Shown in pieces: positions 1 through 60,085 of a DNA stretch of 60,085 nt. The translations under genes and the position numbers were made by a program. The notes under the pieces are model-generated. The model made no database searches. It saw only the letters and a list, made by a program, of their open reading frames with translations, and was not told the origin of the DNA. Source of the stretch: Actinomycetota bacterium. GTDB lineage: Bacteria > Actinomycetota > Thermoleophilia > Solirubrobacterales > Solirubrobacteraceae. How positions within the stretch are numbered: the first letter of the stretch is position 1; each line of letters opens with the position of its first letter. The stretch spans positions 27,475-87,559 of the forward strand of contig VAWK01000017.1 of assembly GCA_005885515.1 (NCBI GenBank), in the 5' to 3' direction.

Positions 1-1101
1 TGGCCGAGATCGCCGAACTGCAGCGTGACCGTCCCTTTGAGGGCGAGCACCTGGTTGTACACGCGCAGCGCTTCCTTGGGCGGGAACAGATCGTCGGTCC
101 ACCCGTTCTGGATCAGCAGCGGCGCGGGGACTCCCGACAAGCCGTAGCCCTGGTGGTAGGTATAGATTTTGTTGGCGATTTCTTCGTCTTCCTGGTTGGC
201 GGGCTCGCCTTTGCTCGTCGCTTCGAACCATTTCGACAGGTCCGCTTCAGGGTCCGCGCCGCGTGGCGCGATGTAGCCGGTCGCCTGCCCTAGCGCGAAC
301 AGGCCGGTTACGTAGCTCTGGATCTCGACGCCGAGCGGTTCACGGCTCTGCATCGCCGGTGCGATTTCTGTGTCCAGATAGCGTCCGTTGGGCTCGAGCG
401 CATCCACGAGGTCAGACCACGGCCACCGCGGGTACGCGGCCTTGATTTCCATCGCTTTGCCTTTCGGGCTCTTCCAGGGCACGAAGCTGCCGTTCGTCAG
501 GCGCACGCGGTTCTTCAGGTAGGCCAGCTCGATGCTCTGCCCGCCCCCGTAGGAGATGCCGGTTACGCCGACCTGGTTGGGCTTGACAATGTTCTGGTCT
601 GCCAGCAGGCCGAGCAGATACTGGGTGTCGCGCGCCTCATAGCGCTGGTCGGCCAGGTGCACCCACCCTTTTTCACAACCGGGGGTCGCTTCGCGCGAGG
701 CGGGCGAGCCGCACGACCTGCCCCAGCCGCGCGCGGAGTAGTTGAGCACCGCGAAGCCCTGCTGGGCGTAGTAGACGTTGTTGTAGTCGAAGGTGGTGTT
801 GCCGTTGCCCTGCGGGGTTTCCGACTCGAAGTCCGCCTTGCTGCCACCCCACCCGTGCATCATCACGATCACGGGGAACGGCCCATCGCCGCGCGCCGGC
901 AGCGTCGCGTCCACGTCCAGGGGCACGCCGTCGAAGGTCGGGATGCGTTCGGAGTTGGATACGGTCGGGCAGAAACGGACGCCGTTCTGCGCTGTGCACG
1001 CGTGGCCGAAGGGCGCGAGCGTCCTCGCCGCGGCGGGTTGGGCCGCCGCCAGGCCGCCCGCACACACACACGAACAGTCGACTGAAGCGACGCACTTTCA
1101 C
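1..1101 (-). CDS. Secreted CocE/NonD-type (S15-like) alpha/beta hydrolase, 3' end outside window, frameshift in signal peptide
   Basis: The frame reads without a break from about 1060 down to base 1 and shows an alpha/beta hydrolase: the strand-turn motif MMHGWGGSKADF, the nucleophile elbow GISYGGGQS, and QNGWTDDLFPP, whose Asp is the likely catalytic acid. The catalytic His would lie beyond the left edge. This layout is that of the X-Pro dipeptidyl-peptidase/CocE esterase family. A GTG start at 1101 behind a GGGAGGG ribosome site gives a good signal-peptide start (MKVRRFSRLFVCVC). That frame does not join the enzyme frame: the switch falls in a CA/TG dinucleotide run at 1061-1071, and one extra TG unit would restore a normal export signal running into AGGLAAAQPAAA. 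Secretion is inferred. The substrate is unknown. Confidence 0.75.
1061..1071. repeat. CA dinucleotide run inside a signal-peptide codon stretch
   Basis: Five CA units plus C lie exactly where the reading frame of the left-edge hydrolase switches. A change of one 2-base unit would bring the start codon and the enzyme domain into one frame. This is compatible with slippage, real or from sequencing. Confidence 0.7.
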
Positions 1102-1361
1102 CTGATCCCTCCCTTGACCGACGGATTCGCGAAAAGTCAACGCCACGCGCAGGGGCAGCGCAGCGGCCAAATCTGCACCCCACGTTCGCAGAAACCCACC
1201 CCAGCGTCAAGCAGCTTAAGACAAACCGGGGCTTACTTCGTAAACCGCAAGTTACTCGTAAAGCCGGGTTACTCATAAAGGCGGGTGGGTGGAGCGATTC
1301 ACACAAATAAGCGATAGATTGCCGCGCGGCCGATACGCCACCGGCCAGCGAGGAGGAGAAA

Positions 1362-2373
1362 ATCACAGATCTCGTCAACCATCAATTCCGGCTCGCCGCC
1401 CGGCCGGTCGGGCTGCCCAAGCACAGCGACTGGTCCTACACCGAGGAGCCGGCGGGCGAGCCCCGTGACGGCGAGGTGCTGGTCAAGGTCCTGTACATCT
1501 CGCTCGATCCCGCCATGCGCGGATGGATGAGCGAGGGCCGCTCCTACATACCACCGGTGGGCATCGGCGAGGTCATGCGCGCGCTGGCAGCCGGCCGCGT
1601 GATCGCCTCCAAGCACGAGCGGCTCGCGGCAGGCGACCACGTGACGGGGCTGTTCGGCGTGCAGGAGTACGCGCTCGTGAGCGGCGACGCCGTGATGAAG
1701 GTGGAGGCGCCACCGTCGGAGCTGCCCGTGCACCTCGGCACGCTCGGCATGCCGGGGATGACCGCCTACTTTGGCCTGCTCGATATCGGCCGGCCGGTTG
1801 CCGGCGAGACGGTGGTGGTGTCCGGAGCCGGGGTCGCCGTGGGCGGCCTGGTCGGCCAGATCGCCAAGGTGTCGCGCCGTAGGCATCGCAGGCGGCGGCG
1901 AGAAGTGCGGTCATCTGCTTTCGGAGCTGGACTTCGATGCCGCCATCGACTACAAGGCCGAGAACGTCGAAGCGGCGCTGCGCGAACGCTGCCCGGACGG
2001 GATCGACGTGTACTTCGACAACGTCGGCGGCGAGGTCCTCGACGCCGCCCTGGCCAATCTCGCCCGCAACGCGCGCGTCGTGATCTGCGGCGCGATCTCC
2101 CAGTACAACGCCAGTAACGGCTTCACGGGCCCGTCCAACTACATGTCCCTGCTCGTCAACCACGCCAGCATGACCGGGTTCGTCGTCACCGATTACGCCG
2201 ACCGCTACGCCGACGGGCTGCAGCAGATGGCGGAGTGGCTGCGCTCCGGCAAGCTCGTCTCGCGCGAGGACATCGCCGAGGGACTCGAGCGCTTTCCCGA
2301 CACCCTGCTGCGCCTGTACAAGGGCGAGAACACCGGCAAGCTCGTTCTGAAGCTTGCCGAGGAAGGAGAGTGA
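1362..2373 (+). pseudogene. NADP-dependent zinc-free MDR oxidoreductase (curcumin/prostaglandin reductase-like), frameshifted
   Basis: The first half (1362 to about 1870) reads LVNHQFRLAARPVGLP and then PAMRGWMSEGRSYIPPV. The second half (about 1880-2373) reads VGIAGGGEKCGHLLSELDFD and FDNVGGEVLDAAL and ends KLVLKLAEEGE. Together they match a medium-chain NADP-dependent double-bond reductase of usual length, about 335 residues. The halves are in different frames, joined near 1867-1882 where the Rossmann segment should read roughly AKVSG-R-AVGIAGG, so a few bases appear to be missing. No ATG or GTG opens the frame. A strong AGGAGGAG site at 1351-1358 precedes an ATC codon at 1362, either a rare start or an altered ATG. 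The dienelactone hydrolase gene follows after 2 nt, so the two form an operon. Confidence 0.8.
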
Positions 2374-2375
2374 GC

Positions 2376-3071
2376 ATGCCTGACGTTGCGTTCCCGAGCG
2401 GGGCCGGGACGACCCCCGGCTACCTGGCCGAGCCGGCCGCCGGCAGCGGCCTGGCGACGATCGTGCTGCAGGAGTGGTGGGGCCTTGACCAGCACATCCG
2501 CGGCGTGTGCGACCGCTTCGCCGCCGAGGGCTTCTTCGCGCTGGCGCCCAACCTGTACCGCGGCGAGGCGACCACCAAGCCCAGCGAGGCGCAGCAGAAG
2601 ATGATGGCGCTCTCGATGCAGCAGGCGGAGGCCGACATGTGCGGCGCCGCCGATTACCTGGCTTCCAGAGATGGTTTCGAAGGCTCGGGCGTGGGATCGG
2701 TGGGCTTCTGCCTGGGCGGCGGGCTCTCGGTGTGGGCCCTGGCCGCCTGCCCGAAGGTAGTTGCGGCGGTCAGCTACTACTACGTGATGCCGCACGGAAA
2801 GCCCGATTTCTCAAAGCTCAAAGGGCCGGTGCTGGGGCATTTCGGCACAGCGGACGAATTCGTGACCTCCGAGGCCGCGGCCGAGCTCGAGTCCGAGCTG
2901 CGCGCCGCCGGCGCCGACGTGACCTTCCACCACTACGAGGGTGCCACCCACGCCTTCTTCAACGACTCGACCCACCCCGAACGAGTCGGAAGGCATGACC
3001 CCACCGCCGCGCAGAGCTCCTGGCAGCGAACCGTCAGCTTCCTGCGCAGCGCCCTGGCGGGCTCCTCGTGA
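2376..3071 (+). CDS. Dienelactone hydrolase family protein
   Basis: This 231-residue alpha/beta hydrolase has the family signature: LQEWWGLDQHIRGVCDRFA near residue 30, the Cys nucleophile elbow GFCLGGGLS near residue 110, and the C-terminal EGATHAFFND carrying the His. The family hydrolyses dienelactones or related lactones and esters in the cytoplasm; the substrate here is not known. The ATG at 2376 follows a GGAAGGAGAG site and lies 2 nt after the stop of the broken oxidoreductase. The two were probably co-transcribed, possibly for degrading an aromatic or unsaturated carbonyl compound. Confidence 0.88.
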   Translation: MPDVAFPSGAGTTPGYLAEPAAGSGLATIVLQEWWGLDQHIRGVCDRFAAEGFFALAPNLYRGEATTKPSEAQQKMMALSMQQAEADMCGAADYLASRDGFEGSGVGSVGFCLGGGLSVWALAACPKVVAAVSYYYVMPHGKPDFSKLKGPVLGHFGTADEFVTSEAAAELESELRAAGADVTFHHYEGATHAFFNDSTHPERVGRHDPTAAQSSWQRTVSFLRSALAGSS

Positions 3072-3110
3072 GCGCGTTTGGCTCCTCGTAAGCGCGCTTT
3101 TACGGCGCGC
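3060..3110 (+). repeat. 20-bp tandem duplication across the stop codon, followed by a GC hairpin
   Basis: GGCTCCTCGTGAGCGCGTTT at 3060-3079 is repeated with small changes at 3080-3100, so the second copy carries a second stop (TAA). GCGCGC at 3092-3097 and 3105-3110 can pair around a short T-rich loop and may act as a terminator for the dienelactone hydrolase transcript. Confidence 0.5.
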
Positions 3111-3241
3111 ACGAGCGCGGGCCGACATGATGCGGGCCGAGCAGCCCGACTGAGGCATTCCCGCCCCCCGCTGCCGAGACCGGCGGCGCAGCGGGTGCCC
3201 GCACTCCGCGCTCGGAGCAATTAGGAAAAGATGCTCCTCGG

Positions 3242-3970
3242 ATGGAGCGAGACTACGAGCTTCAGACGCACCGCGCCGAGGATCGGCATTGGTGGTATCG
3301 CGGGCGCCGGCAGGTGCTGGAGCGCGTCATCGCCGCACTGCGCTTGCCGGCCGGTGCCCGCATCCTCGACGCGGGCTGCGGCAGCGGGCGCAACATGCTC
3401 GAGCTCGCCCGCCGCGGGACGGTGAGCGGCGTGGAGGTATCGGACACGAGCGCCGAGCTCGCCCGCGAGCGTCATGCGGGAGAGGTGATCTCGGGCTCGG
3501 TGGTGCAGATGCCGTTCGCGAGCGAAAGCTTCGACCTGGCCGTGTGCCTGGACGTGCTCGAGCACCTCGAGGACGATCTCGCCGCCATGCAGGAGCTCCG
3601 CCGCGTGGTGGCGCCGGACGGGTCACTGCTCGTGACCGTGCCCGCCTACCAGTGGCTTTGGAGCGGCCACGACGAGGTCAACCACCATCATCGCCGCTAC
3701 AACGACCGATCGCTGCGGCACGTCGCCGAGCAGGCCGGCTGGCAGCAGGTGCGCAGCACGCACTTCAACTCGCTCCTGCTGCCTGTCGCGATGCTGCTGC
3801 GGATACTCGACCGTTTCAGTCGCAAGACCACCGAGTCGAGCCTCGACCTGTGGGTGCCGCCGCAGCCGCTGAACTGGCTGCTCGAGCGGCCGCTGTTGCT
3901 GGAGGCGAGCCTGATCGGGCATGGAGGGCGGATCCCGGCGGGACTCTCGCTGCTGGCGGTCTTCCGCTGA
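3242..3970 (+). CDS. Class I SAM-dependent methyltransferase
   Basis: This 242-residue protein has the SAM-binding motif ILDAGCGSGRNMLELA near residue 40, an acidic loop (SGVEVSDTSAELAR), and FDLAVCLDVLEHLEDD, the Methyltransf_11/23 pattern. The N-terminal HRAEDRHWWYRGRRQ is typical of methyltransferases found next to sugar-lipid genes. The C-terminal third (residues about 160-242) is family-specific and may hold the acceptor site. It is followed by GtrA and GT2 genes, which suggests a substrate on a cell-surface glycan or polyprenol lipid; this is inferred only from neighbours. Confidence 0.85.
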   Translation: MERDYELQTHRAEDRHWWYRGRRQVLERVIAALRLPAGARILDAGCGSGRNMLELARRGTVSGVEVSDTSAELARERHAGEVISGSVVQMPFASESFDLAVCLDVLEHLEDDLAAMQELRRVVAPDGSLLVTVPAYQWLWSGHDEVNHHHRRYNDRSLRHVAEQAGWQQVRSTHFNSLLLPVAMLLRILDRFSRKTTESSLDLWVPPQPLNWLLERPLLLEASLIGHGGRIPAGLSLLAVFR

Positions 3971-4037
3971 AAGGGTCCTCGACCGGGGGGCCTGGCCCCG
4001 CCGGGCGCGCCTTGGCGCCACGCGGCGCCGCTCGCGC

Positions 4038-4517
4038 TCAGACGTCGCCGTCGACAGCCGGCAGCGGCGTGTGCGTGCGGAACGTCCAGGCCCGGTTGGC
4101 GAGGAACGTGGTGATGGTCACGACCGCGGTCGCGAACGCCTGGGACAGCAGCTTGTCGACGCGGGCGTCGTGCACGAACACGTACAACAGGCCCTCGTTT
4201 ACGCCGAGGCCGCCGCACTGAACGACCGTCCACCGCAGGGGAGTGAGCGCGTCGCCCACGTGCCCGCGGAAGGTCCAGCGGCGATTGAGCAGAAAACTGT
4301 TGATGGTTCCCACGGCGAACCCGATCGCGGAGGCCGCCAGGTACCAGACGCCGAACACCTTCAGCAACAGCGTGTAGACGACGAACGTGAGCAGCGTGTT
4401 GGAGACCCCGACGATCCCGAACTTGACGAACTGGATCAACAACGGCGCGCCCACGGTGCGCGCCAGGGCCTGTAGGCTGTGGGACCGCGGGTCGGTGTCG
4501 CCGGGCTCAGAGGACAT
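4038..4517 (-). CDS. GtrA-like membrane protein (polyprenol-sugar flippase candidate)
   Basis: This 159-residue protein has four predicted membrane segments and the GtrA signatures FVKFGIVGVSNTLLTFVVY, FAVGTINSFLLNRRWTF and TFLANRAWTF. GtrA-family proteins are thought to move polyprenyl-phosphate sugars across the membrane. It is transcribed away from the GT2 gene at 4619, with about 100 nt between the two starts that must hold both promoters. GtrA beside a GtrB-like GT2 is the usual pairing for adding side sugars to a surface polymer. Confidence 0.9.
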   Translation of the reverse strand: MSSEPGDTDPRSHSLQALARTVGAPLLIQFVKFGIVGVSNTLLTFVVYTLLLKVFGVWYLAASAIGFAVGTINSFLLNRRWTFRGHVGDALTPLRWTVVQCGGLGVNEGLLYVFVHDARVDKLLSQAFATAVVTITTFLANRAWTFRTHTPLPAVDGDV

Positions 4518-4618
4518 TCACAGACAGGATGAACGATAAATTCATCCCCGGCTTAGGACGCTAGTGAACCATGACGGGCGGGTAGCAAACACCGCACAGG
4601 CTCTGCACAAGGCGCAAC

Positions 4619-5641
4619 GTGTCCGACACATCACTTCGCACACCCACGCTGCTCAGCGTCGTAGCGCCGGTGTACGACGAGGAGCAGCTCGTCGAGCAGT
4701 TCGTCGCTCGCGCGTGCGCGGCGGCCGCCGACTACGAGTTTGAGCTCGTGATCGTCAACGACGGCAGCTCCGACTCCACGCCGGAGCTGCTCGACCGGAT
4801 CGCCGCCGCCGACCCGCGCGTGCGCGTGATCCACCTGTCGCGCAACTTCGGCCACCAGGCCGCGCTGACCGCCGGCCTGGAGCACGCACGCGGCGACGTC
4901 GTGGCGATGCTCGACGCCGACCTGCAGGATCCCCCCGAGCTGATCCCCGAGATGGTCGCTCGCTGGAGCCAGGGCGCCGAGGTGGTGTACGCCGTTCGCA
5001 AGCAGCGCCCCGGCGAGACCGCGTTCAAGCTGGCCACGGCTTCGTGGTTCTACAGGCTGTTCAACAAGCTCGCGCAGGTGGACCTCGAGCCGAACTCGGG
5101 CGACTTCCGCCTGCTCGACCGCCGCGCGCTCGACGCGCTGCTGACGATGACCGAGCGCTCGCGTTTCCTGCGCGGAATGACGGTGTGGGTCGGCTTCAAC
5201 CAGACCGCCATCTCCTACGAGCGCGATGCCCGCCACGCCGGCGAGACCAAGTACACGATGCGCAAGATGCTGCGCTTCTCACTCGATGCGATCGCTTCCT
5301 TCTCCCATCTTCCGCTGCAGCTCGCGACCTACGCCGGCATGCTGTCCGCCGGGGTCGCATTCATCGCGATCCCGGTCGTGATCGGCCTGCGCATCTTCGA
5401 CTCCTACCTGCCCGGGTTCGGCTCGGTCACGATCGCGATCCTGCTGCTCGGCGGAATCCAGCTGATCGCCCTGGGCGTGATCGGGGAGTACGTGGGGCGC
5501 ATCTACGACGAGGTCAAGCATCGGCCCCTGTACATCGTTCGCGACGAGCGCAACCCCCCACCCAGTGAATCCGCCGGCGCGCGCGTGCTGCGCGGAGCAC
5601 GCTCGGGCCTGCCGGCGCGCACGCCCGAGCGCGTGCGTTAG
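4619..5641 (+). CDS. GtrB/DPM1-like family 2 glycosyltransferase
   Basis: This 340-residue protein opens with LLSVVAPVYDEEQLVEQFV and has the nucleotide-sugar motif VIVNDGSSDSTPEL, the metal-binding DADLQDPPELI, and two C-terminal membrane helices, then the typical GEYVGRIYDEVKHRPLYIV. The family transfers a sugar from a nucleotide donor to polyprenyl phosphate on the inner face of the membrane. A GTG at 4619 opens the frame. The last about 20 codons lie inside a 90-bp tandem repeat, so the C-terminal tail looks like a recent addition past the usual end near RDERN. Confidence 0.9.
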   Translation: MSDTSLRTPTLLSVVAPVYDEEQLVEQFVARACAAAADYEFELVIVNDGSSDSTPELLDRIAAADPRVRVIHLSRNFGHQAALTAGLEHARGDVVAMLDADLQDPPELIPEMVARWSQGAEVVYAVRKQRPGETAFKLATASWFYRLFNKLAQVDLEPNSGDFRLLDRRALDALLTMTERSRFLRGMTVWVGFNQTAISYERDARHAGETKYTMRKMLRFSLDAIASFSHLPLQLATYAGMLSAGVAFIAIPVVIGLRIFDSYLPGFGSVTIAILLLGGIQLIALGVIGEYVGRIYDEVKHRPLYIVRDERNPPPSESAGARVLRGARSGLPARTPERVR

Positions 5642-5766
5642 CTTCAGCCGCACCGCGCCCGCCCCGGCGCGCGCGTGTTGCGCGGAGCACGCTCGGGCCT
5701 GCCGGCGCGCACGCCCGAGCGCGTGCGTTAGCTTCAGCCGCACCGCGCCCGCCCCGGCGCGCGTGT
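5577..5766 (+). repeat. Two tandem 90-bp units with internal hairpins, overlapping the end of the GT2 gene
   Basis: The unit at about 5577-5670 is repeated almost perfectly at 5671-5760, with the first bases of a third copy after it. Each unit holds the inverted repeat GCTCGGGC...GCCCGAGC (5601-5608 with 5623-5630, and 5691-5698 with 5713-5720). The stop codon of the GT2 gene lies in the first copy. The hairpins may end transcription before the NHL gene. Confidence 0.85.
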
Positions 5767-5781
5767 GTTTACACCCCGTAG

Positions 5782-8049
5782 ATGAGGCTCGTCCAGCCCC
5801 TCAGCTGCCGCGCCCGGGCGGCGGCCGCGGTACTTCTCGCACAGGCCTTTGCGACGGCCGCGATTGCCAGCGCGAGCGCCGATGCCTGTCCGGGCGCCGG
5901 CGCGGGCTCCTGCCCATACGTCGCGGCGCACATCATCGGCCAGCGCGCCGAGGGCGTGCTGCGCTTCCCCGAGGCGGTCGCGGTCGGTCCGCAGGGGGAC
6001 GTGTTCGTGGCCGACCAACTCAGCTACGTGGTGCAGAAGTTCTCCCCCGAAGGGGTGTTTGAGACGGAGTGGGGCTCCTACGGCGGCGGCCACGGTCAGT
6101 TCGGTCCGATCGGCGGCCTCGCCGCGGACGCCGCCGGCAACGTGTACGTGGTCGACTCGAGCCACAACCGGATCGAGAAGTTCGACTCCAGCGGCGACTT
6201 CATCGCCTCGTGGGGGCACAGCGGCAGCGCGCCGGGCGAGTTCCGCTTCTTCTCCTCGCAGGACCCGACCAAGCCGCCCGGCGGCGGGATCGCCGTGGCA
6301 GGCGGCTACGTGTACGTGGCGGACTCCGGCAACAACCGCATCCAGCGCTTCAACCTCGAAGGCGGGGAAGCGATCGCGTGGGGCACCAAGGGCGCGGGGC
6401 CGGGGCAGTTCGCCTACCCGCGCGGCTTGGCGGCCAACTCGAGCGAGGTGCTCGTGGCCGACGACGACAACCACCGGATCGAGAAATTCGACCCCGGCGG
6501 CGGCTTCCAAGCGGCGGTCGGCTCGCGGGGAACGGGCCCGGGCCGGTTCGGCTTTCCCTACGGCGTCGCGCTCGATGGCGCGGGCAACGCATACGTGGCC
6601 GATGACATCAATCACCGGATCGTCAAGCTGGGCAGCGAACTCGCGTTCCAGCGGGCCTGGGGCGGCTTCGGCTCGGGCCCGGGGCAGCTCGCGTTCCCGC
6701 GCGCGCTGGCCGCCGATCCCGCCGGCGACACCTACGTCGCCGACACCGCCAACGGGCGCATCCAGGTGTTCGACCCCACCGGCACCTTTGTGCGAGCCTT
6801 CGGCGTCTCCGGGCGGGCGCTGGGGGCGATGACCGGCCCGCGGGGACTCGCCACTGACCCCGCTGGGGGGCTGCTCGTGTCCGACACCGTGGCCAACCGC
6901 CTGGAGCTGTTCGCGCCCGGCAGCGATGCCTTCGCCGCCGTGTGGAACAGCGTGGCCGGCCCGCGTCCGGGCTTTCGTGCTCCTGCCGGCATCGCAGTCG
7001 ATCCGCGAGGCCCGGTGTACGTTGCCGACCCGGGCCGCGAACGCATCCTGCGCCTGTGGGGCGACGGCACCTTCCTCTCGGAATTGGGCGGCCCGGCCGC
7101 TGCCGGGGGGGCGCGGCTGAGCGCGGCCGGCGCCGTCGCGGTGGCGCCCGCCAGCGGCAGGCTCTACCTCGCCGACTCCGGCCACAACCGCGTGCTCGAG
7201 TACAGCCCCGAAGGCTCGCTGCTCGCCAGCTGGGGAGCGGCTGGCGGGAACGGCTCGGCGGGCACCGGTCCCGGCGAATTCAATGATCCCGCCTCCGTCG
7301 CGGTCGACCGCACCGGGAGCGTGTACGTGGCCGACAGGCGCAACAACCGGGTCGTGGAGCTGCGGGCCGACGGAAGCCCCTTGCGCGCGTGGGGCTCGCG
7401 CGGCAGCTCCGACGGGCACTTCTTCTCGCCGAACGGGATCGCGCTCGACGGCGCGGGCGACGTGTACGTGCTCGACGGCGGGAACAACCGCGTGCAGGTG
7501 TTTGACTCCGGCGGTCGCTTCCTCGCGAAGTGGGGCGTGCGCGGCACTGGCCTGGGCGAGTTCTCGCAGCCTGCGGCGATCGCGCTGGACTGCGCCGGCG
7601 ACGCCTACGTGGCCGACACCAACAACAACCGCGTCGAGCGCTTCGACGGCGTATCCGGCTCGCCCACGGGGTGCATCCCCGCCGCAGCCTGGCCTCCGCC
7701 CCTGGACGTCGCGCCCGTGCTGCGCGTCAGCCTGGTGCGCCGGGCCGGCGTGCTGGCGCGCCGCGCGCTGGCCCTCACCGTCACCTGTCGGCGCGGCTGC
7801 AAGATCCTCGCCACAGCTACCCTCGCGCCGCGCGGAAGGCGCCGCGCGGTGGCGCTCATCCCCATCGCCCGCTCGCTGCCCGTGGCGCTGGCAGGGCACG
7901 TGCGGCTGCGCGTGAGCGCCGCGGGCCTGCGTCGCCTGCGGCGCACGCTCGGGCATCGCGGGGGTCTGACGGCGCGCGTCAGGATCATCGCCGCCGGCCC
8001 GACGGGCAGGCGCACGGTCGTCAGGCAAAGCTACGCGGTGGCGCGCTAG
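5782..8049 (+). CDS. Secreted NHL-repeat beta-propeller protein
   Basis: This 755-residue protein has an N-terminal signal peptide (basic start, then an Ala/Leu core to about residue 33). I count twelve NHL-type repeats of about 45 residues from about residue 60 to 625, each with a core such as VYVADSGNNRIQRF or VLVADDDNHRIEKF, enough for two six-bladed propellers. The last about 110 residues form a basic Ala/Arg/Leu-rich domain with paired cysteines (TCRRGC), a tail seen on other secreted Thermoleophilia proteins as far as I recall. No catalytic motif is visible, so a binding role on the cell surface is the likely job. Confidence 0.88.
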   Translation: MRLVQPLSCRARAAAAVLLAQAFATAAIASASADACPGAGAGSCPYVAAHIIGQRAEGVLRFPEAVAVGPQGDVFVADQLSYVVQKFSPEGVFETEWGSYGGGHGQFGPIGGLAADAAGNVYVVDSSHNRIEKFDSSGDFIASWGHSGSAPGEFRFFSSQDPTKPPGGGIAVAGGYVYVADSGNNRIQRFNLEGGEAIAWGTKGAGPGQFAYPRGLAANSSEVLVADDDNHRIEKFDPGGGFQAAVGSRGTGPGRFGFPYGVALDGAGNAYVADDINHRIVKLGSELAFQRAWGGFGSGPGQLAFPRALAADPAGDTYVADTANGRIQVFDPTGTFVRAFGVSGRALGAMTGPRGLATDPAGGLLVSDTVANRLELFAPGSDAFAAVWNSVAGPRPGFRAPAGIAVDPRGPVYVADPGRERILRLWGDGTFLSELGGPAAAGGARLSAAGAVAVAPASGRLYLADSGHNRVLEYSPEGSLLASWGAAGGNGSAGTGPGEFNDPASVAVDRTGSVYVADRRNNRVVELRADGSPLRAWGSRGSSDGHFFSPNGIALDGAGDVYVLDGGNNRVQVFDSGGRFLAKWGVRGTGLGEFSQPAAIALDCAGDAYVADTNNNRVERFDGVSGSPTGCIPAAAWPPPLDVAPVLRVSLVRRAGVLARRALALTVTCRRGCKILATATLAPRGRRRAVALIPIARSLPVALAGHVRLRVSAAGLRRLRRTLGHRGGLTARVRIIAAGPTGRRTVVRQSYAVAR

Positions 8050-8192
8050 CCGCGGCGCAGCCGCGCCGCGCTCGGCGCCTGCACAGCTGCGGGGCGCCCT
8101 GGCGCCGCACTCCGCGGGAGCCGTCCTCGCCGCAGCATGAACATCGCGCACCGGCGGCGCCCAAGCTCCGTGCGCGCGATAATTCGCGCAGC

Positions 8193-8519
8193 ATGAGCTC
8201 GGAAGAGACCTGGACCGACGATCCGGCGGGCATCAACCAGCGCCGTGAACGCGTCAGGATCGAGACCGAGCGGCACCGCATCGAGGGCCTCCTGACGCTC
8301 GCCCGCGACGGCTACCGCAGCAGGGTCTCCGATGTGCTCAACGCCTCCGAGCGGGACTTCCTCACGCTCACCGACGTCACCGTGGCACCGCTGGAGGGGG
8401 GACCGGTCGAGCTGCACCCCTACCTGACCGTGGCGCGCCGGCACATCGTGTTCGCCGTCGCGGCGGGCGAGAGCAGCGAGCAGCGAGATCACAGAAGTAG
8501 TCCGCGGCGCGCGGGCTAG
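8193..8519 (+). CDS. Conserved hypothetical protein (DUF6812-like)
   Basis: This 108-residue soluble protein starts at the ATG at 8193. The part up to about residue 88 (RRERVRIETERHRIEGLLTL, then RVSDVLNASERDFLTLTDV) looks like a family of small actinobacterial proteins that I tentatively place in DUF6812. The last about 20 residues are polar and basic and may be a non-conserved tail produced by a lost original stop. No function is known to me. Confidence 0.65.
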   Translation: MSSEETWTDDPAGINQRRERVRIETERHRIEGLLTLARDGYRSRVSDVLNASERDFLTLTDVTVAPLEGGPVELHPYLTVARRHIVFAVAAGESSEQRDHRSSPRRAG

Positions 8520-8740
8520 CAGCGAGGCGGCGCGCGGGCGCCGCCGCCCAGTCGCGCAGGATCCGGCTCAAGGCGACCGGATCGTCGCGTGTAGCGAGCT
8601 GTGGCAGCTCGCGCCGAGACTGGTGTGGACGATCGTCAGCGTCAGCCGGGCACGGGCAGATCATACGCCCGCCGGCGCTGGCCGCGGCGAGCGCGCACCT
8701 GCGAGCATGAACGCGTGCGACGCGGCGAGACCCTGTAGGC

Positions 8741-9286
8741 GTGGCCGTCCACGCCGGGCGCCGCCTATCGGCACAGGCGCGGCTCGAGATCGTCGCCGCC
8801 CGCTTGATCGGCGTGCTGCCGCGCCGCGCAAAGCGACGCATCGCCGGTCAGCCGATTCGCCGCGACGGGCTGGAGCTCGACCTCGACGTGCAGGTACTCC
8901 TGAAGCTCGCCGAGCGCGACCGGCGGCCGCTCGTAGCTCGCTCGCGTATAACGTTCGCCGAGGGATTCATCCTCACCAAGGCGAACATGGACTGGTACGA
9001 GGAGCAACTGCTTGGTCCCGACGGCGATCGCCGGGACCCGCGCGCGTCGCCGTTGCTCGCTGAGGATCTCAGCGGTACGCCGCCAGCGCTGGTGGTGACG
9101 GCCGGATTTGATCTCTTGCGTGACGAGGGCGAGGCGTATGCACGCCGCCTGGTCGAGTCGGGGGTGCGCACGCTGCTGCGCCGTCACGCGGGCTACGTGC
9201 ATGGCTTTCTCCACGGCCTCGCGCTCGGGTCGGGCGCGCGCGAAGCGATCGCGGAGATGGGCGGCGTGCTGCGAGCGGAGCTGTGA
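8741..9286 (+). pseudogene. HSL-type esterase remnant with the catalytic middle missing
   Basis: The N-terminal about 55 residues (SAQARLEIVAARLIGVLPRR) and the C-terminal about 100 residues (FAEGFILTKANMDWYEEQLL, then PPALVVTAGFDLLRDEGEAY and HGFLHGLAL) match the two ends of hormone-sensitive-lipase-type esterases. The oxyanion motif HGGG and the nucleophile motif GDSAGG that should lie between them are absent: the protein is 181 residues against the usual 310-350. The conserved Asp and His of the triad remain, but without the Ser it cannot be an esterase. The GTG start at 8741 is tentative. The next gene overlaps its stop by 4 nt. Confidence 0.75.
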
Positions 9287-9879
9287 ATCCCTATCCGCTG
9301 CTGTACCGGCTCGGCATCACCCCGTGGGAACGCGAGAGCGTGCCCCACCCTGTGACCGAGCTCGCCGAGCGCCTCTCACCGCCCGGTCGCGCGCTTGACA
9401 TTGGCTGTGGCACCGGCCGCGACGCCGTCTACCTGAGCCAGCGCGGCTGGACGGTCACTGGCGTGGACGCGGTGCCCCGCGCGCTCGGCGCGGCGGTGCG
9501 ACGGGCGCAGGCCGCGGGCGCACAGGTGAACTGGGTACTGGGCGATGTCACGCGTCTGCAGACGCTCTCGATCGGCGACGGGTATCGCCTGATCATCGAT
9601 CGCGGCTGCTTCCACGGGCTGTCAGACGAGGAGCGTGCGCGATGCGCCCAGGGGGTGACGGCTGTGGCGGCCGGCGGCGCCATCCTTTTGATGTTGGCCT
9701 TCTGTCCCCGCCGGGTGGGGTTGGGGCCGCGGGGCGTCACACGCGAGCAGATCGAAGGCCACTTCGGGGAGGCTTGGGAGCTGGAGTCAGGCGCACCTGA
9801 CTACGAGGCAAACCTGCCGCGCTGGATAGGCGACGCCAAACCCAGCTGGTATCAGCTGCGGCGAGCGGACTCGGTCTGA
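9283..9879 (+). CDS. Class I SAM-dependent methyltransferase
   Basis: This 198-residue protein has the SAM motif ALDIGCGTGRDAVYLSQRGW near residue 33, then TGVDAVPRALGAA and a DRGCFHGL segment, which places it with small TPMT/tellurite-resistance-like methyltransferases. The GTG start at 9283 overlaps the TGA of the esterase remnant (GTGA), so the two were translationally coupled. The acceptor cannot be told from sequence. Confidence 0.82.
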   Translation: MNPYPLLYRLGITPWERESVPHPVTELAERLSPPGRALDIGCGTGRDAVYLSQRGWTVTGVDAVPRALGAAVRRAQAAGAQVNWVLGDVTRLQTLSIGDGYRLIIDRGCFHGLSDEERARCAQGVTAVAAGGAILLMLAFCPRRVGLGPRGVTREQIEGHFGEAWELESGAPDYEANLPRWIGDAKPSWYQLRRADSV

Positions 9880-9898
9880 GGGGGCTAGGAGGTGGCGA

Positions 9899-10384
9899 TC
9901 AAGCCGCTGCCGTATCGCTCTCCATGAACGGTAGGTCGTCCACGACGCCGGCCAGCTCGAACGTACGCTGGACGGCGCTCGAGCCTCTTATCAGCGCGAT
10001 CTCACAGTCGCGCTTGCGGCACCACTTGGCGCGGAACACGATCACGGCGACCCCAGCGGAGTCGATGCCCGACAGCTGGCTCAGGTCAAGCGTTATCGCC
10101 CTGATCCCGGCTTCGTAGAGGCGCTCGATCTCGGCTTCCAGAATGTGGGTGGAGGCCCGATTGAGCTCGCCTACGAGCACGAGCGTATGCATGGCCGTCA
10201 GCTTCGCGGCCTGTTCTGCGCGCACGGCCGGGCTCGGCGGGGCAGCGCCCGGGGCCAGCCTGATGCGCTGCTTGGTGCCGTTTTCGTCGCGGGCAGTCGT
10301 GCCCCGCTTCGCGACGCTTTCCAGCGCGCCGCTCTGGTCCGCCGGGCGGATGCTCCCCGCCATCGTTGGGTGATGGCGTTTCAT
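9899..10384 (-). CDS. STAS-domain protein (anti-sigma factor antagonist-like)
   Basis: This 161-residue protein has a variable basic N-terminus (residues 1-60) followed by a STAS domain from about residue 65: LVLVGELNRASTHILEAEIE, then ITLDLSQLSGIDSAGVAVIV. The Ser in GIDSAG sits where SpoIIAA-type antagonists are phosphorylated. Such proteins usually bind an anti-sigma kinase in partner-switching control. No kinase or sigma gene is adjacent, so its partner is unknown. It is relevant that sigma-B-like promoters appear in the gas vesicle island, but no link can be shown. Confidence 0.8.
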   Translation of the reverse strand: MKRHHPTMAGSIRPADQSGALESVAKRGTTARDENGTKQRIRLAPGAAPPSPAVRAEQAAKLTAMHTLVLVGELNRASTHILEAEIERLYEAGIRAITLDLSQLSGIDSAGVAVIVFRAKWCRKRDCEIALIRGSSAVQRTFELAGVVDDLPFMESDTAAA

Positions 10385-10469
10385 CAGGAACAGCTCCTTT
10401 CAAGTCCGTCGGGTCGTGCCGGGCGCCCAGTCGGGTGCGCCCAGCACCCAGCTGTGGGACGAGAGGGAG

Positions 10470-11798
10470 CTAGCCGGGGCGCTCTGGGATCAGAGCAAAC
10501 GTGGTCGCCAGCCACTGCTCGTGCACGAGCGACAGCCGGCGCATGATCCGCGGACCTGCGAGCAGCAACAGCGCCGCGGAGATGACCAGCGTCGTCACGG
10601 CAAAGCCGGACGCGCCACCCGCCGCCGAGCTCGAAGACCCGCCGGAGATTCCGCCGGAGCCCGAGCCGGCAGGAACGCTTGCCGGCACATCGCGATAGTG
10701 CGCACCGCTCGCACCAGAGGAAAGGGGCGGCCCACGCAAGACGATGCCAAGCGCGTCGGCGCTCAGCAGAAGGCTTCCGCCCTGGCCCAGCAGGCGCGCA
10801 CCCGCACCGGCCAGGCCGCAAGGCTGCGCGAAGAGCGCATCGCCGCTAGCGGCAACGCAAGCGGGCGCGCCGCTTCCGGGCGCCGCGACGATCGCCGGTT
10901 GCGAAGTCGATGAAGTCCACGCAAGCGCCCGCGGCCTGGGCAGGCCCGCTTCGAATTCGCCGGCCCGCGATCCGTCGCCGCTCGAGCCGATCGGCACAGG
11001 CGAGGGATAGGTCGTGGTCGCGCCGGCGAGAGCCTGCGCGAGCGGAGTCTCGCTTGATGCGCTGGCGTGGAGCTGGCCGGATTCGGGGACGAGCTGAGGG
11101 ATTCCCGCTGGGCGGGGGACGCCAGGCCGGGAAAGCGGACCAGGCGACGAGGGACCTTCGGGGACACCCGGTAGCCCTTCGCCTGCGTGCGCCGATGCTT
11201 CGGCTGCACCTCCGCCCGGAAGCCCTTCGGTCGCGACCTGGCGGCCGCGACCGACTGGAGGTGCGACGCGGGTAGGCGTGCGAGCGGCCTGGCCCTCCGG
11301 CGAGTGCGAGCGCCCGCCGTGAGAAGCCACGAGATCGATCGTGCGCGGTGACGGCGCGTGCCCGGGGGCGTTGGCCTCTCCAGGGACGCCGGGGGTGGTG
11401 CTGGTCCCCTGCGGGAGCGTCTGACTCGCGGCGCTTGCGCTGGAGGCCGCTGGGGTGTTGGGCGCGGCGGATACCGTGGGCGCGCTTTGTATGCCGGTGG
11501 CCGGGGGCGAAGCGGCTTGAGGCGCTGTCTCGGTCGTTGTGGCGATGCTGCCCGAGACCGCACCGGCGGGCACCGGCGCCGCGGTGGCCGGATGCACAGC
11601 GACGGCAACCGGGGGCGGTGCCGCTACCGTCGCTGCCCGGCCTGCGGGAGCGAGCGGCGGAACGGTGAGCAGCCGCGCACCGTAGGCGCTACCGCCGAAC
11701 GCCGGCACGGCGAGCAGGCTAGAGACAGACAGCACACAAAAGCAGCCGATCCCGCCTCGGTGAGATCGAGCCAGGCGCTTAGGGGCTTTGGGGAGCAT
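10470..11798 (-). CDS. Pro/Ala-rich secreted or membrane-anchored protein, unknown function
   Basis: This 442-residue protein starts at the ATG at 11798, which gives a signal-type N-terminus (MLPKAPKRLARSHRGG, then a hydrophobic core). Residues about 55-390 are low-complexity Ala, Pro, Gly, Ser and Thr. Near the C-terminus a Gly/Ser linker precedes one clear membrane helix (FAVTTLVISAALLLLAGP) and a basic tail. The topology suggests a wall-spanning stalk anchored at its C-terminus. I recognise no enzymatic domain. An upstream start at 11984 is possible but would run through a promoter-like region. Confidence 0.6.
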   Translation of the reverse strand: MLPKAPKRLARSHRGGIGCFCVLSVSSLLAVPAFGGSAYGARLLTVPPLAPAGRAATVAAPPPVAVAVHPATAAPVPAGAVSGSIATTTETAPQAASPPATGIQSAPTVSAAPNTPAASSASAASQTLPQGTSTTPGVPGEANAPGHAPSPRTIDLVASHGGRSHSPEGQAARTPTRVAPPVGRGRQVATEGLPGGGAAEASAHAGEGLPGVPEGPSSPGPLSRPGVPRPAGIPQLVPESGQLHASASSETPLAQALAGATTTYPSPVPIGSSGDGSRAGEFEAGLPRPRALAWTSSTSQPAIVAAPGSGAPACVAASGDALFAQPCGLAGAGARLLGQGGSLLLSADALGIVLRGPPLSSGASGAHYRDVPASVPAGSGSGGISGGSSSSAAGGASGFAVTTLVISAALLLLAGPRIMRRLSLVHEQWLATTFALIPERPG

Positions 11799-12030
11799 GC
11801 TCCTCGGTTGATACTTTCCGTTCTCTCCGTCAAATAACCTCGCTTCGCCAAAATGCCCGCAAATTGCCGAACTTTTGGCGGAAACCGAGTTGCACGGACG
11901 GGAGCCCATTGGTCCGCACGGCCGCGCGGGAGCGAGCCGGGCTGAACGCAGCATGCGCGTATGACTCGCATGCACAGTGCGCATACCGGGTCCAGCTTGC
12001 GACTCCGTATGCGCGATCGGGTGAGCCGAA

Positions 12031-12120
12031 CGGAGAGGGCGGGATTCGAACCCGCGATGGAGTATTGATCCCCATACTCGCTTAGCAGGCGAGTGCCTTC
12101 AGCCACTCGGCCACCTCTCC
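12031..12120 (-). tRNA. tRNA-Ser (GCT)
   Basis: A 90-nt cloverleaf on the minus strand with acceptor GGAGAGG/CCTCTCC, a long variable arm typical of class II tRNAs, T-loop GGTTCGAATCC and anticodon loop CTGCTAA (anticodon GCT). No CCA is encoded. Confidence 0.96.
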
Positions 12121-12178
12121 TTGAGCGTGCGGCCAGTGTAGAACCTGCCGCGGGGCGCGTAGCATTGCGGCTTGCGTC

Positions 12179-12267
12179 GGAAGGGTGGCAGAGCGGTTGA
12201 ATGCGGCGGTCTTGAAAACCGTTAGGCCGCGTGAGCGGTCTCCCGGGTTCGAATCCCGGCCCTTCCG
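12179..12267 (+). tRNA. tRNA-Ser (TGA)
   Basis: An 89-nt cloverleaf with acceptor GGAAGGG/CCCTTCC, a long variable arm, T-loop GGTTCGAATCC and anticodon loop CTTGAAA (anticodon TGA). It diverges from the tRNA-Ser(GCT) gene, with 58 nt between them. CGTTTTTT after the gene is T-rich and may help termination. Confidence 0.96.
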
Positions 12268-12552
12268 TTTTTTCGCAAGATTTGGCGTGTTTGCATGAGA
12301 AATGGCTGGTGCACGCGCCCGAGCCGGCCCGGCCCGGATGCGTCAGGAGCGGGAGTCTGCCGAGCGGACCCCGAGACTGCACCTCGGGGCATGAAAATGC
12401 TGCTCGGGTCTCACCGCATTAGGGTCGGCCGACCGGGACAGCAACCTTCCGAGTGACAGTTTCACGCTCCGAGGAGCGGGCGTATCCTGCCGAATCAACG
12501 TGCGCGGCTACGCCAACCCGAACGCCAGTCAGCCCGCCGCTACGGCATCATG

Positions 12553-13053
12553 TCACGCGACCAGCCGCTGGACCCGGTAGCGCCGGGCGCCTCCAGGCGT
12601 CTGCACCTCGACCGACTCCCCAGCACTGCGCCCGAGCAACGCCTTCCCGACCGGCGACTGCGCTGACAGCCTGCCTTGTGGCAGGTCGGCCTCGGTCGAG
12701 CCCACGATCGTCCACGTGTAGACGCCGCCGCTCTCTTCGTCCAGAACCTCGGCCGTTCGCCCGAAACCGAACGCGGCATCTTCAGCGTCCGGCTCGACGA
12801 TCAGCGCATCGCGGCGGCGCTGGCGCAGGCGCTTGATTCTCGTCTCGAGATGCGCCTGATCCTCCTTGGCGATGTGATAGTCGGCGTTCTCGCTGAGGTC
12901 TCCGAGCTCGCGTGCGGCGCGAATGCGCCCGGCCATCGCACGCCGTCCCGCGCCCTCGAGCTCCCTCAGCTCGTCCTCGAGCGCCGCCAGTCCAGCTGGC
13001 GTGATCGGCTCGCCGTCTGGCGTGATCGAGTTCACCCGCTCACCGCGATGCAT
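12553..13053 (-). CDS. greA: GreA/GreB-family transcription elongation factor
   Basis: This 166-residue protein has the Gre N-terminal coiled coil with the signature IRAARELGDLSENADYH and KEDQAHLETRIKRL, then a C-terminal FKBP-like domain (YTWTIVGSTEADLPQGRLSA and SPVGKALLGRSAGESVEV). Gre factors enter the RNA polymerase secondary channel and stimulate cleavage of backtracked RNA. The Asp-Leu-Ser-Glu-Asn tip with its acidic residues is intact. It may be a second, paralogous Gre factor, as it is shorter at the tip and stands alone. Confidence 0.9.
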   Translation of the reverse strand: MHRGERVNSITPDGEPITPAGLAALEDELRELEGAGRRAMAGRIRAARELGDLSENADYHIAKEDQAHLETRIKRLRQRRRDALIVEPDAEDAAFGFGRTAEVLDEESGGVYTWTIVGSTEADLPQGRLSAQSPVGKALLGRSAGESVEVQTPGGARRYRVQRLVA

Positions 13054-13427
13054 GATCGCGCATCACGTCCTCACGACCTCTCGAGTATTGGACGCTGCTT
13101 TCCGCAGCCAGGCGAGCATGCGACGAAGCTGGCCCGGCGCTGTCCCTCCGGACGCTAGAGAGGCGCCGTCGCCGGCGACGCCATCACGCGTGCTTGTCCA
13201 GCGTAAGCGAGCGTGTGCCGAGCGGAGGCCGGTACGACCGCCGGTCGTCCGATGCGAGCGTGAGCGCGGCCTTGCTCGGACACTCGCTGTCACGCGAAAG
13301 CCATAGGGGGCGTAATAGCGCCCAGACTGGCGCCACCCTTTCCGCACGGCATCTGCCGCTCGGGGCGCGGTCAACAAGCGCGGGTAGGATTTGCCTCCGA
13401 CAAGACTTACTCCAAGGAGATGAAGCC
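13054..13427. other. Intergenic stretch between greA and the cupin gene
   Basis: I see no convincing gene in these 374 bases. It must hold the divergent promoters of the Gre factor and the cupin protein. The cupin ribosome site AAGGAG is at 13414-13419. Confidence 0.5.
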
Positions 13428-13790
13428 GTGGAACGACTGGAGAAGAAGCGCTTTGACTCGCCCGACGAGGTCCGCCCAATGGCGGACAAGGGACGGGTGG
13501 ACATCCTCAACATCGGCGACGGGGTCGTCGGTCGGGCCACGTTCGAGCCGGGCTGGCGCTGGTCGGAGCACGTCAAGCCGATTGCTGGCACCGAGAGCTG
13601 CCAGGCCGCCCATCTGGGCTACGTCCTGTCAGGTCACCAGATGGTTGTGATGGACGACGGCAGTGAGCTCGAATTCGGTCCTGGCGACGTAGTCGCGCTA
13701 CCACCTGGCCACGACGGGTGGGTTGTCGGCGACGAGCCGTGTGTGGTCCTCGACTTCGCGGGCATGGCTCAGTACGCCAAGGCAACGTAG
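13428..13790 (+). CDS. Cupin-domain protein
   Basis: This 120-residue protein is a single small beta-barrel: ATFEPGWRWSEHVKPIAG, then AAHLGYVLSGHQMVVMDDGS, FGPGDVVALPPGHDGWVV and VVLDFAG, the two cupin motifs in order. The His in SEHVKP and later polar residues could bind a metal, but the motif is incomplete. The GTG at 13428 is chosen for the AAGGAG 8 nt upstream. Substrate and role are unknown; a sensor or small isomerase is possible. Confidence 0.8.
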   Translation: MERLEKKRFDSPDEVRPMADKGRVDILNIGDGVVGRATFEPGWRWSEHVKPIAGTESCQAAHLGYVLSGHQMVVMDDGSELEFGPGDVVALPPGHDGWVVGDEPCVVLDFAGMAQYAKAT

Positions 13791-13874
13791 GCGAAGTTTG
13801 GGGCTTTGCATAAGGAGCGATTCGGGCTTCCTTCACGACAAGCTGCTCGTGATGCCACTCTTGTCATGCGGCGT

Positions 13875-14885
13875 TCACGTTGCGCTGTGCTCGGCAAAGG
13901 CATCGATCGCGGCCAGCGCGGCCTCCCGGCCCCGAAAGGCGGGCGGCCAGAGGAGCGTGCGCTCGTACACCCCGTGCCAGCGTTCGGCAAAGCGCGCTCG
14001 GACTTCATCTGGGCTCCCGGCGAGCGCGATCGCATCGATCATCTCGTCGTTCACCGCGGCCGCCATCCCACCGAAGTCTCCTCTATTCCAGGCGGCACGA
14101 ATCTCCTCGGCCTGACGCTCGAAGCCGCCCACCCGATGCGTAGCTCGGTAGGTCTTGACCGTTGAGTTGAACGCGATGATCGCCGCAGCGTCGCGGCGAG
14201 CAGCGTCGCGGTCCTCGTTCACCGAGCAGGTCACATAGCCGGCGATTGGCGGCCGATCGCGGCCGCCGCGCTGCGCCCCGCGCCCGAGCGCGGGCCGCGC
14301 TACCTCCGACACGTACTCTGGCGTGAACAGCGGGTGTCCGATGAGGCCGTCGGCGACGGCGCCAGCCGCTTCGATCATCCTGGCGTTCACTCCGGCGATG
14401 TAGATAGGGATGTCTGGCCGAAGCGGGTGGCGTGGCGGGGCTGTGGGCTTGACGTGCAGGCGGTAGAACCGCCCCTCGTGCTCGATCGGCACTTCGTGCA
14501 GCCGCCACAGGCGGCGCAGCAGCGGTACCAGCTCCTCCATTCGGCTCGCCGGATGCTCACCGTCCAGGCCGTGCCAGTCCTGCTGCATCCGGCGTGTACC
14601 CGTTCCGAGGCCGATGGTGATTCGCCCGCCCGAGAGCTCATCGAGATCGCGGGTCTCCGCTGCAAGCACGAGCGGAGTGCGACCGAACGCATACGCGATC
14701 GCGCTGCCCAGCCCGATCTTCGTGGTCGTCTGGGCCATCGCAGCCAAAGCGACCGTGGCCGACCGATCGTAGAACTCTGTCGACCACACCGACGCGAAGC
14801 CCGCCTGCTCGGCCAGCTGGGCGGCCTCACCCAGCTCCGCCGGGCCGCCATAGCTCGCCACAAGCGAGATGCCGGACGCGACCAT
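13875..14885 (-). CDS. LLM-class flavin-dependent oxidoreductase, probably F420-dependent
   Basis: This 336-residue protein has the luciferase-like TIM-barrel fold: an N-terminal SLVASYGGPAELGEAAQLAE, GLGSAIAYAFGRTPLVLAAE, then LSGGRITIGLGTGTRRM and IPIYIAGVNARMIEAAGAVA. These match the bacterial-luciferase-like family, whose actinobacterial members mostly use F420. The barrel is full length with normal ends. It stands alone on the minus strand. The substrate is not deducible. Confidence 0.85.
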   Translation of the reverse strand: MVASGISLVASYGGPAELGEAAQLAEQAGFASVWSTEFYDRSATVALAAMAQTTTKIGLGSAIAYAFGRTPLVLAAETRDLDELSGGRITIGLGTGTRRMQQDWHGLDGEHPASRMEELVPLLRRLWRLHEVPIEHEGRFYRLHVKPTAPPRHPLRPDIPIYIAGVNARMIEAAGAVADGLIGHPLFTPEYVSEVARPALGRGAQRGGRDRPPIAGYVTCSVNEDRDAARRDAAAIIAFNSTVKTYRATHRVGGFERQAEEIRAAWNRGDFGGMAAAVNDEMIDAIALAGSPDEVRARFAERWHGVYERTLLWPPAFRGREAALAAIDAFAEHSAT

Positions 14886-15054
14886 TCAACCGGCGTCCTG
14901 GATCGAGCGAGCGAGGTCCCGGTTCGCCAAACCGCTACTCCGGGCGTCTTGACCAGCTGTCCGAGCGGTACCAAGTCAGGGGTCGTGAACTCTCGGACAC
15001 GCTGCGCCAAGTATCTCGCAGAGGCTCCGGCCGAGGTTGTGGGATGATCGGCCG

Positions 15055-15426
15055 ATGAGCACCTCCGAGTCGTCGCCGGTGCGCCTCATCGCCGTTGCCG
15101 ACCTTGGCGACTCAAACGTCACCGTCGTGGAGCACACGCCGCACGGTGCACTGGCCGTTGGAGTCAGCGCGGGCAAGCCATTCGCGGTCTCCAATCGCTG
15201 CCGACATCTCTTTGCCTCGCTCGGCAAGGGCAGCGTCACCGGTGATGGGCGGCTTGAGTGTCCGTGGCACGGTGCCCTCTACGACGTGGGCACCGGCAAG
15301 ATGTTGCGCGGGCCACAGGGCGTGTTCAAGCCGGTGGCGGGTGCCGTCAAGGCAACCACCGGCGCGCGCGCTCTGAAGACCTTTCCGGTCGAGCTGCGCG
15401 ACGGCGCGATCTGGCTCACAGGCTAA
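15055..15426 (+). CDS. Rieske [2Fe-2S] ferredoxin-like protein
   Basis: This 123-residue protein carries both halves of the Rieske cluster site: SNRCRHLFASLG (Cys-X-His) near residue 48 and LECPWHGALYDV (Cys-X2-His) near residue 70. It is a stand-alone Rieske ferredoxin of usual size, acting as an electron carrier for an oxygenase that is not in the window. The ATG at 15055 is preferred; a GTG at 15037 would add six residues. Confidence 0.85.
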   Translation: MSTSESSPVRLIAVADLGDSNVTVVEHTPHGALAVGVSAGKPFAVSNRCRHLFASLGKGSVTGDGRLECPWHGALYDVGTGKMLRGPQGVFKPVAGAVKATTGARALKTFPVELRDGAIWLTG

Positions 15427-15612
15427 GTTAGGCGTGAGGTGCCGCGCTGCGCGCGCGAACAACGCCGCGCAGGGCGGCCCGGTCTGACGCGCATCGCTGT
15501 GCAAGCAAGAACACGATCATCGCGTGCCTCCATCATCGCGCACCACGACTATGTGATCGGGCTTGATCCGGCTGCCGGCGCTGTCCGCCTCAGACAGCCG
15601 CGGCCAGCGGCT

Positions 15613-16134
15613 TCAGTCAGGCGAAGCCGCGAGCGCCTGCGCGAACGCGTCATAGGCGGCGCGGTCAAACAGCCAGAACCGCGCCTCCTCGATCGCTGGG
15701 TTCGCCGCAAGCGCCGCGCGCACGGTGTCGATCGACACGCGCGCCGCGGCCGTCAGCGGGTATCCGTACGCCCCGGTCGAGATGGCCGGGAAGGCCACCC
15801 GCCGCGCGCCACGGGCCGCCGCCAGCTCTACCGCGCGCCGGTAGCAGGAGGCCAGCAGCTCGGGTTCGCCGTGGCCGCCGCCACGCCACACGGGGCCGAC
15901 GGCATGCACGACGCACGCGGCCGCGAGCTCCCCCGCGTCCGTGACCTTGGCGTCTCCCGTCTCACACCCGCCCAGCTCGCGGCACTCCCGCAGTAGCGCG
16001 GGCCCGGCCGCACGGTGAATCGCGCCGTCAACTCCGCCACCGCCGAGCAGGCTGGAGTTGGCGGCGTTGACGATCGCGTCGGCCTCGCCGTCGCTCGTGA
16101 TGTCCCCCAGGTGCAGCGTGATCCGCGGAGCCAT
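15613..16134 (-). CDS. Macro-domain protein (O-acetyl-ADP-ribose deacetylase-like)
   Basis: This 173-residue protein is one whole macro domain: LHLGDITSDGEADAIVNAAN at the start, SSLLGGGGVDGAIHRAAG for the ribose and diphosphate loops, VVHAVGPVW, then FPAISTGAYGYPLTAAA. It matches YmdB-type enzymes that hydrolyse O-acetyl-ADP-ribose or ADP-ribosyl adducts in the cytoplasm. Its ATG lies 4 nt after the stop of the ASST gene at 16139, so it is the last gene of that operon. A macro protein in an export or sulfotransferase operon is unexpected. Confidence 0.92.
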   Translation of the reverse strand: MAPRITLHLGDITSDGEADAIVNAANSSLLGGGGVDGAIHRAAGPALLRECRELGGCETGDAKVTDAGELAAACVVHAVGPVWRGGGHGEPELLASCYRRAVELAAARGARRVAFPAISTGAYGYPLTAAARVSIDTVRAALAANPAIEEARFWLFDRAAYDAFAQALAASPD

Positions 16135-16138
16135 CGCC

Positions 16139-17983
16139 CTAGCCCGTCAGCTTGTTGGGGACGGCGGTGCCGATCACGACGCCCGTCGCGTCCAGCGCCT
16201 GCACTGTCACGAACGGCCCGGTCGTGCCCGCCGGCAGCGCGATGGCCGTCTCAAAGCCGCCGCCCGCCGCGTGGGCGACGGGCTGCAGGCTCGTCGCCGT
16301 CGCTCCTGCCAGCATGTTCCAGGACGCCACCTGCGTGGCGCCGTTCCAGCTGGCATACACCGTCCGCGCACCGCTCGCTTCGCGCTGCACGACGAAGTCC
16401 GGCGGCTGCGCGGGCGTTGCTTCCCAGGCGAAGCGAAACGCCCGGTAGGACTCGACGTGGCCGGGGAGGTGAGCGTCGAACAGGAGCTGGCCGGCCGCGT
16501 TGAACTCCGAGAAGTCCGAGACCTGGCCCCAGCCGACGAACCAGTCGCCGTTCGCAAGCGCCTGTATGTTGCCCTGGCTTTCGGCCAGAATCGGCCTGGG
16601 CCTGGTGATCTGGCCCAGCAGAGCGGCCGTTTTCTGCTGCGGGTTCAAGCTCACCACGACCCCGCGCGACTGGTGGTGCACGCGCGGGGCGGCGCCGTTG
16701 TCAAAGATGCTGATCGACCCGTCCGGCAGCAGGCGCGAGTCGTGCTGCCAGGCCGTGGCCGTTCCGCGTGCGAGCCTGAAGCTGCTGCGCTTGCCCCCCA
16801 GCTGCCACGCGATCCGGCCGCTGCGGCCCGCGATGTCGTACGTCGCCCACGTGTTGCGAGCCGACACCAGCAGGCTGCCATCCTGCTCGCGCTCGATCGA
16901 GTTGATGTGAAAGAAGTCAAACGGCCAGTCCGTCGTCGATTTGCGTGCCAGTTCGTAGGAGTCCGCGAGCGCGACGTGGTCGAGGCTCGTCCATTGAAAC
17001 CTCACCAGCCCCGTGGCGATGTCGATTTCCTGCAGCACGCCGTCCGTCACCGCGCCGCTCGCCGGGCCGCCGACGGAGGAGACGTCGCACAGCTGCGGGT
17101 CATAGGCGGTGATCAACGCCGTCCCCTGCGGGGTCAGCAGGAACTCGTGCAGGTCGGCCTTCAGGCCGTTGCCGGCGCTCACGCGTGCGATTTCCCGATA
17201 GCCGCTGTCCGCGATCACGCCTTGGCCCAACCCGAAGCCGTGCTCGGTGATGTCGCCCTCCCACCACGTCAGCACGCGCCGGCCCAGGTACTCCTGCACC
17301 CGAAAGCTCGTCGCCGAGTTGTGGGCCGGCAGCGATTTGAACCACACCAGCCTCCCGGCCTGGTCGAGGATCATCGGCCCGATCTGGCCGGGGCCCGAGT
17401 ACGGCGCGACGAACTCATCACCGGGGGCCACTGCTGCGGATCGGGCGCTCACCGTCACCGCCGGCGGGTGCAGGTCCGGGCGCGACACGAAGCTCTGAAC
17501 GCCGGGGCGCCCGACCCCGACCGGCGCGGCGCGCAAGGGAGTCGTGCTGATCCGGTCGGGGCGCTCGATCGCAAACTGGTCTGTGAGCGCGAGTACCTTG
17601 GCTCCACGACGGAGCTTCGCGTGCACCGTCACACGCTCGCCGGCCGCGAACGGTCGCGCGGGCACGAAGCTCGCGCCGTCGCCTTGCGAGTAGGCGAGCA
17701 GCCGGCCGCGGTGCGCGCCCGTGCCAGACGCGACCACGCTCGTGACCCGCAGCTGCTGCGCGGGCACGCCCACAAAGCTGATCTGCGTGCGCGCCGGAGC
17801 GTCGCGGCTTCCGGGCTGCGGCGACACGCTGACCGACCCGGCGAGGATGGCTGAGTTGTTGAGCCTCGCCGGCGTGCACCTGGGCCCGGCCTGGGAGGCC
17901 CACGCCGGTGCGCTCAGCGCGGAGGTGCACGCGGCCAGACCCAGCGTTGCCGCCACGGCGGTCGATCTGCGCCCCGACTGCAC
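16139..17983 (-). CDS. ASST-type arylsulfotransferase family lipoprotein (paralog 1)
   Basis: This 614-residue protein starts with a lipobox (LGLAAC, Cys19), so it is likely lipid-anchored outside the membrane. A Ig-like N-terminal part (SVSPQPGSRDAPARTQISFV) precedes a beta-propeller with the family marks GNGLKADLHEFLLTPQG, FFHINSIERE and TAWQHDSRLL, then WNGATQVASWNMLAG at the end. The His residues in DLH, HIN and WQHD correspond in order to those lining the ASST active site. The known family moves sulfuryl groups between phenols; activity here is inferred. It starts 43 nt after paralog 2. Confidence 0.85.
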   Translation of the reverse strand: MQSGRRSTAVAATLGLAACTSALSAPAWASQAGPRCTPARLNNSAILAGSVSVSPQPGSRDAPARTQISFVGVPAQQLRVTSVVASGTGAHRGRLLAYSQGDGASFVPARPFAAGERVTVHAKLRRGAKVLALTDQFAIERPDRISTTPLRAAPVGVGRPGVQSFVSRPDLHPPAVTVSARSAAVAPGDEFVAPYSGPGQIGPMILDQAGRLVWFKSLPAHNSATSFRVQEYLGRRVLTWWEGDITEHGFGLGQGVIADSGYREIARVSAGNGLKADLHEFLLTPQGTALITAYDPQLCDVSSVGGPASGAVTDGVLQEIDIATGLVRFQWTSLDHVALADSYELARKSTTDWPFDFFHINSIEREQDGSLLVSARNTWATYDIAGRSGRIAWQLGGKRSSFRLARGTATAWQHDSRLLPDGSISIFDNGAAPRVHHQSRGVVVSLNPQQKTAALLGQITRPRPILAESQGNIQALANGDWFVGWGQVSDFSEFNAAGQLLFDAHLPGHVESYRAFRFAWEATPAQPPDFVVQREASGARTVYASWNGATQVASWNMLAGATATSLQPVAHAAGGGFETAIALPAGTTGPFVTVQALDATGVVIGTAVPNKLTG

Positions 17984-18026
17984 CAGGGCAGCGTATCCGG
18001 CGGCGCAGCGGCGCTCGCCGGTAGCC

Positions 18027-19838
18027 TCAGCCGATCACCGTCGCCGAGGTGCCGAGCGTGTTACCGGCGCCATCGAGCGCCTGCACGGCCACGTAGCGCT
18101 CGCGCGGCGAGACGGTGATCGTGGTCTCAAACCCACGCCGGGGTGTGGTCAGGAGGGGCTTCAGCCTGCTCGGCGCCTGCCCCCCGAGCACCCGCCAGGC
18201 GACCATGCGCGTGGCTCCGTTCCAGCTTGCCGCGAGCAGCGCCCCGCCAGTGCCAAGCCGGCGCAATGCAACTGAGGGCGAGCCTGGCGGCTGACCGCGC
18301 CAGCGCGCCAGCGAGGTCGAGTAGTCCTGCACTCCCCGGCCCAGCGAGCCTTCGAGCAAGACGTGTCCGGAGCGATCGAACTCGGTGAAGCTCGGCAGCC
18401 GGCCGTAGCCAACTAGCCAGTTCCCGCCAGTGAGCCTGACCGCGTTGCCCTGGCTCGCTGCCAGCAGCTTGCGCGTCGGGTTGATGAACTGCCGCACCAA
18501 GCTCACGCGGCGCGTGCCCGAGTCGACCCGCAGCAGCAGCGCGCGCGACTGGTCCTCCTTCGGCGGATCGGCTGCGTTGTCGAACACCGAGATCAGCCCG
18601 CCGGGCTGGAACTCGCCGTCGTGCTGCCAGTAGAAGCGCGCGCCGGGCCCGAGCTTGAAGCTGCTTCGTCTGCCTCCCAGCCGCCAGCGCACCGCGCCGC
18701 TGTGCAGGTCGACGTCGTACAGCGTCCATGTGTTGCGCGCCGACAGCAACACGTCTCCGGCTGGGCCGGGATCCAGCGAGTTGACGTGTATGTAGTCCCA
18801 TGGGTAGCTGCCCCGAGGCGGCGGGACGCGCGACTCGTCCACATGCACGTGCCCGAGCGCGTGCCACTCCCACATCACAAGGCCCGTCGCGACGTCGATC
18901 TCCTGGATCACCGAGTCGCTGATCACTCCGTCACGCGCGCCGTGCACGGACGCAAGGTTTGCGTGGACCGGGGCGAAGGCGTCGATCCACGCTGTGCCCT
19001 GCGGCGTGAGGCGCAGCACGTGCAGGTCGGCCTCGTACCCGTTGCCGGCGCGGATCGTGGCGACGCGCCGGTAGGCAGCGTCGTAGATGACGTCTTCGCC
19101 CACGCCGAAGCCGACGCGCAGCGTGCGCCCCTGCCACCACGTCAGCGCTGGCTTGCCAGCGAAGCGCTGCACGCCGAAGTTCGCCGCCGCCTGGCCGGCG
19201 GGCAGCGGATGGAACCACACCAGGCTGCCGCGCTGATCGGCGATCATCGGCCCGGGCGCACCCTCGCCCTGGTAGGGGGCCAGGAACAGGTAGCCGGAGC
19301 TCGCGCCCGGCCTCGCGGGCGTCGTGATCGTGACCGAGGAGGGACTCAGCCCGGGCGCCGAGAGGAAATGCTGCACGGCGCGCTGGTCGCCGTCTTCGCG
19401 TGCGAACTGCACCTGGCTGACCGCCGCGCGGTCGGCGACCGTGAATGTCGTGGTAGCCACGCGCGGCCCGGCTGCCGTGCGGACCGAGGCGCGCACGGAG
19501 ACCCGCTCGCCGGCGAGGAACGGACGCCGGGGCAGAAAGCTCGCACCAGTGCCGGTCGAGTAGGCGTGCAGCACGCCGGCGTGCGCGCCGCTGCGCGATC
19601 CGACCACCTCGACGCCGGAGATCCTCGAGCCGGACTCACCGAGAAAGCTGATCTGGCTCGCCGCCGACGCATCGGGCGTGCCCGGCAGGGGCGAGACCGT
19701 GACCGGGTTGGCAGCCGCGGCGGCGGTTGCGGATTCGCCGTTCAAGGGCGCGGACGGAGCGGGCGAGACGCCGCCACAGCCGGGCAGGGCCATCGCCGCG
19801 GCGGTCAAGCTGGCCGCCGCCGTGCTCCGCCGGCTCAT
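18027..19838 (-). CDS. ASST-type arylsulfotransferase family lipoprotein (paralog 2)
   Basis: This 603-residue paralog has lipobox ALPGC (Cys21). It shows the same order of features: VTVSPLPGTPDASAASQISF, GNGYEADLHVLRLTPQG, WDYIHVNSLDP, FYWQHDGEF and SWNGATRMVAWRVLGG. The three His-bearing motifs are all kept. Its ATG overlaps the stop of the MFS gene (ATGA, 19835-19838), which fixes the start and indicates coupled translation with the exporter. The long open frame upstream of this start is a shadow of the MFS gene. Confidence 0.86.
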   Translation of the reverse strand: MSRRSTAAASLTAAAMALPGCGGVSPAPSAPLNGESATAAAAANPVTVSPLPGTPDASAASQISFLGESGSRISGVEVVGSRSGAHAGVLHAYSTGTGASFLPRRPFLAGERVSVRASVRTAAGPRVATTTFTVADRAAVSQVQFAREDGDQRAVQHFLSAPGLSPSSVTITTPARPGASSGYLFLAPYQGEGAPGPMIADQRGSLVWFHPLPAGQAAANFGVQRFAGKPALTWWQGRTLRVGFGVGEDVIYDAAYRRVATIRAGNGYEADLHVLRLTPQGTAWIDAFAPVHANLASVHGARDGVISDSVIQEIDVATGLVMWEWHALGHVHVDESRVPPPRGSYPWDYIHVNSLDPGPAGDVLLSARNTWTLYDVDLHSGAVRWRLGGRRSSFKLGPGARFYWQHDGEFQPGGLISVFDNAADPPKEDQSRALLLRVDSGTRRVSLVRQFINPTRKLLAASQGNAVRLTGGNWLVGYGRLPSFTEFDRSGHVLLEGSLGRGVQDYSTSLARWRGQPPGSPSVALRRLGTGGALLAASWNGATRMVAWRVLGGQAPSRLKPLLTTPRRGFETTITVSPRERYVAVQALDGAGNTLGTSATVIG

Positions 19839-21388
19839 CCGCCGCTGCGCTGGCGCGGCGGTGACGGAGGCTCGGCCGGGCCGAGCTGCATGGCGGCCGA
19901 TACCGGGCCTCGATCGGCTCCGCTCGGCCCTGCGTCCGCGCCAGCTGGTGCGACTGCCGCGGCTGTGCGCGCGGGTGCGGCGGGCACCGGACGCGGCGCT
20001 TGCGCGATGAAGCGGAAGGCGATCAGCGCGCCGAGTGCCGCGAATGCGGCGCCGATCAGGAACGCCAGGCGAAAGCCACCGGTGAGCGCGACGATCGGCG
20101 CGCGCAGGTCCGCGTTGGCGAGGTGGCTCGTGTAGGCGGCCGCCAGCGAGGTGAGCAGCGCCAGGCCGAGCGCCCCGCCGATCTGGCGCGAGGTGTTGAC
20201 CAGGCCCGAGGCGAGGCCGGCCTCCTCGTGCGCCGCGGCGGCGGTCGCGGCGATCGTCGAAGGCACCACCGAAAAGCCGATTCCGCATGCCACCAGCAGA
20301 CCCGGCGCCAGCACGTCGGAGAGGTAGCCGCCGTCGACGGCGATGCGCCCGAACAGGGCCATGCCGAGCGCCATGCAGCTCAGACCGGCGCCGAGCACGG
20401 GCCCGGCGCCGAAGCGCCCGACCAGGCGCCCGGCGTGCGTGGCGCAGGCCATGATCGTCAGCGCCATCGGCAGAAACGCCAGCCCCGCTCCGATCGGCTG
20501 GAAGCGGAGCACCTCCTGCAGGTACAGCGAGAGGAAGTACCACATCGGGAACAGCGCCGCGCTGAACACGAGCACGGCCAGGTTGGCCGCGCGCACCAAG
20601 CGGTTGGCGAAGATCCGCAGCGGCACCAGCGGGTCGGGCGCGAACCGGTCCTCGATCAGCGCAAACGCCGCCAGCAAAGCCACCCCGAGCGCGATCGGGC
20701 CCAGCGCCTGCAGCGAGCCCCACCCGTGCACGCTCGCCGCGAGGATCCCCCATACCGCCGCCAGCAGCCCGCCGGTGACGGTCACGGCGCCTGCCAGGTC
20801 AAAGCCAGCGCGCGGCCCGGCGCGGCGTCGTTCGGCGACCGCGACACGGGCGACCAGCGTGGCCGCGAGCGCGATCGGCAGATTGATCAGCAGGATCCAG
20901 CGCCAGCCCAGCTCCTGCGTGATGACGCCGCCCAGCAGCGTCCCCGTCGCTCCGCCCGCGCCGTTCATCGCGCCCCACAAGCCGATCGCGCGCATGCGCT
21001 CGGGTCCGGCGGCGAACGTGGAGGTGATGATCGCGAGCGAGGCGGGCGCCATGACCGCTCCGCCGAGCCCCTGCGCAGCGCGCGCGGCCACGAGCATCGC
21101 GGGGCTCACGGCCGTGCCCCCGAGCAGCGAGGCGATCGCAAACATGAGCAGGCCCGCGATGAACATGCGCCGCTGGCCGAACAGGTCCGCGGCGCGGCCG
21201 CCGAGCATGAGCACCCCGGCAAACGCGATCGTGTAGGCGTTGACGATCCACTGCAGGTCGATCGCCGAAAAGCCGAGGCTCGTGCGGATCGAGGGCAGGG
21301 CCACGTTGACGATCGCGACGTCGAGGATGACCATGAACTGCGCCGTGCAGCACACGGCCAGCAGCAGCGGGTGGCGCGGTCGCTGCAT
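19835..21388 (-). CDS. MFS transporter, DHA2 (EmrB/QacA) drug:H+ antiporter family
   Basis: This 517-residue protein has about 14 hydrophobic segments, the count for DHA2. Marks are LDVAIVNVALPSIRTSLGF in TM1, the motif-A loop GGRAADLFGQRR, and MNGAGGATGTLLGGVITQEL for the antiporter motif C region. The C-terminal about 50 residues are Pro/Ala-rich and cytoplasmic. The ATG at 21388 lies 2 nt after the stop of ASST paralog 3. It overlaps paralog 2 by 4 nt at its end. Its place between three extracytoplasmic ASST proteins suggests it exports their substrate or product. Confidence 0.92.
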   Translation of the reverse strand: MQRPRHPLLLAVCCTAQFMVILDVAIVNVALPSIRTSLGFSAIDLQWIVNAYTIAFAGVLMLGGRAADLFGQRRMFIAGLLMFAIASLLGGTAVSPAMLVAARAAQGLGGAVMAPASLAIITSTFAAGPERMRAIGLWGAMNGAGGATGTLLGGVITQELGWRWILLINLPIALAATLVARVAVAERRRAGPRAGFDLAGAVTVTGGLLAAVWGILAASVHGWGSLQALGPIALGVALLAAFALIEDRFAPDPLVPLRIFANRLVRAANLAVLVFSAALFPMWYFLSLYLQEVLRFQPIGAGLAFLPMALTIMACATHAGRLVGRFGAGPVLGAGLSCMALGMALFGRIAVDGGYLSDVLAPGLLVACGIGFSVVPSTIAATAAAAHEEAGLASGLVNTSRQIGGALGLALLTSLAAAYTSHLANADLRAPIVALTGGFRLAFLIGAAFAALGALIAFRFIAQAPRPVPAAPARTAAAVAPAGADAGPSGADRGPVSAAMQLGPAEPPSPPRQRSGG

Positions 21389-21390
21389 CG

Positions 21391-23292
21391 TCAGCCGCTC
21401 CTGGGCGCCAGGGGCCGCTGGACCTTGACCACCGGCGAGCTGCCCAGCACTTCTCCGGCCGCCCCCAGCGCCTGCGCCGACACGTACTCGTAGGCCTCCG
21501 GGAAGGTGATCGAGCTCTCGAAGCCGCTGTGGGGCATCTTCGCGCGCAGGCTCAGCGTGCTGGGCGCCGCTCCCGCGAGCACGTGCCAGGACGCGACGTC
21601 GGTGGCCCCGTTCCAACTCGCGAACACGGCGGTGGAGTCGCCCGAGGCGAGCACCCGCGCGCTGACCGCCGGAGCCCACGGCGGCTGGGCGCTCCATGGG
21701 TAGCGGAAGGCCCGGTAGGAGGAGCTGCCGGGCGGCAGGTGAGCGTCGAACAGCAGGCGACCGTCCGCGGACAGCTCGCTGACGCTGGGGACCGCGCCCC
21801 AGCCGATAACGGTATTGCCGTCGCGCAGCGTCTGCGCGTTGCCCTGGCTGTCGGCCAGCAGCGGGCTGCCCGGATGCACGTACTCGCGCACCAGACGAGC
21901 GCGGTGAGCCCTCGCGTCGAGCTCAAGGCGCAACGCGCGCGACTGGTAGTGCACGCGCGGGTTGGAGCCGTTGTCGAACAGCGTGACCGTCCCGTCGGCG
22001 TGCATGCGGGCGTCGTGCTGCCAGGCGGTTTCGGCGCCGGAGCCCAGCGTAAAGCTCGAGCGCGCGCCGCCCAGCTGCCACAGGACACGGCCGCTCGAGC
22101 CCTGCAGGAGGTACGCGGCCCACGTCGAGCGTGCCGAGATCAGCACCTCGCCGTCGGGGTGCGGGTCGAGCGAGTTCAGATGAAACCAATCCCATGGCAT
22201 CCCGTTGGCCGGAACCGGCACGCGGGACTCGCGCACGTCCACGTGGTCGACGCCGTGCCACTCCCAGCGGACGAGCCCGGTCTTCATGTCGAGCGCCTGA
22301 ACGGTGCCGTCCACGATCGCTCCGTTGCGCTTGCCGCCCACCGACGAAAGGTCGCAGCGCATGAAGTCATAGATCGTGACGTAGGCGACCCGATCGGAGG
22401 CGATCTGGAAGTCATGCAGGTCCGCCTCATACCCGTTGCCCGCCTGGATCGCGGCGACCGTTCGGTAGTTGCGGTCGACGACCACGTCCTCGCCCTGCCC
22501 GAATCCGAGCGCCAGCACCTTGCCCTGCCACCAGGTGAGGTAGTCCTGACCTTCGTAGCGCTGGACGTCCAGGTTCTCGGCCAGCAGCCCCTTGCCCAGC
22601 CGCCCGAACCACACGAGCCGCCCCTGCGGCGTGTAGATCAGCGGCCCGTACTGTCCGGGGCCCGGTCCCACCGTCATCAACAGCTCGCCCGCGCTCGGAT
22701 CCCGATCGGGCTGCGTGACCTCGAGCGTGGGCGGATGGAGCGTGGGCTGCGAGGCGAAGCTCTGATACGACGACGGCGCAGCGGGCGGATTGGGAAAGCT
22801 CGCGATCCCGCCGGTGGGATAAGGCGTGGCGACGCGGAAGCTGAACGACGCGGTGCGTGCCGCGTCGCCCCGCCCGATCAGCGCGCGCACGCTGACACGC
22901 TCGCCGGCCTCGAATGGCTTGGCCGGCAGGAAGCTCGCGCCGTCGCTCTGGGAGTAGTCCGCGAGGCGACCCTCGTGGTAGCCGCTGCGTGCGCCGCGGA
23001 CCGATATGGCCTGCAGCTCGCCCGCGCGCGTGCCGAGGAAGCTGATCTGGGTGTGAGGGCTGGCGGTGCCGCTCCCCGGCTGCGGCGACACCTCTACGTT
23101 CGTGCCCGGCAGCCTGGCATCACCCTCTGCCACGCGGGGGAGGCAGGCCGGCGACGCGCCGCTCGGGGGCACGGGCGGGCGCGCACCGGACAGGTCACCG
23201 CCCGCGAGCACGATCGCGACCACCACCCATGCGATCGCGGCGAGCAGCGGGGCTACATAGCCGCGGCGCCGGAGCTTGCTCAGCAGCGACAC
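21391..23292 (-). CDS. ASST-type arylsulfotransferase family protein, membrane-anchored (paralog 3)
   Basis: This 633-residue protein has one N-terminal membrane helix (residues about 14-32) with no lipobox, so it differs in anchoring from paralogs 1 and 2. The ectodomain keeps VEVSPQPGSGTASPHTQISF, GNGYEADLHDFQI, WDWFHLNSLDP, TAWQHDARM and SWNGATDVASWHVLAG. It is the first gene of the operon; about 120 nt separate its start from the divergent hydrolase at 23415. It is closest in motif wording to paralog 1. Confidence 0.87.
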   Translation of the reverse strand: MSLLSKLRRRGYVAPLLAAIAWVVVAIVLAGGDLSGARPPVPPSGASPACLPRVAEGDARLPGTNVEVSPQPGSGTASPHTQISFLGTRAGELQAISVRGARSGYHEGRLADYSQSDGASFLPAKPFEAGERVSVRALIGRGDAARTASFSFRVATPYPTGGIASFPNPPAAPSSYQSFASQPTLHPPTLEVTQPDRDPSAGELLMTVGPGPGQYGPLIYTPQGRLVWFGRLGKGLLAENLDVQRYEGQDYLTWWQGKVLALGFGQGEDVVVDRNYRTVAAIQAGNGYEADLHDFQIASDRVAYVTIYDFMRCDLSSVGGKRNGAIVDGTVQALDMKTGLVRWEWHGVDHVDVRESRVPVPANGMPWDWFHLNSLDPHPDGEVLISARSTWAAYLLQGSSGRVLWQLGGARSSFTLGSGAETAWQHDARMHADGTVTLFDNGSNPRVHYQSRALRLELDARAHRARLVREYVHPGSPLLADSQGNAQTLRDGNTVIGWGAVPSVSELSADGRLLFDAHLPPGSSSYRAFRYPWSAQPPWAPAVSARVLASGDSTAVFASWNGATDVASWHVLAGAAPSTLSLRAKMPHSGFESSITFPEAYEYVSAQALGAAGEVLGSSPVVKVQRPLAPRSG

Positions 23293-23414
23293 CCCGAAAT
23301 CATGCCAGTGGCCGGGCTGCGGCGGGCGCAGCTCAGGCGGGCATCTGGCAGCAGCTCGGCCGGGCCCGGCGCTGGCCTTGGCCTGCGGGCCGGCCCCGGC
23401 GGGATAATCCCGGC

Positions 23415-24287
23415 GTGGACAGACTGCAAGACTGGTGGTCGGGCGGACGCCGGGTCGCGTTGCAGGTGGGCGAGGAGGAGCGCTGCGTGTTCGTACGCCG
23501 CATGGGCGAGGGCCCCACGATCACCCTCTTGCACGGCTTTCCCAGCTCCTCGCACGACTGGGCCAAGCTCGCGCCCGCGCTAGCCGAGACGCACGCGCTG
23601 CTGCTGCCCGACTTCCTCGGCTTCGGCGCCTCGGACAAGCCGGCGCCGCACGACTACTCGCTGCACGAGCAGGCGGACCTCGTGGAGGCCGTGTGGGCAC
23701 ACGAGCGCGTCACCTCCACGGTCATCGTCGCGCACGACTACGCCGTTTCGGTCGCGCAGGAGCTGCTCGCGCGCCTCGCCGAGGGGCGCCTGCAGCTCGA
23801 TCTGACGGCGGTACACCTGCTCAACGGCGGCCTGTACCCGGACCTGCATCGTCCCCAGCCCACCCAGACCGCGCTGCTCGATCCAGAGCAGGGACCGCAG
23901 CTCAGCGAGCTCCTGACCGAGGAGCTGTTCGTGCAGGCGTTGAGACCCACGTTCGCTGACAGCTACGACGCCACCGCCGACAGCGCCGACATCTGGCAGG
24001 CGACGAGCCGCGATCGCGGCCACAGGATCGCTCACCTGCTGATCCGCTACATACGCGACCGCGAGTACCACGGCGGGCGCTGGGTCGAGGCGCTGGAGCG
24101 GACCGACGTGCCGCTCGCCTTCGTGTGGGGGATGCTCGACCCGATCTCGGGCGCCCACATGGCCGAGCGGATCCGCGAGCGCCTGCCCCGCGCTGCCATG
24201 TGCGCGCTCGACGATGTCGCCCACTGGCCGCCGCTCGAAGCGCCCGAGCGGGTAGCGGCGGCGCTGCTGGCCCCGCACACCCGCTGA
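23415..24287 (+). CDS. MEST/PEG1-like alpha/beta hydrolase
   Basis: This 290-residue protein has the cap-type hydrolase order: ITLLHGFPSSSHDWAKLAPA (oxyanion), LLLPDFLGFGASDKP, the elbow VIVAHDYAVSVAQELL, FVWGMLDPISGAHMAERI and DDVAHWPPLEAPE. The elbow has Asp in HDYA where a nucleophile Asp sits in haloalkane dehalogenases and epoxide hydrolases. AVHLLNGGLYPDLHRPQPTQ matches mammalian MEST-like relatives, whose reaction is unsettled. The GTG at 23415 is chosen because it starts just before the conserved LQDWWSGG. It diverges from the ASST operon and could share its control region. Confidence 0.82.
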   Translation: MDRLQDWWSGGRRVALQVGEEERCVFVRRMGEGPTITLLHGFPSSSHDWAKLAPALAETHALLLPDFLGFGASDKPAPHDYSLHEQADLVEAVWAHERVTSTVIVAHDYAVSVAQELLARLAEGRLQLDLTAVHLLNGGLYPDLHRPQPTQTALLDPEQGPQLSELLTEELFVQALRPTFADSYDATADSADIWQATSRDRGHRIAHLLIRYIRDREYHGGRWVEALERTDVPLAFVWGMLDPISGAHMAERIRERLPRAAMCALDDVAHWPPLEAPERVAAALLAPHTR

Positions 24288-24367
24288 GCGGCCCCCGGCC
24301 GGTCGCCGCCAGAGGCCCAGCTCACCGTTGCGCGCCGGCGGCAGCGCCGTGCGCCGGCGCGCTGCTA

Positions 24368-24805
24368 ATGATGCCGACGTTGGCCGACTGGAGCATACGC
24401 AGCGCCACCCCTCGCGACGTCGCGGCCGTGCTGGCGCTGTGGCGCGCGGCCGGCGGACCCGCCAGCCCGACGGACAACCCCGATGGCCTCGCGCGGCTGT
24501 TGCGCCGCGATCGCGACGGGTTGCTCGTCGCCGACTGCGGCGGGGTTCCGATCGCGTCGCTGATCGTCGTGTGGGATGGCTGGCGGGGAAACTTCTACCG
24601 GCTAGCCGTTCGACCCGAGCGTAGGCGCGAGGGTATCGCCACGGCGCTGGTGCGCGCCGGCGAGCGGCGCCTGGGAGCACTGGGAGCGGTGCGGCTGTCC
24701 GCGGTCGTCGCCGAGGGGGATCCCGGCGCGCTCGAGTTCTGGCGCGCGGCCGGCTATCGGCGCCAGCCCGACCGCACGCGGTTCGTGCGGCATCTACGCG
24801 CATGA
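24368..24805 (+). CDS. GNAT-family N-acetyltransferase
   Basis: This 145-residue protein has the GNAT fold: IRSATPRDVAAVLALWRAAG at the start, then FYRLAVRPERRREGIATALV with the acetyl-CoA loop R-R-R-E-G-I-A, and ALEFWRAAGYRRQPDRTRFV at the end. Acetyl-CoA-dependent transfer to an amine is the family role; the acceptor is unknown. Two ATG codons in a row open the frame at 24368. Confidence 0.87.
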   Translation: MMPTLADWSIRSATPRDVAAVLALWRAAGGPASPTDNPDGLARLLRRDRDGLLVADCGGVPIASLIVVWDGWRGNFYRLAVRPERRREGIATALVRAGERRLGALGAVRLSAVVAEGDPGALEFWRAAGYRRQPDRTRFVRHLRA

Positions 24806-24887
24806 TCGCCGCGGCGCGCACGGGCGCCGGCGCGTGCCAGGCCAACAGCTGCACGAGCTTCGAGCGCGCCCGGCGAAACAGCTGAGG

Positions 24888-25727
24888 CTAACGCGGGGCG
24901 GAGACCGCCTCGGCGAGGTAGACACGCATCCCTCGCGGCGCGCCCTTGGCGGCCAAGGGGGGCCGCCGGCGCAGAGCGACCTTGCGCGGATCGAGCTGCG
25001 GGACCAGCCGCTCCGAGACGAGCACCTGGCCGCCATCCGCAGCGGCCACCAGGCGCGCGGCCACGTTGACGTCGACTCCGAAGTAGTCCCCGCCGAGCCT
25101 GCGCGGGCGTCCCACGTGAGCGCCCACCCGCAGCTGCGGCCGGTGCCCGTCGACCTGCACCCGCGCCACCGCCAGGCAGGCTTCCCGTCCAGCGTCGACC
25201 GCGTCCTGGGGGCGCTCAAACACGGCCATCAGGCCATCGCCCAGACGCTTGACGACCTCACCCCCGTGCGCGCCGACCGCGGAACTGACCGCGAGATCGA
25301 TCTCGCGTAGCAGCTCCACGGCGGCGGCATCGCCGGCCAGCAGCGCCCACGAGGAGAAATCCACCATGTCCGTGAACACGATCGTCAGATCGCGTTCGCC
25401 GTAACCGCGGCCCTGGGCCTCGGACAGGCTCTGCCAGAGCTGCAAGGCGCCGAAGCCGAGCTCGCGCACCACGCTCGGCCGCTCGCCGCTTAGCGCGGCC
25501 AGCTGCCGTCCGAGCAGGTCGGGAGCGCGCGCGCCCGCTGTCGACAGCGGATCGCCGTAGGCGCTGTCACCGGGCAGGCGCTGTCGCGCGCGCTGCGTGG
25601 CGGCAACGAGGTTGGGCTGCGTGTCGAGCCGCTTGAGCGCGGCCGCCAGCCGCGCGACGCGTCCGTCGCGAGGTCTACGGCGGAGGGTCGAGGCTCCCTC
25701 CTCGAGCCGCTTCACGAACACGCTCAC
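24888..25727 (-). CDS. Class III adenylate/guanylate cyclase, soluble
   Basis: This 279-residue protein has a helical N-terminal part (1-110) and a cyclase homology domain from about 112. The metal Asps are visible in IVFTDMVDFSSW (D120) and KRLGDGLMAVF (D164), and NVAARLVAAADGG holds the transition-state Asn. It likely makes cAMP in the cytoplasm. The N-terminus has no recognised sensor and may itself be regulatory. It is transcribed away from the creatininase gene, with 55 nt between starts. Confidence 0.87.
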   Translation of the reverse strand: MSVFVKRLEEGASTLRRRPRDGRVARLAAALKRLDTQPNLVAATQRARQRLPGDSAYGDPLSTAGARAPDLLGRQLAALSGERPSVVRELGFGALQLWQSLSEAQGRGYGERDLTIVFTDMVDFSSWALLAGDAAAVELLREIDLAVSSAVGAHGGEVVKRLGDGLMAVFERPQDAVDAGREACLAVARVQVDGHRPQLRVGAHVGRPRRLGGDYFGVDVNVAARLVAAADGGQVLVSERLVPQLDPRKVALRRRPPLAAKGAPRGMRVYLAEAVSAPR

Positions 25728-25782
25728 AAGCTACCGCCTCGGCTGGCGCGGGCCGGCGGCGGCAAGTAGGGTGCGCTGGCAG

Positions 25783-26559
25783 ATGGCCGCGATCGAGCTC
25801 GACGCGCTCACATGGCCGCAGGTCCGGGCGCAGATCGACGCCGGGCGCGACACGGTCGTGCTGGCCCTCGGGGCCACCGAGCAGCACGGTCGCCACCTGC
25901 CGCTGGCGACCGACGCCCTGTTGGGCGATCACCTCGCGCGCATGCTGGCCGACCGGCTCGATGCGTTTCACGCGCCCACGCTGCGAGTTGGCTGCTCCGA
26001 GCACCATGTCGGCTTCGCCGGCACGATGTCGCTATCGGAGAGCACCTTTCACGCCGTGGTCGGCGATCTGGTGCGCTCGCTGCTGCGGGGCGGCTTCCGC
26101 CGGATCGTGCTCGTGCCCACTCACGGCGGCAACTTCGCGCCCCTCGCGGCCGCGGTGTCCAAGCTCGACGAGCGACAGTCGGTCACCGCCCTCACGGATC
26201 TCGGCGTGCTGTTTCAGATCGCCCAGATGGGAGAGCGTGAGTACGGCGTCCCGCTGGCCGAGGGGGGGCTGCACGCCGGCGAGTGGGAGACCTCGCTGCT
26301 GCTGGCCATCCACCCCGACCTGGTCGCGATGGAGCACGCCGAGCCCGGCTTCACGGGCGACCTACAGGATGCGCTGAAGGGCATCTTCGCCGAGGGCGGC
26401 GTCGCGGCGCTGTCAGAGAACGGGGCGATCGGCGATCCGCGGCGCGCTACCACCGAGCACGGCGAGCGCTACTGGTCGGCCGCCGTCGACCTGGCCCTCG
26501 AGCAGATCGAGGCGGCGGCGCGCGAGGCGACGACCACGCGCGCGCCGCGGCACAGCTGA
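25783..26559 (+). CDS. Creatininase/MftE-family amidohydrolase
   Basis: This 258-residue protein has the creatininase signatures VVLALGATEQHGRHLPLATD (metal-binding E, H and D), VGCSEHHVGFAGTMSLSEST, IVLVPTHGGNFAPL and GGLHAGEWETSLLLAIHP. Family members are metal-dependent amide hydrolases such as creatininase, formamide hydrolases and MftE. No mycofactocin genes are nearby, so a small-amide hydrolase is more likely than MftE. All metal ligands are present. Confidence 0.9.
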   Translation: MAAIELDALTWPQVRAQIDAGRDTVVLALGATEQHGRHLPLATDALLGDHLARMLADRLDAFHAPTLRVGCSEHHVGFAGTMSLSESTFHAVVGDLVRSLLRGGFRRIVLVPTHGGNFAPLAAAVSKLDERQSVTALTDLGVLFQIAQMGEREYGVPLAEGGLHAGEWETSLLLAIHPDLVAMEHAEPGFTGDLQDALKGIFAEGGVAALSENGAIGDPRRATTEHGERYWSAAVDLALEQIEAAAREATTTRAPRHS

Positions 26560-26597
26560 GCGCCGTCCGTGCGCCGGCCGGCGAGCTGGTAGCGGCG

Positions 26598-26783
26598 TCA
26601 GGCGCGCAGCCGCCGGCGCAGGTCGCGCCCGCGCCAGCGTCCGCGATTGCGCAGCCGTTCGGCGAGCTCGCGCTCGGCTTCTGCCGCCTTGCGCGTAACG
26701 GCCCCCGCGAGCTGCACCGACCCCCGCTGAACCACCCAGTATCCGGTCGCGGTTTGCTTGATCGTCAACCGCTCCCTCTCCAT
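26598..26783 (-). CDS. Small hypothetical protein
   Basis: From the ATG at 26783 this is 61 residues: MERERLTIKQTATGYWVVQR, then a segment rich in Ala, Glu and Arg and a basic tail. The Y-W-V-V-Q-R core resembles short beta-hairpin proteins of the DUF2188 type, but only loosely. A longer start at 26834 is possible. No clear ribosome site is visible. Confidence 0.4.
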   Translation of the reverse strand: MERERLTIKQTATGYWVVQRGSVQLAGAVTRKAAEAERELAERLRNRGRWRGRDLRRRLRA

Positions 26784-27251
26784 TTGCCGCACGCTACTCT
26801 CGTAGCGATTGGCACAAAAACTGGGTGTTCGCAACGTGCGGGTTTCTGTTGCGAGGCGAGGAGACCCGGCCGTCTGAGTGATCCCTCTTCACTCCGACCG
26901 GGTCCCTCTCCCGCCGCGATCGGGTCCCCGATGGCGACGCGCGCGATGCCTAGCCGCTGACGCTAGCCGCTGGGCCTGCCAGCGCGCGTCTCCATCCCGA
27001 TCTGCGCACGAACGAAGTCGCGTAGAAACATGCGGTAGGCAAGCTCCACCAGACCGACGATGCAGAGCCTCTCGATCATGCGCGTTGTCATTCACAGAAA
27101 TTGCCAGCTGAGCGCAAATTCGCAACTAGACCTTGGTCTGGTTTTCACAGCGCGCGGATCCGCGCACGGCTGCGGCTGAGCCGTGTCACGGGGGGTGCCC
27201 GGCGGCGCCTGCGCATCGGCAGGCGCCGTCGGGCGACGGTACGGCGCTGGC
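26784..27251. other. Sparse intergenic region with one possible micro-gene
   Basis: Apart from a possible 42-codon gene at 26963-27091, I see no convincing coding sequence. A near-palindrome AGACCTTGGTCT lies at 27128-27139, sharing AACTAGACC with the operator-like site at 29145. Confidence 0.4.
26963..27091 (-). CDS. Possible 42-residue small protein
   Basis: The frame reads MTTRMIERLCIVGLVELAYR and then MFLRDFVRAQIGMETRAGRP and a stop, with one short amphipathic or membrane-like helix in the middle. There is no clear Shine-Dalgarno site. A near-palindrome about 35 nt upstream could be an operator for it. It could also be chance. Confidence 0.3.
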   Translation of the reverse strand: MTTRMIERLCIVGLVELAYRMFLRDFVRAQIGMETRAGRPSG

Positions 27252-29073
27252 CTACTTCAGCCAGCCTGCGAACGCCGGGCTCGCCCAGCCTTCGCCGGAG
27301 TTGGCCGGGGCCGGGCCCAGCGGCTTGCCGCCGTAGATCACGGCGCCACCGCTGCTGTCGTCCTGGTAGGTCTGCCAGGGCACCGCTCCGGTCTGGCTCA
27401 CGCCCGGCGCGGAGAAGTCACACACGCCGGTGGGGAACGCCTTTTCCAGCCGCGCCCACTGTTCGTCGCTGAACTGGAGTAGGCATCGTGAAATGCACCC
27501 GGGTCCGGTCCGCGCAGGTCGATGATCGCCACGTTCTTGAGATTGTTGGCCTCGTTCACCGCACCCGAGAGGTAGGAGTACTTCAGCGCCGGTTCGTTGG
27601 CGTTGAAGCGTTCGGGCGTGGGTTTCAGGTCGATGTCCGCGCCGCCGATCTTGGAGTTCAGATCGACGAACTGGGCGGGGCTTATGACGCCTTCGATGAG
27701 CCCCTGCAGGCCGTACTGCACGCCCACGTTGTCGATAGGCAACCCGGCGAAGCCATGTCCGAGTTTATTCTCCACCGGTCCCCACAGGTTTTGCGGGCGC
27801 GGTCCGAACACGTTGATCATGTAGTCCGCCAGCGTGCATCGCACGCCGTCGGGGTTGGTTTCAGGGTTATAGATTTCGCTGCTCTGCACGCCTTCGCCGC
27901 AACCGGTGGTTGGGTTGGCGAGCGTTTCCCAGTACACGGTGTCGAAAATGATCGCGTTGCCGTAGTTGGGATGGCCCTCTACCGCGGCAATCTGGTTATA
28001 CGTCCACACGATCCCCGGCCCCCACTGTTCGGGATGCTCGAAGTACTTGCGCGTGAGGTGGTAGTCCGAGATCTCCTGGCCGTTTGACCACGCGTCCTGG
28101 AAGCTGCACTGCGGCAGGATGCCCTGGTAGGTGCCGGGGTACGCGTTGGCCACCTGTTGTTGCACGAGCGAGCCACCCGAGCAGCCGGTGCCAATCGTGT
28201 ACCGCAGCGTGCCGTAGTGGTCGATCAGGTGCTCCTTGGCCATCACCAGGGACTCGGCCTCGGTGACGATGTTGCAGTTGTGGCCTGCGTTGTCCAGCGC
28301 GGTCGACATCACGGCAAAGCCTTTTGGAAGCGCCGTTTCGTCGAGCACCGACGGGGCGCTGCCGCTCGCGTGTTCGATCCCGCAGCTGGCGCCGTGCGTG
28401 ATCAGCAGCTTGTGGTCGAACTGCGGCTGCGGCGCCCACGCTTCCCACGGCTTGCCGGGCTGAAACAGCACCGCGATCTGGTACTGGTCGCGGTCTTGAT
28501 AGCCGGTCTCGATCCGAATGATGTAGGGCAGCGTCACGCCGTTGTCGGTCGTGGCCTTGGCGACTTCGGCTTCGCTCGGCGGACTGGCCGGGTCGTACGG
28601 TTCGAGCCTGCCGGTGATCGCAGACTTGTACTTGTATTCGTAGGTCGTCGGCGCGTCGCACTGGGAGTCGGTCGCGTCCGGGTTCTTGCACACCACGGTT
28701 TGACCTGGGGGCCGGAGAAGACCGGACCGCCGATCGGGTGATCGACGATCGTCGCTTCCGAGCGAGCGCCGGGCGCTTCGGCCTTGAGCACGTTCTTGCC
28801 CAACTGAAGGCCGGTGACGAGGCCCGCGTAGCTGCCGTTCACGCGCAGCGCGAACTGGCTGGTCACGTTGCTGCCGTTCAGAGTCACCTTCACCGATGCC
28901 GGTTTCACTTTGTTCAGGGCCACCGCGACGAGCGCTTCCCGACCGGAGACTAGATCCGCGCGGTTGGAGAGCACCTGGACCGACAGCGACGCGGCACCAG
29001 CGCCGGCCGCGCCGGCCGTCAGCAGCCACGCAAGCACGCCGGCAACAACGCCCGCCCTGATCCACAACTTCAT
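27252..29073 (-). pseudogene. DUF6351-family secreted protein, two frameshifts
   Basis: Three segments in three frames add up to one protein of about 607 residues. Segment 1 (29073 to about 28712) holds a signal peptide (MKLWIRAGVVAGVLAWLLTA) and a beta domain. Segment 2 (about 28710-27482) has the core LLITHGASCGIEHASGSAP, TIGTGCSGGSLVQQQVANAY and NLWGPVENKLGHGFAGLPID. Segment 3 (about 27478-27252) starts FSDEQWARLEKAFPTGVCDF and ends ASPAFAGWLK. GTGCSGGS looks like an alpha/beta-hydrolase elbow. This is the DUF6351 family, of unknown activity but tannase/hydrolase-like. Segment ends rejoin with one inserted or removed base each. A GGAAAGGAG ribosome site precedes the ATG. Confidence 0.8.
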
Positions 29074-29144
29074 TCGCACGCCAACTCCTTTCCCCGCCCA
29101 GGGCACCATTCGTCGCCTTTTTAGGTAAGCTACGGTTTATAAGT

Positions 29145-29165
29145 AACTAGACCGTACCTGTCTAA
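29145..29165. promoter_or_regulatory. TetR-type operator candidate
   Basis: TAGAC at 29148-29152 and GTCTA at 29160-29164 form an inverted repeat around a 7-base centre, between the divergent DUF6351 gene and the TetR remnant. The spacing and TAGAC half-site suit TetR-family dimers. A related half-site (AACTAGACC) recurs at 27124. Confidence 0.55.
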
Positions 29166-29182
29166 GTACGCAGACGTACCGC

Positions 29183-29503
29183 ATGGCCGAGCACCCCGAG
29201 GTCGCGATCAGCACGGTGGTTGAGATCCACGGCGCGGGGCGCCGCGCGCTCGAGGCGCGCAGCCGCGCGCTGAGGCAATGGATGCGCACGATCGAGGGAC
29301 TGCTGGTGCTCGCGCGGCGCGAAGGCGTGCGGCTCCCCGATCTCGACGAGGTGGCGTGCGCTGCCATCATCCTCGCAGCCGAGGCCTACGTGCACGACTA
29401 CGCAAGGCGCGGCGAGATCGAGCGGGTGCCAGAGCGGGCACCGGCCGTGCAGGAGCTCGCCCGTGCGCTGTTCGTTCACGGCGTGACCGTGGCGGATTGG
29501 TAA
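29183..29503 (+). pseudogene. TetR-type regulator C-terminal domain without its HTH
   Basis: The 106 residues (HPEVAISTVVEIHGAGRRAL, then LPDLDEVACAAIILAAEAYV and ERAPAVQELARALF) look like the ligand-binding half of a TetR-family regulator. The DNA-binding half of about 60 residues that should come first is absent; the bases upstream are an AT-rich regulatory region and not HTH code. It is probably a truncated relic that once controlled the neighbouring DUF6351 gene. An alternative is a free-standing domain. Confidence 0.5.
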
Positions 29504-29528
29504 TTCCGCGCACGCCGCAGCCAGGGCG

Positions 29529-31100
29529 ATGCGAGACAATCTGAACATGCTCGATAGCCTTCTGCGCCGCTCCTACCGGCGCCTGGGAAGCCGCCACGCA
29601 CGCGTGCTGCTGCTCGTGCAGATCCCGGCCGTGGCCTTGATCGCGTTTGTCGTGGCGGCCGTGCTGGCGACCTACTATGAGCCCTCGGTCCCCGACGTGA
29701 TCTTGCTCGGCGCGATCATCGCGGCGTTCACCGCGGCGGGGATGGGAATCACGATCGCGCGCCAGCAGCGCAAGCTGGAGGCGTTGGCCGCCTGGCGCGG
29801 CAAGGAGGTGGCGAGCGCAGGCGAGACGATCGCCGCGTGGGACGCGGCCACGAACTACGCCGTGCGGTCGTTTCGCCGCAACGCGCTCGTGGCCAACGCG
29901 ATCGTGGTCCTTCTCAGCGCAGTGGCGGTACTGATCGTCCTGCGGCTGCCGGCGTGGGCCTACCCGGTCGTCGCCGCCGGGGGCGCGATCGCGGCCGGGT
30001 ACGGCACGATCCTCACGTATTCGATCTACGAGTTCCTCATGCGCCCCGCGGTCGAGGACATCGCCGCCGCGCTACCCGAGGACTTCCAGTTTGAGAGCAG
30101 CGGCCTGGCCTTGCGCAAGCGGCTGCTGATCAGCCTGTGCGCATTCACGGCCATGACGGCGCTGGTGGTGGCCGCGTTCGTGAGCGACGGCGCGGGGACC
30201 GGCAAGCTCGCGATCGCCGTGATCGGCTCGCTCGCGGTGGGCCTGGGACTCTCGCGCCGGCTGACGCTCCTGCTCTCGCATTCGATCACCGAGCCGATCG
30301 CGCACCTGCGCGCGGCGCTGGCGCGCGTGGGCCAAGGCGACTACGACGTCCGCGTGCCGGTGCTTTCGAGCGACGAGCTCGGCGAGCTCTCCAACGCGTT
30401 CAACCGCATGGCGCAGGGACTGGCCGAGCGCGAGCGGATACGCGAAGCGTTCGGTACCTACCTCGACAAAGACGTGGCCGGGTTCATCCTCTCCGGCGAC
30501 CTCCCCGACGACGGCGTGGAAGTGGATGTCTCGATCATGTTCTGCGACGTGCCCAACTTCACGCCGTTCGCCGAGCACGCCAGCGCGCCTCAGATCGTGG
30601 CGACGCTGAACGGCCTGTTCGAGACGCTCGTGCCGGTCATCACAGACCGCGGTGGCCACGTCGACAAGTTCATCGGCGACGGCCTGCTCGCGGTGTTCGG
30701 CGCCCCGGAGGGCTTTCCCGATCACGCCGATCGCGCGCTCGCGGCGGGGCTCGAGATCCTCGACGCGATCGGCGCGGGCGGCGTGCCGCTGGAGGTCCGC
30801 ATCGGCATCAACTCCGGGCGCGTGGTCGCCGGCGCCATCGGCGGCGCCGGTCGCCTGAACTTCAGCGTGATCGGTGACGCGGTAAACGTCGCCGCACGCG
30901 TGGAGGCCGCCACGCGCACGACGGGAGACGAGCTGCTGCTCACGCGAGCGACCTCCGACGCGCTGCTGCGGCCCTCCGCCCTGGCCTCACGCGGCTCGAT
31001 CTTCGTCAAAGGCAAGTCCGATCCGATCGAGCTGCTCGCGCCCGTGCGCGACATGCGAGCCCCCCTGGCCGAAGTTCCGGACGCAGCGGTCGGCAGCTGA
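29529..31100 (+). CDS. Membrane class III adenylate cyclase with HAMP domain
   Basis: This 523-residue protein has about six membrane helices in residues 25-245, then a HAMP linker (SITEPIAHLRAALARVGQGD, then DELGELSNAFNRMAQGL) and a C-terminal cyclase domain. Metal Asps sit in VSIMFCDVPNFTPFAE and FIGDGLLAVFGAP, and the Asn in GDAVNVAARVEAAT. This six-helix-HAMP-cyclase layout is the mycobacterial Rv1318c-type group. It makes cAMP in response to an unknown membrane or envelope signal. It is the second cyclase in 5 kb. Confidence 0.9.
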   Translation: MRDNLNMLDSLLRRSYRRLGSRHARVLLLVQIPAVALIAFVVAAVLATYYEPSVPDVILLGAIIAAFTAAGMGITIARQQRKLEALAAWRGKEVASAGETIAAWDAATNYAVRSFRRNALVANAIVVLLSAVAVLIVLRLPAWAYPVVAAGGAIAAGYGTILTYSIYEFLMRPAVEDIAAALPEDFQFESSGLALRKRLLISLCAFTAMTALVVAAFVSDGAGTGKLAIAVIGSLAVGLGLSRRLTLLLSHSITEPIAHLRAALARVGQGDYDVRVPVLSSDELGELSNAFNRMAQGLAERERIREAFGTYLDKDVAGFILSGDLPDDGVEVDVSIMFCDVPNFTPFAEHASAPQIVATLNGLFETLVPVITDRGGHVDKFIGDGLLAVFGAPEGFPDHADRALAAGLEILDAIGAGGVPLEVRIGINSGRVVAGAIGGAGRLNFSVIGDAVNVAARVEAATRTTGDELLLTRATSDALLRPSALASRGSIFVKGKSDPIELLAPVRDMRAPLAEVPDAAVGS

Positions 31101-31331
31101 AGCTCACGGGCCGCCCGTGGGCGAACTTTGAGTCGGGCGCGGGCACACAGACGATCGGCCTGAAGCGGAAGATGAACAATGTCGAGTGGGGCGATGTGCA
31201 GTCGTTAAGGCTCGCAGGGGGCGGTGCTGGTCGGGTAGCGATGCCCGCGCGGCCCTCCACCTATGCGCGCCCGAGGTCGAGCGGGCCGTGCGCGCATCGG
31301 CGGGCCGTGCGAGCGCGGGTCGCAGCCATGC

Positions 31332-31745
31332 TCACAGCACGATCTGGGTGCAGACGAAGTGCGCGGCCAGGCGCTCGCCGCGAAACACCTTGACCTGCCA
31401 TACGTGCGTGCGTGCGCCGACGTGCAGCGGCTCGCCCACGGCCGTCAGCTCGTCGCCCTCGCCCGCGGACGCGAGCACGTTGATCTTCAGCTCCACGGTG
31501 GTGAAGCCGCGTCCCTCGGGCAGGTGGCGCAGCGTCCCCCAGGCGGCGACCGTGTCGGCGAACGCCACCCACGCGCCGCCGTGCACGTAGCCCATCGGAT
31601 GCAGGTGGCGCTTGTCCACGTGCATGCGGCCGCGCACCAGCTCGTCGCTGATCTCGGTGAGCTCGATCCCGAGGTTGCCGGGGAAGGTGCCGGCCAGGCG
31701 CTCCCCGCTCACCTCCACGGTGATCGCCTTATTCGTGCTGCTCAC
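31332..31745 (-). CDS. PaaI-type hotdog-fold thioesterase
   Basis: This 137-residue protein has the hotdog core: GIELTEISDELVRGRMHVDK, then MGYVHGGAWVAFADTVAAWG with the His-Gly-Gly turn, and TVELKINVLASAGEGDEL. The PaaI/YbgC-like family hydrolyses acyl-CoA or aryl-acyl-CoA thioesters. It starts 30 nt after the SDR gene on the same strand, so the pair may act on one acyl substrate. All expected core residues are present. Confidence 0.88.
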   Translation of the reverse strand: MSSTNKAITVEVSGERLAGTFPGNLGIELTEISDELVRGRMHVDKRHLHPMGYVHGGAWVAFADTVAAWGTLRHLPEGRGFTTVELKINVLASAGEGDELTAVGEPLHVGARTHVWQVKVFRGERLAAHFVCTQIVL

Positions 31746-31775
31746 GGCGGGCCCCCGCGGCGCCAGCCGGCGAGC

Positions 31776-32639
31776 TTACGCAGTCGTCGGCTGGTCCTCA
31801 CCGGCGCGTGCGTCAATCGCTTGCAACAGACGCTGGCTGCGCTCGTCGCGCTCGAGCTGCAGGTCGCTGAGCGGGCCCAGGATGCCCCGCAGCAGCGATA
31901 CTGCGGCCCAGCGGCGCGGACGGATGATGCGCGGCTGGCGGCGCTCGATCCCGCTGACGATCGCCTCGCCCGCGGCCTGCGCAGGAATGCGCTTGCGCAG
32001 CGGCGCGGGGAACGTCTGCAGCATCTGGTCTGCGAGCGGGTCCTGGTCGAGCGCGCGATGGACCATCTCGGTGTCGATGAAGCCGAAGTAGGCCACGCTC
32101 GCGCTGGCCCCGTGCTGGGCCAGCTCGACTCGCAGCGCCCGGCCAAGCTGCTCCACGGCGGCCTTGCTCATCGCGTAGGGCACCGCGCCGACGCCGTTGA
32201 TGAACGCGTAGATCGAGGAGATCACAACAACGTGGCCCTGGCGGCGCACGACCTCCGGCAGCGCCGCGTCCACGGTCCGCCAGACCCCCATCAGGTTGAC
32301 GTCGAGCACCCGCGCGGAGGTCTCCGGCGAGGCGGCGCGGAAGGTGGCCACGCGCGCGGTGATGCCCGCGTTGGCCACGACGACATCGAGGCCGCCGAAC
32401 CGCTCGACCGTGGCGGCGACCGCATGCTGCATGGCGCCGCGGTCGGTCACGTCGGCGGCGATCCCAGCCGCCCTCGCGTGGTCAATGCCGGCGGCGGCTG
32501 CCGCGACAGCAGCCTGTTCCAGGTCGACGAGCGTGACCGAGGCGCCGCGCGCGCTCAGCGCCCGCGCGGTGGCAAGGCCGATGCCGCGCGCAGCGCCCGT
32601 GACGAGCGCCACCTTGCCGGCGAGCTGGAAGCGTGCCAT
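31776..32639 (-). CDS. Short-chain dehydrogenase/reductase
   Basis: This 287-residue protein has the SDR marks VALVTGAARGIGLATARALS, VVVANAGITARVA, the catalytic Ser in VVISSIYAF, and YAMSKAAVEQLGRALRVEL with Tyr-X3-Lys. The extended C-terminus (after about 240) ends in a helical region that may touch membranes, as in SDRs acting on lipids. The ATG at 32639 is the start just before the Rossmann strand; upstream starts would add an unrelated Arg-rich stretch. Confidence 0.88.
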   Translation of the reverse strand: MARFQLAGKVALVTGAARGIGLATARALSARGASVTLVDLEQAAVAAAAAGIDHARAAGIAADVTDRGAMQHAVAATVERFGGLDVVVANAGITARVATFRAASPETSARVLDVNLMGVWRTVDAALPEVVRRQGHVVVISSIYAFINGVGAVPYAMSKAAVEQLGRALRVELAQHGASASVAYFGFIDTEMVHRALDQDPLADQMLQTFPAPLRKRIPAQAAGEAIVSGIERRQPRIIRPRRWAAVSLLRGILGPLSDLQLERDERSQRLLQAIDARAGEDQPTTA

Positions 32640-32763
32640 GGCGCCAAACTCTGGCAGACGCGCGCCCGATGGGCACTGCCGGCGGGCCCGAGCCGCCGCG
32701 GCGGCGCGCTGGGCCGACCGCCGCAGTGAGCGCGCGGAGAGCTCGCCCGGCACGAGCGAGCGC

Positions 32764-34050
32764 CTATGTCGGCAGCTTTCGCACCTGCCACGGACCATCG
32801 TCGTGGCGCCGGCGCAGCCAGCGCTCGGCGTCCTCGCGCCCGCGCCGCATCAGCGCCTCGGCGAACTCGCGCGCGAAGAACAGATAGCTGAACAGCTCCC
32901 CGCGCGCCGAACTCTGGCCGGCGTTGAACGCGCGACCCAGCAGCGCCAGGCTCGGCGAGGATGCGGCGTCGATCAGCCCCGCGTAGTGCTCGCGATAGAC
33001 GCGCGACGCGATCGCCCCGATCTCCTCTGGGCGCTCCGGTGCCACCAGGATGTAGGGGACGCGCTTATGCCCGCTCGAGCGGGGTCTGCCCGTGTCGGCC
33101 CGAGGGGTGCGCGCGGTGGCGCGCGACGGCGTCTGCCGCGGGCGGGTCGGTCCCGCCTCGGGGCGCGGCGTGCCAGCTGACGCATCCAAGATGGTGTTGA
33201 TCGTCGCGAGCGTCTGCACGTCGTGCACCAGGGGATCAACGAGGATCGCCTGCGCCAGCTGGCTGGCGCCATCCAGCGCCTCGGGGCGCCCGCGCTTGCC
33301 GGCCGAGCGCAGCGAGTTCAGGGCGATCACCACGACCCGATCCGCACCCAGCGCGAGCGCCGGCTTGATCGGCGTGTTCAGGCGCGTACCGCCGTCGAAG
33401 TACCAGCCGGCGGCGGCGCGCGGGCTCGACACGCGCACGCCCGGGAACACGCCAGGGATCGCCGCGGAGGCGCGCACGTGGTCGAGCCCCAGGCGAGTCG
33501 GCACGTACTCGATCGCGCGCTGGCGATCGGCCGCGATGCGCCCGCCGCCGTCGTGGAACACGACGCTGCCGCCGCTGTGCCCGGAGGTGGCGACCACGGC
33601 GGCGGCTTTGAGGGCGCCGCCAGCGACGGCGGAGTGGATGCGCCCCAGCCGGATCCGCGACCGCAGCGTGCGCGCGAGCGGCGAGGGATCGAGCAGGCTC
33701 CACAGGTGCGCGCCGGGCAGGCGCAGGAACTCCCCGAGCGAGCCCACCGCACGCGCCAGCTCGGCGGGCGAGAGCAAGGGCCTCAACACGTCGTCGAAGC
33801 CGATCTCCGACCACAGCCGGGAGCCGTTCGCGAGCACGCTGTCCAGCGGGTCGGCGGCGGTGGACGCAAGAAAAGCGGCGTTGATCGCACCGACGCTCGT
33901 CCCGACGAACACCTGCGGGCGTTCGCCGCGCTGCTGCAGGCGCGGCAGCAGAGCGGACAGGGCGCCGATCTCGTATGCGCCGCGCGCGCCGCCGCCGGCG
34001 AGCACTACGGCCACCGCCGAGTTGACCGGGTGGGCAGGCGAGCGCGGCAT
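32764..34050 (-). CDS. Patatin-like phospholipase (PNPLA) family protein
   Basis: This 428-residue protein has AVVLAGGGARGAYEIGAL (oxyanion loop), VFVGTSVGAINAAFLAST with the catalytic Ser in G-T-S-V-G, and GWYFDGGTRLNTPIKPA with the Asp of the D-G-G dyad. The family cleaves acyl chains from lipids. A variable Arg/Pro/Thr-rich linker lies near residues 290-330. The start at 34050 is favoured, but a GTG at 34089 would overlap the GH63 gene. It is in line with the SDR and thioesterase genes, a plausible lipid-handling group. Confidence 0.87.
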   Translation of the reverse strand: MPRSPAHPVNSAVAVVLAGGGARGAYEIGALSALLPRLQQRGERPQVFVGTSVGAINAAFLASTAADPLDSVLANGSRLWSEIGFDDVLRPLLSPAELARAVGSLGEFLRLPGAHLWSLLDPSPLARTLRSRIRLGRIHSAVAGGALKAAAVVATSGHSGGSVVFHDGGGRIAADRQRAIEYVPTRLGLDHVRASAAIPGVFPGVRVSSPRAAAGWYFDGGTRLNTPIKPALALGADRVVVIALNSLRSAGKRGRPEALDGASQLAQAILVDPLVHDVQTLATINTILDASAGTPRPEAGPTRPRQTPSRATARTPRADTGRPRSSGHKRVPYILVAPERPEEIGAIASRVYREHYAGLIDAASSPSLALLGRAFNAGQSSARGELFSYLFFAREFAEALMRRGREDAERWLRRRHDDGPWQVRKLPT

Positions 34051-34076
34051 CGCGCGGTCGCATTGTATGCGCCGTC

Positions 34077-35354
34077 CTACCTGGCGCACGCGTCGCCGAG
34101 ATGGCTGCGCGCAGAAGCGTGATCGGGATCGAGCAGCTCCAGCGCCAGCGCCGACCAGGCGAACTCGCTGGCGCCCATCCCGCGTCCGTCGTGCGGGTCA
34201 TAGAACTCGCGCAGGCCGCTCTGCAGCACCGCCGAGCGCGCGCCGTCCGCGAGCGCCGCCGCGTGCTCGCCGTAGCCGAGCCGCAGCAGGCCCAGCCACA
34301 CCAGCCAGGCGCTGTTCAGCCATGTCGGCCCGCGCCAGTAGCGGCGCAGCCCGAGCGCGTGCTCGCGCAGCGAGAAGCTCGGCTCATCGGTGGCCACCGA
34401 CGGCGGTGCCACGGCGGTCCAGAAGCGCGTGGAGAGCAGGTGCTCCTCGACCAAGCGCCTGCCGATCGCCTCCGGCAGGTCGGGCAGCGCGAGCGGCGCG
34501 AGCGCGCTCCACGTGACCGGGATGGGCTCGCTGCACTCCGGCCACGAGCGCAACACGAACAGGCCGCTCGCCTCGTCGTACAGGCGGTCGATCAGCGCGG
34601 CGGTCAGCGAGGGACGACCCAGGGCCAGCCGGGAGAGGCCGTGCAGCACATTGGTCAGCACCTCGCACACGACCGGCCCTCCCGCCGCGCGCACGGCCGC
34701 GATGCGGAAGCCGAGCCGGCGATTGTGGTGGACCAGCTCGACAAAGCCAGGCAGTCCCTGCGCGCGACGGCGCCAGATCGGGTCGAACTGCGGCGATGCG
34801 TCGAGGCCCGACTCGTCGGGTTGGATCAGCCACAGGAGGCCGTCGCCCTCGAGGTCGCGCTCGCGCATTACGAAATCGTGGTGCGCGACGATCGCCGGCT
34901 CGCGCGCGGGATCGCCCACCGCGATGCGCCACGCCCACGCCAGCATCGGCGGCTGGATCGTCGCGGTGGTGAAGTCTCCCTCCTGGATCACGTTGTAGTA
35001 CAGCCGGCGCACGCCGCGCAGGGGATGCTCCCAGAAGATCGTGTGGCCGATGAAGCCGTCGTCGCGCGCGGCGGCGAGCAGGGTCCCGAGCTCGCGGCGC
35101 GAGCGCTCACGGTCAAAACGCCGCCACACGATCGCGCTGAAGCACGAGTCCCAGTACCACTGCCACGGGTAGCGCTCGGGGCTGGGGCTGGTGTAGGCGA
35201 ACTCGACGCTGTCGCGGGCGCCCACGGTCCAGTTGGACTCGAGCGTCGCCGCGCACAGCTCGCGCAGCCGCTCGACCGCCGGTCCGCCGTCCGCGTCTCG
35301 CCGCTCGGAAGATCTCTCCTCGCCGATCGTGCCCTCCAGCGATGACCGCCGCAC
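34077..35354 (-). CDS. GH63-like glycosidase (mannosylglycerate hydrolase/trehalase-type)
   Basis: This 425-residue protein has the (alpha/alpha)6-barrel marks YPWQWYWDSCFSAIVWRRFD, HTIFWEHPL, ESGLDASPQFDPIWRRRA and GLRRYWRGPTWLNSAWLVWL. The catalytic Asp of this type is in SGLDASPQFD and the general base Glu near the C-terminus (REFYDPHDGRGMGASEFAWS). The reaction is hydrolysis of an alpha-linked glucose or mannose unit, perhaps a compatible solute. It has no signal peptide, so it acts in the cytoplasm. It is preceded by a lipoprotein gene 42 nt upstream. Confidence 0.82.
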   Translation of the reverse strand: MRRSSLEGTIGEERSSERRDADGGPAVERLRELCAATLESNWTVGARDSVEFAYTSPSPERYPWQWYWDSCFSAIVWRRFDRERSRRELGTLLAAARDDGFIGHTIFWEHPLRGVRRLYYNVIQEGDFTTATIQPPMLAWAWRIAVGDPAREPAIVAHHDFVMRERDLEGDGLLWLIQPDESGLDASPQFDPIWRRRAQGLPGFVELVHHNRRLGFRIAAVRAAGGPVVCEVLTNVLHGLSRLALGRPSLTAALIDRLYDEASGLFVLRSWPECSEPIPVTWSALAPLALPDLPEAIGRRLVEEHLLSTRFWTAVAPPSVATDEPSFSLREHALGLRRYWRGPTWLNSAWLVWLGLLRLGYGEHAAALADGARSAVLQSGLREFYDPHDGRGMGASEFAWSALALELLDPDHASARSHLGDACAR

Positions 35355-35396
35355 GCGGCACGCGCAAGCACGAGCCGCCTAATTCATCGCGTGACC

Positions 35397-35861
35397 CTAC
35401 TTCACGAGCTTGCCCGCGGCGTTGACCGCGTCCCACGTGCCGCCGAACTGCACCGTGCCGGCGTATGTGGTTTCCCCGCGTTCGCTCGCGGGCTGGTACA
35501 GGTACAACGGGTGCCCGGCGTATGTGACCTGTTTGCGCCCGTTGGGCAGCTTGATCGTCGACAGCAGCGACGACTTCACGCCTGGGCCCGCGACCGGGCG
35601 CCCGCTCGTGGTCAGCGGCGGCCAAACCTGGGTGCATTCGCTGACCATCACGCAGGTGTCCTTATTGCGTGGGTCGCGTGTGAACCGGTACAGCGTGAAG
35701 CCCGAGGAGCTGACGAGGATCTTGCCGAGGCTCGTGCGGCGCAGTTGGACCTTGGCCGCGCCGGCCGCGTGCGCCGTGGGCGTGGCCTGGGCGGTGGCCG
35801 CCGCGCCGGCGCCTGCGGCGCTCAGGAGCAGGCCGACCACCAGAACATTCATGCGTCTCAT
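35397..35861 (-). CDS. Secreted protein with Yx(FWY)xxD-type repeats (COG4315-like)
   Basis: This 154-residue protein has a signal peptide (MRRMNVLVVGLLLSAAGAGA), then two repeats of the family: ILVSSSGFTLYRFTRDPRNK with a Cys pair in CVMVSECTQVWPPL, and YAGHPLYLYQPASERGETTY, ending in FGGTWDAVNAAGKLVK. Such proteins are small exported beta-proteins of unknown role. The ATG at 35861 is fixed by GAGGA five bases upstream. Confidence 0.85.
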   Translation of the reverse strand: MRRMNVLVVGLLLSAAGAGAAATAQATPTAHAAGAAKVQLRRTSLGKILVSSSGFTLYRFTRDPRNKDTCVMVSECTQVWPPLTTSGRPVAGPGVKSSLLSTIKLPNGRKQVTYAGHPLYLYQPASERGETTYAGTVQFGGTWDAVNAAGKLVK

Positions 35862-36002
35862 CGATTCCTCCGCAAACAGGTCGTGAGGTGTGTGGTTGAG
35901 ATTGTGACGGTGCTTCCGCTCGCGCGGAGCCCGACCTGTGAAGACCCCGCGCGCGGCGCAACCTTCCCGCCCCTCGCGTGGGCGCGGTGCGGCTAACATC
36001 GC

Positions 36003-36887
36003 TTGCGCGTGATCGCCGGCGCCTTGATCGTCTCGGCCGGCCGCGCGCGCAAGCCCGCGGTGGTGACGTTGCTCTGCCTGCTGCTCGGCGGCTGCGGCGG
36101 CAGCGCGCCCGCAAAGATAGGCCGCGAAGCGCGACCCCGCGCCACGGTACGGCTCGCCCGGCACGCCGCGAAAGCAGCCGTGCCGCCGTCTGGGCGCGTC
36201 GCCGCGTGCCTTCCGCGCCCCCCCGCCGAGCATCGAATCACGCACCGCGAGTGGCTGGGTGGCGTGATCATCACCGAGTACTACCCGGTGCCCGAGAGCT
36301 GGTCAGAAGGAGCGCTCGTGCGCGCCCCCGGAATCGGCGGCCGCCATCGCGTGGACTGGCTGTACTCCGCCAAAGGACTTTCCATGGAGGGCGACGGCGT
36401 CGATCTTGGCGGCCGTCGCGTGCACATCGAGAACCTCGGCGCCGTCGGCTGGGTGAACACCGCCGGCAAGCACACCGCGCCGCCACGCTGCGGCGTGCAT
36501 TGGAGCGGCGGCGCGCCGTACTGGCGCGCGGGGGGCTGGCGCAACCGCGGCGGCCAAGTCACCTACCCGCTCGCCGCCGGGGGCTGGTCGAACGGACCCG
36601 GTCATTGGAGCGGCGGCTACGGGGGCGCCACCTTCGCCCGCGGCGCATCGCTGCCGTTGCGCTACTACCACTCGGTGGCCGTCGACCCCAGCCTGATCCC
36701 GCGCGGCAGCCGCATCTACGTTCCGGCCTACCGCCACATAAGCGGCGGCTGGTTCGTCGCCCAGGACACCGGCGGTGCGATCATCGGCCGCCATCTCGAC
36801 GTCTACCGCCCGCCCACGCCACAGCGCTTCGGCACGGGCCGCCTGCTGCTTCACCAGCGTGTGTATGTGATCCCGCCGGGCGCGTAG
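36003..36887 (+). CDS. 3D-domain lipoprotein (peptidoglycan-related)
   Basis: This 294-residue protein has a lipobox (LLGGC, about residue 31). After a variable region comes ITEYYPVPESWSEGALVRAP and the C-terminal VDPSLIPRGSRIYVPAYRH and WFVAQDTGGAIIGRHLDVYR. These are the strands and Asp residues of the 3D domain found in MltA and YabE-type lytic transglycosylase-like proteins. The Asps expected for catalysis are present (DTGGAI, LDVY). A wall-cutting role is likely. A TTG at 36003 opens the frame. Confidence 0.8.
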   Translation: MRVIAGALIVSAGRARKPAVVTLLCLLLGGCGGSAPAKIGREARPRATVRLARHAAKAAVPPSGRVAACLPRPPAEHRITHREWLGGVIITEYYPVPESWSEGALVRAPGIGGRHRVDWLYSAKGLSMEGDGVDLGGRRVHIENLGAVGWVNTAGKHTAPPRCGVHWSGGAPYWRAGGWRNRGGQVTYPLAAGGWSNGPGHWSGGYGGATFARGASLPLRYYHSVAVDPSLIPRGSRIYVPAYRHISGGWFVAQDTGGAIIGRHLDVYRPPTPQRFGTGRLLLHQRVYVIPPGA

Positions 36888-37054
36888 GCGCCGGTGAGAA
36901 GGGCCCGCGCCGCCTCGACGGCGAGCTGCCCGGCGCTCTCGTCCTGCGCGTGTGCGCGGCCGCCGCCCCCGGAGCTCAGCGTCACGGCGTTGATTGTGGC
37001 AAGTGCCGGTTTGGGGTAAGGTCGCCGCGCGGAAGCGAGCGACAGGAGGTCACG

Positions 37055-38233
37055 ATGGATACGAGCGCGATCGACTCGCTCCTGGCGCAGGCCGTCGAGG
37101 AGCACACGGTGCCGGGCGTCGTCGCTGTCGCCGGCGATCGCGACGGCACTCTGTACGAAGGAGCAGCCGGACGGCTGAGCGTTGCCGGTGAGGAGCCGGT
37201 GCGGCCTGGCACGACGATGGCGCTCGCGTCGATGACAAAGGCGATCACCAGCGTCGCTGCGCTGCAGCTGATGGAGCAACGCAAGCTCGAGCTGCAGCAG
37301 CCGGTGGCCGATCTGCTCCCGAGCTTCGAGCGGCTGCAGGTGCTCGAGGGGTTCGACGGCGAGCTGCCGCGGCTGCGCGCGCCGGCGGGCCGTGCGACGA
37401 TCCGGCAGCTGCTCACCCACACCTCGGGCCTGGCGTACTGGTTTTCCAACGCCGATGTCGTGCGCTACTACCAGCTCACGGGGATCCCCGACCCGACCAG
37501 CGGGTCGCGACGCACCCTCGAGACCCCCCTCGCCAGCGACCCGGGCACGCGTTGGGAATACGGAACGAGCACCGACTGGCTCGGGCAGGTGATAGAGGCG
37601 GTGAGCGGCCAGGACCTCGCCGCCTATTGCGACCAGCACATCTTTGCCCCCCTGGGCATGTCCGATACGACCTTCCACCCCACCGACGAGCAGAGCGCGC
37701 GGCTGATGGCACTCCACGCGCGCACGCCGGACGGCGGCCTCGTCCTGTCGCCGATCGAGCTGCCGACCGAGCCGGAGTTCTGGTCGGGCGGGGGCGGTTT
37801 GGTCGGGACCGGCTCGGACTATCTGCGCTTCATGCGCGCGCTGCTGCGAGGCGGTGAGCTCGACGGGGAGCGGATCCTGTCCCCGCAAACGGTCGAGCTC
37901 GCGTTCAGCGACCACCTCGACGGCCTCGAGTTTCCCGAGGTGGTGCGCTCGGCGGTACCGGAGCTCATCAACGACGTTCCCTCGATGCCGGTTGCCCAGG
38001 GCTTCGGGCTCGGCTTCCATCTCGTCCTAGAGGACATCCCGGGCATGCGTCGCAGCGGTACCGGCGACTGGGCGGGCCTGTTCAACTGCTACTACTGGAT
38101 CGACCGCACAGCCGGCGTCGCGGGGGCGTTCCTCACGCAGGTGCTGCCGTTCTTCGACGCCCGCATCGTGGAGCGGGCGCTCGGCTTCGAGGCGGCGATC
38201 TACGCCCAGGTCGGCGCCGCAGCCGCGGCTTAG
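37055..38233 (+). CDS. Class C beta-lactamase-related serine hydrolase
   Basis: This 392-residue protein has the S-X-X-K motif SMTK (S59-K62), QLLTHTSGLAYWFSN, WEYGTSTDWLGQVIEAVSGQ with the Tyr of the second motif, and HIFAPLGMSDTTFHPTDEQS. GTGDWAGLFN replaces the usual K-T-G. It has no signal peptide, so it is a cytoplasmic esterase- or DD-peptidase-fold hydrolase (EstB-like) and unlikely to give antibiotic resistance. The start is fixed by a perfect CAGGAGGT. Confidence 0.9.
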   Translation: MDTSAIDSLLAQAVEEHTVPGVVAVAGDRDGTLYEGAAGRLSVAGEEPVRPGTTMALASMTKAITSVAALQLMEQRKLELQQPVADLLPSFERLQVLEGFDGELPRLRAPAGRATIRQLLTHTSGLAYWFSNADVVRYYQLTGIPDPTSGSRRTLETPLASDPGTRWEYGTSTDWLGQVIEAVSGQDLAAYCDQHIFAPLGMSDTTFHPTDEQSARLMALHARTPDGGLVLSPIELPTEPEFWSGGGGLVGTGSDYLRFMRALLRGGELDGERILSPQTVELAFSDHLDGLEFPEVVRSAVPELINDVPSMPVAQGFGLGFHLVLEDIPGMRRSGTGDWAGLFNCYYWIDRTAGVAGAFLTQVLPFFDARIVERALGFEAAIYAQVGAAAAA

Positions 38234-38274
38234 CTAGCAGCGGCCAGCAAGGAGTCGGCCGCCCGCCGCCGTTG

Positions 38275-38338
38275 GGGCCGCGAGCTTCTGTCTCCCTCGG
38301 GGCGTCGGGCCGCGAGCTTCTGTCTCCTTCGGGGCGTA
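38275..38338. repeat. 32-bp tandem repeat, two copies
   Basis: GGGCCGCGAGCTTCTGTCTC begins copies at 38275 and 38307, with a single C/T change inside. The repeat lies between the serine hydrolase and the pRiA4b gene and could hold a leader or terminator. Confidence 0.7.
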
Positions 38339-38371
38339 GCGTCGGCCCCACCGCGAACCGAGAGGAGCACG

Positions 38372-38842
38372 ATGGCCAGGCAGGTGTACGTCTTCCGCGC
38401 GAAGCTGAAGGGCTGGCACGGCGTGCGCAGGACGATCGCGATCCGCTGCGAGGAGACGCTCATCGATCTTCACGACGCGTTACAGGCGGCCTTCGATTGG
38501 GACAGCCAGCACCCGTTCGCGTTCTGGCTGAGCGGGAAGTTCTGGGCGCGAGGCGGGGTCGAGTACGTGCATCCGCTCGCGCTCAAGAGCAGGCCGTTCT
38601 CGCGGGGTCACGCGGCGATCGCAGGACCGCGCCGCAGGAGTGCCGGTCGACCGATGGAGCGCCTGGGACTGATCGAGGGCCAGCGGATCGCATACGTGTT
38701 CGACTTCCAGAGCGAGTGGCGCGTGCGCCTGATCCTTCGCGAGATCGCAGCCGACGACGGCGGCATCTACCCGCGCGTGCTGCAGTCGGTTGGGGAGTCG
38801 CCGCCCCAGTACATCGACTACGGCCAGCGGCACGCCGCCTGA
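38372..38842 (+). CDS. pRiA4b ORF-3-like family protein
   Basis: This 156-residue protein has VYVFRAKLKGWHGVRRTIAI, LIDLHDALQAAFDWDSQHPF and YVFDFQSEWRVRLILREIAA, the order of the PRiA4_ORF3 family (plasmid pRiA4b ORF-3). The family is common on plasmids and in accessory DNA; its molecular role is unknown to me. The ATG at 38372 follows GAGAGGAG. Confidence 0.82.
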   Translation: MARQVYVFRAKLKGWHGVRRTIAIRCEETLIDLHDALQAAFDWDSQHPFAFWLSGKFWARGGVEYVHPLALKSRPFSRGHAAIAGPRRRSAGRPMERLGLIEGQRIAYVFDFQSEWRVRLILREIAADDGGIYPRVLQSVGESPPQYIDYGQRHAA

Positions 38843-38885
38843 CAGCAGGACCGCATAGCGAAGCGAGCGGCTGTCGCCGGCCGCG

Positions 38886-40415
38886 TCAGCTCGCCTTTGG
38901 TGAGACCGTGACCAGCGCGGCGCTGCTGGGAGCGATGCGGACGGAGATGGTCCCGCGCTTGTTCGCCGCGCGCGGAAGCCGCTTGGGCGGCACCCAGGTG
39001 CCTTCGGGCGCGATACCTCGACCTCCCAGCAGCACTCCCGAGAGGGCGGCGGGAGACGGCGCAGTGAGCGACAGGATGCTGCCAGCGCCGAACGCCCTGC
39101 TCACGCGCAGACGGACGACGACGCCGCGAGCGCCCGGCGGATCGTCGTCGACGATCACGAAATGGAGCCGGCCATCGCTTGCCAGCGTCGTCGTGACCTG
39201 CACGTTGGGGCGCGCGGGCGAGCTGGTGGTGGTGGGCAGCGGGCGCTCACCAACCAGCCGCTTGATCAGCTGCAGCGCATACCACTCCGGCTGAACCTGC
39301 AGCGCCCCAGCGGCGAGGGCTTGGGGGGTCGGCGCGCAGATGGGCGCGTAGCCGCCGCAGTTGACTTGATTGGCGTGGAGGTTGATCCCTTCCAGGCCCA
39401 TGGCCATGGCCCGCGTCAGGTAGCCGGCGGCCCACAGCGCCGACGCGAAGGTGTTGCTGATGCCGGCCACGCCGCCGCAGGAGACGTTGTTGGTCTCATC
39501 GAGACGGAAGGGCGTTTCGCCCGCCCACGCGATCGACGTATAGCGACTGAGCGAGGTTTCCTCCAGCTGCCGCGTGCGCGGGCTGAGCAGCCTCGAGATG
39601 GTGGGCGGCGGCTGTTGGGCGCAGCCGAGCGCGTAGTGGTGCCCGGTGAGGAGCGCGGGGCGCTGGTTGATCACCTCGGCCAGGCCCCAGTTTTCAAACG
39701 CGCTCGAACCCGACGTGTCGGGTCCGGCGAGCGGGATGCCGGGCGCGGCGGCCTCGATCGCGCTGCGATACGCGGCCACCTGGGCGTCGTACTGGACGAA
39801 CGTCCACGGTTCTGACCTCAGACCGGTAAGCGCCCATGCGTTGGGCTCGTTGCCCAGCTCGATCGCTTCGAGCCATCCGCCGAGCGCCGCCTCCGCCGCC
39901 GCGGCCTCGCGCGCGGCGGCCTCGGGTTCGAAGTGGCCGAGGCCGATCGTCAGCAGGATGCGCCAGCCCGTCTTGGCCGCCAGGCTGGCGAGCGGGGGAA
40001 AGTCTGCCGCGTCCAGCGTGCCCGTCGCCCAGGCGGGCCGCGGCGTCGACGCGTCCGTCCAGGCGATCCGGGTATCGGCGGAGACGCCTCCGAAGCGAAG
40101 CACCCCGGGACCGAGCGAGCGCAACAGCGCGACCAGGTCGCCGCGGTCGGCGTAGCGGGCGACTCGCGACAGGCTCGACAGCTCGAACGACAGCCCAAAG
40201 AAGGATCGCGGGACCGGTGGCAGGGGATTGCGCGTGTCGATAGCGACCGAGATCGGGGTCGACCGGCGCGAGACCGGGATCGGCCTGTGGGCGGCCGCGC
40301 GCGCGACCGGCGCCGAGGCGAGGACGAGCGCGAGCGACGCCAGCAGCCCCGCGCAAAGGCAGGCGCGCGAGCCTGCACGGCCTCGGCGCGGCGTCTGTGC
40401 CGCCAGGCAGCTCAC
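38886..40415 (-). CDS. Secreted GH79-like glycoside hydrolase
   Basis: This 509-residue protein has a signal peptide (to about residue 42). The TIM barrel carries the acid/base Glu in IELGNEPNAW and the nucleophile Glu in FRLDETNNVSCGG, with LRFGGVSADTRIAWTD before them. A C-terminal beta domain starts near 400. GH79 enzymes release beta-glucuronic acid from arabinogalactan or related plant and bacterial glycans. Here it probably trims polysaccharides outside the cell. Confidence 0.85.
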   Translation of the reverse strand: MSCLAAQTPRRGRAGSRACLCAGLLASLALVLASAPVARAAAHRPIPVSRRSTPISVAIDTRNPLPPVPRSFFGLSFELSSLSRVARYADRGDLVALLRSLGPGVLRFGGVSADTRIAWTDASTPRPAWATGTLDAADFPPLASLAAKTGWRILLTIGLGHFEPEAAAREAAAAEAALGGWLEAIELGNEPNAWALTGLRSEPWTFVQYDAQVAAYRSAIEAAAPGIPLAGPDTSGSSAFENWGLAEVINQRPALLTGHHYALGCAQQPPPTISRLLSPRTRQLEETSLSRYTSIAWAGETPFRLDETNNVSCGGVAGISNTFASALWAAGYLTRAMAMGLEGINLHANQVNCGGYAPICAPTPQALAAGALQVQPEWYALQLIKRLVGERPLPTTTSSPARPNVQVTTTLASDGRLHFVIVDDDPPGARGVVVRLRVSRAFGAGSILSLTAPSPAALSGVLLGGRGIAPEGTWVPPKRLPRAANKRGTISVRIAPSSAALVTVSPKAS

Positions 40416-40498
40416 CGCGCTCAGTTAACAGGTCCTCGGCCCGGGAGGCGCAGGTACGCCTGCTCAACGGTTTCCGCGGAGCTTGCTCGCGCCTGCGG

Positions 40499-40852
40499 TC
40501 AGCCGGGGTCGCGCGAGCTGAGGGGATCGTCCTCGCCGCGCAGGTCACGGTAGCGGCGATCGAATAGCTCTAGCGCCGCCGTGAGATCCGCGGGCCCCCG
40601 CAGGGCGTGGCTGACATTCTCGTGATCGTGCAGCGGAGCGGCCGGTTCGGTGTCCCCGTGCTCGACGAGCATGTCGCGCTCCGGGGAGGAGAAGCGCAGC
40701 TCGACCACCCCGCCGTCACGATCGAGGACGCCGAGCTCCACGTCCTCGTAGTACACGACGGCGGGACTGCGCGGACGTCGCTCGATGCGCACGCCTGGCC
40801 AGCTGCCGAGCTCGTTGGCGATCTCATCGACGAGCGCGGCCGAATGCGACAT
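40499..40852 (-). CDS. Luciferase-domain (DUF5519) protein
   Basis: This 117-residue protein has ANELGSWPGVRIERRPRSPA, YYEDVELGVLDRDGGVVELR and HGDTEPAAPLHDHENVSHAL, the order of the short luciferase-domain proteins called DUF5519. The name comes from a piece of fungal luciferase and does not imply light. Role unknown. It diverges from the DUF2630 gene about 140 nt away. Confidence 0.78.
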   Translation of the reverse strand: MSHSAALVDEIANELGSWPGVRIERRPRSPAVVYYEDVELGVLDRDGGVVELRFSSPERDMLVEHGDTEPAAPLHDHENVSHALRGPADLTAALELFDRRYRDLRGEDDPLSSRDPG

Positions 40853-40994
40853 GGGGCGATCGTAGCGCTCGGCGATCACCCGGCTGGGCTGATCGGCGGG
40901 GCTGGTCGGCGCGGATGCTCCGGCACCGTCTCTGGACCGATCGCAGACCGCGAGCGGCCGGCGCATGGCCACAGCGAACGCGTAGCATGGAGCG

Positions 40995-41243
40995 ATGAGC
41001 GACGAGAGCATCTCAGAGCGAATCGAGCGACTGGTTGCAGAGGAGCACGAGCTGCGCAGTCGCGAGCAGGGGGACACGGCAGATGACCTACAGGCAGACG
41101 CGGCGCGCCTGCGTGCGGTCGAGGTCGAGCTCGACGTGTGCTGGGATCTGCTGCGTCAGCGGCGGGCCCTGCGGGACGCCGGCGCGAACCCGGACGAGGC
41201 CACCGCGCGCGACGCCGACACGGTCGAGCGCTATTGGCAGTAG
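40995..41243 (+). CDS. DUF2630 family protein
   Basis: This 82-residue helical protein has the family core ISERIERLVAEEHELRSREQ, then LDVCWDLLRQRRALRDAGAN and DEATARDADTVERYWQ. It is full length for DUF2630. It is a small soluble coiled-coil protein common in Actinobacteria, with no known role. Confidence 0.9.
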   Translation: MSDESISERIERLVAEEHELRSREQGDTADDLQADAARLRAVEVELDVCWDLLRQRRALRDAGANPDEATARDADTVERYWQ

Positions 41244-41294
41244 CGCCTGCCCGTAGGCGCCTGCCGGTTACTCGGCCCGCCACGAGCGCGCGCG

Positions 41295-42947
41295 CTATGC
41301 GGCGGCGGTGGGTAGTCGCAGGACGGACGGGTGCTGGGAGTCGTGAAGCAGCTCGACCTCCACGGCGCGCAGAGCGGTCGCCGTCATGGGGTCCTCGCCG
41401 GTGCCTGGGTTGCGCGCGTAGCGCGGATGGGCGCCGGAGGACACCTGCAGGCGGACGCGATGGCCCGCCGCGAATCGGTGGCCGATCGGCCAAAGATCGA
41501 AGGCCACCCGCACGCTTGGATCCGCTGCCTGGGCAGAGCGGCCAGGAGCGGCGCGCACCAATGCGTCGCATACGTTCCACGAGGCGTTGAGCCGGTCGAC
41601 GTCGCAAACCCGCGCGAAGAGGTCGAAGTGCGGGGAGCTGGTGCGCACAAAGAGCTCCACGCTCACCGGCCCGATCGCCTCCAGCGTGTCGCGCAGCGGT
41701 GAGGTCGTGTAGGTGAGCACATCGGGCCGCGCCTCGAGCGGGCGGTTGTCCACCACCGGTTCACGCGCGAGCAGCACGGGTCCTCCAACGGAGGGCGTGG
41801 GGTCGGCGGGGTCATAGCGATAGCGGTCGCCGCTCGCGAGCTCGTTCACCGGCTGCGTGTCCCGCAGCCGTCCGCCCGCGGCAAGCCACAGCGGGCGCAC
41901 CTGCATGCCCGGCGGCGGCCACGTGGGCAGCGAGCGCCAGCCGCCGCCCGCGCGGTCGCCGGTGATGAACACCCGCGCGCCTGACGCCCGCGCCGGGCGG
42001 CCGGCGCCCAGCAGGTGACCGCGCAGCCAGCCGAGACCCTCGCGCAGGCCGGTGGCGAGCATCCCTGGAGCGGTGTGAGTCCAGGGACCGATGATGAGCT
42101 GCGCGTCGTGCTGTGCGGCCTGCAGCGCAGCGAAGTCCTCCAGCATCCACGGCAGGAAGATGTCATGCCAGCCACCGATGAGCTGCACCGGGGCGCGCAC
42201 ATTGGCGACGCCCGCGGCGAAGTCGCGGGCGACCCAGTAGGCGTCCCCTCTGTCCGGGCTGGCCAGCCCCTGGCGGAACCATGCCACCTCGCCGCCGGTC
42301 GCGCGCGTGTCGAACTCGCCGAGCGGCAACTGCGCGAACAGCGGTGGCAAGCGTCGGAGCGCACGGACCATCGCCAGCGGGGCGAACCGCCGCTCCTGGG
42401 CGGCGACGAGCACCAGCCACGATGCCGACGTCTCCAGCGCGAGGCTGCCACCGGCGTACGTCTGCCCGTGGAACTGGGAGGCGCTGACCTGGATCGCCAG
42501 CGCGGCCAGGTCATCGCCGGCGTCGGGTGCCACAGCCCACTGCACGAGGCCGAGATAGCTGGGACCGAACATCCCGATCCGCCCGGCGTGCCAGCGTTGC
42601 GCCCGGATCCAGCGCAACGTGGCCAGGCCGTCCGCCCGCTCCTCGAACGGGCTGAACACCCCCTGCGAGCCGAACGTGCCGCGCACGCTCTGGACCAGCA
42701 CCTGTAAGCCTCGCTCGGCCAGCAGCCGCCCGAAGATCACCCCAACGAGCTGGCGGCGCCCGTACGGCGAGCGCACGAGGACGGTCGGCTGCGGCCGCTC
42801 GCGTGTGGCGCGCGCAACATAGCGATCGGCCAGCAGGACAGCGCCGTCGTCCATGACCACGCGCAGATTCCGCTCACAGACCACATCGCGGCTCAGCGCG
42901 CGCGCAAGCCGCATCCGCCGGGCAAGGACCGCGCTCGCGAGGCTCAT
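41295..42947 (-). CDS. CocE/NonD family hydrolase (S15 peptidase-like)
   Basis: This 550-residue protein has VLVRSPYGRRQLVGVIFGRL, the nucleophile elbow GMFGPSYLGLVQW, IGGWHDIFLPWMLEDFAALQ with the catalytic Asp, and IIGPWTHTAPGML with the His. The C-terminal jelly-roll (VELFVRTSSPHFDLFARVCD) completes the cocaine esterase/X-Pro dipeptidyl-peptidase layout. It has no signal peptide, in contrast with the left-edge gene. Substrates are esters or N-terminal peptides. Confidence 0.88.
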   Translation of the reverse strand: MSLASAVLARRMRLARALSRDVVCERNLRVVMDDGAVLLADRYVARATRERPQPTVLVRSPYGRRQLVGVIFGRLLAERGLQVLVQSVRGTFGSQGVFSPFEERADGLATLRWIRAQRWHAGRIGMFGPSYLGLVQWAVAPDAGDDLAALAIQVSASQFHGQTYAGGSLALETSASWLVLVAAQERRFAPLAMVRALRRLPPLFAQLPLGEFDTRATGGEVAWFRQGLASPDRGDAYWVARDFAAGVANVRAPVQLIGGWHDIFLPWMLEDFAALQAAQHDAQLIIGPWTHTAPGMLATGLREGLGWLRGHLLGAGRPARASGARVFITGDRAGGGWRSLPTWPPPGMQVRPLWLAAGGRLRDTQPVNELASGDRYRYDPADPTPSVGGPVLLAREPVVDNRPLEARPDVLTYTTSPLRDTLEAIGPVSVELFVRTSSPHFDLFARVCDVDRLNASWNVCDALVRAAPGRSAQAADPSVRVAFDLWPIGHRFAAGHRVRLQVSSGAHPRYARNPGTGEDPMTATALRAVEVELLHDSQHPSVLRLPTAAA

Positions 42948-43192
42948 GGCCGATGATCGTAGAGCGAGGTTAGATCGGGAGCTCAGCGGGTATTAGCGCC
43001 GGTTATGCAGCGGCGCGGCGACGCGCAATGACCCGAGGACGACTCTCGAGCCAGGGGAATGTCAATCGATCGTGGGCCGCGTCGTTGACATCGACCGCAA
43101 CGGGAATCCGGTGCCGACAAAGGCGCACGACTCGACTCGGACGGTTCGATCCCCCAGGCGCTTGCCGTTCTGACCTGAAGCGCCTCGCCGGG

Positions 43193-44224
43193 GTGCACAT
43201 ACGTTTGAGGCTGGCTCTGCGCGGTAAGCAGGGTGCAGCGAGAAGGGCGGCAGCGATGCTCGTGGTGCTTACGACTGCCCTAGCCCCTGCTGGCGCATGG
43301 GCCGACATCCACGCCGGGACGAAGGGCCACCGCGGTTCGAGATCACACTCGACGAGGCATCACAGTAAGCGCCTACGACACCGTCGTGCGTTCCCGGCGA
43401 TCGTCGGCGGACACTTGGCAAAGAACGGCCAGTTCCCTTGGGTGGCCAGGATTGTCGCTCGCCAAGGGAAGCTGGTTGATGCCTGTACTGGCACCGTCGT
43501 GGCAGCGAACCTGATCCTTACGGCTGGCCACTGTGTAGAGGACGTCCAGACCGGCATCCCTCGCGAACCAAGTGACTTTGAAGTGCAAACGGCGGCGTCC
43601 GCCGCGGAACAGCTGACCGATAGGTCTTCTCGCGTCTCCCGTGTGCTTGTCTACCCAGGCTTTGAACGGAAGTCGGGCGTAGGGGACGCTGCGCTACTGG
43701 AGCTGTCGACGCCAGCCACCGTGCCGTCGATCCAGCTCGCAAGCGAATCGGACGACTGGCCGGCCGGAACGCGTGCACTAATGGCGGGATGGGGTCGCAC
43801 CGATGGAGCACCTCAAAGAACGCACCGACCGCTGCTGCGCTGGGCGAATACGGTTGTTGGGAGCCCTGATTGGTGTGCTGGGCAATTGCGCGGCTTTTAC
43901 GCGGGACGCCAATTGTGCGCGATGAACGCGCCGAGCGATAACACGGCCGGGTGCGCCGGAGACAGCGGAGGTCCCCTGCTCGTGAAGCGAGGCAGTGAAA
44001 CCATCGAGATCGGTGTGGTCAATGGCAGCGTGGTGCGTGGGTCTAAGATCGTCACGTGCTTGACAAGCGAGCCAACTGTTTACGCAAATTCGAGCGTGAT
44101 CTCAGGCTGGGTTCACGAATGGATTCAGCGCTTGGCCTTTGTGCCCATCACGATCACCGAAGACGCACCGACCATCCAGTCGAGGATGCGCGCCGCGAGT
44201 TCACCTGGGAGCCTGCCTCAATAG
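43193..44224 (+). CDS. Secreted trypsin-like serine protease (S1)
   Basis: The mature domain opens IVGGHLAKNGQFPWVARIV and carries the triad: NLILTAGHC (His), VGDAALLELSTP (Asp) and CAGDSGGPLLV (Ser). From the GTG at 43193 the N-terminus gives a signal region ending ALAPAGAWA and a short basic propeptide rich in Arg and His, which would be cut before IVGG. The protein is 343 residues. Base composition is visibly less GC-rich than neighbours, which hints at transfer. An earlier start at 43028 is less likely, as it would put 55 polar residues before the signal. Confidence 0.85.
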   Translation: MHIRLRLALRGKQGAARRAAAMLVVLTTALAPAGAWADIHAGTKGHRGSRSHSTRHHSKRLRHRRAFPAIVGGHLAKNGQFPWVARIVARQGKLVDACTGTVVAANLILTAGHCVEDVQTGIPREPSDFEVQTAASAAEQLTDRSSRVSRVLVYPGFERKSGVGDAALLELSTPATVPSIQLASESDDWPAGTRALMAGWGRTDGAPQRTHRPLLRWANTVVGSPDWCAGQLRGFYAGRQLCAMNAPSDNTAGCAGDSGGPLLVKRGSETIEIGVVNGSVVRGSKIVTCLTSEPTVYANSSVISGWVHEWIQRLAFVPITITEDAPTIQSRMRAASSPGSLPQ

Positions 44225-44370
44225 TCGGAACTTGTCTGTACGCCGCACTACCACTCGTCGTCGTGAGGCAGGCCGACGATCCCGCGACCCGTTCTCCTTC
44301 GCTGTCGCGAAGCGGGAGTGCCGACAGAACGACCCATTGGTTGGTACCCGCTGGGTGCAACACTGGCGGC

Positions 44371-44742
44371 ATGACCGAGCGCAACGGCGAGCTGGCTCGC
44401 CGCGGTTTTGAAGCCGTCCTGCGTGGGGACCTCGATTTCATCCGCGAGTTACTTGACGCGGACGTCAAGTGGCACGGCGGTGACCCGTCCGCGCCGGGGG
44501 CCTGCCACAACCGTGAGCAAGCGCTCGAGTTCATGCGCCGGGCGCGCAGCCGTCGACCCGTCGGCGAACTCATCGACGTCGTCGATGCTGGTGACAAGGT
44601 CGTCGTGATCATGCGGCCTCCGTCGGAGGGCAGCGAGCAGGCGACGCTGCACGCCAACCTCACGACGTTCCGCGGCGGCAAGGTGGTCGAGATGGTGCAC
44701 TACGCCAACCCGGAGGACGCGCTCAAGGCCGCAGGCGTCTAG
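44371..44742 (+). CDS. SnoaL/NTF2-like protein
   Basis: This 123-residue single-domain protein has RRGFEAVLRGDLDFIRELLD, ADVKWHGGDPSAPGACHNRE and FRGGKVVEMVHYANPEDALK, the cone-shaped NTF2 fold. Members can be cyclases, isomerases or binding proteins; no catalytic residues are certain. It is the intact member of a local group of SnoaL-type genes, the others being on the opposite strand. Confidence 0.83.
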   Translation: MTERNGELARRGFEAVLRGDLDFIRELLDADVKWHGGDPSAPGACHNREQALEFMRRARSRRPVGELIDVVDAGDKVVVIMRPPSEGSEQATLHANLTTFRGGKVVEMVHYANPEDALKAAGV

Positions 44743-44828
44743 AAAGCGTCTCAGCGTGCGCGAGCGTCAACCACCCACCAGGCACATACCTCCCTGAAGC
44801 CACCTTTCAAGCGTCGCGCGGGCATCGC

Positions 44829-44966
44829 TTACTCGGACAATCCCACTGCTTCGCGGCCCTCTCGCCACGAGAGAAAGGTGTGGATCAGGATGAACTTGCC
44901 TTCGCGCACCACACTGTGAATCGCGAACTCCTGGTCGAGCTCAACGCCACTGGTGCTCCCGCGCAT
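44829..44966 (-). pseudogene. C-terminal fragment of a SnoaL-like gene
   Basis: The frame ends ELDQEFAIHSVVREGKFILI and then HTFLSWREGREAVGLSE, the last strands of an NTF2-like protein. No matching N-terminus is present; it abuts the stop of the next SnoaL pseudogene. It looks like the surviving tail of a second gene copy. Confidence 0.5.
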
Positions 44967-44967
44967 C

Positions 44968-45371
44968 TTACTGCGCGACGCCCACCGCTTTGAGGGCCTG
45001 TGCTTCGTTGCCGCAGATGTCCATGCGCAGCATCTTTGCGTCGCGCATGGTGTGGACCACCCAGAAGTCGGCTTCAATCGGAACGCCGCTTTTGACACCC
45101 ATAGCGCGTTGGTGAATGCGCACGATCACATGGCGTTCATTTGCGTCATTGAACTCCTCAGCGGTCAACTGGAACTCAGCGAACCCGTCGATTCAGTCGG
45201 CCAGCATCTGCACCATTCCCTCGCGTCCGTAGTACGGCACGACGTCGGGCATGGGTCGCGCCGCGCGGATGGCAACGAAGTCTTGTCGATGTCGGCCAGC
45301 GCCGCAGAAAGGTCGCCACCCTGACAGGCACGCCACGTGCGTTCGACAACCCCCACGTTCTCCCGTGACAC
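44968..45371 (-). pseudogene. SnoaL-like gene with a frameshift and a nonsense codon
   Basis: The start is MSRENVGVVERTWRACQGGD and the end is RMDICGNEAQALKAVGVAQ. Near 45279-45285 one G appears lost in the codons for Asp-Lys-Asp-Phe, and at 45193-45195 a TGA stands where Trp is expected (MLAD-stop-IDGF). Otherwise the fold is intact, so the loss is recent or a sequencing effect. It starts 3 nt after the intact SnoaL gene upstream, so the two formed an operon. Confidence 0.7.
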
Positions 45372-45374
45372 CGC

Positions 45375-45794
45375 CTACCCCCGCGCCTCGGCAAGACGTT
45401 CGGCGAGTGCACGGGCCTCTTCGTTGTCCTGCCGAACGATCACGCGGGCGATCATGCCGTCGACCCATTCGTAGATCATCGCGCCCCTTTCCTTGAGCAC
45501 GCCGGTGCTGCCCAGCGGACGCCCCTCCTGGCGATAGACGCTAAAGACCACCCCGTTACCGAGATCGACGACGGTCTCGACCTTGATCGTGAAACCCTCG
45601 AACACGGCCGCCCACTCTTCCAAGAGGCCGCGCACCCTCGACGCTCCTGCCGCGTTGGTGATGCCGTCTTCGGACTCCCAGATGGCGTCGGGAGCGTAGG
45701 GGGCGATCATCGCCTCCCAATCCCCACGGTCGGCAGCCTCGAAGAGGCCGGTGACGACCTCGACCAGGTCGGGGGTCGCGGACTGCTTGGACAT
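45375..45794 (-). CDS. SnoaL/NTF2-like protein
   Basis: This 139-residue protein has VVTGLFEAADRGDWEAMIAP, YAPDAIWESEDGITNAAGAS and FSVYRQEGRPLGSTGVLKER with a C-terminal WVDGMIARVIVRQDNEEARA. This is the usual length and order for polyketide-cyclase-like SnoaL proteins. It is the first gene of a two-gene unit whose second member is broken. Confidence 0.83.
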   Translation of the reverse strand: MSKQSATPDLVEVVTGLFEAADRGDWEAMIAPYAPDAIWESEDGITNAAGASRVRGLLEEWAAVFEGFTIKVETVVDLGNGVVFSVYRQEGRPLGSTGVLKERGAMIYEWVDGMIARVIVRQDNEEARALAERLAEARG

Positions 45795-46007
45795 CACTGC
45801 CCGCAAGTATCTCGCTCGGCGATGTGCGCGGGCTACGCGCCGACTATCGCTTCGCGCCGTGTCCGACGTCATCAGCGGCGATGCAGTCCGCGTTAGCTGC
45901 GGCTCTCAGGCCGACCTCTGCCGCACCCGCTCACGCCTCGACTCAAGTTGCGCGATCAGGGGCCAGCCGCAGACTGGCCATCGTGGGCTCCCGGCTCACG
46001 CGGCCGT

Positions 46008-46053
46008 TTGACGCGCGATATTCATTTTGCTTTACTAAACGCAAATGAATATC
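46008..46053 (+). promoter_or_regulatory. Promoter and overlapping inverted-repeat operator of the TetR gene
   Basis: TTGACG (46008-46013) and TTTACT (46031-46036) are spaced by 17 bases, so transcription would begin at about 46043-46045, at or near the ATG: a leaderless message. GATATTCATTTTGC (46017-46030) and GCAAATGAATATC (46041-46053) form a near-perfect inverted repeat that covers the spacer and the start codon. It is AT-rich against its surroundings, as expected of a TetR autoregulatory operator. Confidence 0.7.
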
Positions 46054-46674
46054 TCACCCGCCTCAGTTCCTCTCAAGAAACGGTCCTATCGCCTCGGCGC
46101 GCGCGCCGACGGCATACGGCTCACGCGCGAGCGGATCCTGGATGCAGTCGGCGAGGCCCTGACCACGCGCTGGTACGACGAGCTCACCTTCGCCGAGCTG
46201 GCGCGCGAGGCGGGCGTGAGTGGCCCCACGCTCACCAATCATTTCGGCGACAAGCGTGGGCTGCTCGCGGCGTACGCGCGCGAGCGGTTGAGCGAGAAAA
46301 TCAGCGGGCTTCGCTATTCGGTCGTGCCCGGCGACATCCCCGGGGCGATCCTCGTTCTCGTCGACGATTACGAGCGGTCCGGGGACATGATCATCCGAGT
46401 GCTCGCGCTCGAGCACCGTTTCCCCGATCTGACGGAGGTGCTCGCCGTGGGGCGCGCCGGCCACCGCGAGTGGGTCGCTTACATCTTCGAGCCGTACCTG
46501 CCGCGGCGCGGACACCGACGCGAGGACGCGATCACCCGCCTGGTCGTGTGCACAGACGTCTACGCCTGGCAGCTCCTGCGACGTGATCTCGGTCACTCGC
46601 GCACCGCAACCCGCAACCATCTGCTCGCCACGGTTGATGCTGTGGTGGCATCGTTGAAGGAGAACACAGCATGA
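46045..46674 (+). CDS. TetR/AcrR-family transcriptional regulator
   Basis: This 209-residue protein has the HTH TFAELAREAGVSGPTLTNHF GDKRG near residues 55-80, and a helical ligand domain (LVDDYERSGDMIIRVLALEH). The N-terminus has no ribosome site, in keeping with leaderless start. Its stop overlaps the ATG of the glycosyltransferase by 4 nt, so it and the transferase are one operon that it probably represses through the inverted repeat at its start. The ligand may be the acceptor of the transferase. Confidence 0.9.
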   Translation: MNISPASVPLKKRSYRLGARADGIRLTRERILDAVGEALTTRWYDELTFAELAREAGVSGPTLTNHFGDKRGLLAAYARERLSEKISGLRYSVVPGDIPGAILVLVDDYERSGDMIIRVLALEHRFPDLTEVLAVGRAGHREWVAYIFEPYLPRRGHRREDAITRLVVCTDVYAWQLLRRDLGHSRTATRNHLLATVDAVVASLKENTA

Positions 46675-47973
46675 GCCGGTTTCTGATCGCACTCGCCGCC
46701 GGCGGGGGCAACATCCCTCCGACGCTCTCGGTTGCCCGCGCTCTGCTCGATCGCGGGCACGAGGTCCGGGTCATCACCGATCCGGTGCTCGAGCCCGAGG
46801 TCCGAGCCGCCGGCGCGGACTTCGTCTCATGGTCGAGCGCCCCGCACCGTTTCGACCTCGACCCGTCGAGCGATCTCGCCCGCGACTGGGAGGCCCGGAC
46901 ACCGATGGGCAGCCTTGCCCGCGCTCGGGACGGCTACTTCTGCGGGCCTGCACGTGGCTTCGCCGCCGACGTGCGTGCCGAGCTCAAGCGCCGGCCCGTG
47001 GAAGTCGCGGCGGGCGAGATGCTGACGTTCGCGACGATGATCGGCGCCCGCGGCGCCGGGGTGCCGTGCGCGATCCTGTCATCCACGATGGTCGCGCATC
47101 GCGGCTGGAGCGCACCGCCCTTCGGACCGGGGGTCGCACCTGCGGCGGGTCTTGCGGGCCGCATTCGCGACCGGCTGATCCACTCGATGAGCGATCGGAT
47201 GTGGAACAAGGGCCTGTCCGCGATCAACGATGCGCGGCGGGCACACGGGCTTGCGCCGCTCCGGCACGCACTGGACCAGATGACCGACTGCGATCGGGTG
47301 CTGATGCTGAGCACCCGAGCACTTCAGTATCCGGGATTCCATCCGCCCGAGCACGTGCAGGTCACGGGCGCGCGCCTGGAGGACCCGGATTGGACCGAGC
47401 CAGCCGTGCTGCCGCCGGGCGACGAGCCGCTGGTCCTGGTGGGACTCAGCTCGACGTTCATGGACCAGGCAGCGGCGATCGGCCGCATCGCGCAGGCGCT
47501 CGGCAGGCTTCCCGTTCGCGGGCTGATTACGACGGGGCCCGCCATCGACCCCGAGACGATCCCGGCTCCGGCGAACGTCCAGGTCGTGCGCTCGGCCCCC
47601 CACCGCGAGATCCTGCCTCATGCCGCGGCGATGGTCACCCCATGGCTCTGTCGTCAAGGCGCTCGCCGCCGGCGTGCCGATGGTGATGATGCCCTTCGGT
47701 CGCGATCAGGTCGAGATCGCCGCTCGTGCGGCGTACGCCGGAGCCGGCGTGCGCATCCGGCCGGGCGCCAGCCCGGCGCGGATCGCCCGTGCCGTGCGCG
47801 AGGTCCTCGACGACTCCGCCTTCCGGGAAGCGGCAGCGCGCGCGGCGCGCACGATCGCAGCCGAGCAGAGCCGCGACGCCGCCGCCGACGCTCTCGAGGA
47901 GCTGGCCGGCGCATCACGCTCGGACGGCGCGCTTTTCGGCGCCCGAGCAGCAGTTCCGGGATCCGCCTCGTAG
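46671..47973 (+). pseudogene. GT1 (UDP-glycosyltransferase/MGT-like) with a short deletion at the donor site
   Basis: The first frame (46671 to about 47638) has the N-domain FLIALAAGGGNIPPTLSVAR, then LVLVGLSSTFMDQAAAIGRI and VRSAPHREILPHAAAMVT. The second frame (about 47640-47973) continues GSVVKALAAGVPMVMMPFGR and DQVEIAARAAYAGAGVRIRP to the end. Joined, it has the usual length of a macrolide-type GT1 enzyme. At 47636-47643 the donor motif that should read about THAGHGS is cut to T-P-HGS, an apparent 8-base loss that also shifts frame. If real, the enzyme is dead. Confidence 0.82.
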
Positions 47974-48308
47974 CGCAACCGCTGCGGATGGAGCCGGATC
48001 ACGGGGCAAGGGTTCGATTGCTAAGCCAGTTTTCGGCGTTCTTGCGGTCCGTTTGCGGTCCAAATCCCGGCGCGTTCCAGCCTGTGCGGGCGGGACCGGC
48101 GTCGCTCGCCCTTCCGCGCTGACAGGAGCCCGACCAAGGTCGATTCGGCGGCGAGGCGGCGGCTGCGGTGCGCGGCAGGCATCTGCTAAACAAAGGTCTC
48201 AAGGCGCCCTCTGCGGTACACGCGGATTCAGAGCAGTGATCGCACGCGGACGGACTTACTGTTGACCCCCGCGTTGACCCCAGCGCGGCGAGCGCACCGA
48301 AAGCCTAG

Positions 48309-48453
48309 AGCCGACGCCCGGACTCGAACCGGGGACCCCTTCATTACGAGTCCCTTGAAAGCCATCCAGTTGGGCTTGGTAGAGCCCGATTAGCTCGAGT
48401 TGGCCAGACCGGGTCGCGTTAGATTTGCCGAGCCTGGGACATGTTTCAGGACA
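48309..48453 (-). repeat. Left att-like repeat A with tRNA 3'-half
   Basis: On the minus strand the first 43 bases read as the 3' half of a tRNA (anticodon loop ACTCGTAAT, T-loop GGTTCGAGTCC, acceptor strand CGTCGGCT). 41 of these 43 bases recur at 58310-58352. Further shared blocks follow in the same order (TTAGCTCGAGTTGGC and GGACATGTTTC), so the repeat is about 145 bp. There is no 5' half, so it is not a working tRNA gene. Confidence 0.75.
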
Positions 48454-48667
48454 CTGTTCTGCCGCTGGGCGCGGTTGCGACGTAGCGCGGCACAGCTATA
48501 AGCCGATCGTCCGCTTCTTCGCCGCCAAGCGCGCGCAACAAGCGGCGAGGGACTGAACGCTTACCCGGATTGCGCGTTTTGCAGGTAGTTCTCACGCCCG
48601 GACCGACATCCGAGTGCAAGAAAGCCTGGATGAGAACCGGGCTCGTCGAAGACGCAGGCCCTCAGCG

Positions 48668-48694
48668 GTTTCAACACAGCGGGGTTAAGGGTAT
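48668..48694 (+). promoter_or_regulatory. Sigma-B-like promoter before the secreted repeat gene
   Basis: GTTTCA (48668-48673), a 15-base spacer and GGGTAT (48689-48694) fit sigma-B-type promoters. The predicted start is about 65 nt before the ATG at 48766. Confidence 0.55.
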
Positions 48695-48765
48695 CCCTTT
48701 GTCTCGAAGAAATGCTGGTCTTCACGACGGCCGCATGGCCGTACGACTAAGGGAGGAGGCGCCCG

Positions 48766-49455
48766 ATGCGTCGGATGGTTCTCGCACTCACCATCGCTGC
48801 TGCGATCCTTGCGGTGGTCCCTGCAGCAGCGGCAGCGGACGCCACGTTCTCCGGTAGCGCCAATACCCCTGAAGGCAAGCTCCATTTGGTGGTGAATGTG
48901 AACAAGTTCACAGCCACCGCTGCGGGGACACAAGCCTCCGGAACGGCAACAGCCACCCTGACGCCGATCGGGCAGCGGCCCACAACCGTCAGCAAGAAGG
49001 TCACACTTGCAGCGTCGCGGTCGGGTACCTGCACCATCCTGACGCTGACGCTCGAAACGCTCGAACTCAACCTGCTTGGGCTAAATGTCCATCTGGACAA
49101 AGTCGTGCTCACCATTACAGGCGAACGCCACGGCGGAGTGCTGGGCAGGCTGTTCTGTTCGCTCGCAGGCGCCAAAGTCAAACCCGCACGAGTGGCGGCA
49201 GCCTCGCGCCTCACTGCAGCGATCCGCCGCACGGGCGTAGTTCGACCGATAGCCCTTGGGGCTAGCGTGCGCGCCACCACGGCCGCTGCCGGGCCTACCT
49301 GTCCCGTGCTGAATCTGCTGCTTGGTCCATTGCACTTGAATCTTTTGGGGCTCGTGGTTGACCTGAGCCAGGTCCATCTCACCATCACCGCAGAACCAGC
49401 GGGCGGTATTCTCGGCAACCTATTCTGCGGGCTCGCCAACACCAAAATCCCCTAG
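48766..49455 (+). CDS. Secreted protein with two LNLLGL-type repeats
   Basis: This 229-residue protein has a signal peptide (MRRMVLALTIAAAILAVVPA). Two similar segments follow: ILTLTLETLELNLLGLNVHL with LGRLFCSLAG, and VLNLLLGPLHLNLLGLVVDL with LGNLFCGLAN. Each has Cys at its start and in its L-F-C, so each may close one disulfide. The pattern occurs in many exported actinobacterial proteins as I recall, with no assigned role. GGGAGGAGG precedes the ATG. The sigma-B-like promoter upstream joins it to the island. Confidence 0.8.
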   Translation: MRRMVLALTIAAAILAVVPAAAAADATFSGSANTPEGKLHLVVNVNKFTATAAGTQASGTATATLTPIGQRPTTVSKKVTLAASRSGTCTILTLTLETLELNLLGLNVHLDKVVLTITGERHGGVLGRLFCSLAGAKVKPARVAAASRLTAAIRRTGVVRPIALGASVRATTAAAGPTCPVLNLLLGPLHLNLLGLVVDLSQVHLTITAEPAGGILGNLFCGLANTKIP

Positions 49456-49591
49456 AGGCGTCAACGCGTCTATCGGCGCTGGGCCCATACCGTCCGGTCC
49501 CGCTCGCGCGACGGACGTTTGACTAGTTCATGCACGCAACCGCGCCGCCGATGCAAAGAGTCGTCCGGCGCGGGCCCGCATGCCGCTTTTG

Positions 49592-49628
49592 GCAGCCCCG
49601 TATAACCGTCCCTGATGGCTGCCGTGCG
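49592..49628 (+). repeat. Copy of the MBL-fold gene leader and start codons
   Basis: 34 of 37 bases match 59435-59471, including the TATAACCG box, the ATG and the codons Met-Ala-Ala-Val-Arg. After that the copy leaves the gene sequence. It is a direct repeat 9843 bp from the intact one. Confidence 0.75.
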
Positions 49629-49793
49629 GCCGCCGGGGACCGAGCCGGGCAGGAGGGCTGGACGTCGACACCGCGGCCGACGGTCTCGTCATCGAGCTAT
49701 AGCGGCCGTCACTGGTCCCGTGCTAACGCGCGCGGGACCGCGTGTCGCGTTCTGCACGCCGGGCGGGCGGCTGACCCTTAGCAAGCCGACGCC

Positions 49794-49826
49794 CAGAATC
49801 GAACCGGAGACCCCTCACCGGGGGAG
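49794..49826 (-). repeat. tRNA-3'-like relic C
   Basis: On the minus strand it reads a T-arm-like CCGGTTCGATTCTGG and the acceptor end CGTCGGCT, related to repeats A and B but more diverged. Confidence 0.5.
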
Positions 49827-49835
49827 CCACAAGAC

Positions 49836-49884
49836 ACCCGCTGCGGAGATCCGCACGGGCTCTCCGGCAGCGGGTTTGTTTTGG
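49836..49884 (+). terminator. Rho-independent terminator
   Basis: ACCCGCTGC and GCAGCGGGT (9 bp) plus GGAGA and TCTCC form one long stem with an 11-base loop, followed by TTGTTTT. It lies between converging units: the gas vesicle operon ends at 49957 on the other strand. It may act in both directions. Confidence 0.75.
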
Positions 49885-49956
49885 CCCTCGACTCGAAGGA
49901 GCAGGTCGAGTCAGGGCAGCGCGCGTCTTGAAGGTCAGCCTCCCAAACGACCAGCG

Positions 49957-50142
49957 TCAGCGCGTCGCCTTCTTGGCGGCGCTGCGTGCTTTCCCGGCAA
50001 CGTTCTCGGCCTTTCCCTTGGCCTCTTTGGCAGCGCCGCGCCCGGCCGTGGTGGGACGACTGCTCAGCTGACCCGCCTCACGCTGGGCTCGGCCCGCTGT
50101 CGACTTGGATGCGCCTTTTACCCTCTGTAGACGATCCGCCAT
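49957..50142 (-). CDS. CsbD-like basic stress protein
   Basis: This 61-residue protein is Lys/Ala/Gly-rich (MADRLQRVKGASKSTAGRAQ, then AAKEAKGKAENVAGKARSAA), resembling the CsbD general-stress family. The ATG at 50142 has GAGGGGAG upstream. Its own sigma-B-like promoter at 50178-50202 fits, as csbD genes are sigma-B-controlled in Bacillus. It is the last gene of the gas vesicle group on this strand. Confidence 0.6.
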   Translation of the reverse strand: MADRLQRVKGASKSTAGRAQREAGQLSSRPTTAGRGAAKEAKGKAENVAGKARSAAKKATR

Positions 50143-50177
50143 GATCACTCCCCTCTCTGCTGTTTTACAAGAGAGAA

Positions 50178-50202
50178 ATACCCTATGTTCCCACGGCGAA
50201 AC
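50178..50202 (-). promoter_or_regulatory. Sigma-B-like promoter of the CsbD-like gene
   Basis: On the minus strand GTTTCG (50202-50197), a 13-base spacer and GGGTAT (50183-50178). This is the closest match in the island to the sigma-B consensus. The predicted leader is about 30 nt and includes the ribosome site. Confidence 0.65.
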
Positions 50203-50213
50203 CCACTCACAGC

Positions 50214-50447
50214 TCAGCGCGCTACGGATGCGGCCATGGCAAGCACTCGATGGATCCGATCCAGTATCTGCGCGCTCGGGTACCACGACTCATCGGCCTT
50301 CTCGAGCAGCAGATCGACATATTCCTCGACCTGCTCGTGAGTCCAGAACGCGGCCTCGACGCGCTCCATCAACTGGAGACTCGGATACCGGTCCTGCCGG
50401 ATGCGCTCCATCAGCATTGCGACATAACGTTCCTGAGCGGTTGCCAT
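50214..50447 (-). CDS. Conserved hypothetical small protein, gas vesicle neighbour
   Basis: This 77-residue acidic helical protein has an internal repeat: RYPSLQLMERVEAAF and WYPSAQILDRIHRVL share Y-P-S-X-Q and a [DE]-R-[IV]. GAAAGGAGG precedes the ATG. It lies 13 nt after the gvpK stop and so is the operon's last gas-vesicle-linked gene. Similar proteins occur in actinobacterial genomes as I recall; role unknown. Confidence 0.75.
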   Translation of the reverse strand: MATAQERYVAMLMERIRQDRYPSLQLMERVEAAFWTHEQVEEYVDLLLEKADESWYPSAQILDRIHRVLAMAASVAR

Positions 50448-50460
50448 GACACGCCTCCTT

Positions 50461-50808
50461 TCACATCAGGTTTCCAAGGGGGCCGAGGTTTAGGTTCAGA
50501 TCCTCGTCCGAGAGGCCAAATTGCTCCTTCAGCTCCTCCATGCGGTCGGCGAGCGCCATGAACGTTTTGCCGAGCCGCTCGACCTCCTCCGCGGTTAGGC
50601 TGCCCTGCGTCATGCGGTGAACCGCCTGGCGCTCCATGAGCTGACGCAGAAGCTCGATCAGCGTCATCACCAGCTGGGCGAGCCCGCGCTCGAGCTTTTC
50701 GTCATCCACATTTGCCCTCGCCCTCAGGCCGCTGCGAACGCGGTCGAAATCCGCGGCGAAAAAGTCCAGTACGCCGCGGTCGGAGAGCACCTTGTCGTGA
50801 AGGCTCAT
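50461..50808 (-). CDS. gvpK: Gas vesicle protein GvpK
   Basis: This 115-residue protein matches GvpK throughout: LAQLVMTLIELLRQLMERQA, VHRMTQGSLTAEEVERLGKT and FGLSDEDLNLNLGPLGNLM. GvpK is a minor protein needed for vesicle formation. Its ATG overlaps the previous gvpF/L stop by 4 nt (ATGA), fixing the start. Confidence 0.93.
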   Translation of the reverse strand: MSLHDKVLSDRGVLDFFAADFDRVRSGLRARANVDDEKLERGLAQLVMTLIELLRQLMERQAVHRMTQGSLTAEEVERLGKTFMALADRMEELKEQFGLSDEDLNLNLGPLGNLM

Positions 50809-51467
50809 GCGTGGGCCCTATCGCTCTGAACGAAGCTGTATGGCGGCCAGGGCCCGGTGCAGACGAGCGTCGTATCGCTCACCTCGCTATCGACGCGACC
50901 GACCTCCGCCATGAAGCCACTCACCATGCTCCTGGCAACCAGAAAAGCGCAGGCCAGAGTAAAGCTCGGCTGCGGGACGCGGCGCAGCCGGCTCGCGCGC
51001 GAGAACGGCGCGAGTCTGCGCTGAAGCTGGCGCGCCAGAGCCTCCGCGCGGGACTCGGCATCGGCACGGGCCGCGAGGTAGCTCGTGCCGCTTTGTGGCG
51101 CGCCCGTCGGCGTGTCTTCCCGCCACGCCGCGCGCACCGAGAGCTCGCATGCTCCGGCTATGCGCCGGAGAGCCGCCTCGAACTCCTCGCGCCGGCTTTC
51201 GAGCATGGCTCGCACCGCGGACTCCGACTCCAAGGTCTCACCAAAGCGCACCGGCAGGACATCATTTGCGGCCATCAATTCCTCGATCGCCCTCTCGTGC
51301 TGCCAAAGCTCCGCCTCGCCAAGGCCGGGGCGCGACGCCGCCGGGTTGTCGCTGACCAGCGCACCCAGACCGGCCGACCGAATCACTCGCAAGGTTTGAC
51401 CGCCGAGACCGATGCCTGGGTGTGGCTGCGCTTCGCCCCCACAGATCGCGTAAAGCGACACCGCCAT
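50805..51467 (-). CDS. gvpF: Gas vesicle protein GvpF/GvpL family (third copy)
   Basis: This about 220-residue protein has the family N-terminus LYAICGGEAQPHPGIG, LGALVSDNPAASRPGLGE, and DVLPVRFGETLESESAVRAM, and ends CTGPWPPYSFVQ. GvpF/L proteins form the assembly complex at the tips or with GvpA. The start is unclear: ATG at 51467, or TTG at 51473 overlapping the gvpS stop. Confidence 0.9.
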   Translation of the reverse strand: MAVSLYAICGGEAQPHPGIGLGGQTLRVIRSAGLGALVSDNPAASRPGLGEAELWQHERAIEELMAANDVLPVRFGETLESESAVRAMLESRREEFEAALRRIAGACELSVRAAWREDTPTGAPQSGTSYLAARADAESRAEALARQLQRRLAPFSRASRLRRVPQPSFTLACAFLVARSMVSGFMAEVGRVDSEVSDTTLVCTGPWPPYSFVQSDRAHA

Positions 51468-51469
51468 CG

Positions 51470-51709
51470 TCAACCGCCTTCAGGGTGGATCGGACCGCGA
51501 AGATCTCTGCCCACGGCGTCGACCGCGCCCACGATGAGCCGCAAGCTGAGATCCACCAGGTCGATGTCTGCGACCGCAAGGGTGATATCGCCCTGAACGA
51601 CGATGCCTCCCTGGAGCAGGCGATCGAGCAGGTCGATCAATGTGACATCCCTTGCCGAATGGCGCAAGACCTCTGCGCGGGGGGAAGCGACGACGGCGAC
51701 GCTACTCAT
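51470..51709 (-). CDS. gvpS: Gas vesicle protein GvpS (GvpA/J paralog)
   Basis: This 79-residue protein has the GvpA-type core TLIDLLDRLLQGGIVVQGDI and DLVDLSLRLIVGAVDAVG from residues about 23-67. It is the short GvpA-like gene found between gvpL and gvpK in Streptomyces-type clusters, where it is named gvpS. Its ATG overlaps the gvpL stop by 4 nt. Confidence 0.85.
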   Translation of the reverse strand: MSSVAVVASPRAEVLRHSARDVTLIDLLDRLLQGGIVVQGDITLAVADIDLVDLSLRLIVGAVDAVGRDLRGPIHPEGG

Positions 51710-52848
51710 CGGCCAACCTCGGTGGAGCTGTTGACGAAGTTGTACGGAGGCCACGGTCCCGTCAGCTCGAGCTCGAGCCCCTGACGAATCAAGTCGGACT
51801 GCAGACTCGCCACGACCCCGGTGAACTCGTCTGCCGAGGCGTCGTCGACGAGATAAACGCCGTTGAACAGCATTGGCTCGTCCCTGTTGGTCAGCTCGCG
51901 AGGTTGGACAGGGTTCATCTTCGCCTCGACCGCTGCCTGGGCAAGCTCAGCGTGCGCCCGTCCACAGCACTCCTCGAGCTTCGCTTCTGAGCGTCCGCGC
52001 CGGTCGGCTCGGAGTTGCTTTTGCACGAGGTAGCTAGCCCCGGAACCCCCAGCCGCCGCGTCTGAATCCCCCGCGTCGGCGCCAGCTTGCGTCGCCTCCT
52101 CGAGCTCGGCCACGAGGTACAACTTGACCCCCCACTCGGTGCGCCCTTCCAAACGATCAAGCGCATCCTCGAGGAATGCGTGTTCCCTTGCGAGCATTTC
52201 TCGCACGGAGCGCTCATCGTGGTAGATCGTGCAAAGACGCATCGGCACGAGCGCGGTCTGCTCGCGAACGCCGTCCAAGATGTGCTCGTGCCGGCGTGCG
52301 TGGCTCTCCAGCCACGCGACGTCGCTCAGACGCTCCTCCAAGGTCTCGCCTTCGAACTCGTCGAGTGAGACCGTGCTGGCAACCGCCGCGATCGATTCCC
52401 CGCGTATGAGGAAGACCTCGTGCACCCCGTCGAGACCGGTCATGGGCTCCAGCTCGGCATCGGCGCGCACTACGCCATAGACATAGCAACCGAAGTTCGT
52501 GGCGGCCTGCGACTCGGGCGCTGCGACAGCGCCTCGCTCGCGACCGGCGTCGCGGGGTGGGTTTCCGTGAGGGCTGGCGGACGGGCCCTGCACCTCCCCG
52601 CCACGGTCGGATCCCTGCCCCGAGGTCACCCCCGCGCGAGCCGGGCGCGACGGGTCATGCGATCCCCGATCGGCGAGCTCCAGCGCGGCGAGATCGAGAA
52701 GCTTGTCGGCGATCGCCTCGGCGAGTAGCGCGCGGACCTTTGTGCGCGCTTCCAGCCGTGCCTCACGGACGATCTCCGCGAGGTCGGTCATCGCCGCCTC
52801 GTCGATGCTGCGACGGAGGCGCTCGAGCGTGTCGCGCTCGACGGTCAT
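51706..52848 (-). CDS. gvpL: Gas vesicle protein GvpL/GvpF with N-terminal extension
   Basis: Residues about 120-380 are the GvpF/L domain: NFGCYVYGVVRADAELEPM, RHEHILDGVREQTALVPMRL, MLFNGVYLVDDASADEFTGV and LTGPWPPYNFVNSSTEVGR. Residues 1-110 are extra: a helical start (LERLRRSIDEAAMTDLAEIV), then a Gly/Pro/Ser linker. The extension resembles a GvpN/GvpV-free fusion of a short helical module, so this copy may bridge partners. Overlaps with gvpJ and gvpS are 4 nt each. Confidence 0.9.
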   Translation of the reverse strand: MTVERDTLERLRRSIDEAAMTDLAEIVREARLEARTKVRALLAEAIADKLLDLAALELADRGSHDPSRPARAGVTSGQGSDRGGEVQGPSASPHGNPPRDAGRERGAVAAPESQAATNFGCYVYGVVRADAELEPMTGLDGVHEVFLIRGESIAAVASTVSLDEFEGETLEERLSDVAWLESHARRHEHILDGVREQTALVPMRLCTIYHDERSVREMLAREHAFLEDALDRLEGRTEWGVKLYLVAELEEATQAGADAGDSDAAAGGSGASYLVQKQLRADRRGRSEAKLEECCGRAHAELAQAAVEAKMNPVQPRELTNRDEPMLFNGVYLVDDASADEFTGVVASLQSDLIRQGLELELTGPWPPYNFVNSSTEVGR

Positions 52849-53318
52849 TTACGCTTGCGCCCGGGCGATCTGCGGACGCTCTCAACCGCGGTGTGCTGGG
52901 CCTGCTTGCCTTTCTGGGTCTCGGTCTCCTCGAAGACCTCGACGCGATCGCGGCTGGCAGGCTGCTCGGCGCCGGTGCTCAGCATCCGTTGCTCCAGCCG
53001 CTCCAGGCGTGAGCGAAGCTCGTCGTTCTCCCTCACCCGCTCCTCTGCGTCGCTTGTCAGAGTTGGGTCGCTCTCCCACCAGTTGATGCCCATCTCTTTG
53101 GCGCGGTCGACCGATGCGACGAGAAGCCGGATCTTGATTGTAAGAAGCTCGATGTCGAGCAGATTCACCTGAATGTCACCCGCGATGACGATCCCCTTGT
53201 CGAGCACCCGCTCCAAGATGTCGGCCAGATTTGCCGGTCCGCCGCCGTGCGGGGCCAGGTCCGAGCGGACAATTCCGTGAGGGGCCGGGCGGGCTCTGAC
53301 GTAGCCGCGATCGTTCAT
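52845..53318 (-). CDS. gvpJ: Gas vesicle protein GvpJ (GvpA paralog)
   Basis: This 157-residue protein has the GvpA-like core NLADILERVLDKGIVIAGDI and LLDIELLTIKIRLLVASVDR at residues about 30-72, followed by INWWESDPTL, a mark of GvpJ. The C-terminal about 75 residues are charged and coiled-coil-like (ENDELRSRLERLEQRMLS). GvpJ is a minor shell or nucleation protein. Both ends overlap neighbours by 4 nt. Confidence 0.93.
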   Translation of the reverse strand: MNDRGYVRARPAPHGIVRSDLAPHGGGPANLADILERVLDKGIVIAGDIQVNLLDIELLTIKIRLLVASVDRAKEMGINWWESDPTLTSDAEERVRENDELRSRLERLEQRMLSTGAEQPASRDRVEVFEETETQKGKQAQHTAVESVRRSPGRKRK

Positions 53319-53761
53319 TGCTGGCCCCCGTCGACCTGTCCGCGGTGGTATCTACGGGTGCGGTGGTACCGCAGGACGTCGCCCTTGTTGTCGAGCACGG
53401 TCTCGTAGTCGCCGAGCACGTCCGTCGTGTTCGGGATTCGCGCCATCTCCACGACCTGGACCGTCGCCACCCAGTTGTTGTGATCTCGCTCAATCCCGAG
53501 AACGCTCTCGACGCGGCGTCCGAGCAGCTCGGATAGGGCCGCGCGCGCGCGCAACACGGCGTCTGCTGCCGATAGCCCGTTTCGTGAAGCGGACGGCCGC
53601 CTCGCCGTCGAAGAGCGGCCGCCTGACGAGCGGGCGCGCGTCGACTGCGTCTGCGCGCTCCGCGCTGTCTTTGGCTGTGTCGAAGCCGCTTTTTTGCGCG
53701 GTCTGCTCGCGCTGCGGCCTTTCGTTCGCCCTCCGCTGGTGCGGCGCGTCTCAGCCATCAT
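53315..53761 (-). CDS. gvpO: Gas vesicle protein GvpO
   Basis: This 148-residue protein has the GvpO domain in its second half: LLGRRVESVLGIERDHNNWV and VQVVEMARIPNTTDVLGDYE with VLRYHRTRRYHRGQ. The first about 60 residues are a basic Ser/Arg/Lys-rich tail. The start is the first of two adjacent ATGs at 53761 behind GGGAGG, overlapping gvpG. GvpO is a required accessory protein in actinobacterial clusters. Confidence 0.9.
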   Translation of the reverse strand: MMAETRRTSGGRTKGRSASRPRKKAASTQPKTARSAQTQSTRARSSGGRSSTARRPSASRNGLSAADAVLRARAALSELLGRRVESVLGIERDHNNWVATVQVVEMARIPNTTDVLGDYETVLDNKGDVLRYHRTRRYHRGQVDGGQQ

Positions 53762-54038
53762 CGCCCTCCCAACCCTGCGTCGCCTCTTCTTCTGCACGGC
53801 GCTCTCGAGCTGCGGCCATGTGTCTCAGCAAGTCGTCGGCGTGCGTCCCGTAGGTCTCGTCACTCACCAGGCCGGCGTCGTGGTCGAGCTCCAGCTGTAG
53901 AAGCTCACGCCGGATGCGCGACTCGTCATAGAGCTGGCGTTCCGCCTCCTCGGCGACCTGCTCGACGACCCATGCGGCACCCCGGACCGGCGCCAGAGGA
54001 AGAGTTACCAAGGAGGTGAACAGGCCCACCACAGTCAC
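53751..54038 (-). CDS. gvpG: Gas vesicle protein GvpG
   Basis: This 95-residue protein has the family pattern LFTSLVTLPLAPVRGAAWVV and EQVAEEAERQLYDESRIRRE, LLQLELDHDAGLVSDETY. GvpG is a small helical protein acting with GvpF/L in assembly. Its ATG overlaps gvpF by 4 nt. Confidence 0.93.
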   Translation of the reverse strand: MTVVGLFTSLVTLPLAPVRGAAWVVEQVAEEAERQLYDESRIRRELLQLELDHDAGLVSDETYGTHADDLLRHMAAARERRAEEEATQGWEGDDG

Positions 54039-54784
54039 CCGTGCGCGGGCAGCTCGACAAAGCTGTACGGCGGCAGAGGTCCCGTGTACTTAAAGGTCAG
54101 GCGCCCGGCGTTTTGGCGTCCAAGTGCGTCCACGGCCTGGTCAAACGCCGGTATCTGCGCGTCCTCTACCAGAAAAGAGACGTTGGCCGCAACATGCTCG
54201 TGATCGGGCTCCCCCACCTGAACGGCGACGGCGAGCGGCTCGAGGGCGTCGACGATGGCGGATAGATCGACGATGGCCGCCTGCTCGACGGCCCGAGCGA
54301 CCTTCTGGCCAAGCTCGATGCGCTCGTAGTACAAAGCGTCGGCGGGGCGACCACGCAGCGCGGCGCTCAGCGCGGCGATGTCGGAGTGCGCCTCCACGAT
54401 CTCCTTCATGAGCGCGTCCTCGTCATAGACGGCGCGCAGTCGCAGCTCCCCCTTGCCATCGACTTCGCGCAGCTGGAGGAGGAGCTCGTCGCGGTATTCC
54501 TCTAGGAGCTCGCGGCGCACGGCATCCTCATCTGGCATGACCACGCCGAATCGCATCGGCAACACGACGCCCTGAGCGCGCGCGCGGCCGAGCACGCGAG
54601 CATGGGTCAGCAGCTCCTCGCGCCCGGCCTGAATGTCACCCTCCGGCGCGTCACTGACGATCGCCGCGAGCTGCCCATCCTCGATCGCGTGCAGGCGCCG
54701 GCGGCGGATTCCGGTCCCGCGCAGCGCCGAGGCTGTTCTTGGCGTGACGCCGTACACGTACTTGGGCTTGGCTTGTGTGGTCAT
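54035..54784 (-). CDS. gvpF: Gas vesicle protein GvpF
   Basis: This 249-residue protein is a full GvpF/L: YVYGVTPRTASALRGTGI at the start, VLPMRFGVVMPDEDAVRREL in the middle, and the C-terminal YTGPLPPYSFVEL. It follows gvpA by about 26 nt, the usual A-F-G order. GvpF binds GvpA and starts vesicle assembly. Confidence 0.93.
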   Translation of the reverse strand: MTTQAKPKYVYGVTPRTASALRGTGIRRRRLHAIEDGQLAAIVSDAPEGDIQAGREELLTHARVLGRARAQGVVLPMRFGVVMPDEDAVRRELLEEYRDELLLQLREVDGKGELRLRAVYDEDALMKEIVEAHSDIAALSAALRGRPADALYYERIELGQKVARAVEQAAIVDLSAIVDALEPLAVAVQVGEPDHEHVAANVSFLVEDAQIPAFDQAVDALGRQNAGRLTFKYTGPLPPYSFVELPAHG

Positions 54785-54810
54785 GGTGCCGGCCCCTTGG
54801 GCGCTTCGCC

Positions 54811-55239
54811 TTATTTGCTTCGCCTGCCTGCACCCGCGCGGCTTCGGGAGCCTTCGCGGCTCTTCTCGTCATCGTCGGAGGAGCCCTCGTCATCGTCGGA
54901 GGAGCCGAAGAGCGACTCCTTGGCCCCCTCGAGCACGCCTCGCGCCTTGCTTTGCGAGCCATCTTCGGTGATGTCCTGCATGAGCTGCGGCAGCCCCTCG
55001 CTTTCCGAGCCTTGGAGCTCGAGACGGTTGACTGCCTCGGCGAACCGCAGGTACGTGTCGACGCTGGCGATCACGATGCGCGCATCGACGGTCAGTAGCT
55101 CGATGCCGACGAGCGAGACGCGCAGGAAGATGTCGATCACGAGACCCTTGTCGAGGATCACGTCGATGACCTCGTAGAGGCCGCCTGAGCTCGACCGTTG
55201 TACGTATGCACTCCCGGGCCGCTGCACTGAGGTTGCCAT
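54811..55239 (-). CDS. gvpA: Gas vesicle structural protein GvpA with acidic tail
   Basis: Residues 18-75 are the GvpA core: [40 protein letters not shown] and [17 protein letters not shown], which forms the ribbed vesicle wall. The 142-residue length is about twice the core. The tail ends in two copies of GSSDDDE made by a perfect 21-bp DNA repeat (54865-54885 and 54886-54906), then a basic end ([10 protein letters not shown]). The ATG at 55239 lies behind AAGGAGGAGGG. Confidence 0.95.
54865..54906 (-). repeat. Perfect 21-bp tandem repeat in the gvpA tail
   Basis: CTCGTCATCGTCGGAGGAGC starts both copies, at 54865 and 54886. Each codes G-S-S-D-D-D-E. Being in frame, copy number could vary without breaking the gene. 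Confidence 0.85.
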
Positions 55240-55288
55240 GATGTATCCGCCCTCCTCCTTGGACTGGTCCTTTTCGGGACTGCTCCTA

Positions 55289-55909
55289 CTACCCGTCTTC
55301 GTCGCCGCGCGAACCGTCGTCGCCTGCCGACGCCAGAAGCTCCTCATATACGTCCGGATTGAGCAACTCGGCGTCGGCCTTGAAGCGACGCAGCTCCTCC
55401 TCTACGCGCCGGTCTGCGATGTGAAGCATTAGACGTGCCGCCTCACCGAGACCTTCGGGCACGGCGTCGATCGTCACCTCGATTCGCGTAAGCCGCTCGC
55501 CGAGCGGGTGAAACGTGACGAGACCGGCGCTGTCGGATCCCTCGGTTGAGCGCCACGCGAAACTCTCCTGGTCACGCTCGTCTATCACCTCGGCGCTCCA
55601 GGAACGGGCCCGGAGTCCGTCGAGCATCCCGTTGAGCTCGTCGCCGTCGCGTTCGACCTCAGTGAGCCGGTGGGTGCCTTCCGGCAGGTGCCTGAGCTCC
55701 ATCCACTGCTCCCAGGCGATCTCGGGCGGCACGGCGACATCGATCGACTGCTGGATCGGCAGCCGGTGTGCTCGCTCGATCACGCCGTCGATGCCTCTTT
55801 CCCCGGCCCTCGTCAGCGCTTTTCCTGCCCGGCGCGAGGCGGCCACTGCGGCACGTTTGGCGAGGGCGCCCGAGATGCGAAGGGTCCCCCGCGCGACACG
55901 CTTTCCAAT
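55289..55909 (-). CDS. SRPBCC (START/Bet v1-like) protein in the gas vesicle operon
   Basis: Residues about 60-190 are an SRPBCC fold: [60 protein letters not shown] and [28 protein letters not shown] site stands before an ATT at 55909, right behind the stop of the previous gene; the first normal start is a GTG at 55846. It lies just upstream of gvpA. SRPBCC proteins occur in some actinobacterial gas vesicle clusters, but their task is not known to me; lipid or hydrophobic-ligand binding is possible. Confidence 0.72.
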
Positions 55910-55910
55910 C

Positions 55911-56567
55911 TCACCCTCCCGTGGAGGCCGCCTTGCTCTTGATCTCACCCTCGGCGCGGCGTCCCGTCGACGCCGCCTTGCTCTTGATCGACTGCGCGGC
56001 CGCCTTCGTCCGTCGCTTGCCTGCGCCCTGGGGAGCTCGACTCTGAGCCGGGTGCTTTCGCTGGCGAGCTGACTGCTTGCCGCCTCCCTTGCGGCCTTCG
56101 CTTGTCGTCCGGCGTGCCGTAGCCGCCTTTGGCGTCGATCCTTTCGTCCGACCCTTGGGCGAATTGCGCGGGCGATCGCCCTGCTGGCGTTTGCCCTGTC
56201 CGCTTTGCCGACGCTCATCGGGCGAGTCAGCGCTCTCGCCGCCAGAGCTGGAGTCAGCGCCCTCGCCGGCCGAGCTGCTGGCACGGGCGCGGGCCCGCGG
56301 AGCGCGCTGAGACCTCGAGCGCCCCGGTTCCTCCTCGGACTCCCCGGATGCAGAGCCGGTCGCGCCAGTGTCCGGCTCAGCTGCCTCCTCGCCTTCCTCT
56401 GATGCGGAGCCCGTCGCGCCAGAGTCCGGCTCGTCGTCTGCCGGCAGGCCTAGGTAGCCGGGCGTAGATGCGCGGCCGTGGCGCTTTGCGGCCTTGGCAT
56501 GAGTGCGCCTGACGGGGCTTTCGCGCTCCTGCGGCCTGTCTTCGGTCTGTGTCGCGCCCCGGGCCAT
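55911..56567 (-). CDS. Low-complexity charged protein of the gas vesicle cluster
   Basis: From the ATG at 56567 this is 218 residues of Ser, Arg, Lys, Glu, Gly and Ala. The acidic middle has repeats such as PDSGATGSASEEGEEAAE and PDTGATGSASGESEEEPG; the C-terminal half is basic and ends in two copies of IKSKAAST. It is probably disordered. It lies 4 nt after the gene at 56572 and overlaps none, so it is in the operon. No family recognised. Confidence 0.6.
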   Translation of the reverse strand: MARGATQTEDRPQERESPVRRTHAKAAKRHGRASTPGYLGLPADDEPDSGATGSASEEGEEAAEPDTGATGSASGESEEEPGRSRSQRAPRARARASSSAGEGADSSSGGESADSPDERRQSGQGKRQQGDRPRNSPKGRTKGSTPKAATARRTTSEGRKGGGKQSARQRKHPAQSRAPQGAGKRRTKAAAQSIKSKAASTGRRAEGEIKSKAASTGG

Positions 56568-56571
56568 CGGG

Positions 56572-57237
56572 CTAGCTGAGTGCCTTTCCGATGTCCTCGG
56601 CTTTCTGCCGCGCGACGCGCACCTCGCCGGCGAGCTTGCCGAACTGCTTGCCCGCCGCGTTGATGCTTCGCGCGACGTCAGAGAAGTGGGCCTGGCGACG
56701 CGGGATGGTGACGCCAAGCACCTTCTTGGGCCGTTTGCCGATCATGCGCTCGAGCAGGACTCCGCCGGCAACGCCCGCGATCGCGCCCAGCGCGCCGGTG
56801 GCTACGCCAACCCCGATCGTCTTGCCGTCGCTGGCGGTGTCACGAACGCCATCCGCGGCGGACGAGACTGCCTCGGAGGCGCGCTCGCGCATGCCGGCGC
56901 CCCCCGATCCGTTGCGAAGTCCGGAGCGTGCGGACCCTTGAGCCCTGCCTCGCGTCCGGCTCGCAGTACTACCGCGAGCGCCAGAGCCGCGTTTGGCGCC
57001 GGACGCTTTGGCACCGGAGGCTTTGGCGCTCGATGTCCTTTTGGACGCGCTCGGCGAACTCGACCGCGACCCACGGGCGGCGGCCGCGGCCGATGACGCC
57101 GGGGACCCGCTCCCTTCGCCGCCATTGCTGCCAGCCCGCGACACGCCGCGGCCGGAGCCGGAAGCGGGCGCTTTGCCGTTGGATCGCTGCGAAGTCCTCC
57201 GTGACGCCGCCCCTTTGCGTTGCGTTGCCGTTGCCAT
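56572..57237 (-). CDS. Low-complexity gas vesicle cluster protein with conserved C-terminal segment
   Basis: This 221-residue protein has a Ser/Arg/Ala/Gly-rich N-terminal 115 residues. A C-terminal part follows: DGKTIGVGVATGALGAIAGV, AGGVLLERMIGKRPKKVLGV and a helical end (AAGKQFGKLAGEVRVARQKA). The Gly/Ala-rich segment is hydrophobic enough to enter or line a membrane or vesicle surface. GGAGGTTAGGAG precedes the ATG. It is the first long gene of the operon. Family not recognised with confidence; a GvpQ-like role is possible. Confidence 0.65.
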   Translation of the reverse strand: MATATQRKGAASRRTSQRSNGKAPASGSGRGVSRAGSNGGEGSGSPASSAAAAARGSRSSSPSASKRTSSAKASGAKASGAKRGSGARGSTASRTRGRAQGSARSGLRNGSGGAGMRERASEAVSSAADGVRDTASDGKTIGVGVATGALGAIAGVAGGVLLERMIGKRPKKVLGVTIPRRQAHFSDVARSINAAGKQFGKLAGEVRVARQKAEDIGKALS

Positions 57238-57401
57238 CTCCTAACCTCCCCCAACTCGGTCTCGAGCTGGTCCTTGTCAATATTTGATTTCTGCACTTAC
57301 CCGCGGAGTTCTGCCTGGAAACAGCGAGGGACTTCTGCTGCGACCGTTGCAGTTCAGGCGCCGGCCGATGCGCGCTAGCGTGTGCCGGGCGAGCCGTCAG
57401 C

Positions 57402-57509
57402 TCAGACGATGCGCCGCACCAAGCCGCCCACGCCGCGGAGCAAGCCCACGACCAAATCGCCTACTCCCCGGAGCAGATTTCCTACCGCGTTAACGATTCC
57501 TCCGAACAT
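57402..57509 (-). CDS. 35-residue repetitive amphipathic peptide
   Basis: The frame reads MFGGIVNAVGNLLRGVGDLV and VGLLRGVGGLVRRIV, with the unit [NG]LLRGVG[DG]LV twice. It has a strong GGAGAGGAG site before the ATG and its own sigma-B-like promoter. Hydrophobic and small residues alternate with Arg and Asp on one face. It is upstream of the gas vesicle operon on the same strand. No named family; a surface peptide for vesicles or a membrane-active peptide are both possible. Confidence 0.65.
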   Translation of the reverse strand: MFGGIVNAVGNLLRGVGDLVVGLLRGVGGLVRRIV

Positions 57510-57553
57510 GCCGGCTCCTCTCCTCAGCTCCTCTCCTTACGCCCATGCGACAG

Positions 57554-57606
57554 GTACCCGCCCCCAACGCCAGGCAACCGCGGTTGCGCTGCCTCAACCG
57601 GGGTAC
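57554..57606. promoter_or_regulatory. Divergent pair of sigma-B-like promoters sharing a palindromic -35
   Basis: The palindrome GCAACCGCGGTTGC (57574-57587) gives GTTGC on both strands. To the right GGGTAC is at 57601-57606 after 12 bases; to the left GGGTAC (minus strand, 57559-57554) lies after 13 bases. Each points to a small gene with a good ribosome site, at 57631 and 57509. The geometry suits a shared, coupled pair of stress promoters. Confidence 0.65.
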
Positions 57607-57630
57607 AAGCACCTCGAAGGAGGTGTGCAG

Positions 57631-57786
57631 GTGAAGACAGCAGCCATCACGTTTGGCCGGGCAGCAGTAGAACGCCTCTCCGGCGATCGGCCGTCGACCC
57701 TCAGAGCACTGGCGGCAGCGACGATCACCGGCGGAGCGACGGCAGCCGTTACATATCGCCTACTGCGCAGCAAGAGCGACGAGTAG
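57631..57786 (+). CDS. 51-residue small protein, divergent from the gas vesicle operon
   Basis: The frame reads VKTAAITFGRAAVERLSGDR, then PSTLRALAAATITGGATAAV and TYRLLRSKSDE. A hydrophobic Ala/Gly/Thr helix ends in Tyr-Arg-Leu-Leu-Arg, a pattern I recall in small proteins beside actinobacterial gas vesicle genes. AAGGAGGT precedes the GTG. Role unknown; possibly membrane-associated. Confidence 0.7.
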   Translation: MKTAAITFGRAAVERLSGDRPSTLRALAAATITGGATAAVTYRLLRSKSDE

Positions 57787-57917
57787 TTCGCTGGAGCGGG
57801 CTCGCGCTGATTTCGACGCTCGTGCTGAGATATGACGAAGACGACACGGCGGACCGGTTCAGCAGCAAGCCGTGGTTTGCGTTCCTCGACCCCGCGCTGC
57901 GCCGCGCTCACTTGATG

Positions 57918-57942
57918 GTTAGCGCAATGCCCCTGCGGGTAG
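57918..57942 (+). promoter_or_regulatory. Sigma-B-like promoter before the 73-residue gene
   Basis: GTTAGC (57918-57923), a 13-base spacer and GGGTAG (57937-57942), about 28 bases before the ATG at 57971. Confidence 0.5.
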
Positions 57943-57970
57943 CCAATCACCGCCAGAGAGAAGCCGCAAG

Positions 57971-58192
57971 ATGGCGCGCAACGATCAAATGCAACGGGAT
58001 GGCGACGCGGAGCGCTACCGAGTCGCGGCCGAGGATGCGCTGGCGCAACTCGACTGGGCAATCGGATACCTGCACGGCATCCGCAAGACCGAGATCTCCA
58101 AGGCGCTCGCGAGCAATCGCTACTACATCCGACGCTCGCTGATGCGGAAGCCGGACGTCTCGGACCCCAGTGAGAAGACGGGGGAAACGTAG
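57971..58192 (+). CDS. Small conserved hypothetical protein
   Basis: This 73-residue protein has the core RYRVAAEDALAQLDWAIGYL, HGIRKTEISKALASNRYYIR, which I recognise as a recurrent actinobacterial small protein without an assigned role. A purine-rich AGAGAGAAG precedes the ATG. The core is helical and basic at its end, so nucleic-acid binding is possible. Confidence 0.72.
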   Translation: MARNDQMQRDGDAERYRVAAEDALAQLDWAIGYLHGIRKTEISKALASNRYYIRRSLMRKPDVSDPSEKTGET

Positions 58193-58309
58193 AGCACGAT
58201 CACTGAGCAGCAGTACGGGGACGGGGCAGGCACGCCACACGCTTCCATGGCGCTTTCATGCGCCCCCCAAGCCGGCGACTGCCAGGCCCAGAAACCGCTC
58301 AGAAAGTCA

Positions 58310-58455
58310 AGCCGACGCCCGGACTCGAACCGAGGACCCCTTCATTTCGAGTGGCTTGATTGGAGGCTGCTTTGGCTTGGTGGAGCCAAATTGGGTCGGG
58401 TTAGCTCGAGTTGGCTCGGCTCATAATTGCCGAGTCGGGGACATGTTTCGGGACA
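58310..58455 (-). repeat. Right att-like repeat B with tRNA 3'-half
   Basis: The first 43 bases match repeat A in 41 positions and keep T-loop GGTTCGAGTCC and acceptor end CGTCGGCT on the minus strand. TTAGCTCGAGTTGGC and GGACATGTTTC follow as in repeat A. Orientation is the same, 10001 bp apart. Confidence 0.75.
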
Positions 58456-58483
58456 TGGTTTTCAGCAAGCCGCGCCCGGCGCT

Positions 58484-58897
58484 TCAAGGCAAAAGCTCGA
58501 ACGCTGGACGGTGGCGAGGTGTGATGGCAGTGAAATGCCGTCGGTCAAGGGTCACGATGATCGGCGCGTCGAGGCGCTCGGCAAGAGCGATCACCGATGC
58601 ATCGGTCCCTCCGATCGGGAAGTCCGCGTACCGGTCCACGAGCTCGGCCATACGCGTGAAGTCCTCTCTACTCGGCCCTTCGACATCGAGTCCGCCGATT
58701 CCCCGCAGGAACTGACTCTCGGCCGTCGCGCCCAGTCGCCGACCCACGAAATATGTCGCCTCGGCAACGACGAGCGCCGGCACAATCAGATGAAGATCTG
58801 AGCGCTCGAGCACCGCGCGCGAGCGACGATGGTCCTCATCGTCGGCGTCGGCTGCGGCGTATAGCGGACCTGCGTCAACTACGGCCAGGGCGGTCAT
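58484..58897 (-). CDS. vapC: PIN-domain toxin (VapC family)
   Basis: This 137-residue PIN domain has the four acidic positions: VVDAGPLYAA (D8), ALVVAEATYF (E46), GGTDASVIALAERL and ITLDRRHF-like IVTLDRRHFTA. PIN toxins cut RNA and are blocked by the VapB partner. Its start overlaps the VapB stop by 23 nt, so the pair is co-translated. Confidence 0.9.
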   Translation of the reverse strand: MTALAVVDAGPLYAAADADDEDHRRSRAVLERSDLHLIVPALVVAEATYFVGRRLGATAESQFLRGIGGLDVEGPSREDFTRMAELVDRYADFPIGGTDASVIALAERLDAPIIVTLDRRHFTAITPRHRPAFELLP

Positions 58898-59120
58898 TCC
58901 ACTCCTGCTCGAGGAGCGCCTCCATGTCGCGAGCGGTTGTATGGCGCCCACTGCGACCGAGATCCGCGAATGGAAGCGCACGGGGCCCGTCGCCGCTCAA
59001 GCCGAGATGCTCTGCGAGCGCAGTGCGCGCGACCTCGGATGCCGAGCAATGCCGCCGCCGTGCCTCGCGATCGAGCGCCCTCGCGAGTTCGTCCGTAAGA
59101 GATATTGTGGTGCGCTTCAT
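58875..59120 (-). CDS. vapB: Ribbon-helix-helix antitoxin (VapB family)
   Basis: This 81-residue protein has the RHH domain MKRTTISLTDELARALDREA and CSASEVARTALAEHLGL, then a toxin-binding tail (TARDMEALLEQEWNDRPG). The AT-rich bases just upstream (59121-59140) repeat TATG-type motifs and probably hold the operator. The pair lies in the right flank of the island and may help keep it. Confidence 0.87.
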   Translation of the reverse strand: MKRTTISLTDELARALDREARRRHCSASEVARTALAEHLGLSGDGPRALPFADLGRSGRHTTARDMEALLEQEWNDRPGRS

Positions 59121-59204
59121 ACGTACATACTATCATAAATCCTCAACGGAAGGCCTTTACTGGCCCATGTCGTGAGGGCACCGCTTCCTGCTCGGATGTC
59201 CCAT

Positions 59205-59240
59205 AGCGGACGCCCGACTCGAACCGGGAACCCATTACGC
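59205..59240 (-). repeat. tRNA-3'-like relic D
   Basis: On the minus strand it has the T-arm CCCGGTTCGAGTCGGGCG and a changed acceptor end TCCGCT. It is diverged from repeats A and B and lies 9411 bp from relic C. Confidence 0.45.
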
Positions 59241-59434
59241 GTGGCTTGAGATGGGCCCAGCCTCGATGCACTAGCTCGACAGCCAGTGACATCACCGCGA
59301 AGCACCTGTCAATAACCGAGCACCTCCGCGACGTGCGCCGGCGAGCGTTGAGAGATTCGTTTTCGCGCGCGGGACCGAGGGCATGATGCCCGCCGATCCG
59401 AGCGTCGTCGGGCGCGGTCCTGGATGCAGCCGGT

Positions 59435-59471
59435 GCAGCCCGGTATAACCGCCCTTGATGGCTGCCGTGCG
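59435..59471 (+). repeat. Leader and start of the MBL-fold gene, source of the copy at 49592
   Basis: 34 of 37 bases match 49592-49628. It includes the TATAACCG element and the first codons of the gene. Confidence 0.75.
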
Positions 59472-60085
59472 TCTTCGCTTTCTCGGCTGCGGCGACGCGT
59501 TCGCGAGCGGCGGGCGTCTTCACACCTGTTTTCACCTCGAGGGCGGCAGCGAGCCGATGCTGATCGACTGTGGTGCCACTGCACTGGTAGCACTCAAGCG
59601 CGAGCGGATCGACCCGGCCTCGATCGGCTGCATCGCGCTGTCACACCTGCACGGAGATCACTTCGCTGGTCTTCCCTGGCTGATCCTTGACGGACAGTTC
59701 GCCGACCGTAGTCGACCACTTCTGATCGGCGGGCCGCCGGGAACCGAGCGGCGCTTCGGGCAGGTCTTCGAGGCACTCTACCCAGGCGCTGCGTCGGTGA
59801 AGCGAGGATTCGACATCCGAATCGTTGAGCTCGCTGAGCAAGCGCCATCCGAGCTGGGGCCGGCCGTCGTGACGCCTTTCGAGGTGGCACACTCGAGTGG
59901 CACGCCGTCCTACGGGCTTCGCGTCGAGTATGGCGGCAAGTTGATCGCCTACTCCGGCGATACCGAGTGGACCGAGTCGCTGGCCGATGTGGCACGGGGA
60001 GCCGACCTGTTTGTCTGCGAGTGCAACTATTTCGATAAGCAGGTGCCCGGTCACCTCGACTACCGAACGCTCGCCACTCACCGCC
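59458..60085 (+). CDS. MBL-fold metallohydrolase (RNase Z/ElaC-like), 3' end outside window
   Basis: The visible 209 residues have AAVRLRFLGCGDAFASGGR at the start, the metal motif ALSHLHGDHFAGL (H63, H65, D67, H68), FEVAHSSGTPSYGLRVEYGG with the third metal His, and IAYSGDTEWTES with the bridging Asp. This is the order of RNase Z-like metallo-beta-lactamase proteins; the true substrate is unknown. TATAACC about 15 bases before the ATG may be the -10 of a nearly leaderless message. The C-terminal His lies beyond the window. Confidence 0.88.
   Translation, partial: MAAVRLRFLGCGDAFASGGRLHTCFHLEGGSEPMLIDCGATALVALKRERIDPASIGCIALSHLHGDHFAGLPWLILDGQFADRSRPLLIGGPPGTERRFGQVFEALYPGAASVKRGFDIRIVELAEQAPSELGPAVVTPFEVAHSSGTPSYGLRVEYGGKLIAYSGDTEWTESLADVARGADLFVCECNYFDKQVPGHLDYRTLATHR

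What the first reader, a model, noticed from the sequence alone, without database searches (positions are those of the whole stretch)
48309..59471. Gas vesicle island bracketed by tRNA-3' direct repeats
A complete gas vesicle operon lies between two about 145-bp direct repeats (48309 and 58310, 10001 bp apart). Both hold the 3' half of a tRNA with T-loop and acceptor end. Two more diverged tRNA-3' relics (49794, 59205) and a duplicated gene start (49592, 59435) lie in the same flanks. tRNA 3' ends are classical integrase targets, so these look like attL and attR of one or nested insertions. No integrase gene is in the window.
Basis: partly seen in the sequence, partly recalled or inferred. Interest (0 to 1): 0.75.

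Follow-up and report, generated by a model that had tools for sequence, protein, structure and literature searches.

The report
Gas-vesicle genes in tRNA insertion-scar array
An actinobacterium carries its buoyancy-organelle (gas vesicle) genes inside a row of tRNA fragments that look like scars left by successive insertions of small mobile DNA elements, which is a new example of a well-known kind of genomic island.

Summary
Four partial copies (R1-R4) of the 3' half of tRNA-Thr(CGT), all in one orientation, lie at 48309, 49784, 58310 and 59205 around a gas vesicle cluster. R1 is 43/43 identical to the genome's intact tRNA-Thr(CGT), which is on another contig; R1 with its arm finds, genome-wide, only these four relics and two tRNA-Thr genes. 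R1 and R3 are each followed by the same attachment arm (GGGACA-type repeats at +85 and +97). That arm marks the far end of elements of one tyrosine-integrase clade in Solirubrobacterales: 29 of 37 clade loci have the integrase beside an intact tRNA, and all 7 with a matching tRNA-3' repeat in the 10-kb flank show the arm. So R1 and R3 are attR-type scars, probably of successive insertions (tandem accretion), not the attL/attR pair of one element. The gas vesicle genes fit between R2 and R3. No integrase or relaxase is recognisable on C39 or C67. No gas vesicle gene was found in 22 of 24 genus genomes; the other carrier has them elsewhere. Best reading: integrase-less (CIME-like) cargo island. 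That gas vesicles arrived with such an element is inferred, not shown. New member of a known kind; moderate interest.

The parts
48309..48351 (-). R1: tRNA-Thr(CGT) 3'-half relic (anticodon stem to 3' end), attR-type core
   Evidence: 43/43 identical to intact tRNA at C67:1180-1252
48352..48453 (.). Arm of R1 with GGGACA at +85 and AGGACA at +97
   Evidence: same geometry as integrase-clade elements
48766..49455 (+). Gene for a 229-aa protein, no Pfam match
49545..49779 (+). Remnant of an MBL-fold gene (start, an internal piece, end and 3' flank only)
   Evidence: three blocks of 76-81% identity to the copy starting at 59458
49784..49815 (-). R2: degenerate tRNA-Thr(CGT) 3' relic, no arm
   Evidence: 29/32; no GGGACA within 150 nt
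49958..50142 (-). CsbD-like protein gene (below Pfam cut-off)
50217..50447 (-). 77-aa gas-vesicle-cluster gene, conserved beside gvpK in relatives
   Evidence: 39-56% identity in three clusters
50464..50808 (-). gvpK
   Evidence: PF05121
50808..51473 (-). gvpF/L family
   Evidence: PF06386
51473..51754 (-). gvpA/J/S-type small gene
   Evidence: PF00741
51706..52848 (-). gvpL
   Evidence: PF06386, NF045778 below cut-off
52845..53318 (-). gvpJ/A-type
   Evidence: PF00741
53315..53797 (-). gvpO
   Evidence: PF05800
53751..54038 (-). gvpG
   Evidence: PF05120
54035..54784 (-). gvpF
   Evidence: PF06386
54811..55347 (-). gvpA
   Evidence: NF006872 above cut-off
55289..56284 (-). SRPBCC/polyketide-cyclase-type gas-vesicle-cluster gene
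   Evidence: PF10604; homologues in relatives' clusters
56572..57237 (-). Unknown gas-vesicle-cluster gene
   Evidence: homologues in L281 and L284
57971..58192 (+). 73-aa gene conserved beside gas vesicle genes (last gene before R3)
   Evidence: 69% in G015, 59% in G100
58310..58353 (-). R3: tRNA-Thr(CGT) 3'-half relic
   Evidence: 42/44
58354..58455 (.). Arm of R3 with GGGACA at +85 and +97
58484..58915 (-). PIN-domain toxin-like gene
   Evidence: PF01850
58894..59136 (-). Overlapping small gene, antitoxin by position only
   Evidence: no family match
59205..59243 (-). R4: degenerate tRNA-Thr(CGT) 3' relic
   Evidence: gapped match, score 26
59458..60085 (+). MBL-fold gene, open to the window end
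   Evidence: PF12706/PF00753

Best explanation
The region is an integration hot spot on the 3' side of tRNA-Thr(CGT). Small elements with a tyrosine integrase inserted one after another into the tRNA, crossing over at the anticodon stem-loop. Each insertion rebuilt an intact tRNA at its near end and left a 3'-half scar plus its own attachment arm at its far end (R1 and R3; R2 and R4 are worn scars). The gas vesicle cluster is the content of the stretch R2-R3 and was most likely brought as cargo by one of these insertions, whose integrase and arm have since been lost, leaving a CIME-like island. Shown: the scars, the arms of R1 and R3, the matching integrase clade in relatives, the variable 3' side. 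Inferred: that the gas vesicle genes themselves came in this way, the order of events, and that C67 continues C39.
For: The arm pair GGGACA-N6-[AG]GGACA occurs only at R1 and R3 in the window and 0 times in 141 kb (both strands summed) of other DNA of this genome. In the integrase clade 29 of 37 loci have an intact tRNA 14-247 bp upstream (24 of 32 without the five query sequences). Of the 29, 7 show a same-tRNA repeat of 41-44 nt starting at tRNA nt 30-33 within the 10-kb flank, and in 7 of 7 a repeat has TGTCCC about 100 nt before it, in 6 with a second copy 12 nt off. On the 3' side of tRNA-Thr(CGT) in G043, G001 and G057, 4 of 5 relics end within one base of each other; G057 has an integrase of another kind beside its relic. 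5' side conserved, 3' side not. Gas vesicle match in 2 of 24 genus genomes. Cluster-edge genes conserved in other clusters lie 0.1-0.4 kb inside R3 and R2.
Against: No integrase or relaxase match on C39 or C67 better than E = 0.02. R2 and R4 have no arm, and the flank left of R3 lacks the sequence that follows int-adjacent tRNAs (that sequence may partly be a terminator). R1, outermost and so oldest in simple accretion, is the best preserved. No integrase-clade locus carries gas vesicle genes (0 of 80, 10-kb flanks at most). G121 has a homologous cluster on contigs without a Thr relic. G026 and G121 show no relic beside their tRNA-Thr(CGT) in the stretch seen.
Confidence: 0.62

Rival explanations
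1. The scars are genuine integration scars, but the gas vesicle cluster entered the array by another route (homologous recombination or another element), because such accessory arrays tolerate any insert.
For: R2 lacks an arm and R3 lacks a recognisable attL-type left flank; no integrase-clade locus with gas vesicle genes in 80; G121 carries a homologous cluster on contigs without Thr relics.
Against: The cluster fills R2-R3 with only a few hundred bases to spare at either side, and its outermost genes are conserved cluster genes.
Confidence: 0.25
2. A segmental duplication of one block (relic + arm + about 1.1-1.3 kb + MBL gene) made R1 and R3, and the gas vesicle cluster was caught between the copies.
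For: MBL remnant 49545-49779 and MBL gene at 59458 lie at similar distances from R1 and R3 (repeat starts 1.28 and 1.13 kb away).
Against: Between relic and MBL the two blocks share only the arm, at 71% identity over 105 columns.
Confidence: 0.1
3. The relics are ordinary decayed tRNA gene copies or an assembly artefact.
For: The genome is a 79-contig assembly of 92% completeness, and C39 has a 15-N gap just past the window.
Against: The better-preserved relics stop at the anticodon stem, and R1 and R3 carry arms; the same layout occurs in a single-contig genome, Conexibacter sp. S30A1. No N in the window.
Confidence: 0.03

Closest known systems
ssrA genomic islands of Dehalococcoides (vcr-GI and others; PMC3146451, passages read)
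   Same: Tandem islands on the 3' side of a tRNA-like gene, each bounded by a 3'-end repeat, only some with integration modules; the authors suggest cis-mobilizable elements and accretion.
   Different: Serine recombinase (CcrB-like) and ssrA there; tyrosine integrase and tRNAs here; reductive dehalogenases there, gas vesicles here.
CIME / accretion arrays of ICEs and IMEs (PMC5704250, passages read)
   Same: Element without integration and transfer genes between att sites, stacked at one target.
   Different: Retention of working attL/attR is not shown here; an attL-type flank was not recognised.
IMEs with tyrosine integrase at tRNA genes
   Same: Clade members L209 and L222 have the integrase next to a tRNA and a TrwC (MobF) relaxase, plus a small HTH gene that I read as excisionase-like (no family search).
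   Different: PMC5704250 (2017) states that no known canonical IME has a MobF relaxase; the window locus itself has neither gene.
Actinobacterial gas vesicle clusters (Streptomyces type, recalled)
   Same: GvpA, F/L, G, J/S, K, O; no GvpN among the proteins scanned.
   Different: Placed inside a tRNA scar array; several accessory genes without a family match.

Membership tests
tRNA-targeted integrative element (tyrosine integrase) | Direct repeat of tRNA 3' part at the element boundary | tested here: met
   R1 43/43, R3 42/44 to tRNA-Thr(CGT)
tRNA-targeted integrative element (tyrosine integrase) | Intact tRNA on the same DNA at the other boundary | tested here: inconclusive
   Intact tRNA is 1.2 kb from the end of another contig, C67; join to C39 not shown
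tRNA-targeted integrative element (tyrosine integrase) | Integrase gene beside the tRNA | tested here: not met
   None recognised on C39 or C67; present in relatives
Attachment-site type of integrase clade A3 | tRNA 3' half up to the anticodon stem, then GGGACA-type arm pair about 85 and 97 nt on | tested here: met
   R1 and R3 against 7 of 7 clade elements with a repeat (one of the 7 has a single hexamer); R2 and R4 do not show it
CIME (cis-mobilizable element) | Lacks integrase and transfer genes | tested here: met
   (integrase, TrwC relaxase, excisionase queries only)
CIME (cis-mobilizable element) | Retains working attL and attR | tested here: inconclusive
   attR-type arms present; attL-type flank not recognised left of R3; function not testable
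MobF integrative mobilizable element | TrwC/MobF relaxase | tested here: not met
   On C39/C67 only one TrwC match, E = 0.025, at window 9870-10007; present in L209, L222
Gas vesicle gene cluster | GvpA plus F/L, G, J, K | tested here: met
Gas vesicle gene cluster | Makes gas vesicles | not testable with these tools
   needs culture and microscopy

The most novel reading that the evidence does not exclude
A clade of tyrosine integrases in Solirubrobacterales has spread over at least nine tRNA isoacceptors (Thr CGT/TGT/GGT, Lys CTT/TTT, Arg ACG/TCT, Met-type CAT, Gly CCC) while keeping the crossover point at the anticodon and a fixed arm layout. Some of its elements are IMEs with a MobF relaxase, and the family moves whole organelle clusters, here gas vesicles, as cargo between tRNA sites.
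Probability: 0.4. Interest if true: 0.6.

Novelty: new member of a known kind. Interest (0 to 1): 0.42.

Why it matters
Gas vesicle clusters are patchy even within this genus (2 of 24 genomes). That they move horizontally is long suspected (recalled); here is a scar array and an integrase clade that could be the vehicle. The arm plus tRNA-half signature gives a simple way to find decayed islands in this group where no integrase is left. If confirmed, the MobF-bearing clade members would extend the IME types listed in the 2017 review (PMC5704250).

Tried and rejected
A pattern scan of viral contigs with T-arm plus GGGACATGTTTC gave one hit, inside a phage gene that by eye looks like a terminase: taken as chance. 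A genome-contig scan with GvpF confirmed nothing. MBL and the 483-aa glycosyltransferase as conserved flank markers failed: at most 36% and 32% identity in 7 relatives. A pass of 32 tRNA 3' halves over the first gas vesicle loci of relatives (12 stretches, 7 other genomes) found one relic, Thr(CGT) in G003:C63, 8.4 kb from its gvpA. The wider pass over 23 stretches (15 other genomes) added a 28-nt Leu(CAG) relic 1.6 kb from an intact tRNA-Leu in G372, and a Lys-like match in G121 that lies in repetitive coding DNA and was dropped. No arm was found in these 23 stretches. These counts are too small to claim that gas vesicle clusters go with tRNA relics. Arm and gas vesicle genes co-occur in 3 of the 4 arm-bearing genomes among the 61, but on different contigs in G015 and G023, so I did not use this. 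The motif after int-adjacent tRNAs (AAAGCCCTGCAAAT) fits C67's tRNA flank (14.0; random 99.9% 8.2) but also other tRNAs such as His (17.1), so it is probably partly a terminator. Three integrase queries gave weak matches (E 0.02-0.36) at window 47385-47525, in the frame of the glycosyltransferase gene: taken as chance. Of the 80 loci I left 14 (L267-L280) out of the tRNA count; most are distant (26-39%), but L269 (55%), L278 (80%, a fragment) and L279 (48%) are not.
Full report
1. What is there. The window is C39:27475-87559 of a 2.69-Mb, 79-contig genome, 92.4% complete. It shares a family with G025, whose single contig has the length of Conexibacter sp. S30A1, so I place it in Solirubrobacterales. 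Four pieces match the 3' part of one tRNA, tRNA-Thr(CGT), whose intact gene is at C67:1180-1252. R1 48309-48351 is 43/43 identical; R3 58310-58353 is 42 of 44; R2 49784-49815 is 29 of 32; R4 59205-59243 matches with gaps. All have the same orientation. Local scores are 43, 40, 26 and 26, against at most 15 elsewhere in the window and at most 17 for the 43-nt part in 60 Markov sequences of 12 kb. A genome-wide search with R1, its arm and short flanks (181 bases) gave six places: the four relics, tRNA-Thr(CGT) and tRNA-Thr(GGT). So the repeats are real and not scattered.

2. The arm. R1 and R3 share about 100 bp beyond the tRNA part at 71-74% identity. Counted from the relic end, GGGACA lies at +85 in both, with a second GGGACA-type hexamer at +97; R2 and R4 have none. 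This pair occurs at these two places only in the window, and 0 times in 141 kb (both strands summed) of other sequence of this genome. The R3 arm with only a few bases of the tRNA part matched 11 of 146 family genomes, own included. In the 14 stretches fetched from the 10 other genomes I count 20 arm sites. By my reading of the printed contexts, 17 of them follow a tRNA 3' half that stops at the anticodon loop; G130:6060, G015:C393:103 and G023 do not. The tRNA differs between sites: Thr, Arg and Met/Ile types, read by eye. G104 has four such sites in a row and the single-contig genome G025 three.

3. The integrase. In G096:C64 and G120:C6 an arm-bearing relic is paired with an intact copy of the same tRNA 6.6-6.9 kb away, with a tyrosine integrase starting 61 and 146 bp from that tRNA and reading away from it. 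Five such integrases were aligned; the other four are 60-74% identical to the G096 one. A scan of genome contigs with these five sequences found 108 relatives and kept 80 loci, of which I examined 66. Of the 37 at 57% identity or more (my cut), 29 have an intact tRNA 14-247 bp upstream; of the other 8 some are cut-off matches, but L221 and L225 are not. Five of the 37 are the query sequences, so independently it is 24 of 32. In 7 of the 29 a repeat of the same tRNA's 3' part (41-44 nt, from tRNA nt 30-33, 89-100% identical) is found within the 10-kb flank; for the other 22 none was seen there. In all 7 a repeat has TGTCCC about 100 nt before it, in 6 with a second copy 12 nt away; L201 has a further repeat without it. 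Two of the 7 (L201, L222) are query sequences. Of 29 loci below 57% identity, 2 have a tRNA and 1 a repeat, without TGTCCC. The window's R1 and R3 have this geometry, so I take them as scars of this integrase clade (confidence about 0.9). Among the ten Phage_integrase matches of this genome I found no clade member: the best is 40% identical, at tRNA-Leu(TAG) on C70. No integrase, TrwC or excisionase match on C39 or C67 is better than E = 0.02. Of ten proteins scanned from five clade elements, two are TrwC relaxases (L209, L222), others AbiEii (L202), an MMPL transporter (L201), a PIN gene (L207) and IS110-type transposase pieces (L209); three had no match. None of the 80 loci carries gas vesicle genes.

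4. The hot spot. In relatives the genes on the 5' side of tRNA-Thr(CGT) are shared with C67 and with each other. On the 3' side no gene pair of 100 aa or more was shared between the seven relatives compared, except that in G035 the tRNA is flipped; G050 has almost no 3' side on its contig. Against C39 itself there were a few scattered 3'-side matches to window genes at 12.5-23 kb (27-53% identity; G043, G014, G035, G001, G121), none near R1-R4. Relics on the 3' side are present in G043 (three), G001 and G057 (one each); 4 of these 5 end within one base of each other, at the base where R1 ends or the one before. G001 has another tRNA-Thr piece about 22 kb farther, on the other strand. G057 has a different tyrosine integrase beside its relic. 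G026 and G121 show no relic in the stretch seen.

5. Anatomy of the window array. From left to right: R1 and arm; a 229-aa gene; an MBL remnant 49545-49779; R2; the gas vesicle cluster; R3 and arm; a PIN gene with a small overlapping gene; R4; an MBL gene that continues past the window. Homology between the MBL remnant and the intact copy's 3' flank ends 4 bases before R2. The gas vesicle cluster (50217-58192) fills R2-R3: its outermost genes, the 77-aa gene beside gvpK and the 73-aa gene 117 bases from R3, are found with gas vesicle genes in other genomes. So R2-R3 (8.5 kb) is the tightest unit, and R1-R3 (10.0 kb) the unit with recognisable arms. G+C is 66.2% in R1-R3 against 70.1% left of it.

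6. Presence in relatives. Gas vesicle proteins were found in 8 of 61 family genomes (GvpL/F), 2 of 24 genus genomes (PF00741; 2 of 11 among the most complete) and 31 of 399 class genomes (GvpF at E<=1e-20), own genome included each time; many of these genomes are incomplete. The nearest GvpF copies are 51-52% identical, in G121 (same genus) and G430 (another family). G121's cluster has the same gene order with GvpA 85% identical over 111 aa. It lies on two contigs without a Thr relic, ending about 0.5 kb from the 5' side of an intact tRNA-Met-type(CAT) gene. Its own tRNA-Thr(CGT) is on another contig. So the cluster sits at different places in two genus members, as a mobile cluster would, though G121 gives no sign of tRNA insertion for it.

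7. Mechanism. Standard tRNA insertion (general knowledge) leaves an intact tRNA at one end and a 3'-half scar plus the arm at the far end. Repeated insertion into the rebuilt tRNA stacks scars on the 3' side, which is what is seen. I infer that the gas vesicle genes are cargo of one insertion that has lost its integrase (CIME-like). Against this: R2 has no arm, the flank left of R3 has no recognisable attL-type sequence, and R1 is better preserved than R2 and R4, which simple accretion order does not predict. Insertion into an older scar, or deletion at R2, could explain this but was not shown.

8. Known or new. Tandem scars beside tRNA-like genes with integrase-less islands are known: ssrA islands of Dehalococcoides (PMC3146451, passages) and CIME accretion (PMC5704250, passages). 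Searches for gas vesicle + genomic island + tRNA + integrase (10 papers), gas vesicle + horizontal gene transfer + Actinobacteria (12 of 23 listed), Solirubrobacter + gas vesicle and Thermoleophilia + integrative + integrase + tRNA gave no paper whose title or start of abstract describes this locus or clade; I saw listings only. PMC5704250 says that no known canonical IME had a MobF relaxase in 2017; one search lists five papers with IME, MobF and Actinobacteria, of which I read passages of PMC5704250 and PMC8190616 (the latter on plasmids), so I do not claim that MobF IMEs are unreported. Verdict: new member of a known kind, interest 0.42.

Noticed in passing
L209 (VRUE01000071.1) about 175-9560 and L222 (JANWIP010000006.1) about 10001-16450: Integrase-clade elements at tRNA-Thr(CGT) and tRNA-Arg(TCT) with a TrwC (MobF) relaxase and an excisionase-like small gene, about 9.3 and 6.4 kb from integrase start to scar: look like MobF IMEs.
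   Followed up: partly
L166/L167/L177 (Conexibacter sp. S30A1, C1:1524.9-1606 kb): Three tRNA-Thr(TGT)-type scars with arms in one orientation and the clade integrase beside the intact tRNA-Thr(TGT), in a single-contig genome, spanning about 81 kb.
   Followed up: partly
L101 (G014:C42:20000-39999) 10648-13312: Split tRNA-Thr(CGT): one copy joins a 3' half to a different 5' half, a second complete tRNA follows 2.5 kb on, then an old 5' half; looks like an element that brings its own tRNA part.
   Followed up: no
L296 (G121:C68) 1-4308: Homologous gas vesicle cluster of the same genus ends beside the 5' side of an intact tRNA-Met-type(CAT) gene, a target type of the integrase clade.
   Followed up: partly
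L137 (G003:C63) 10253-10350: tRNA-Thr(CGT) relic of 45 nt, 8.4 kb from gvpA, next to a piece that looks by eye like another tRNA 3' end on the other strand.
   Followed up: no
L288 (G372:C95) 2427-2454 and 4062-4145: 28-nt relic of tRNA-Leu(CAG) on the 3' side of the intact gene, on the contig of another gas vesicle cluster (GvpF at 11669-12391).
   Followed up: no
L178 (G000:C70:30000-45000) 3271-4783: 448-aa tyrosine integrase 86 bp downstream of tRNA-Leu(TAG) in the window's own genome, 40% identical to the clade; G114 also has an integrase (403 aa) beside its tRNA-Leu(TAG).
   Followed up: no
window 12031-12268: Two divergent tRNA-Ser genes (GCT and TGA) 57 bp apart.
   Followed up: no
C39:87560 (just right of the window): 15-N scaffold gap interrupts the MBL gene; the gene's 3' end follows before the contig ends at 88470.
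   Followed up: partly
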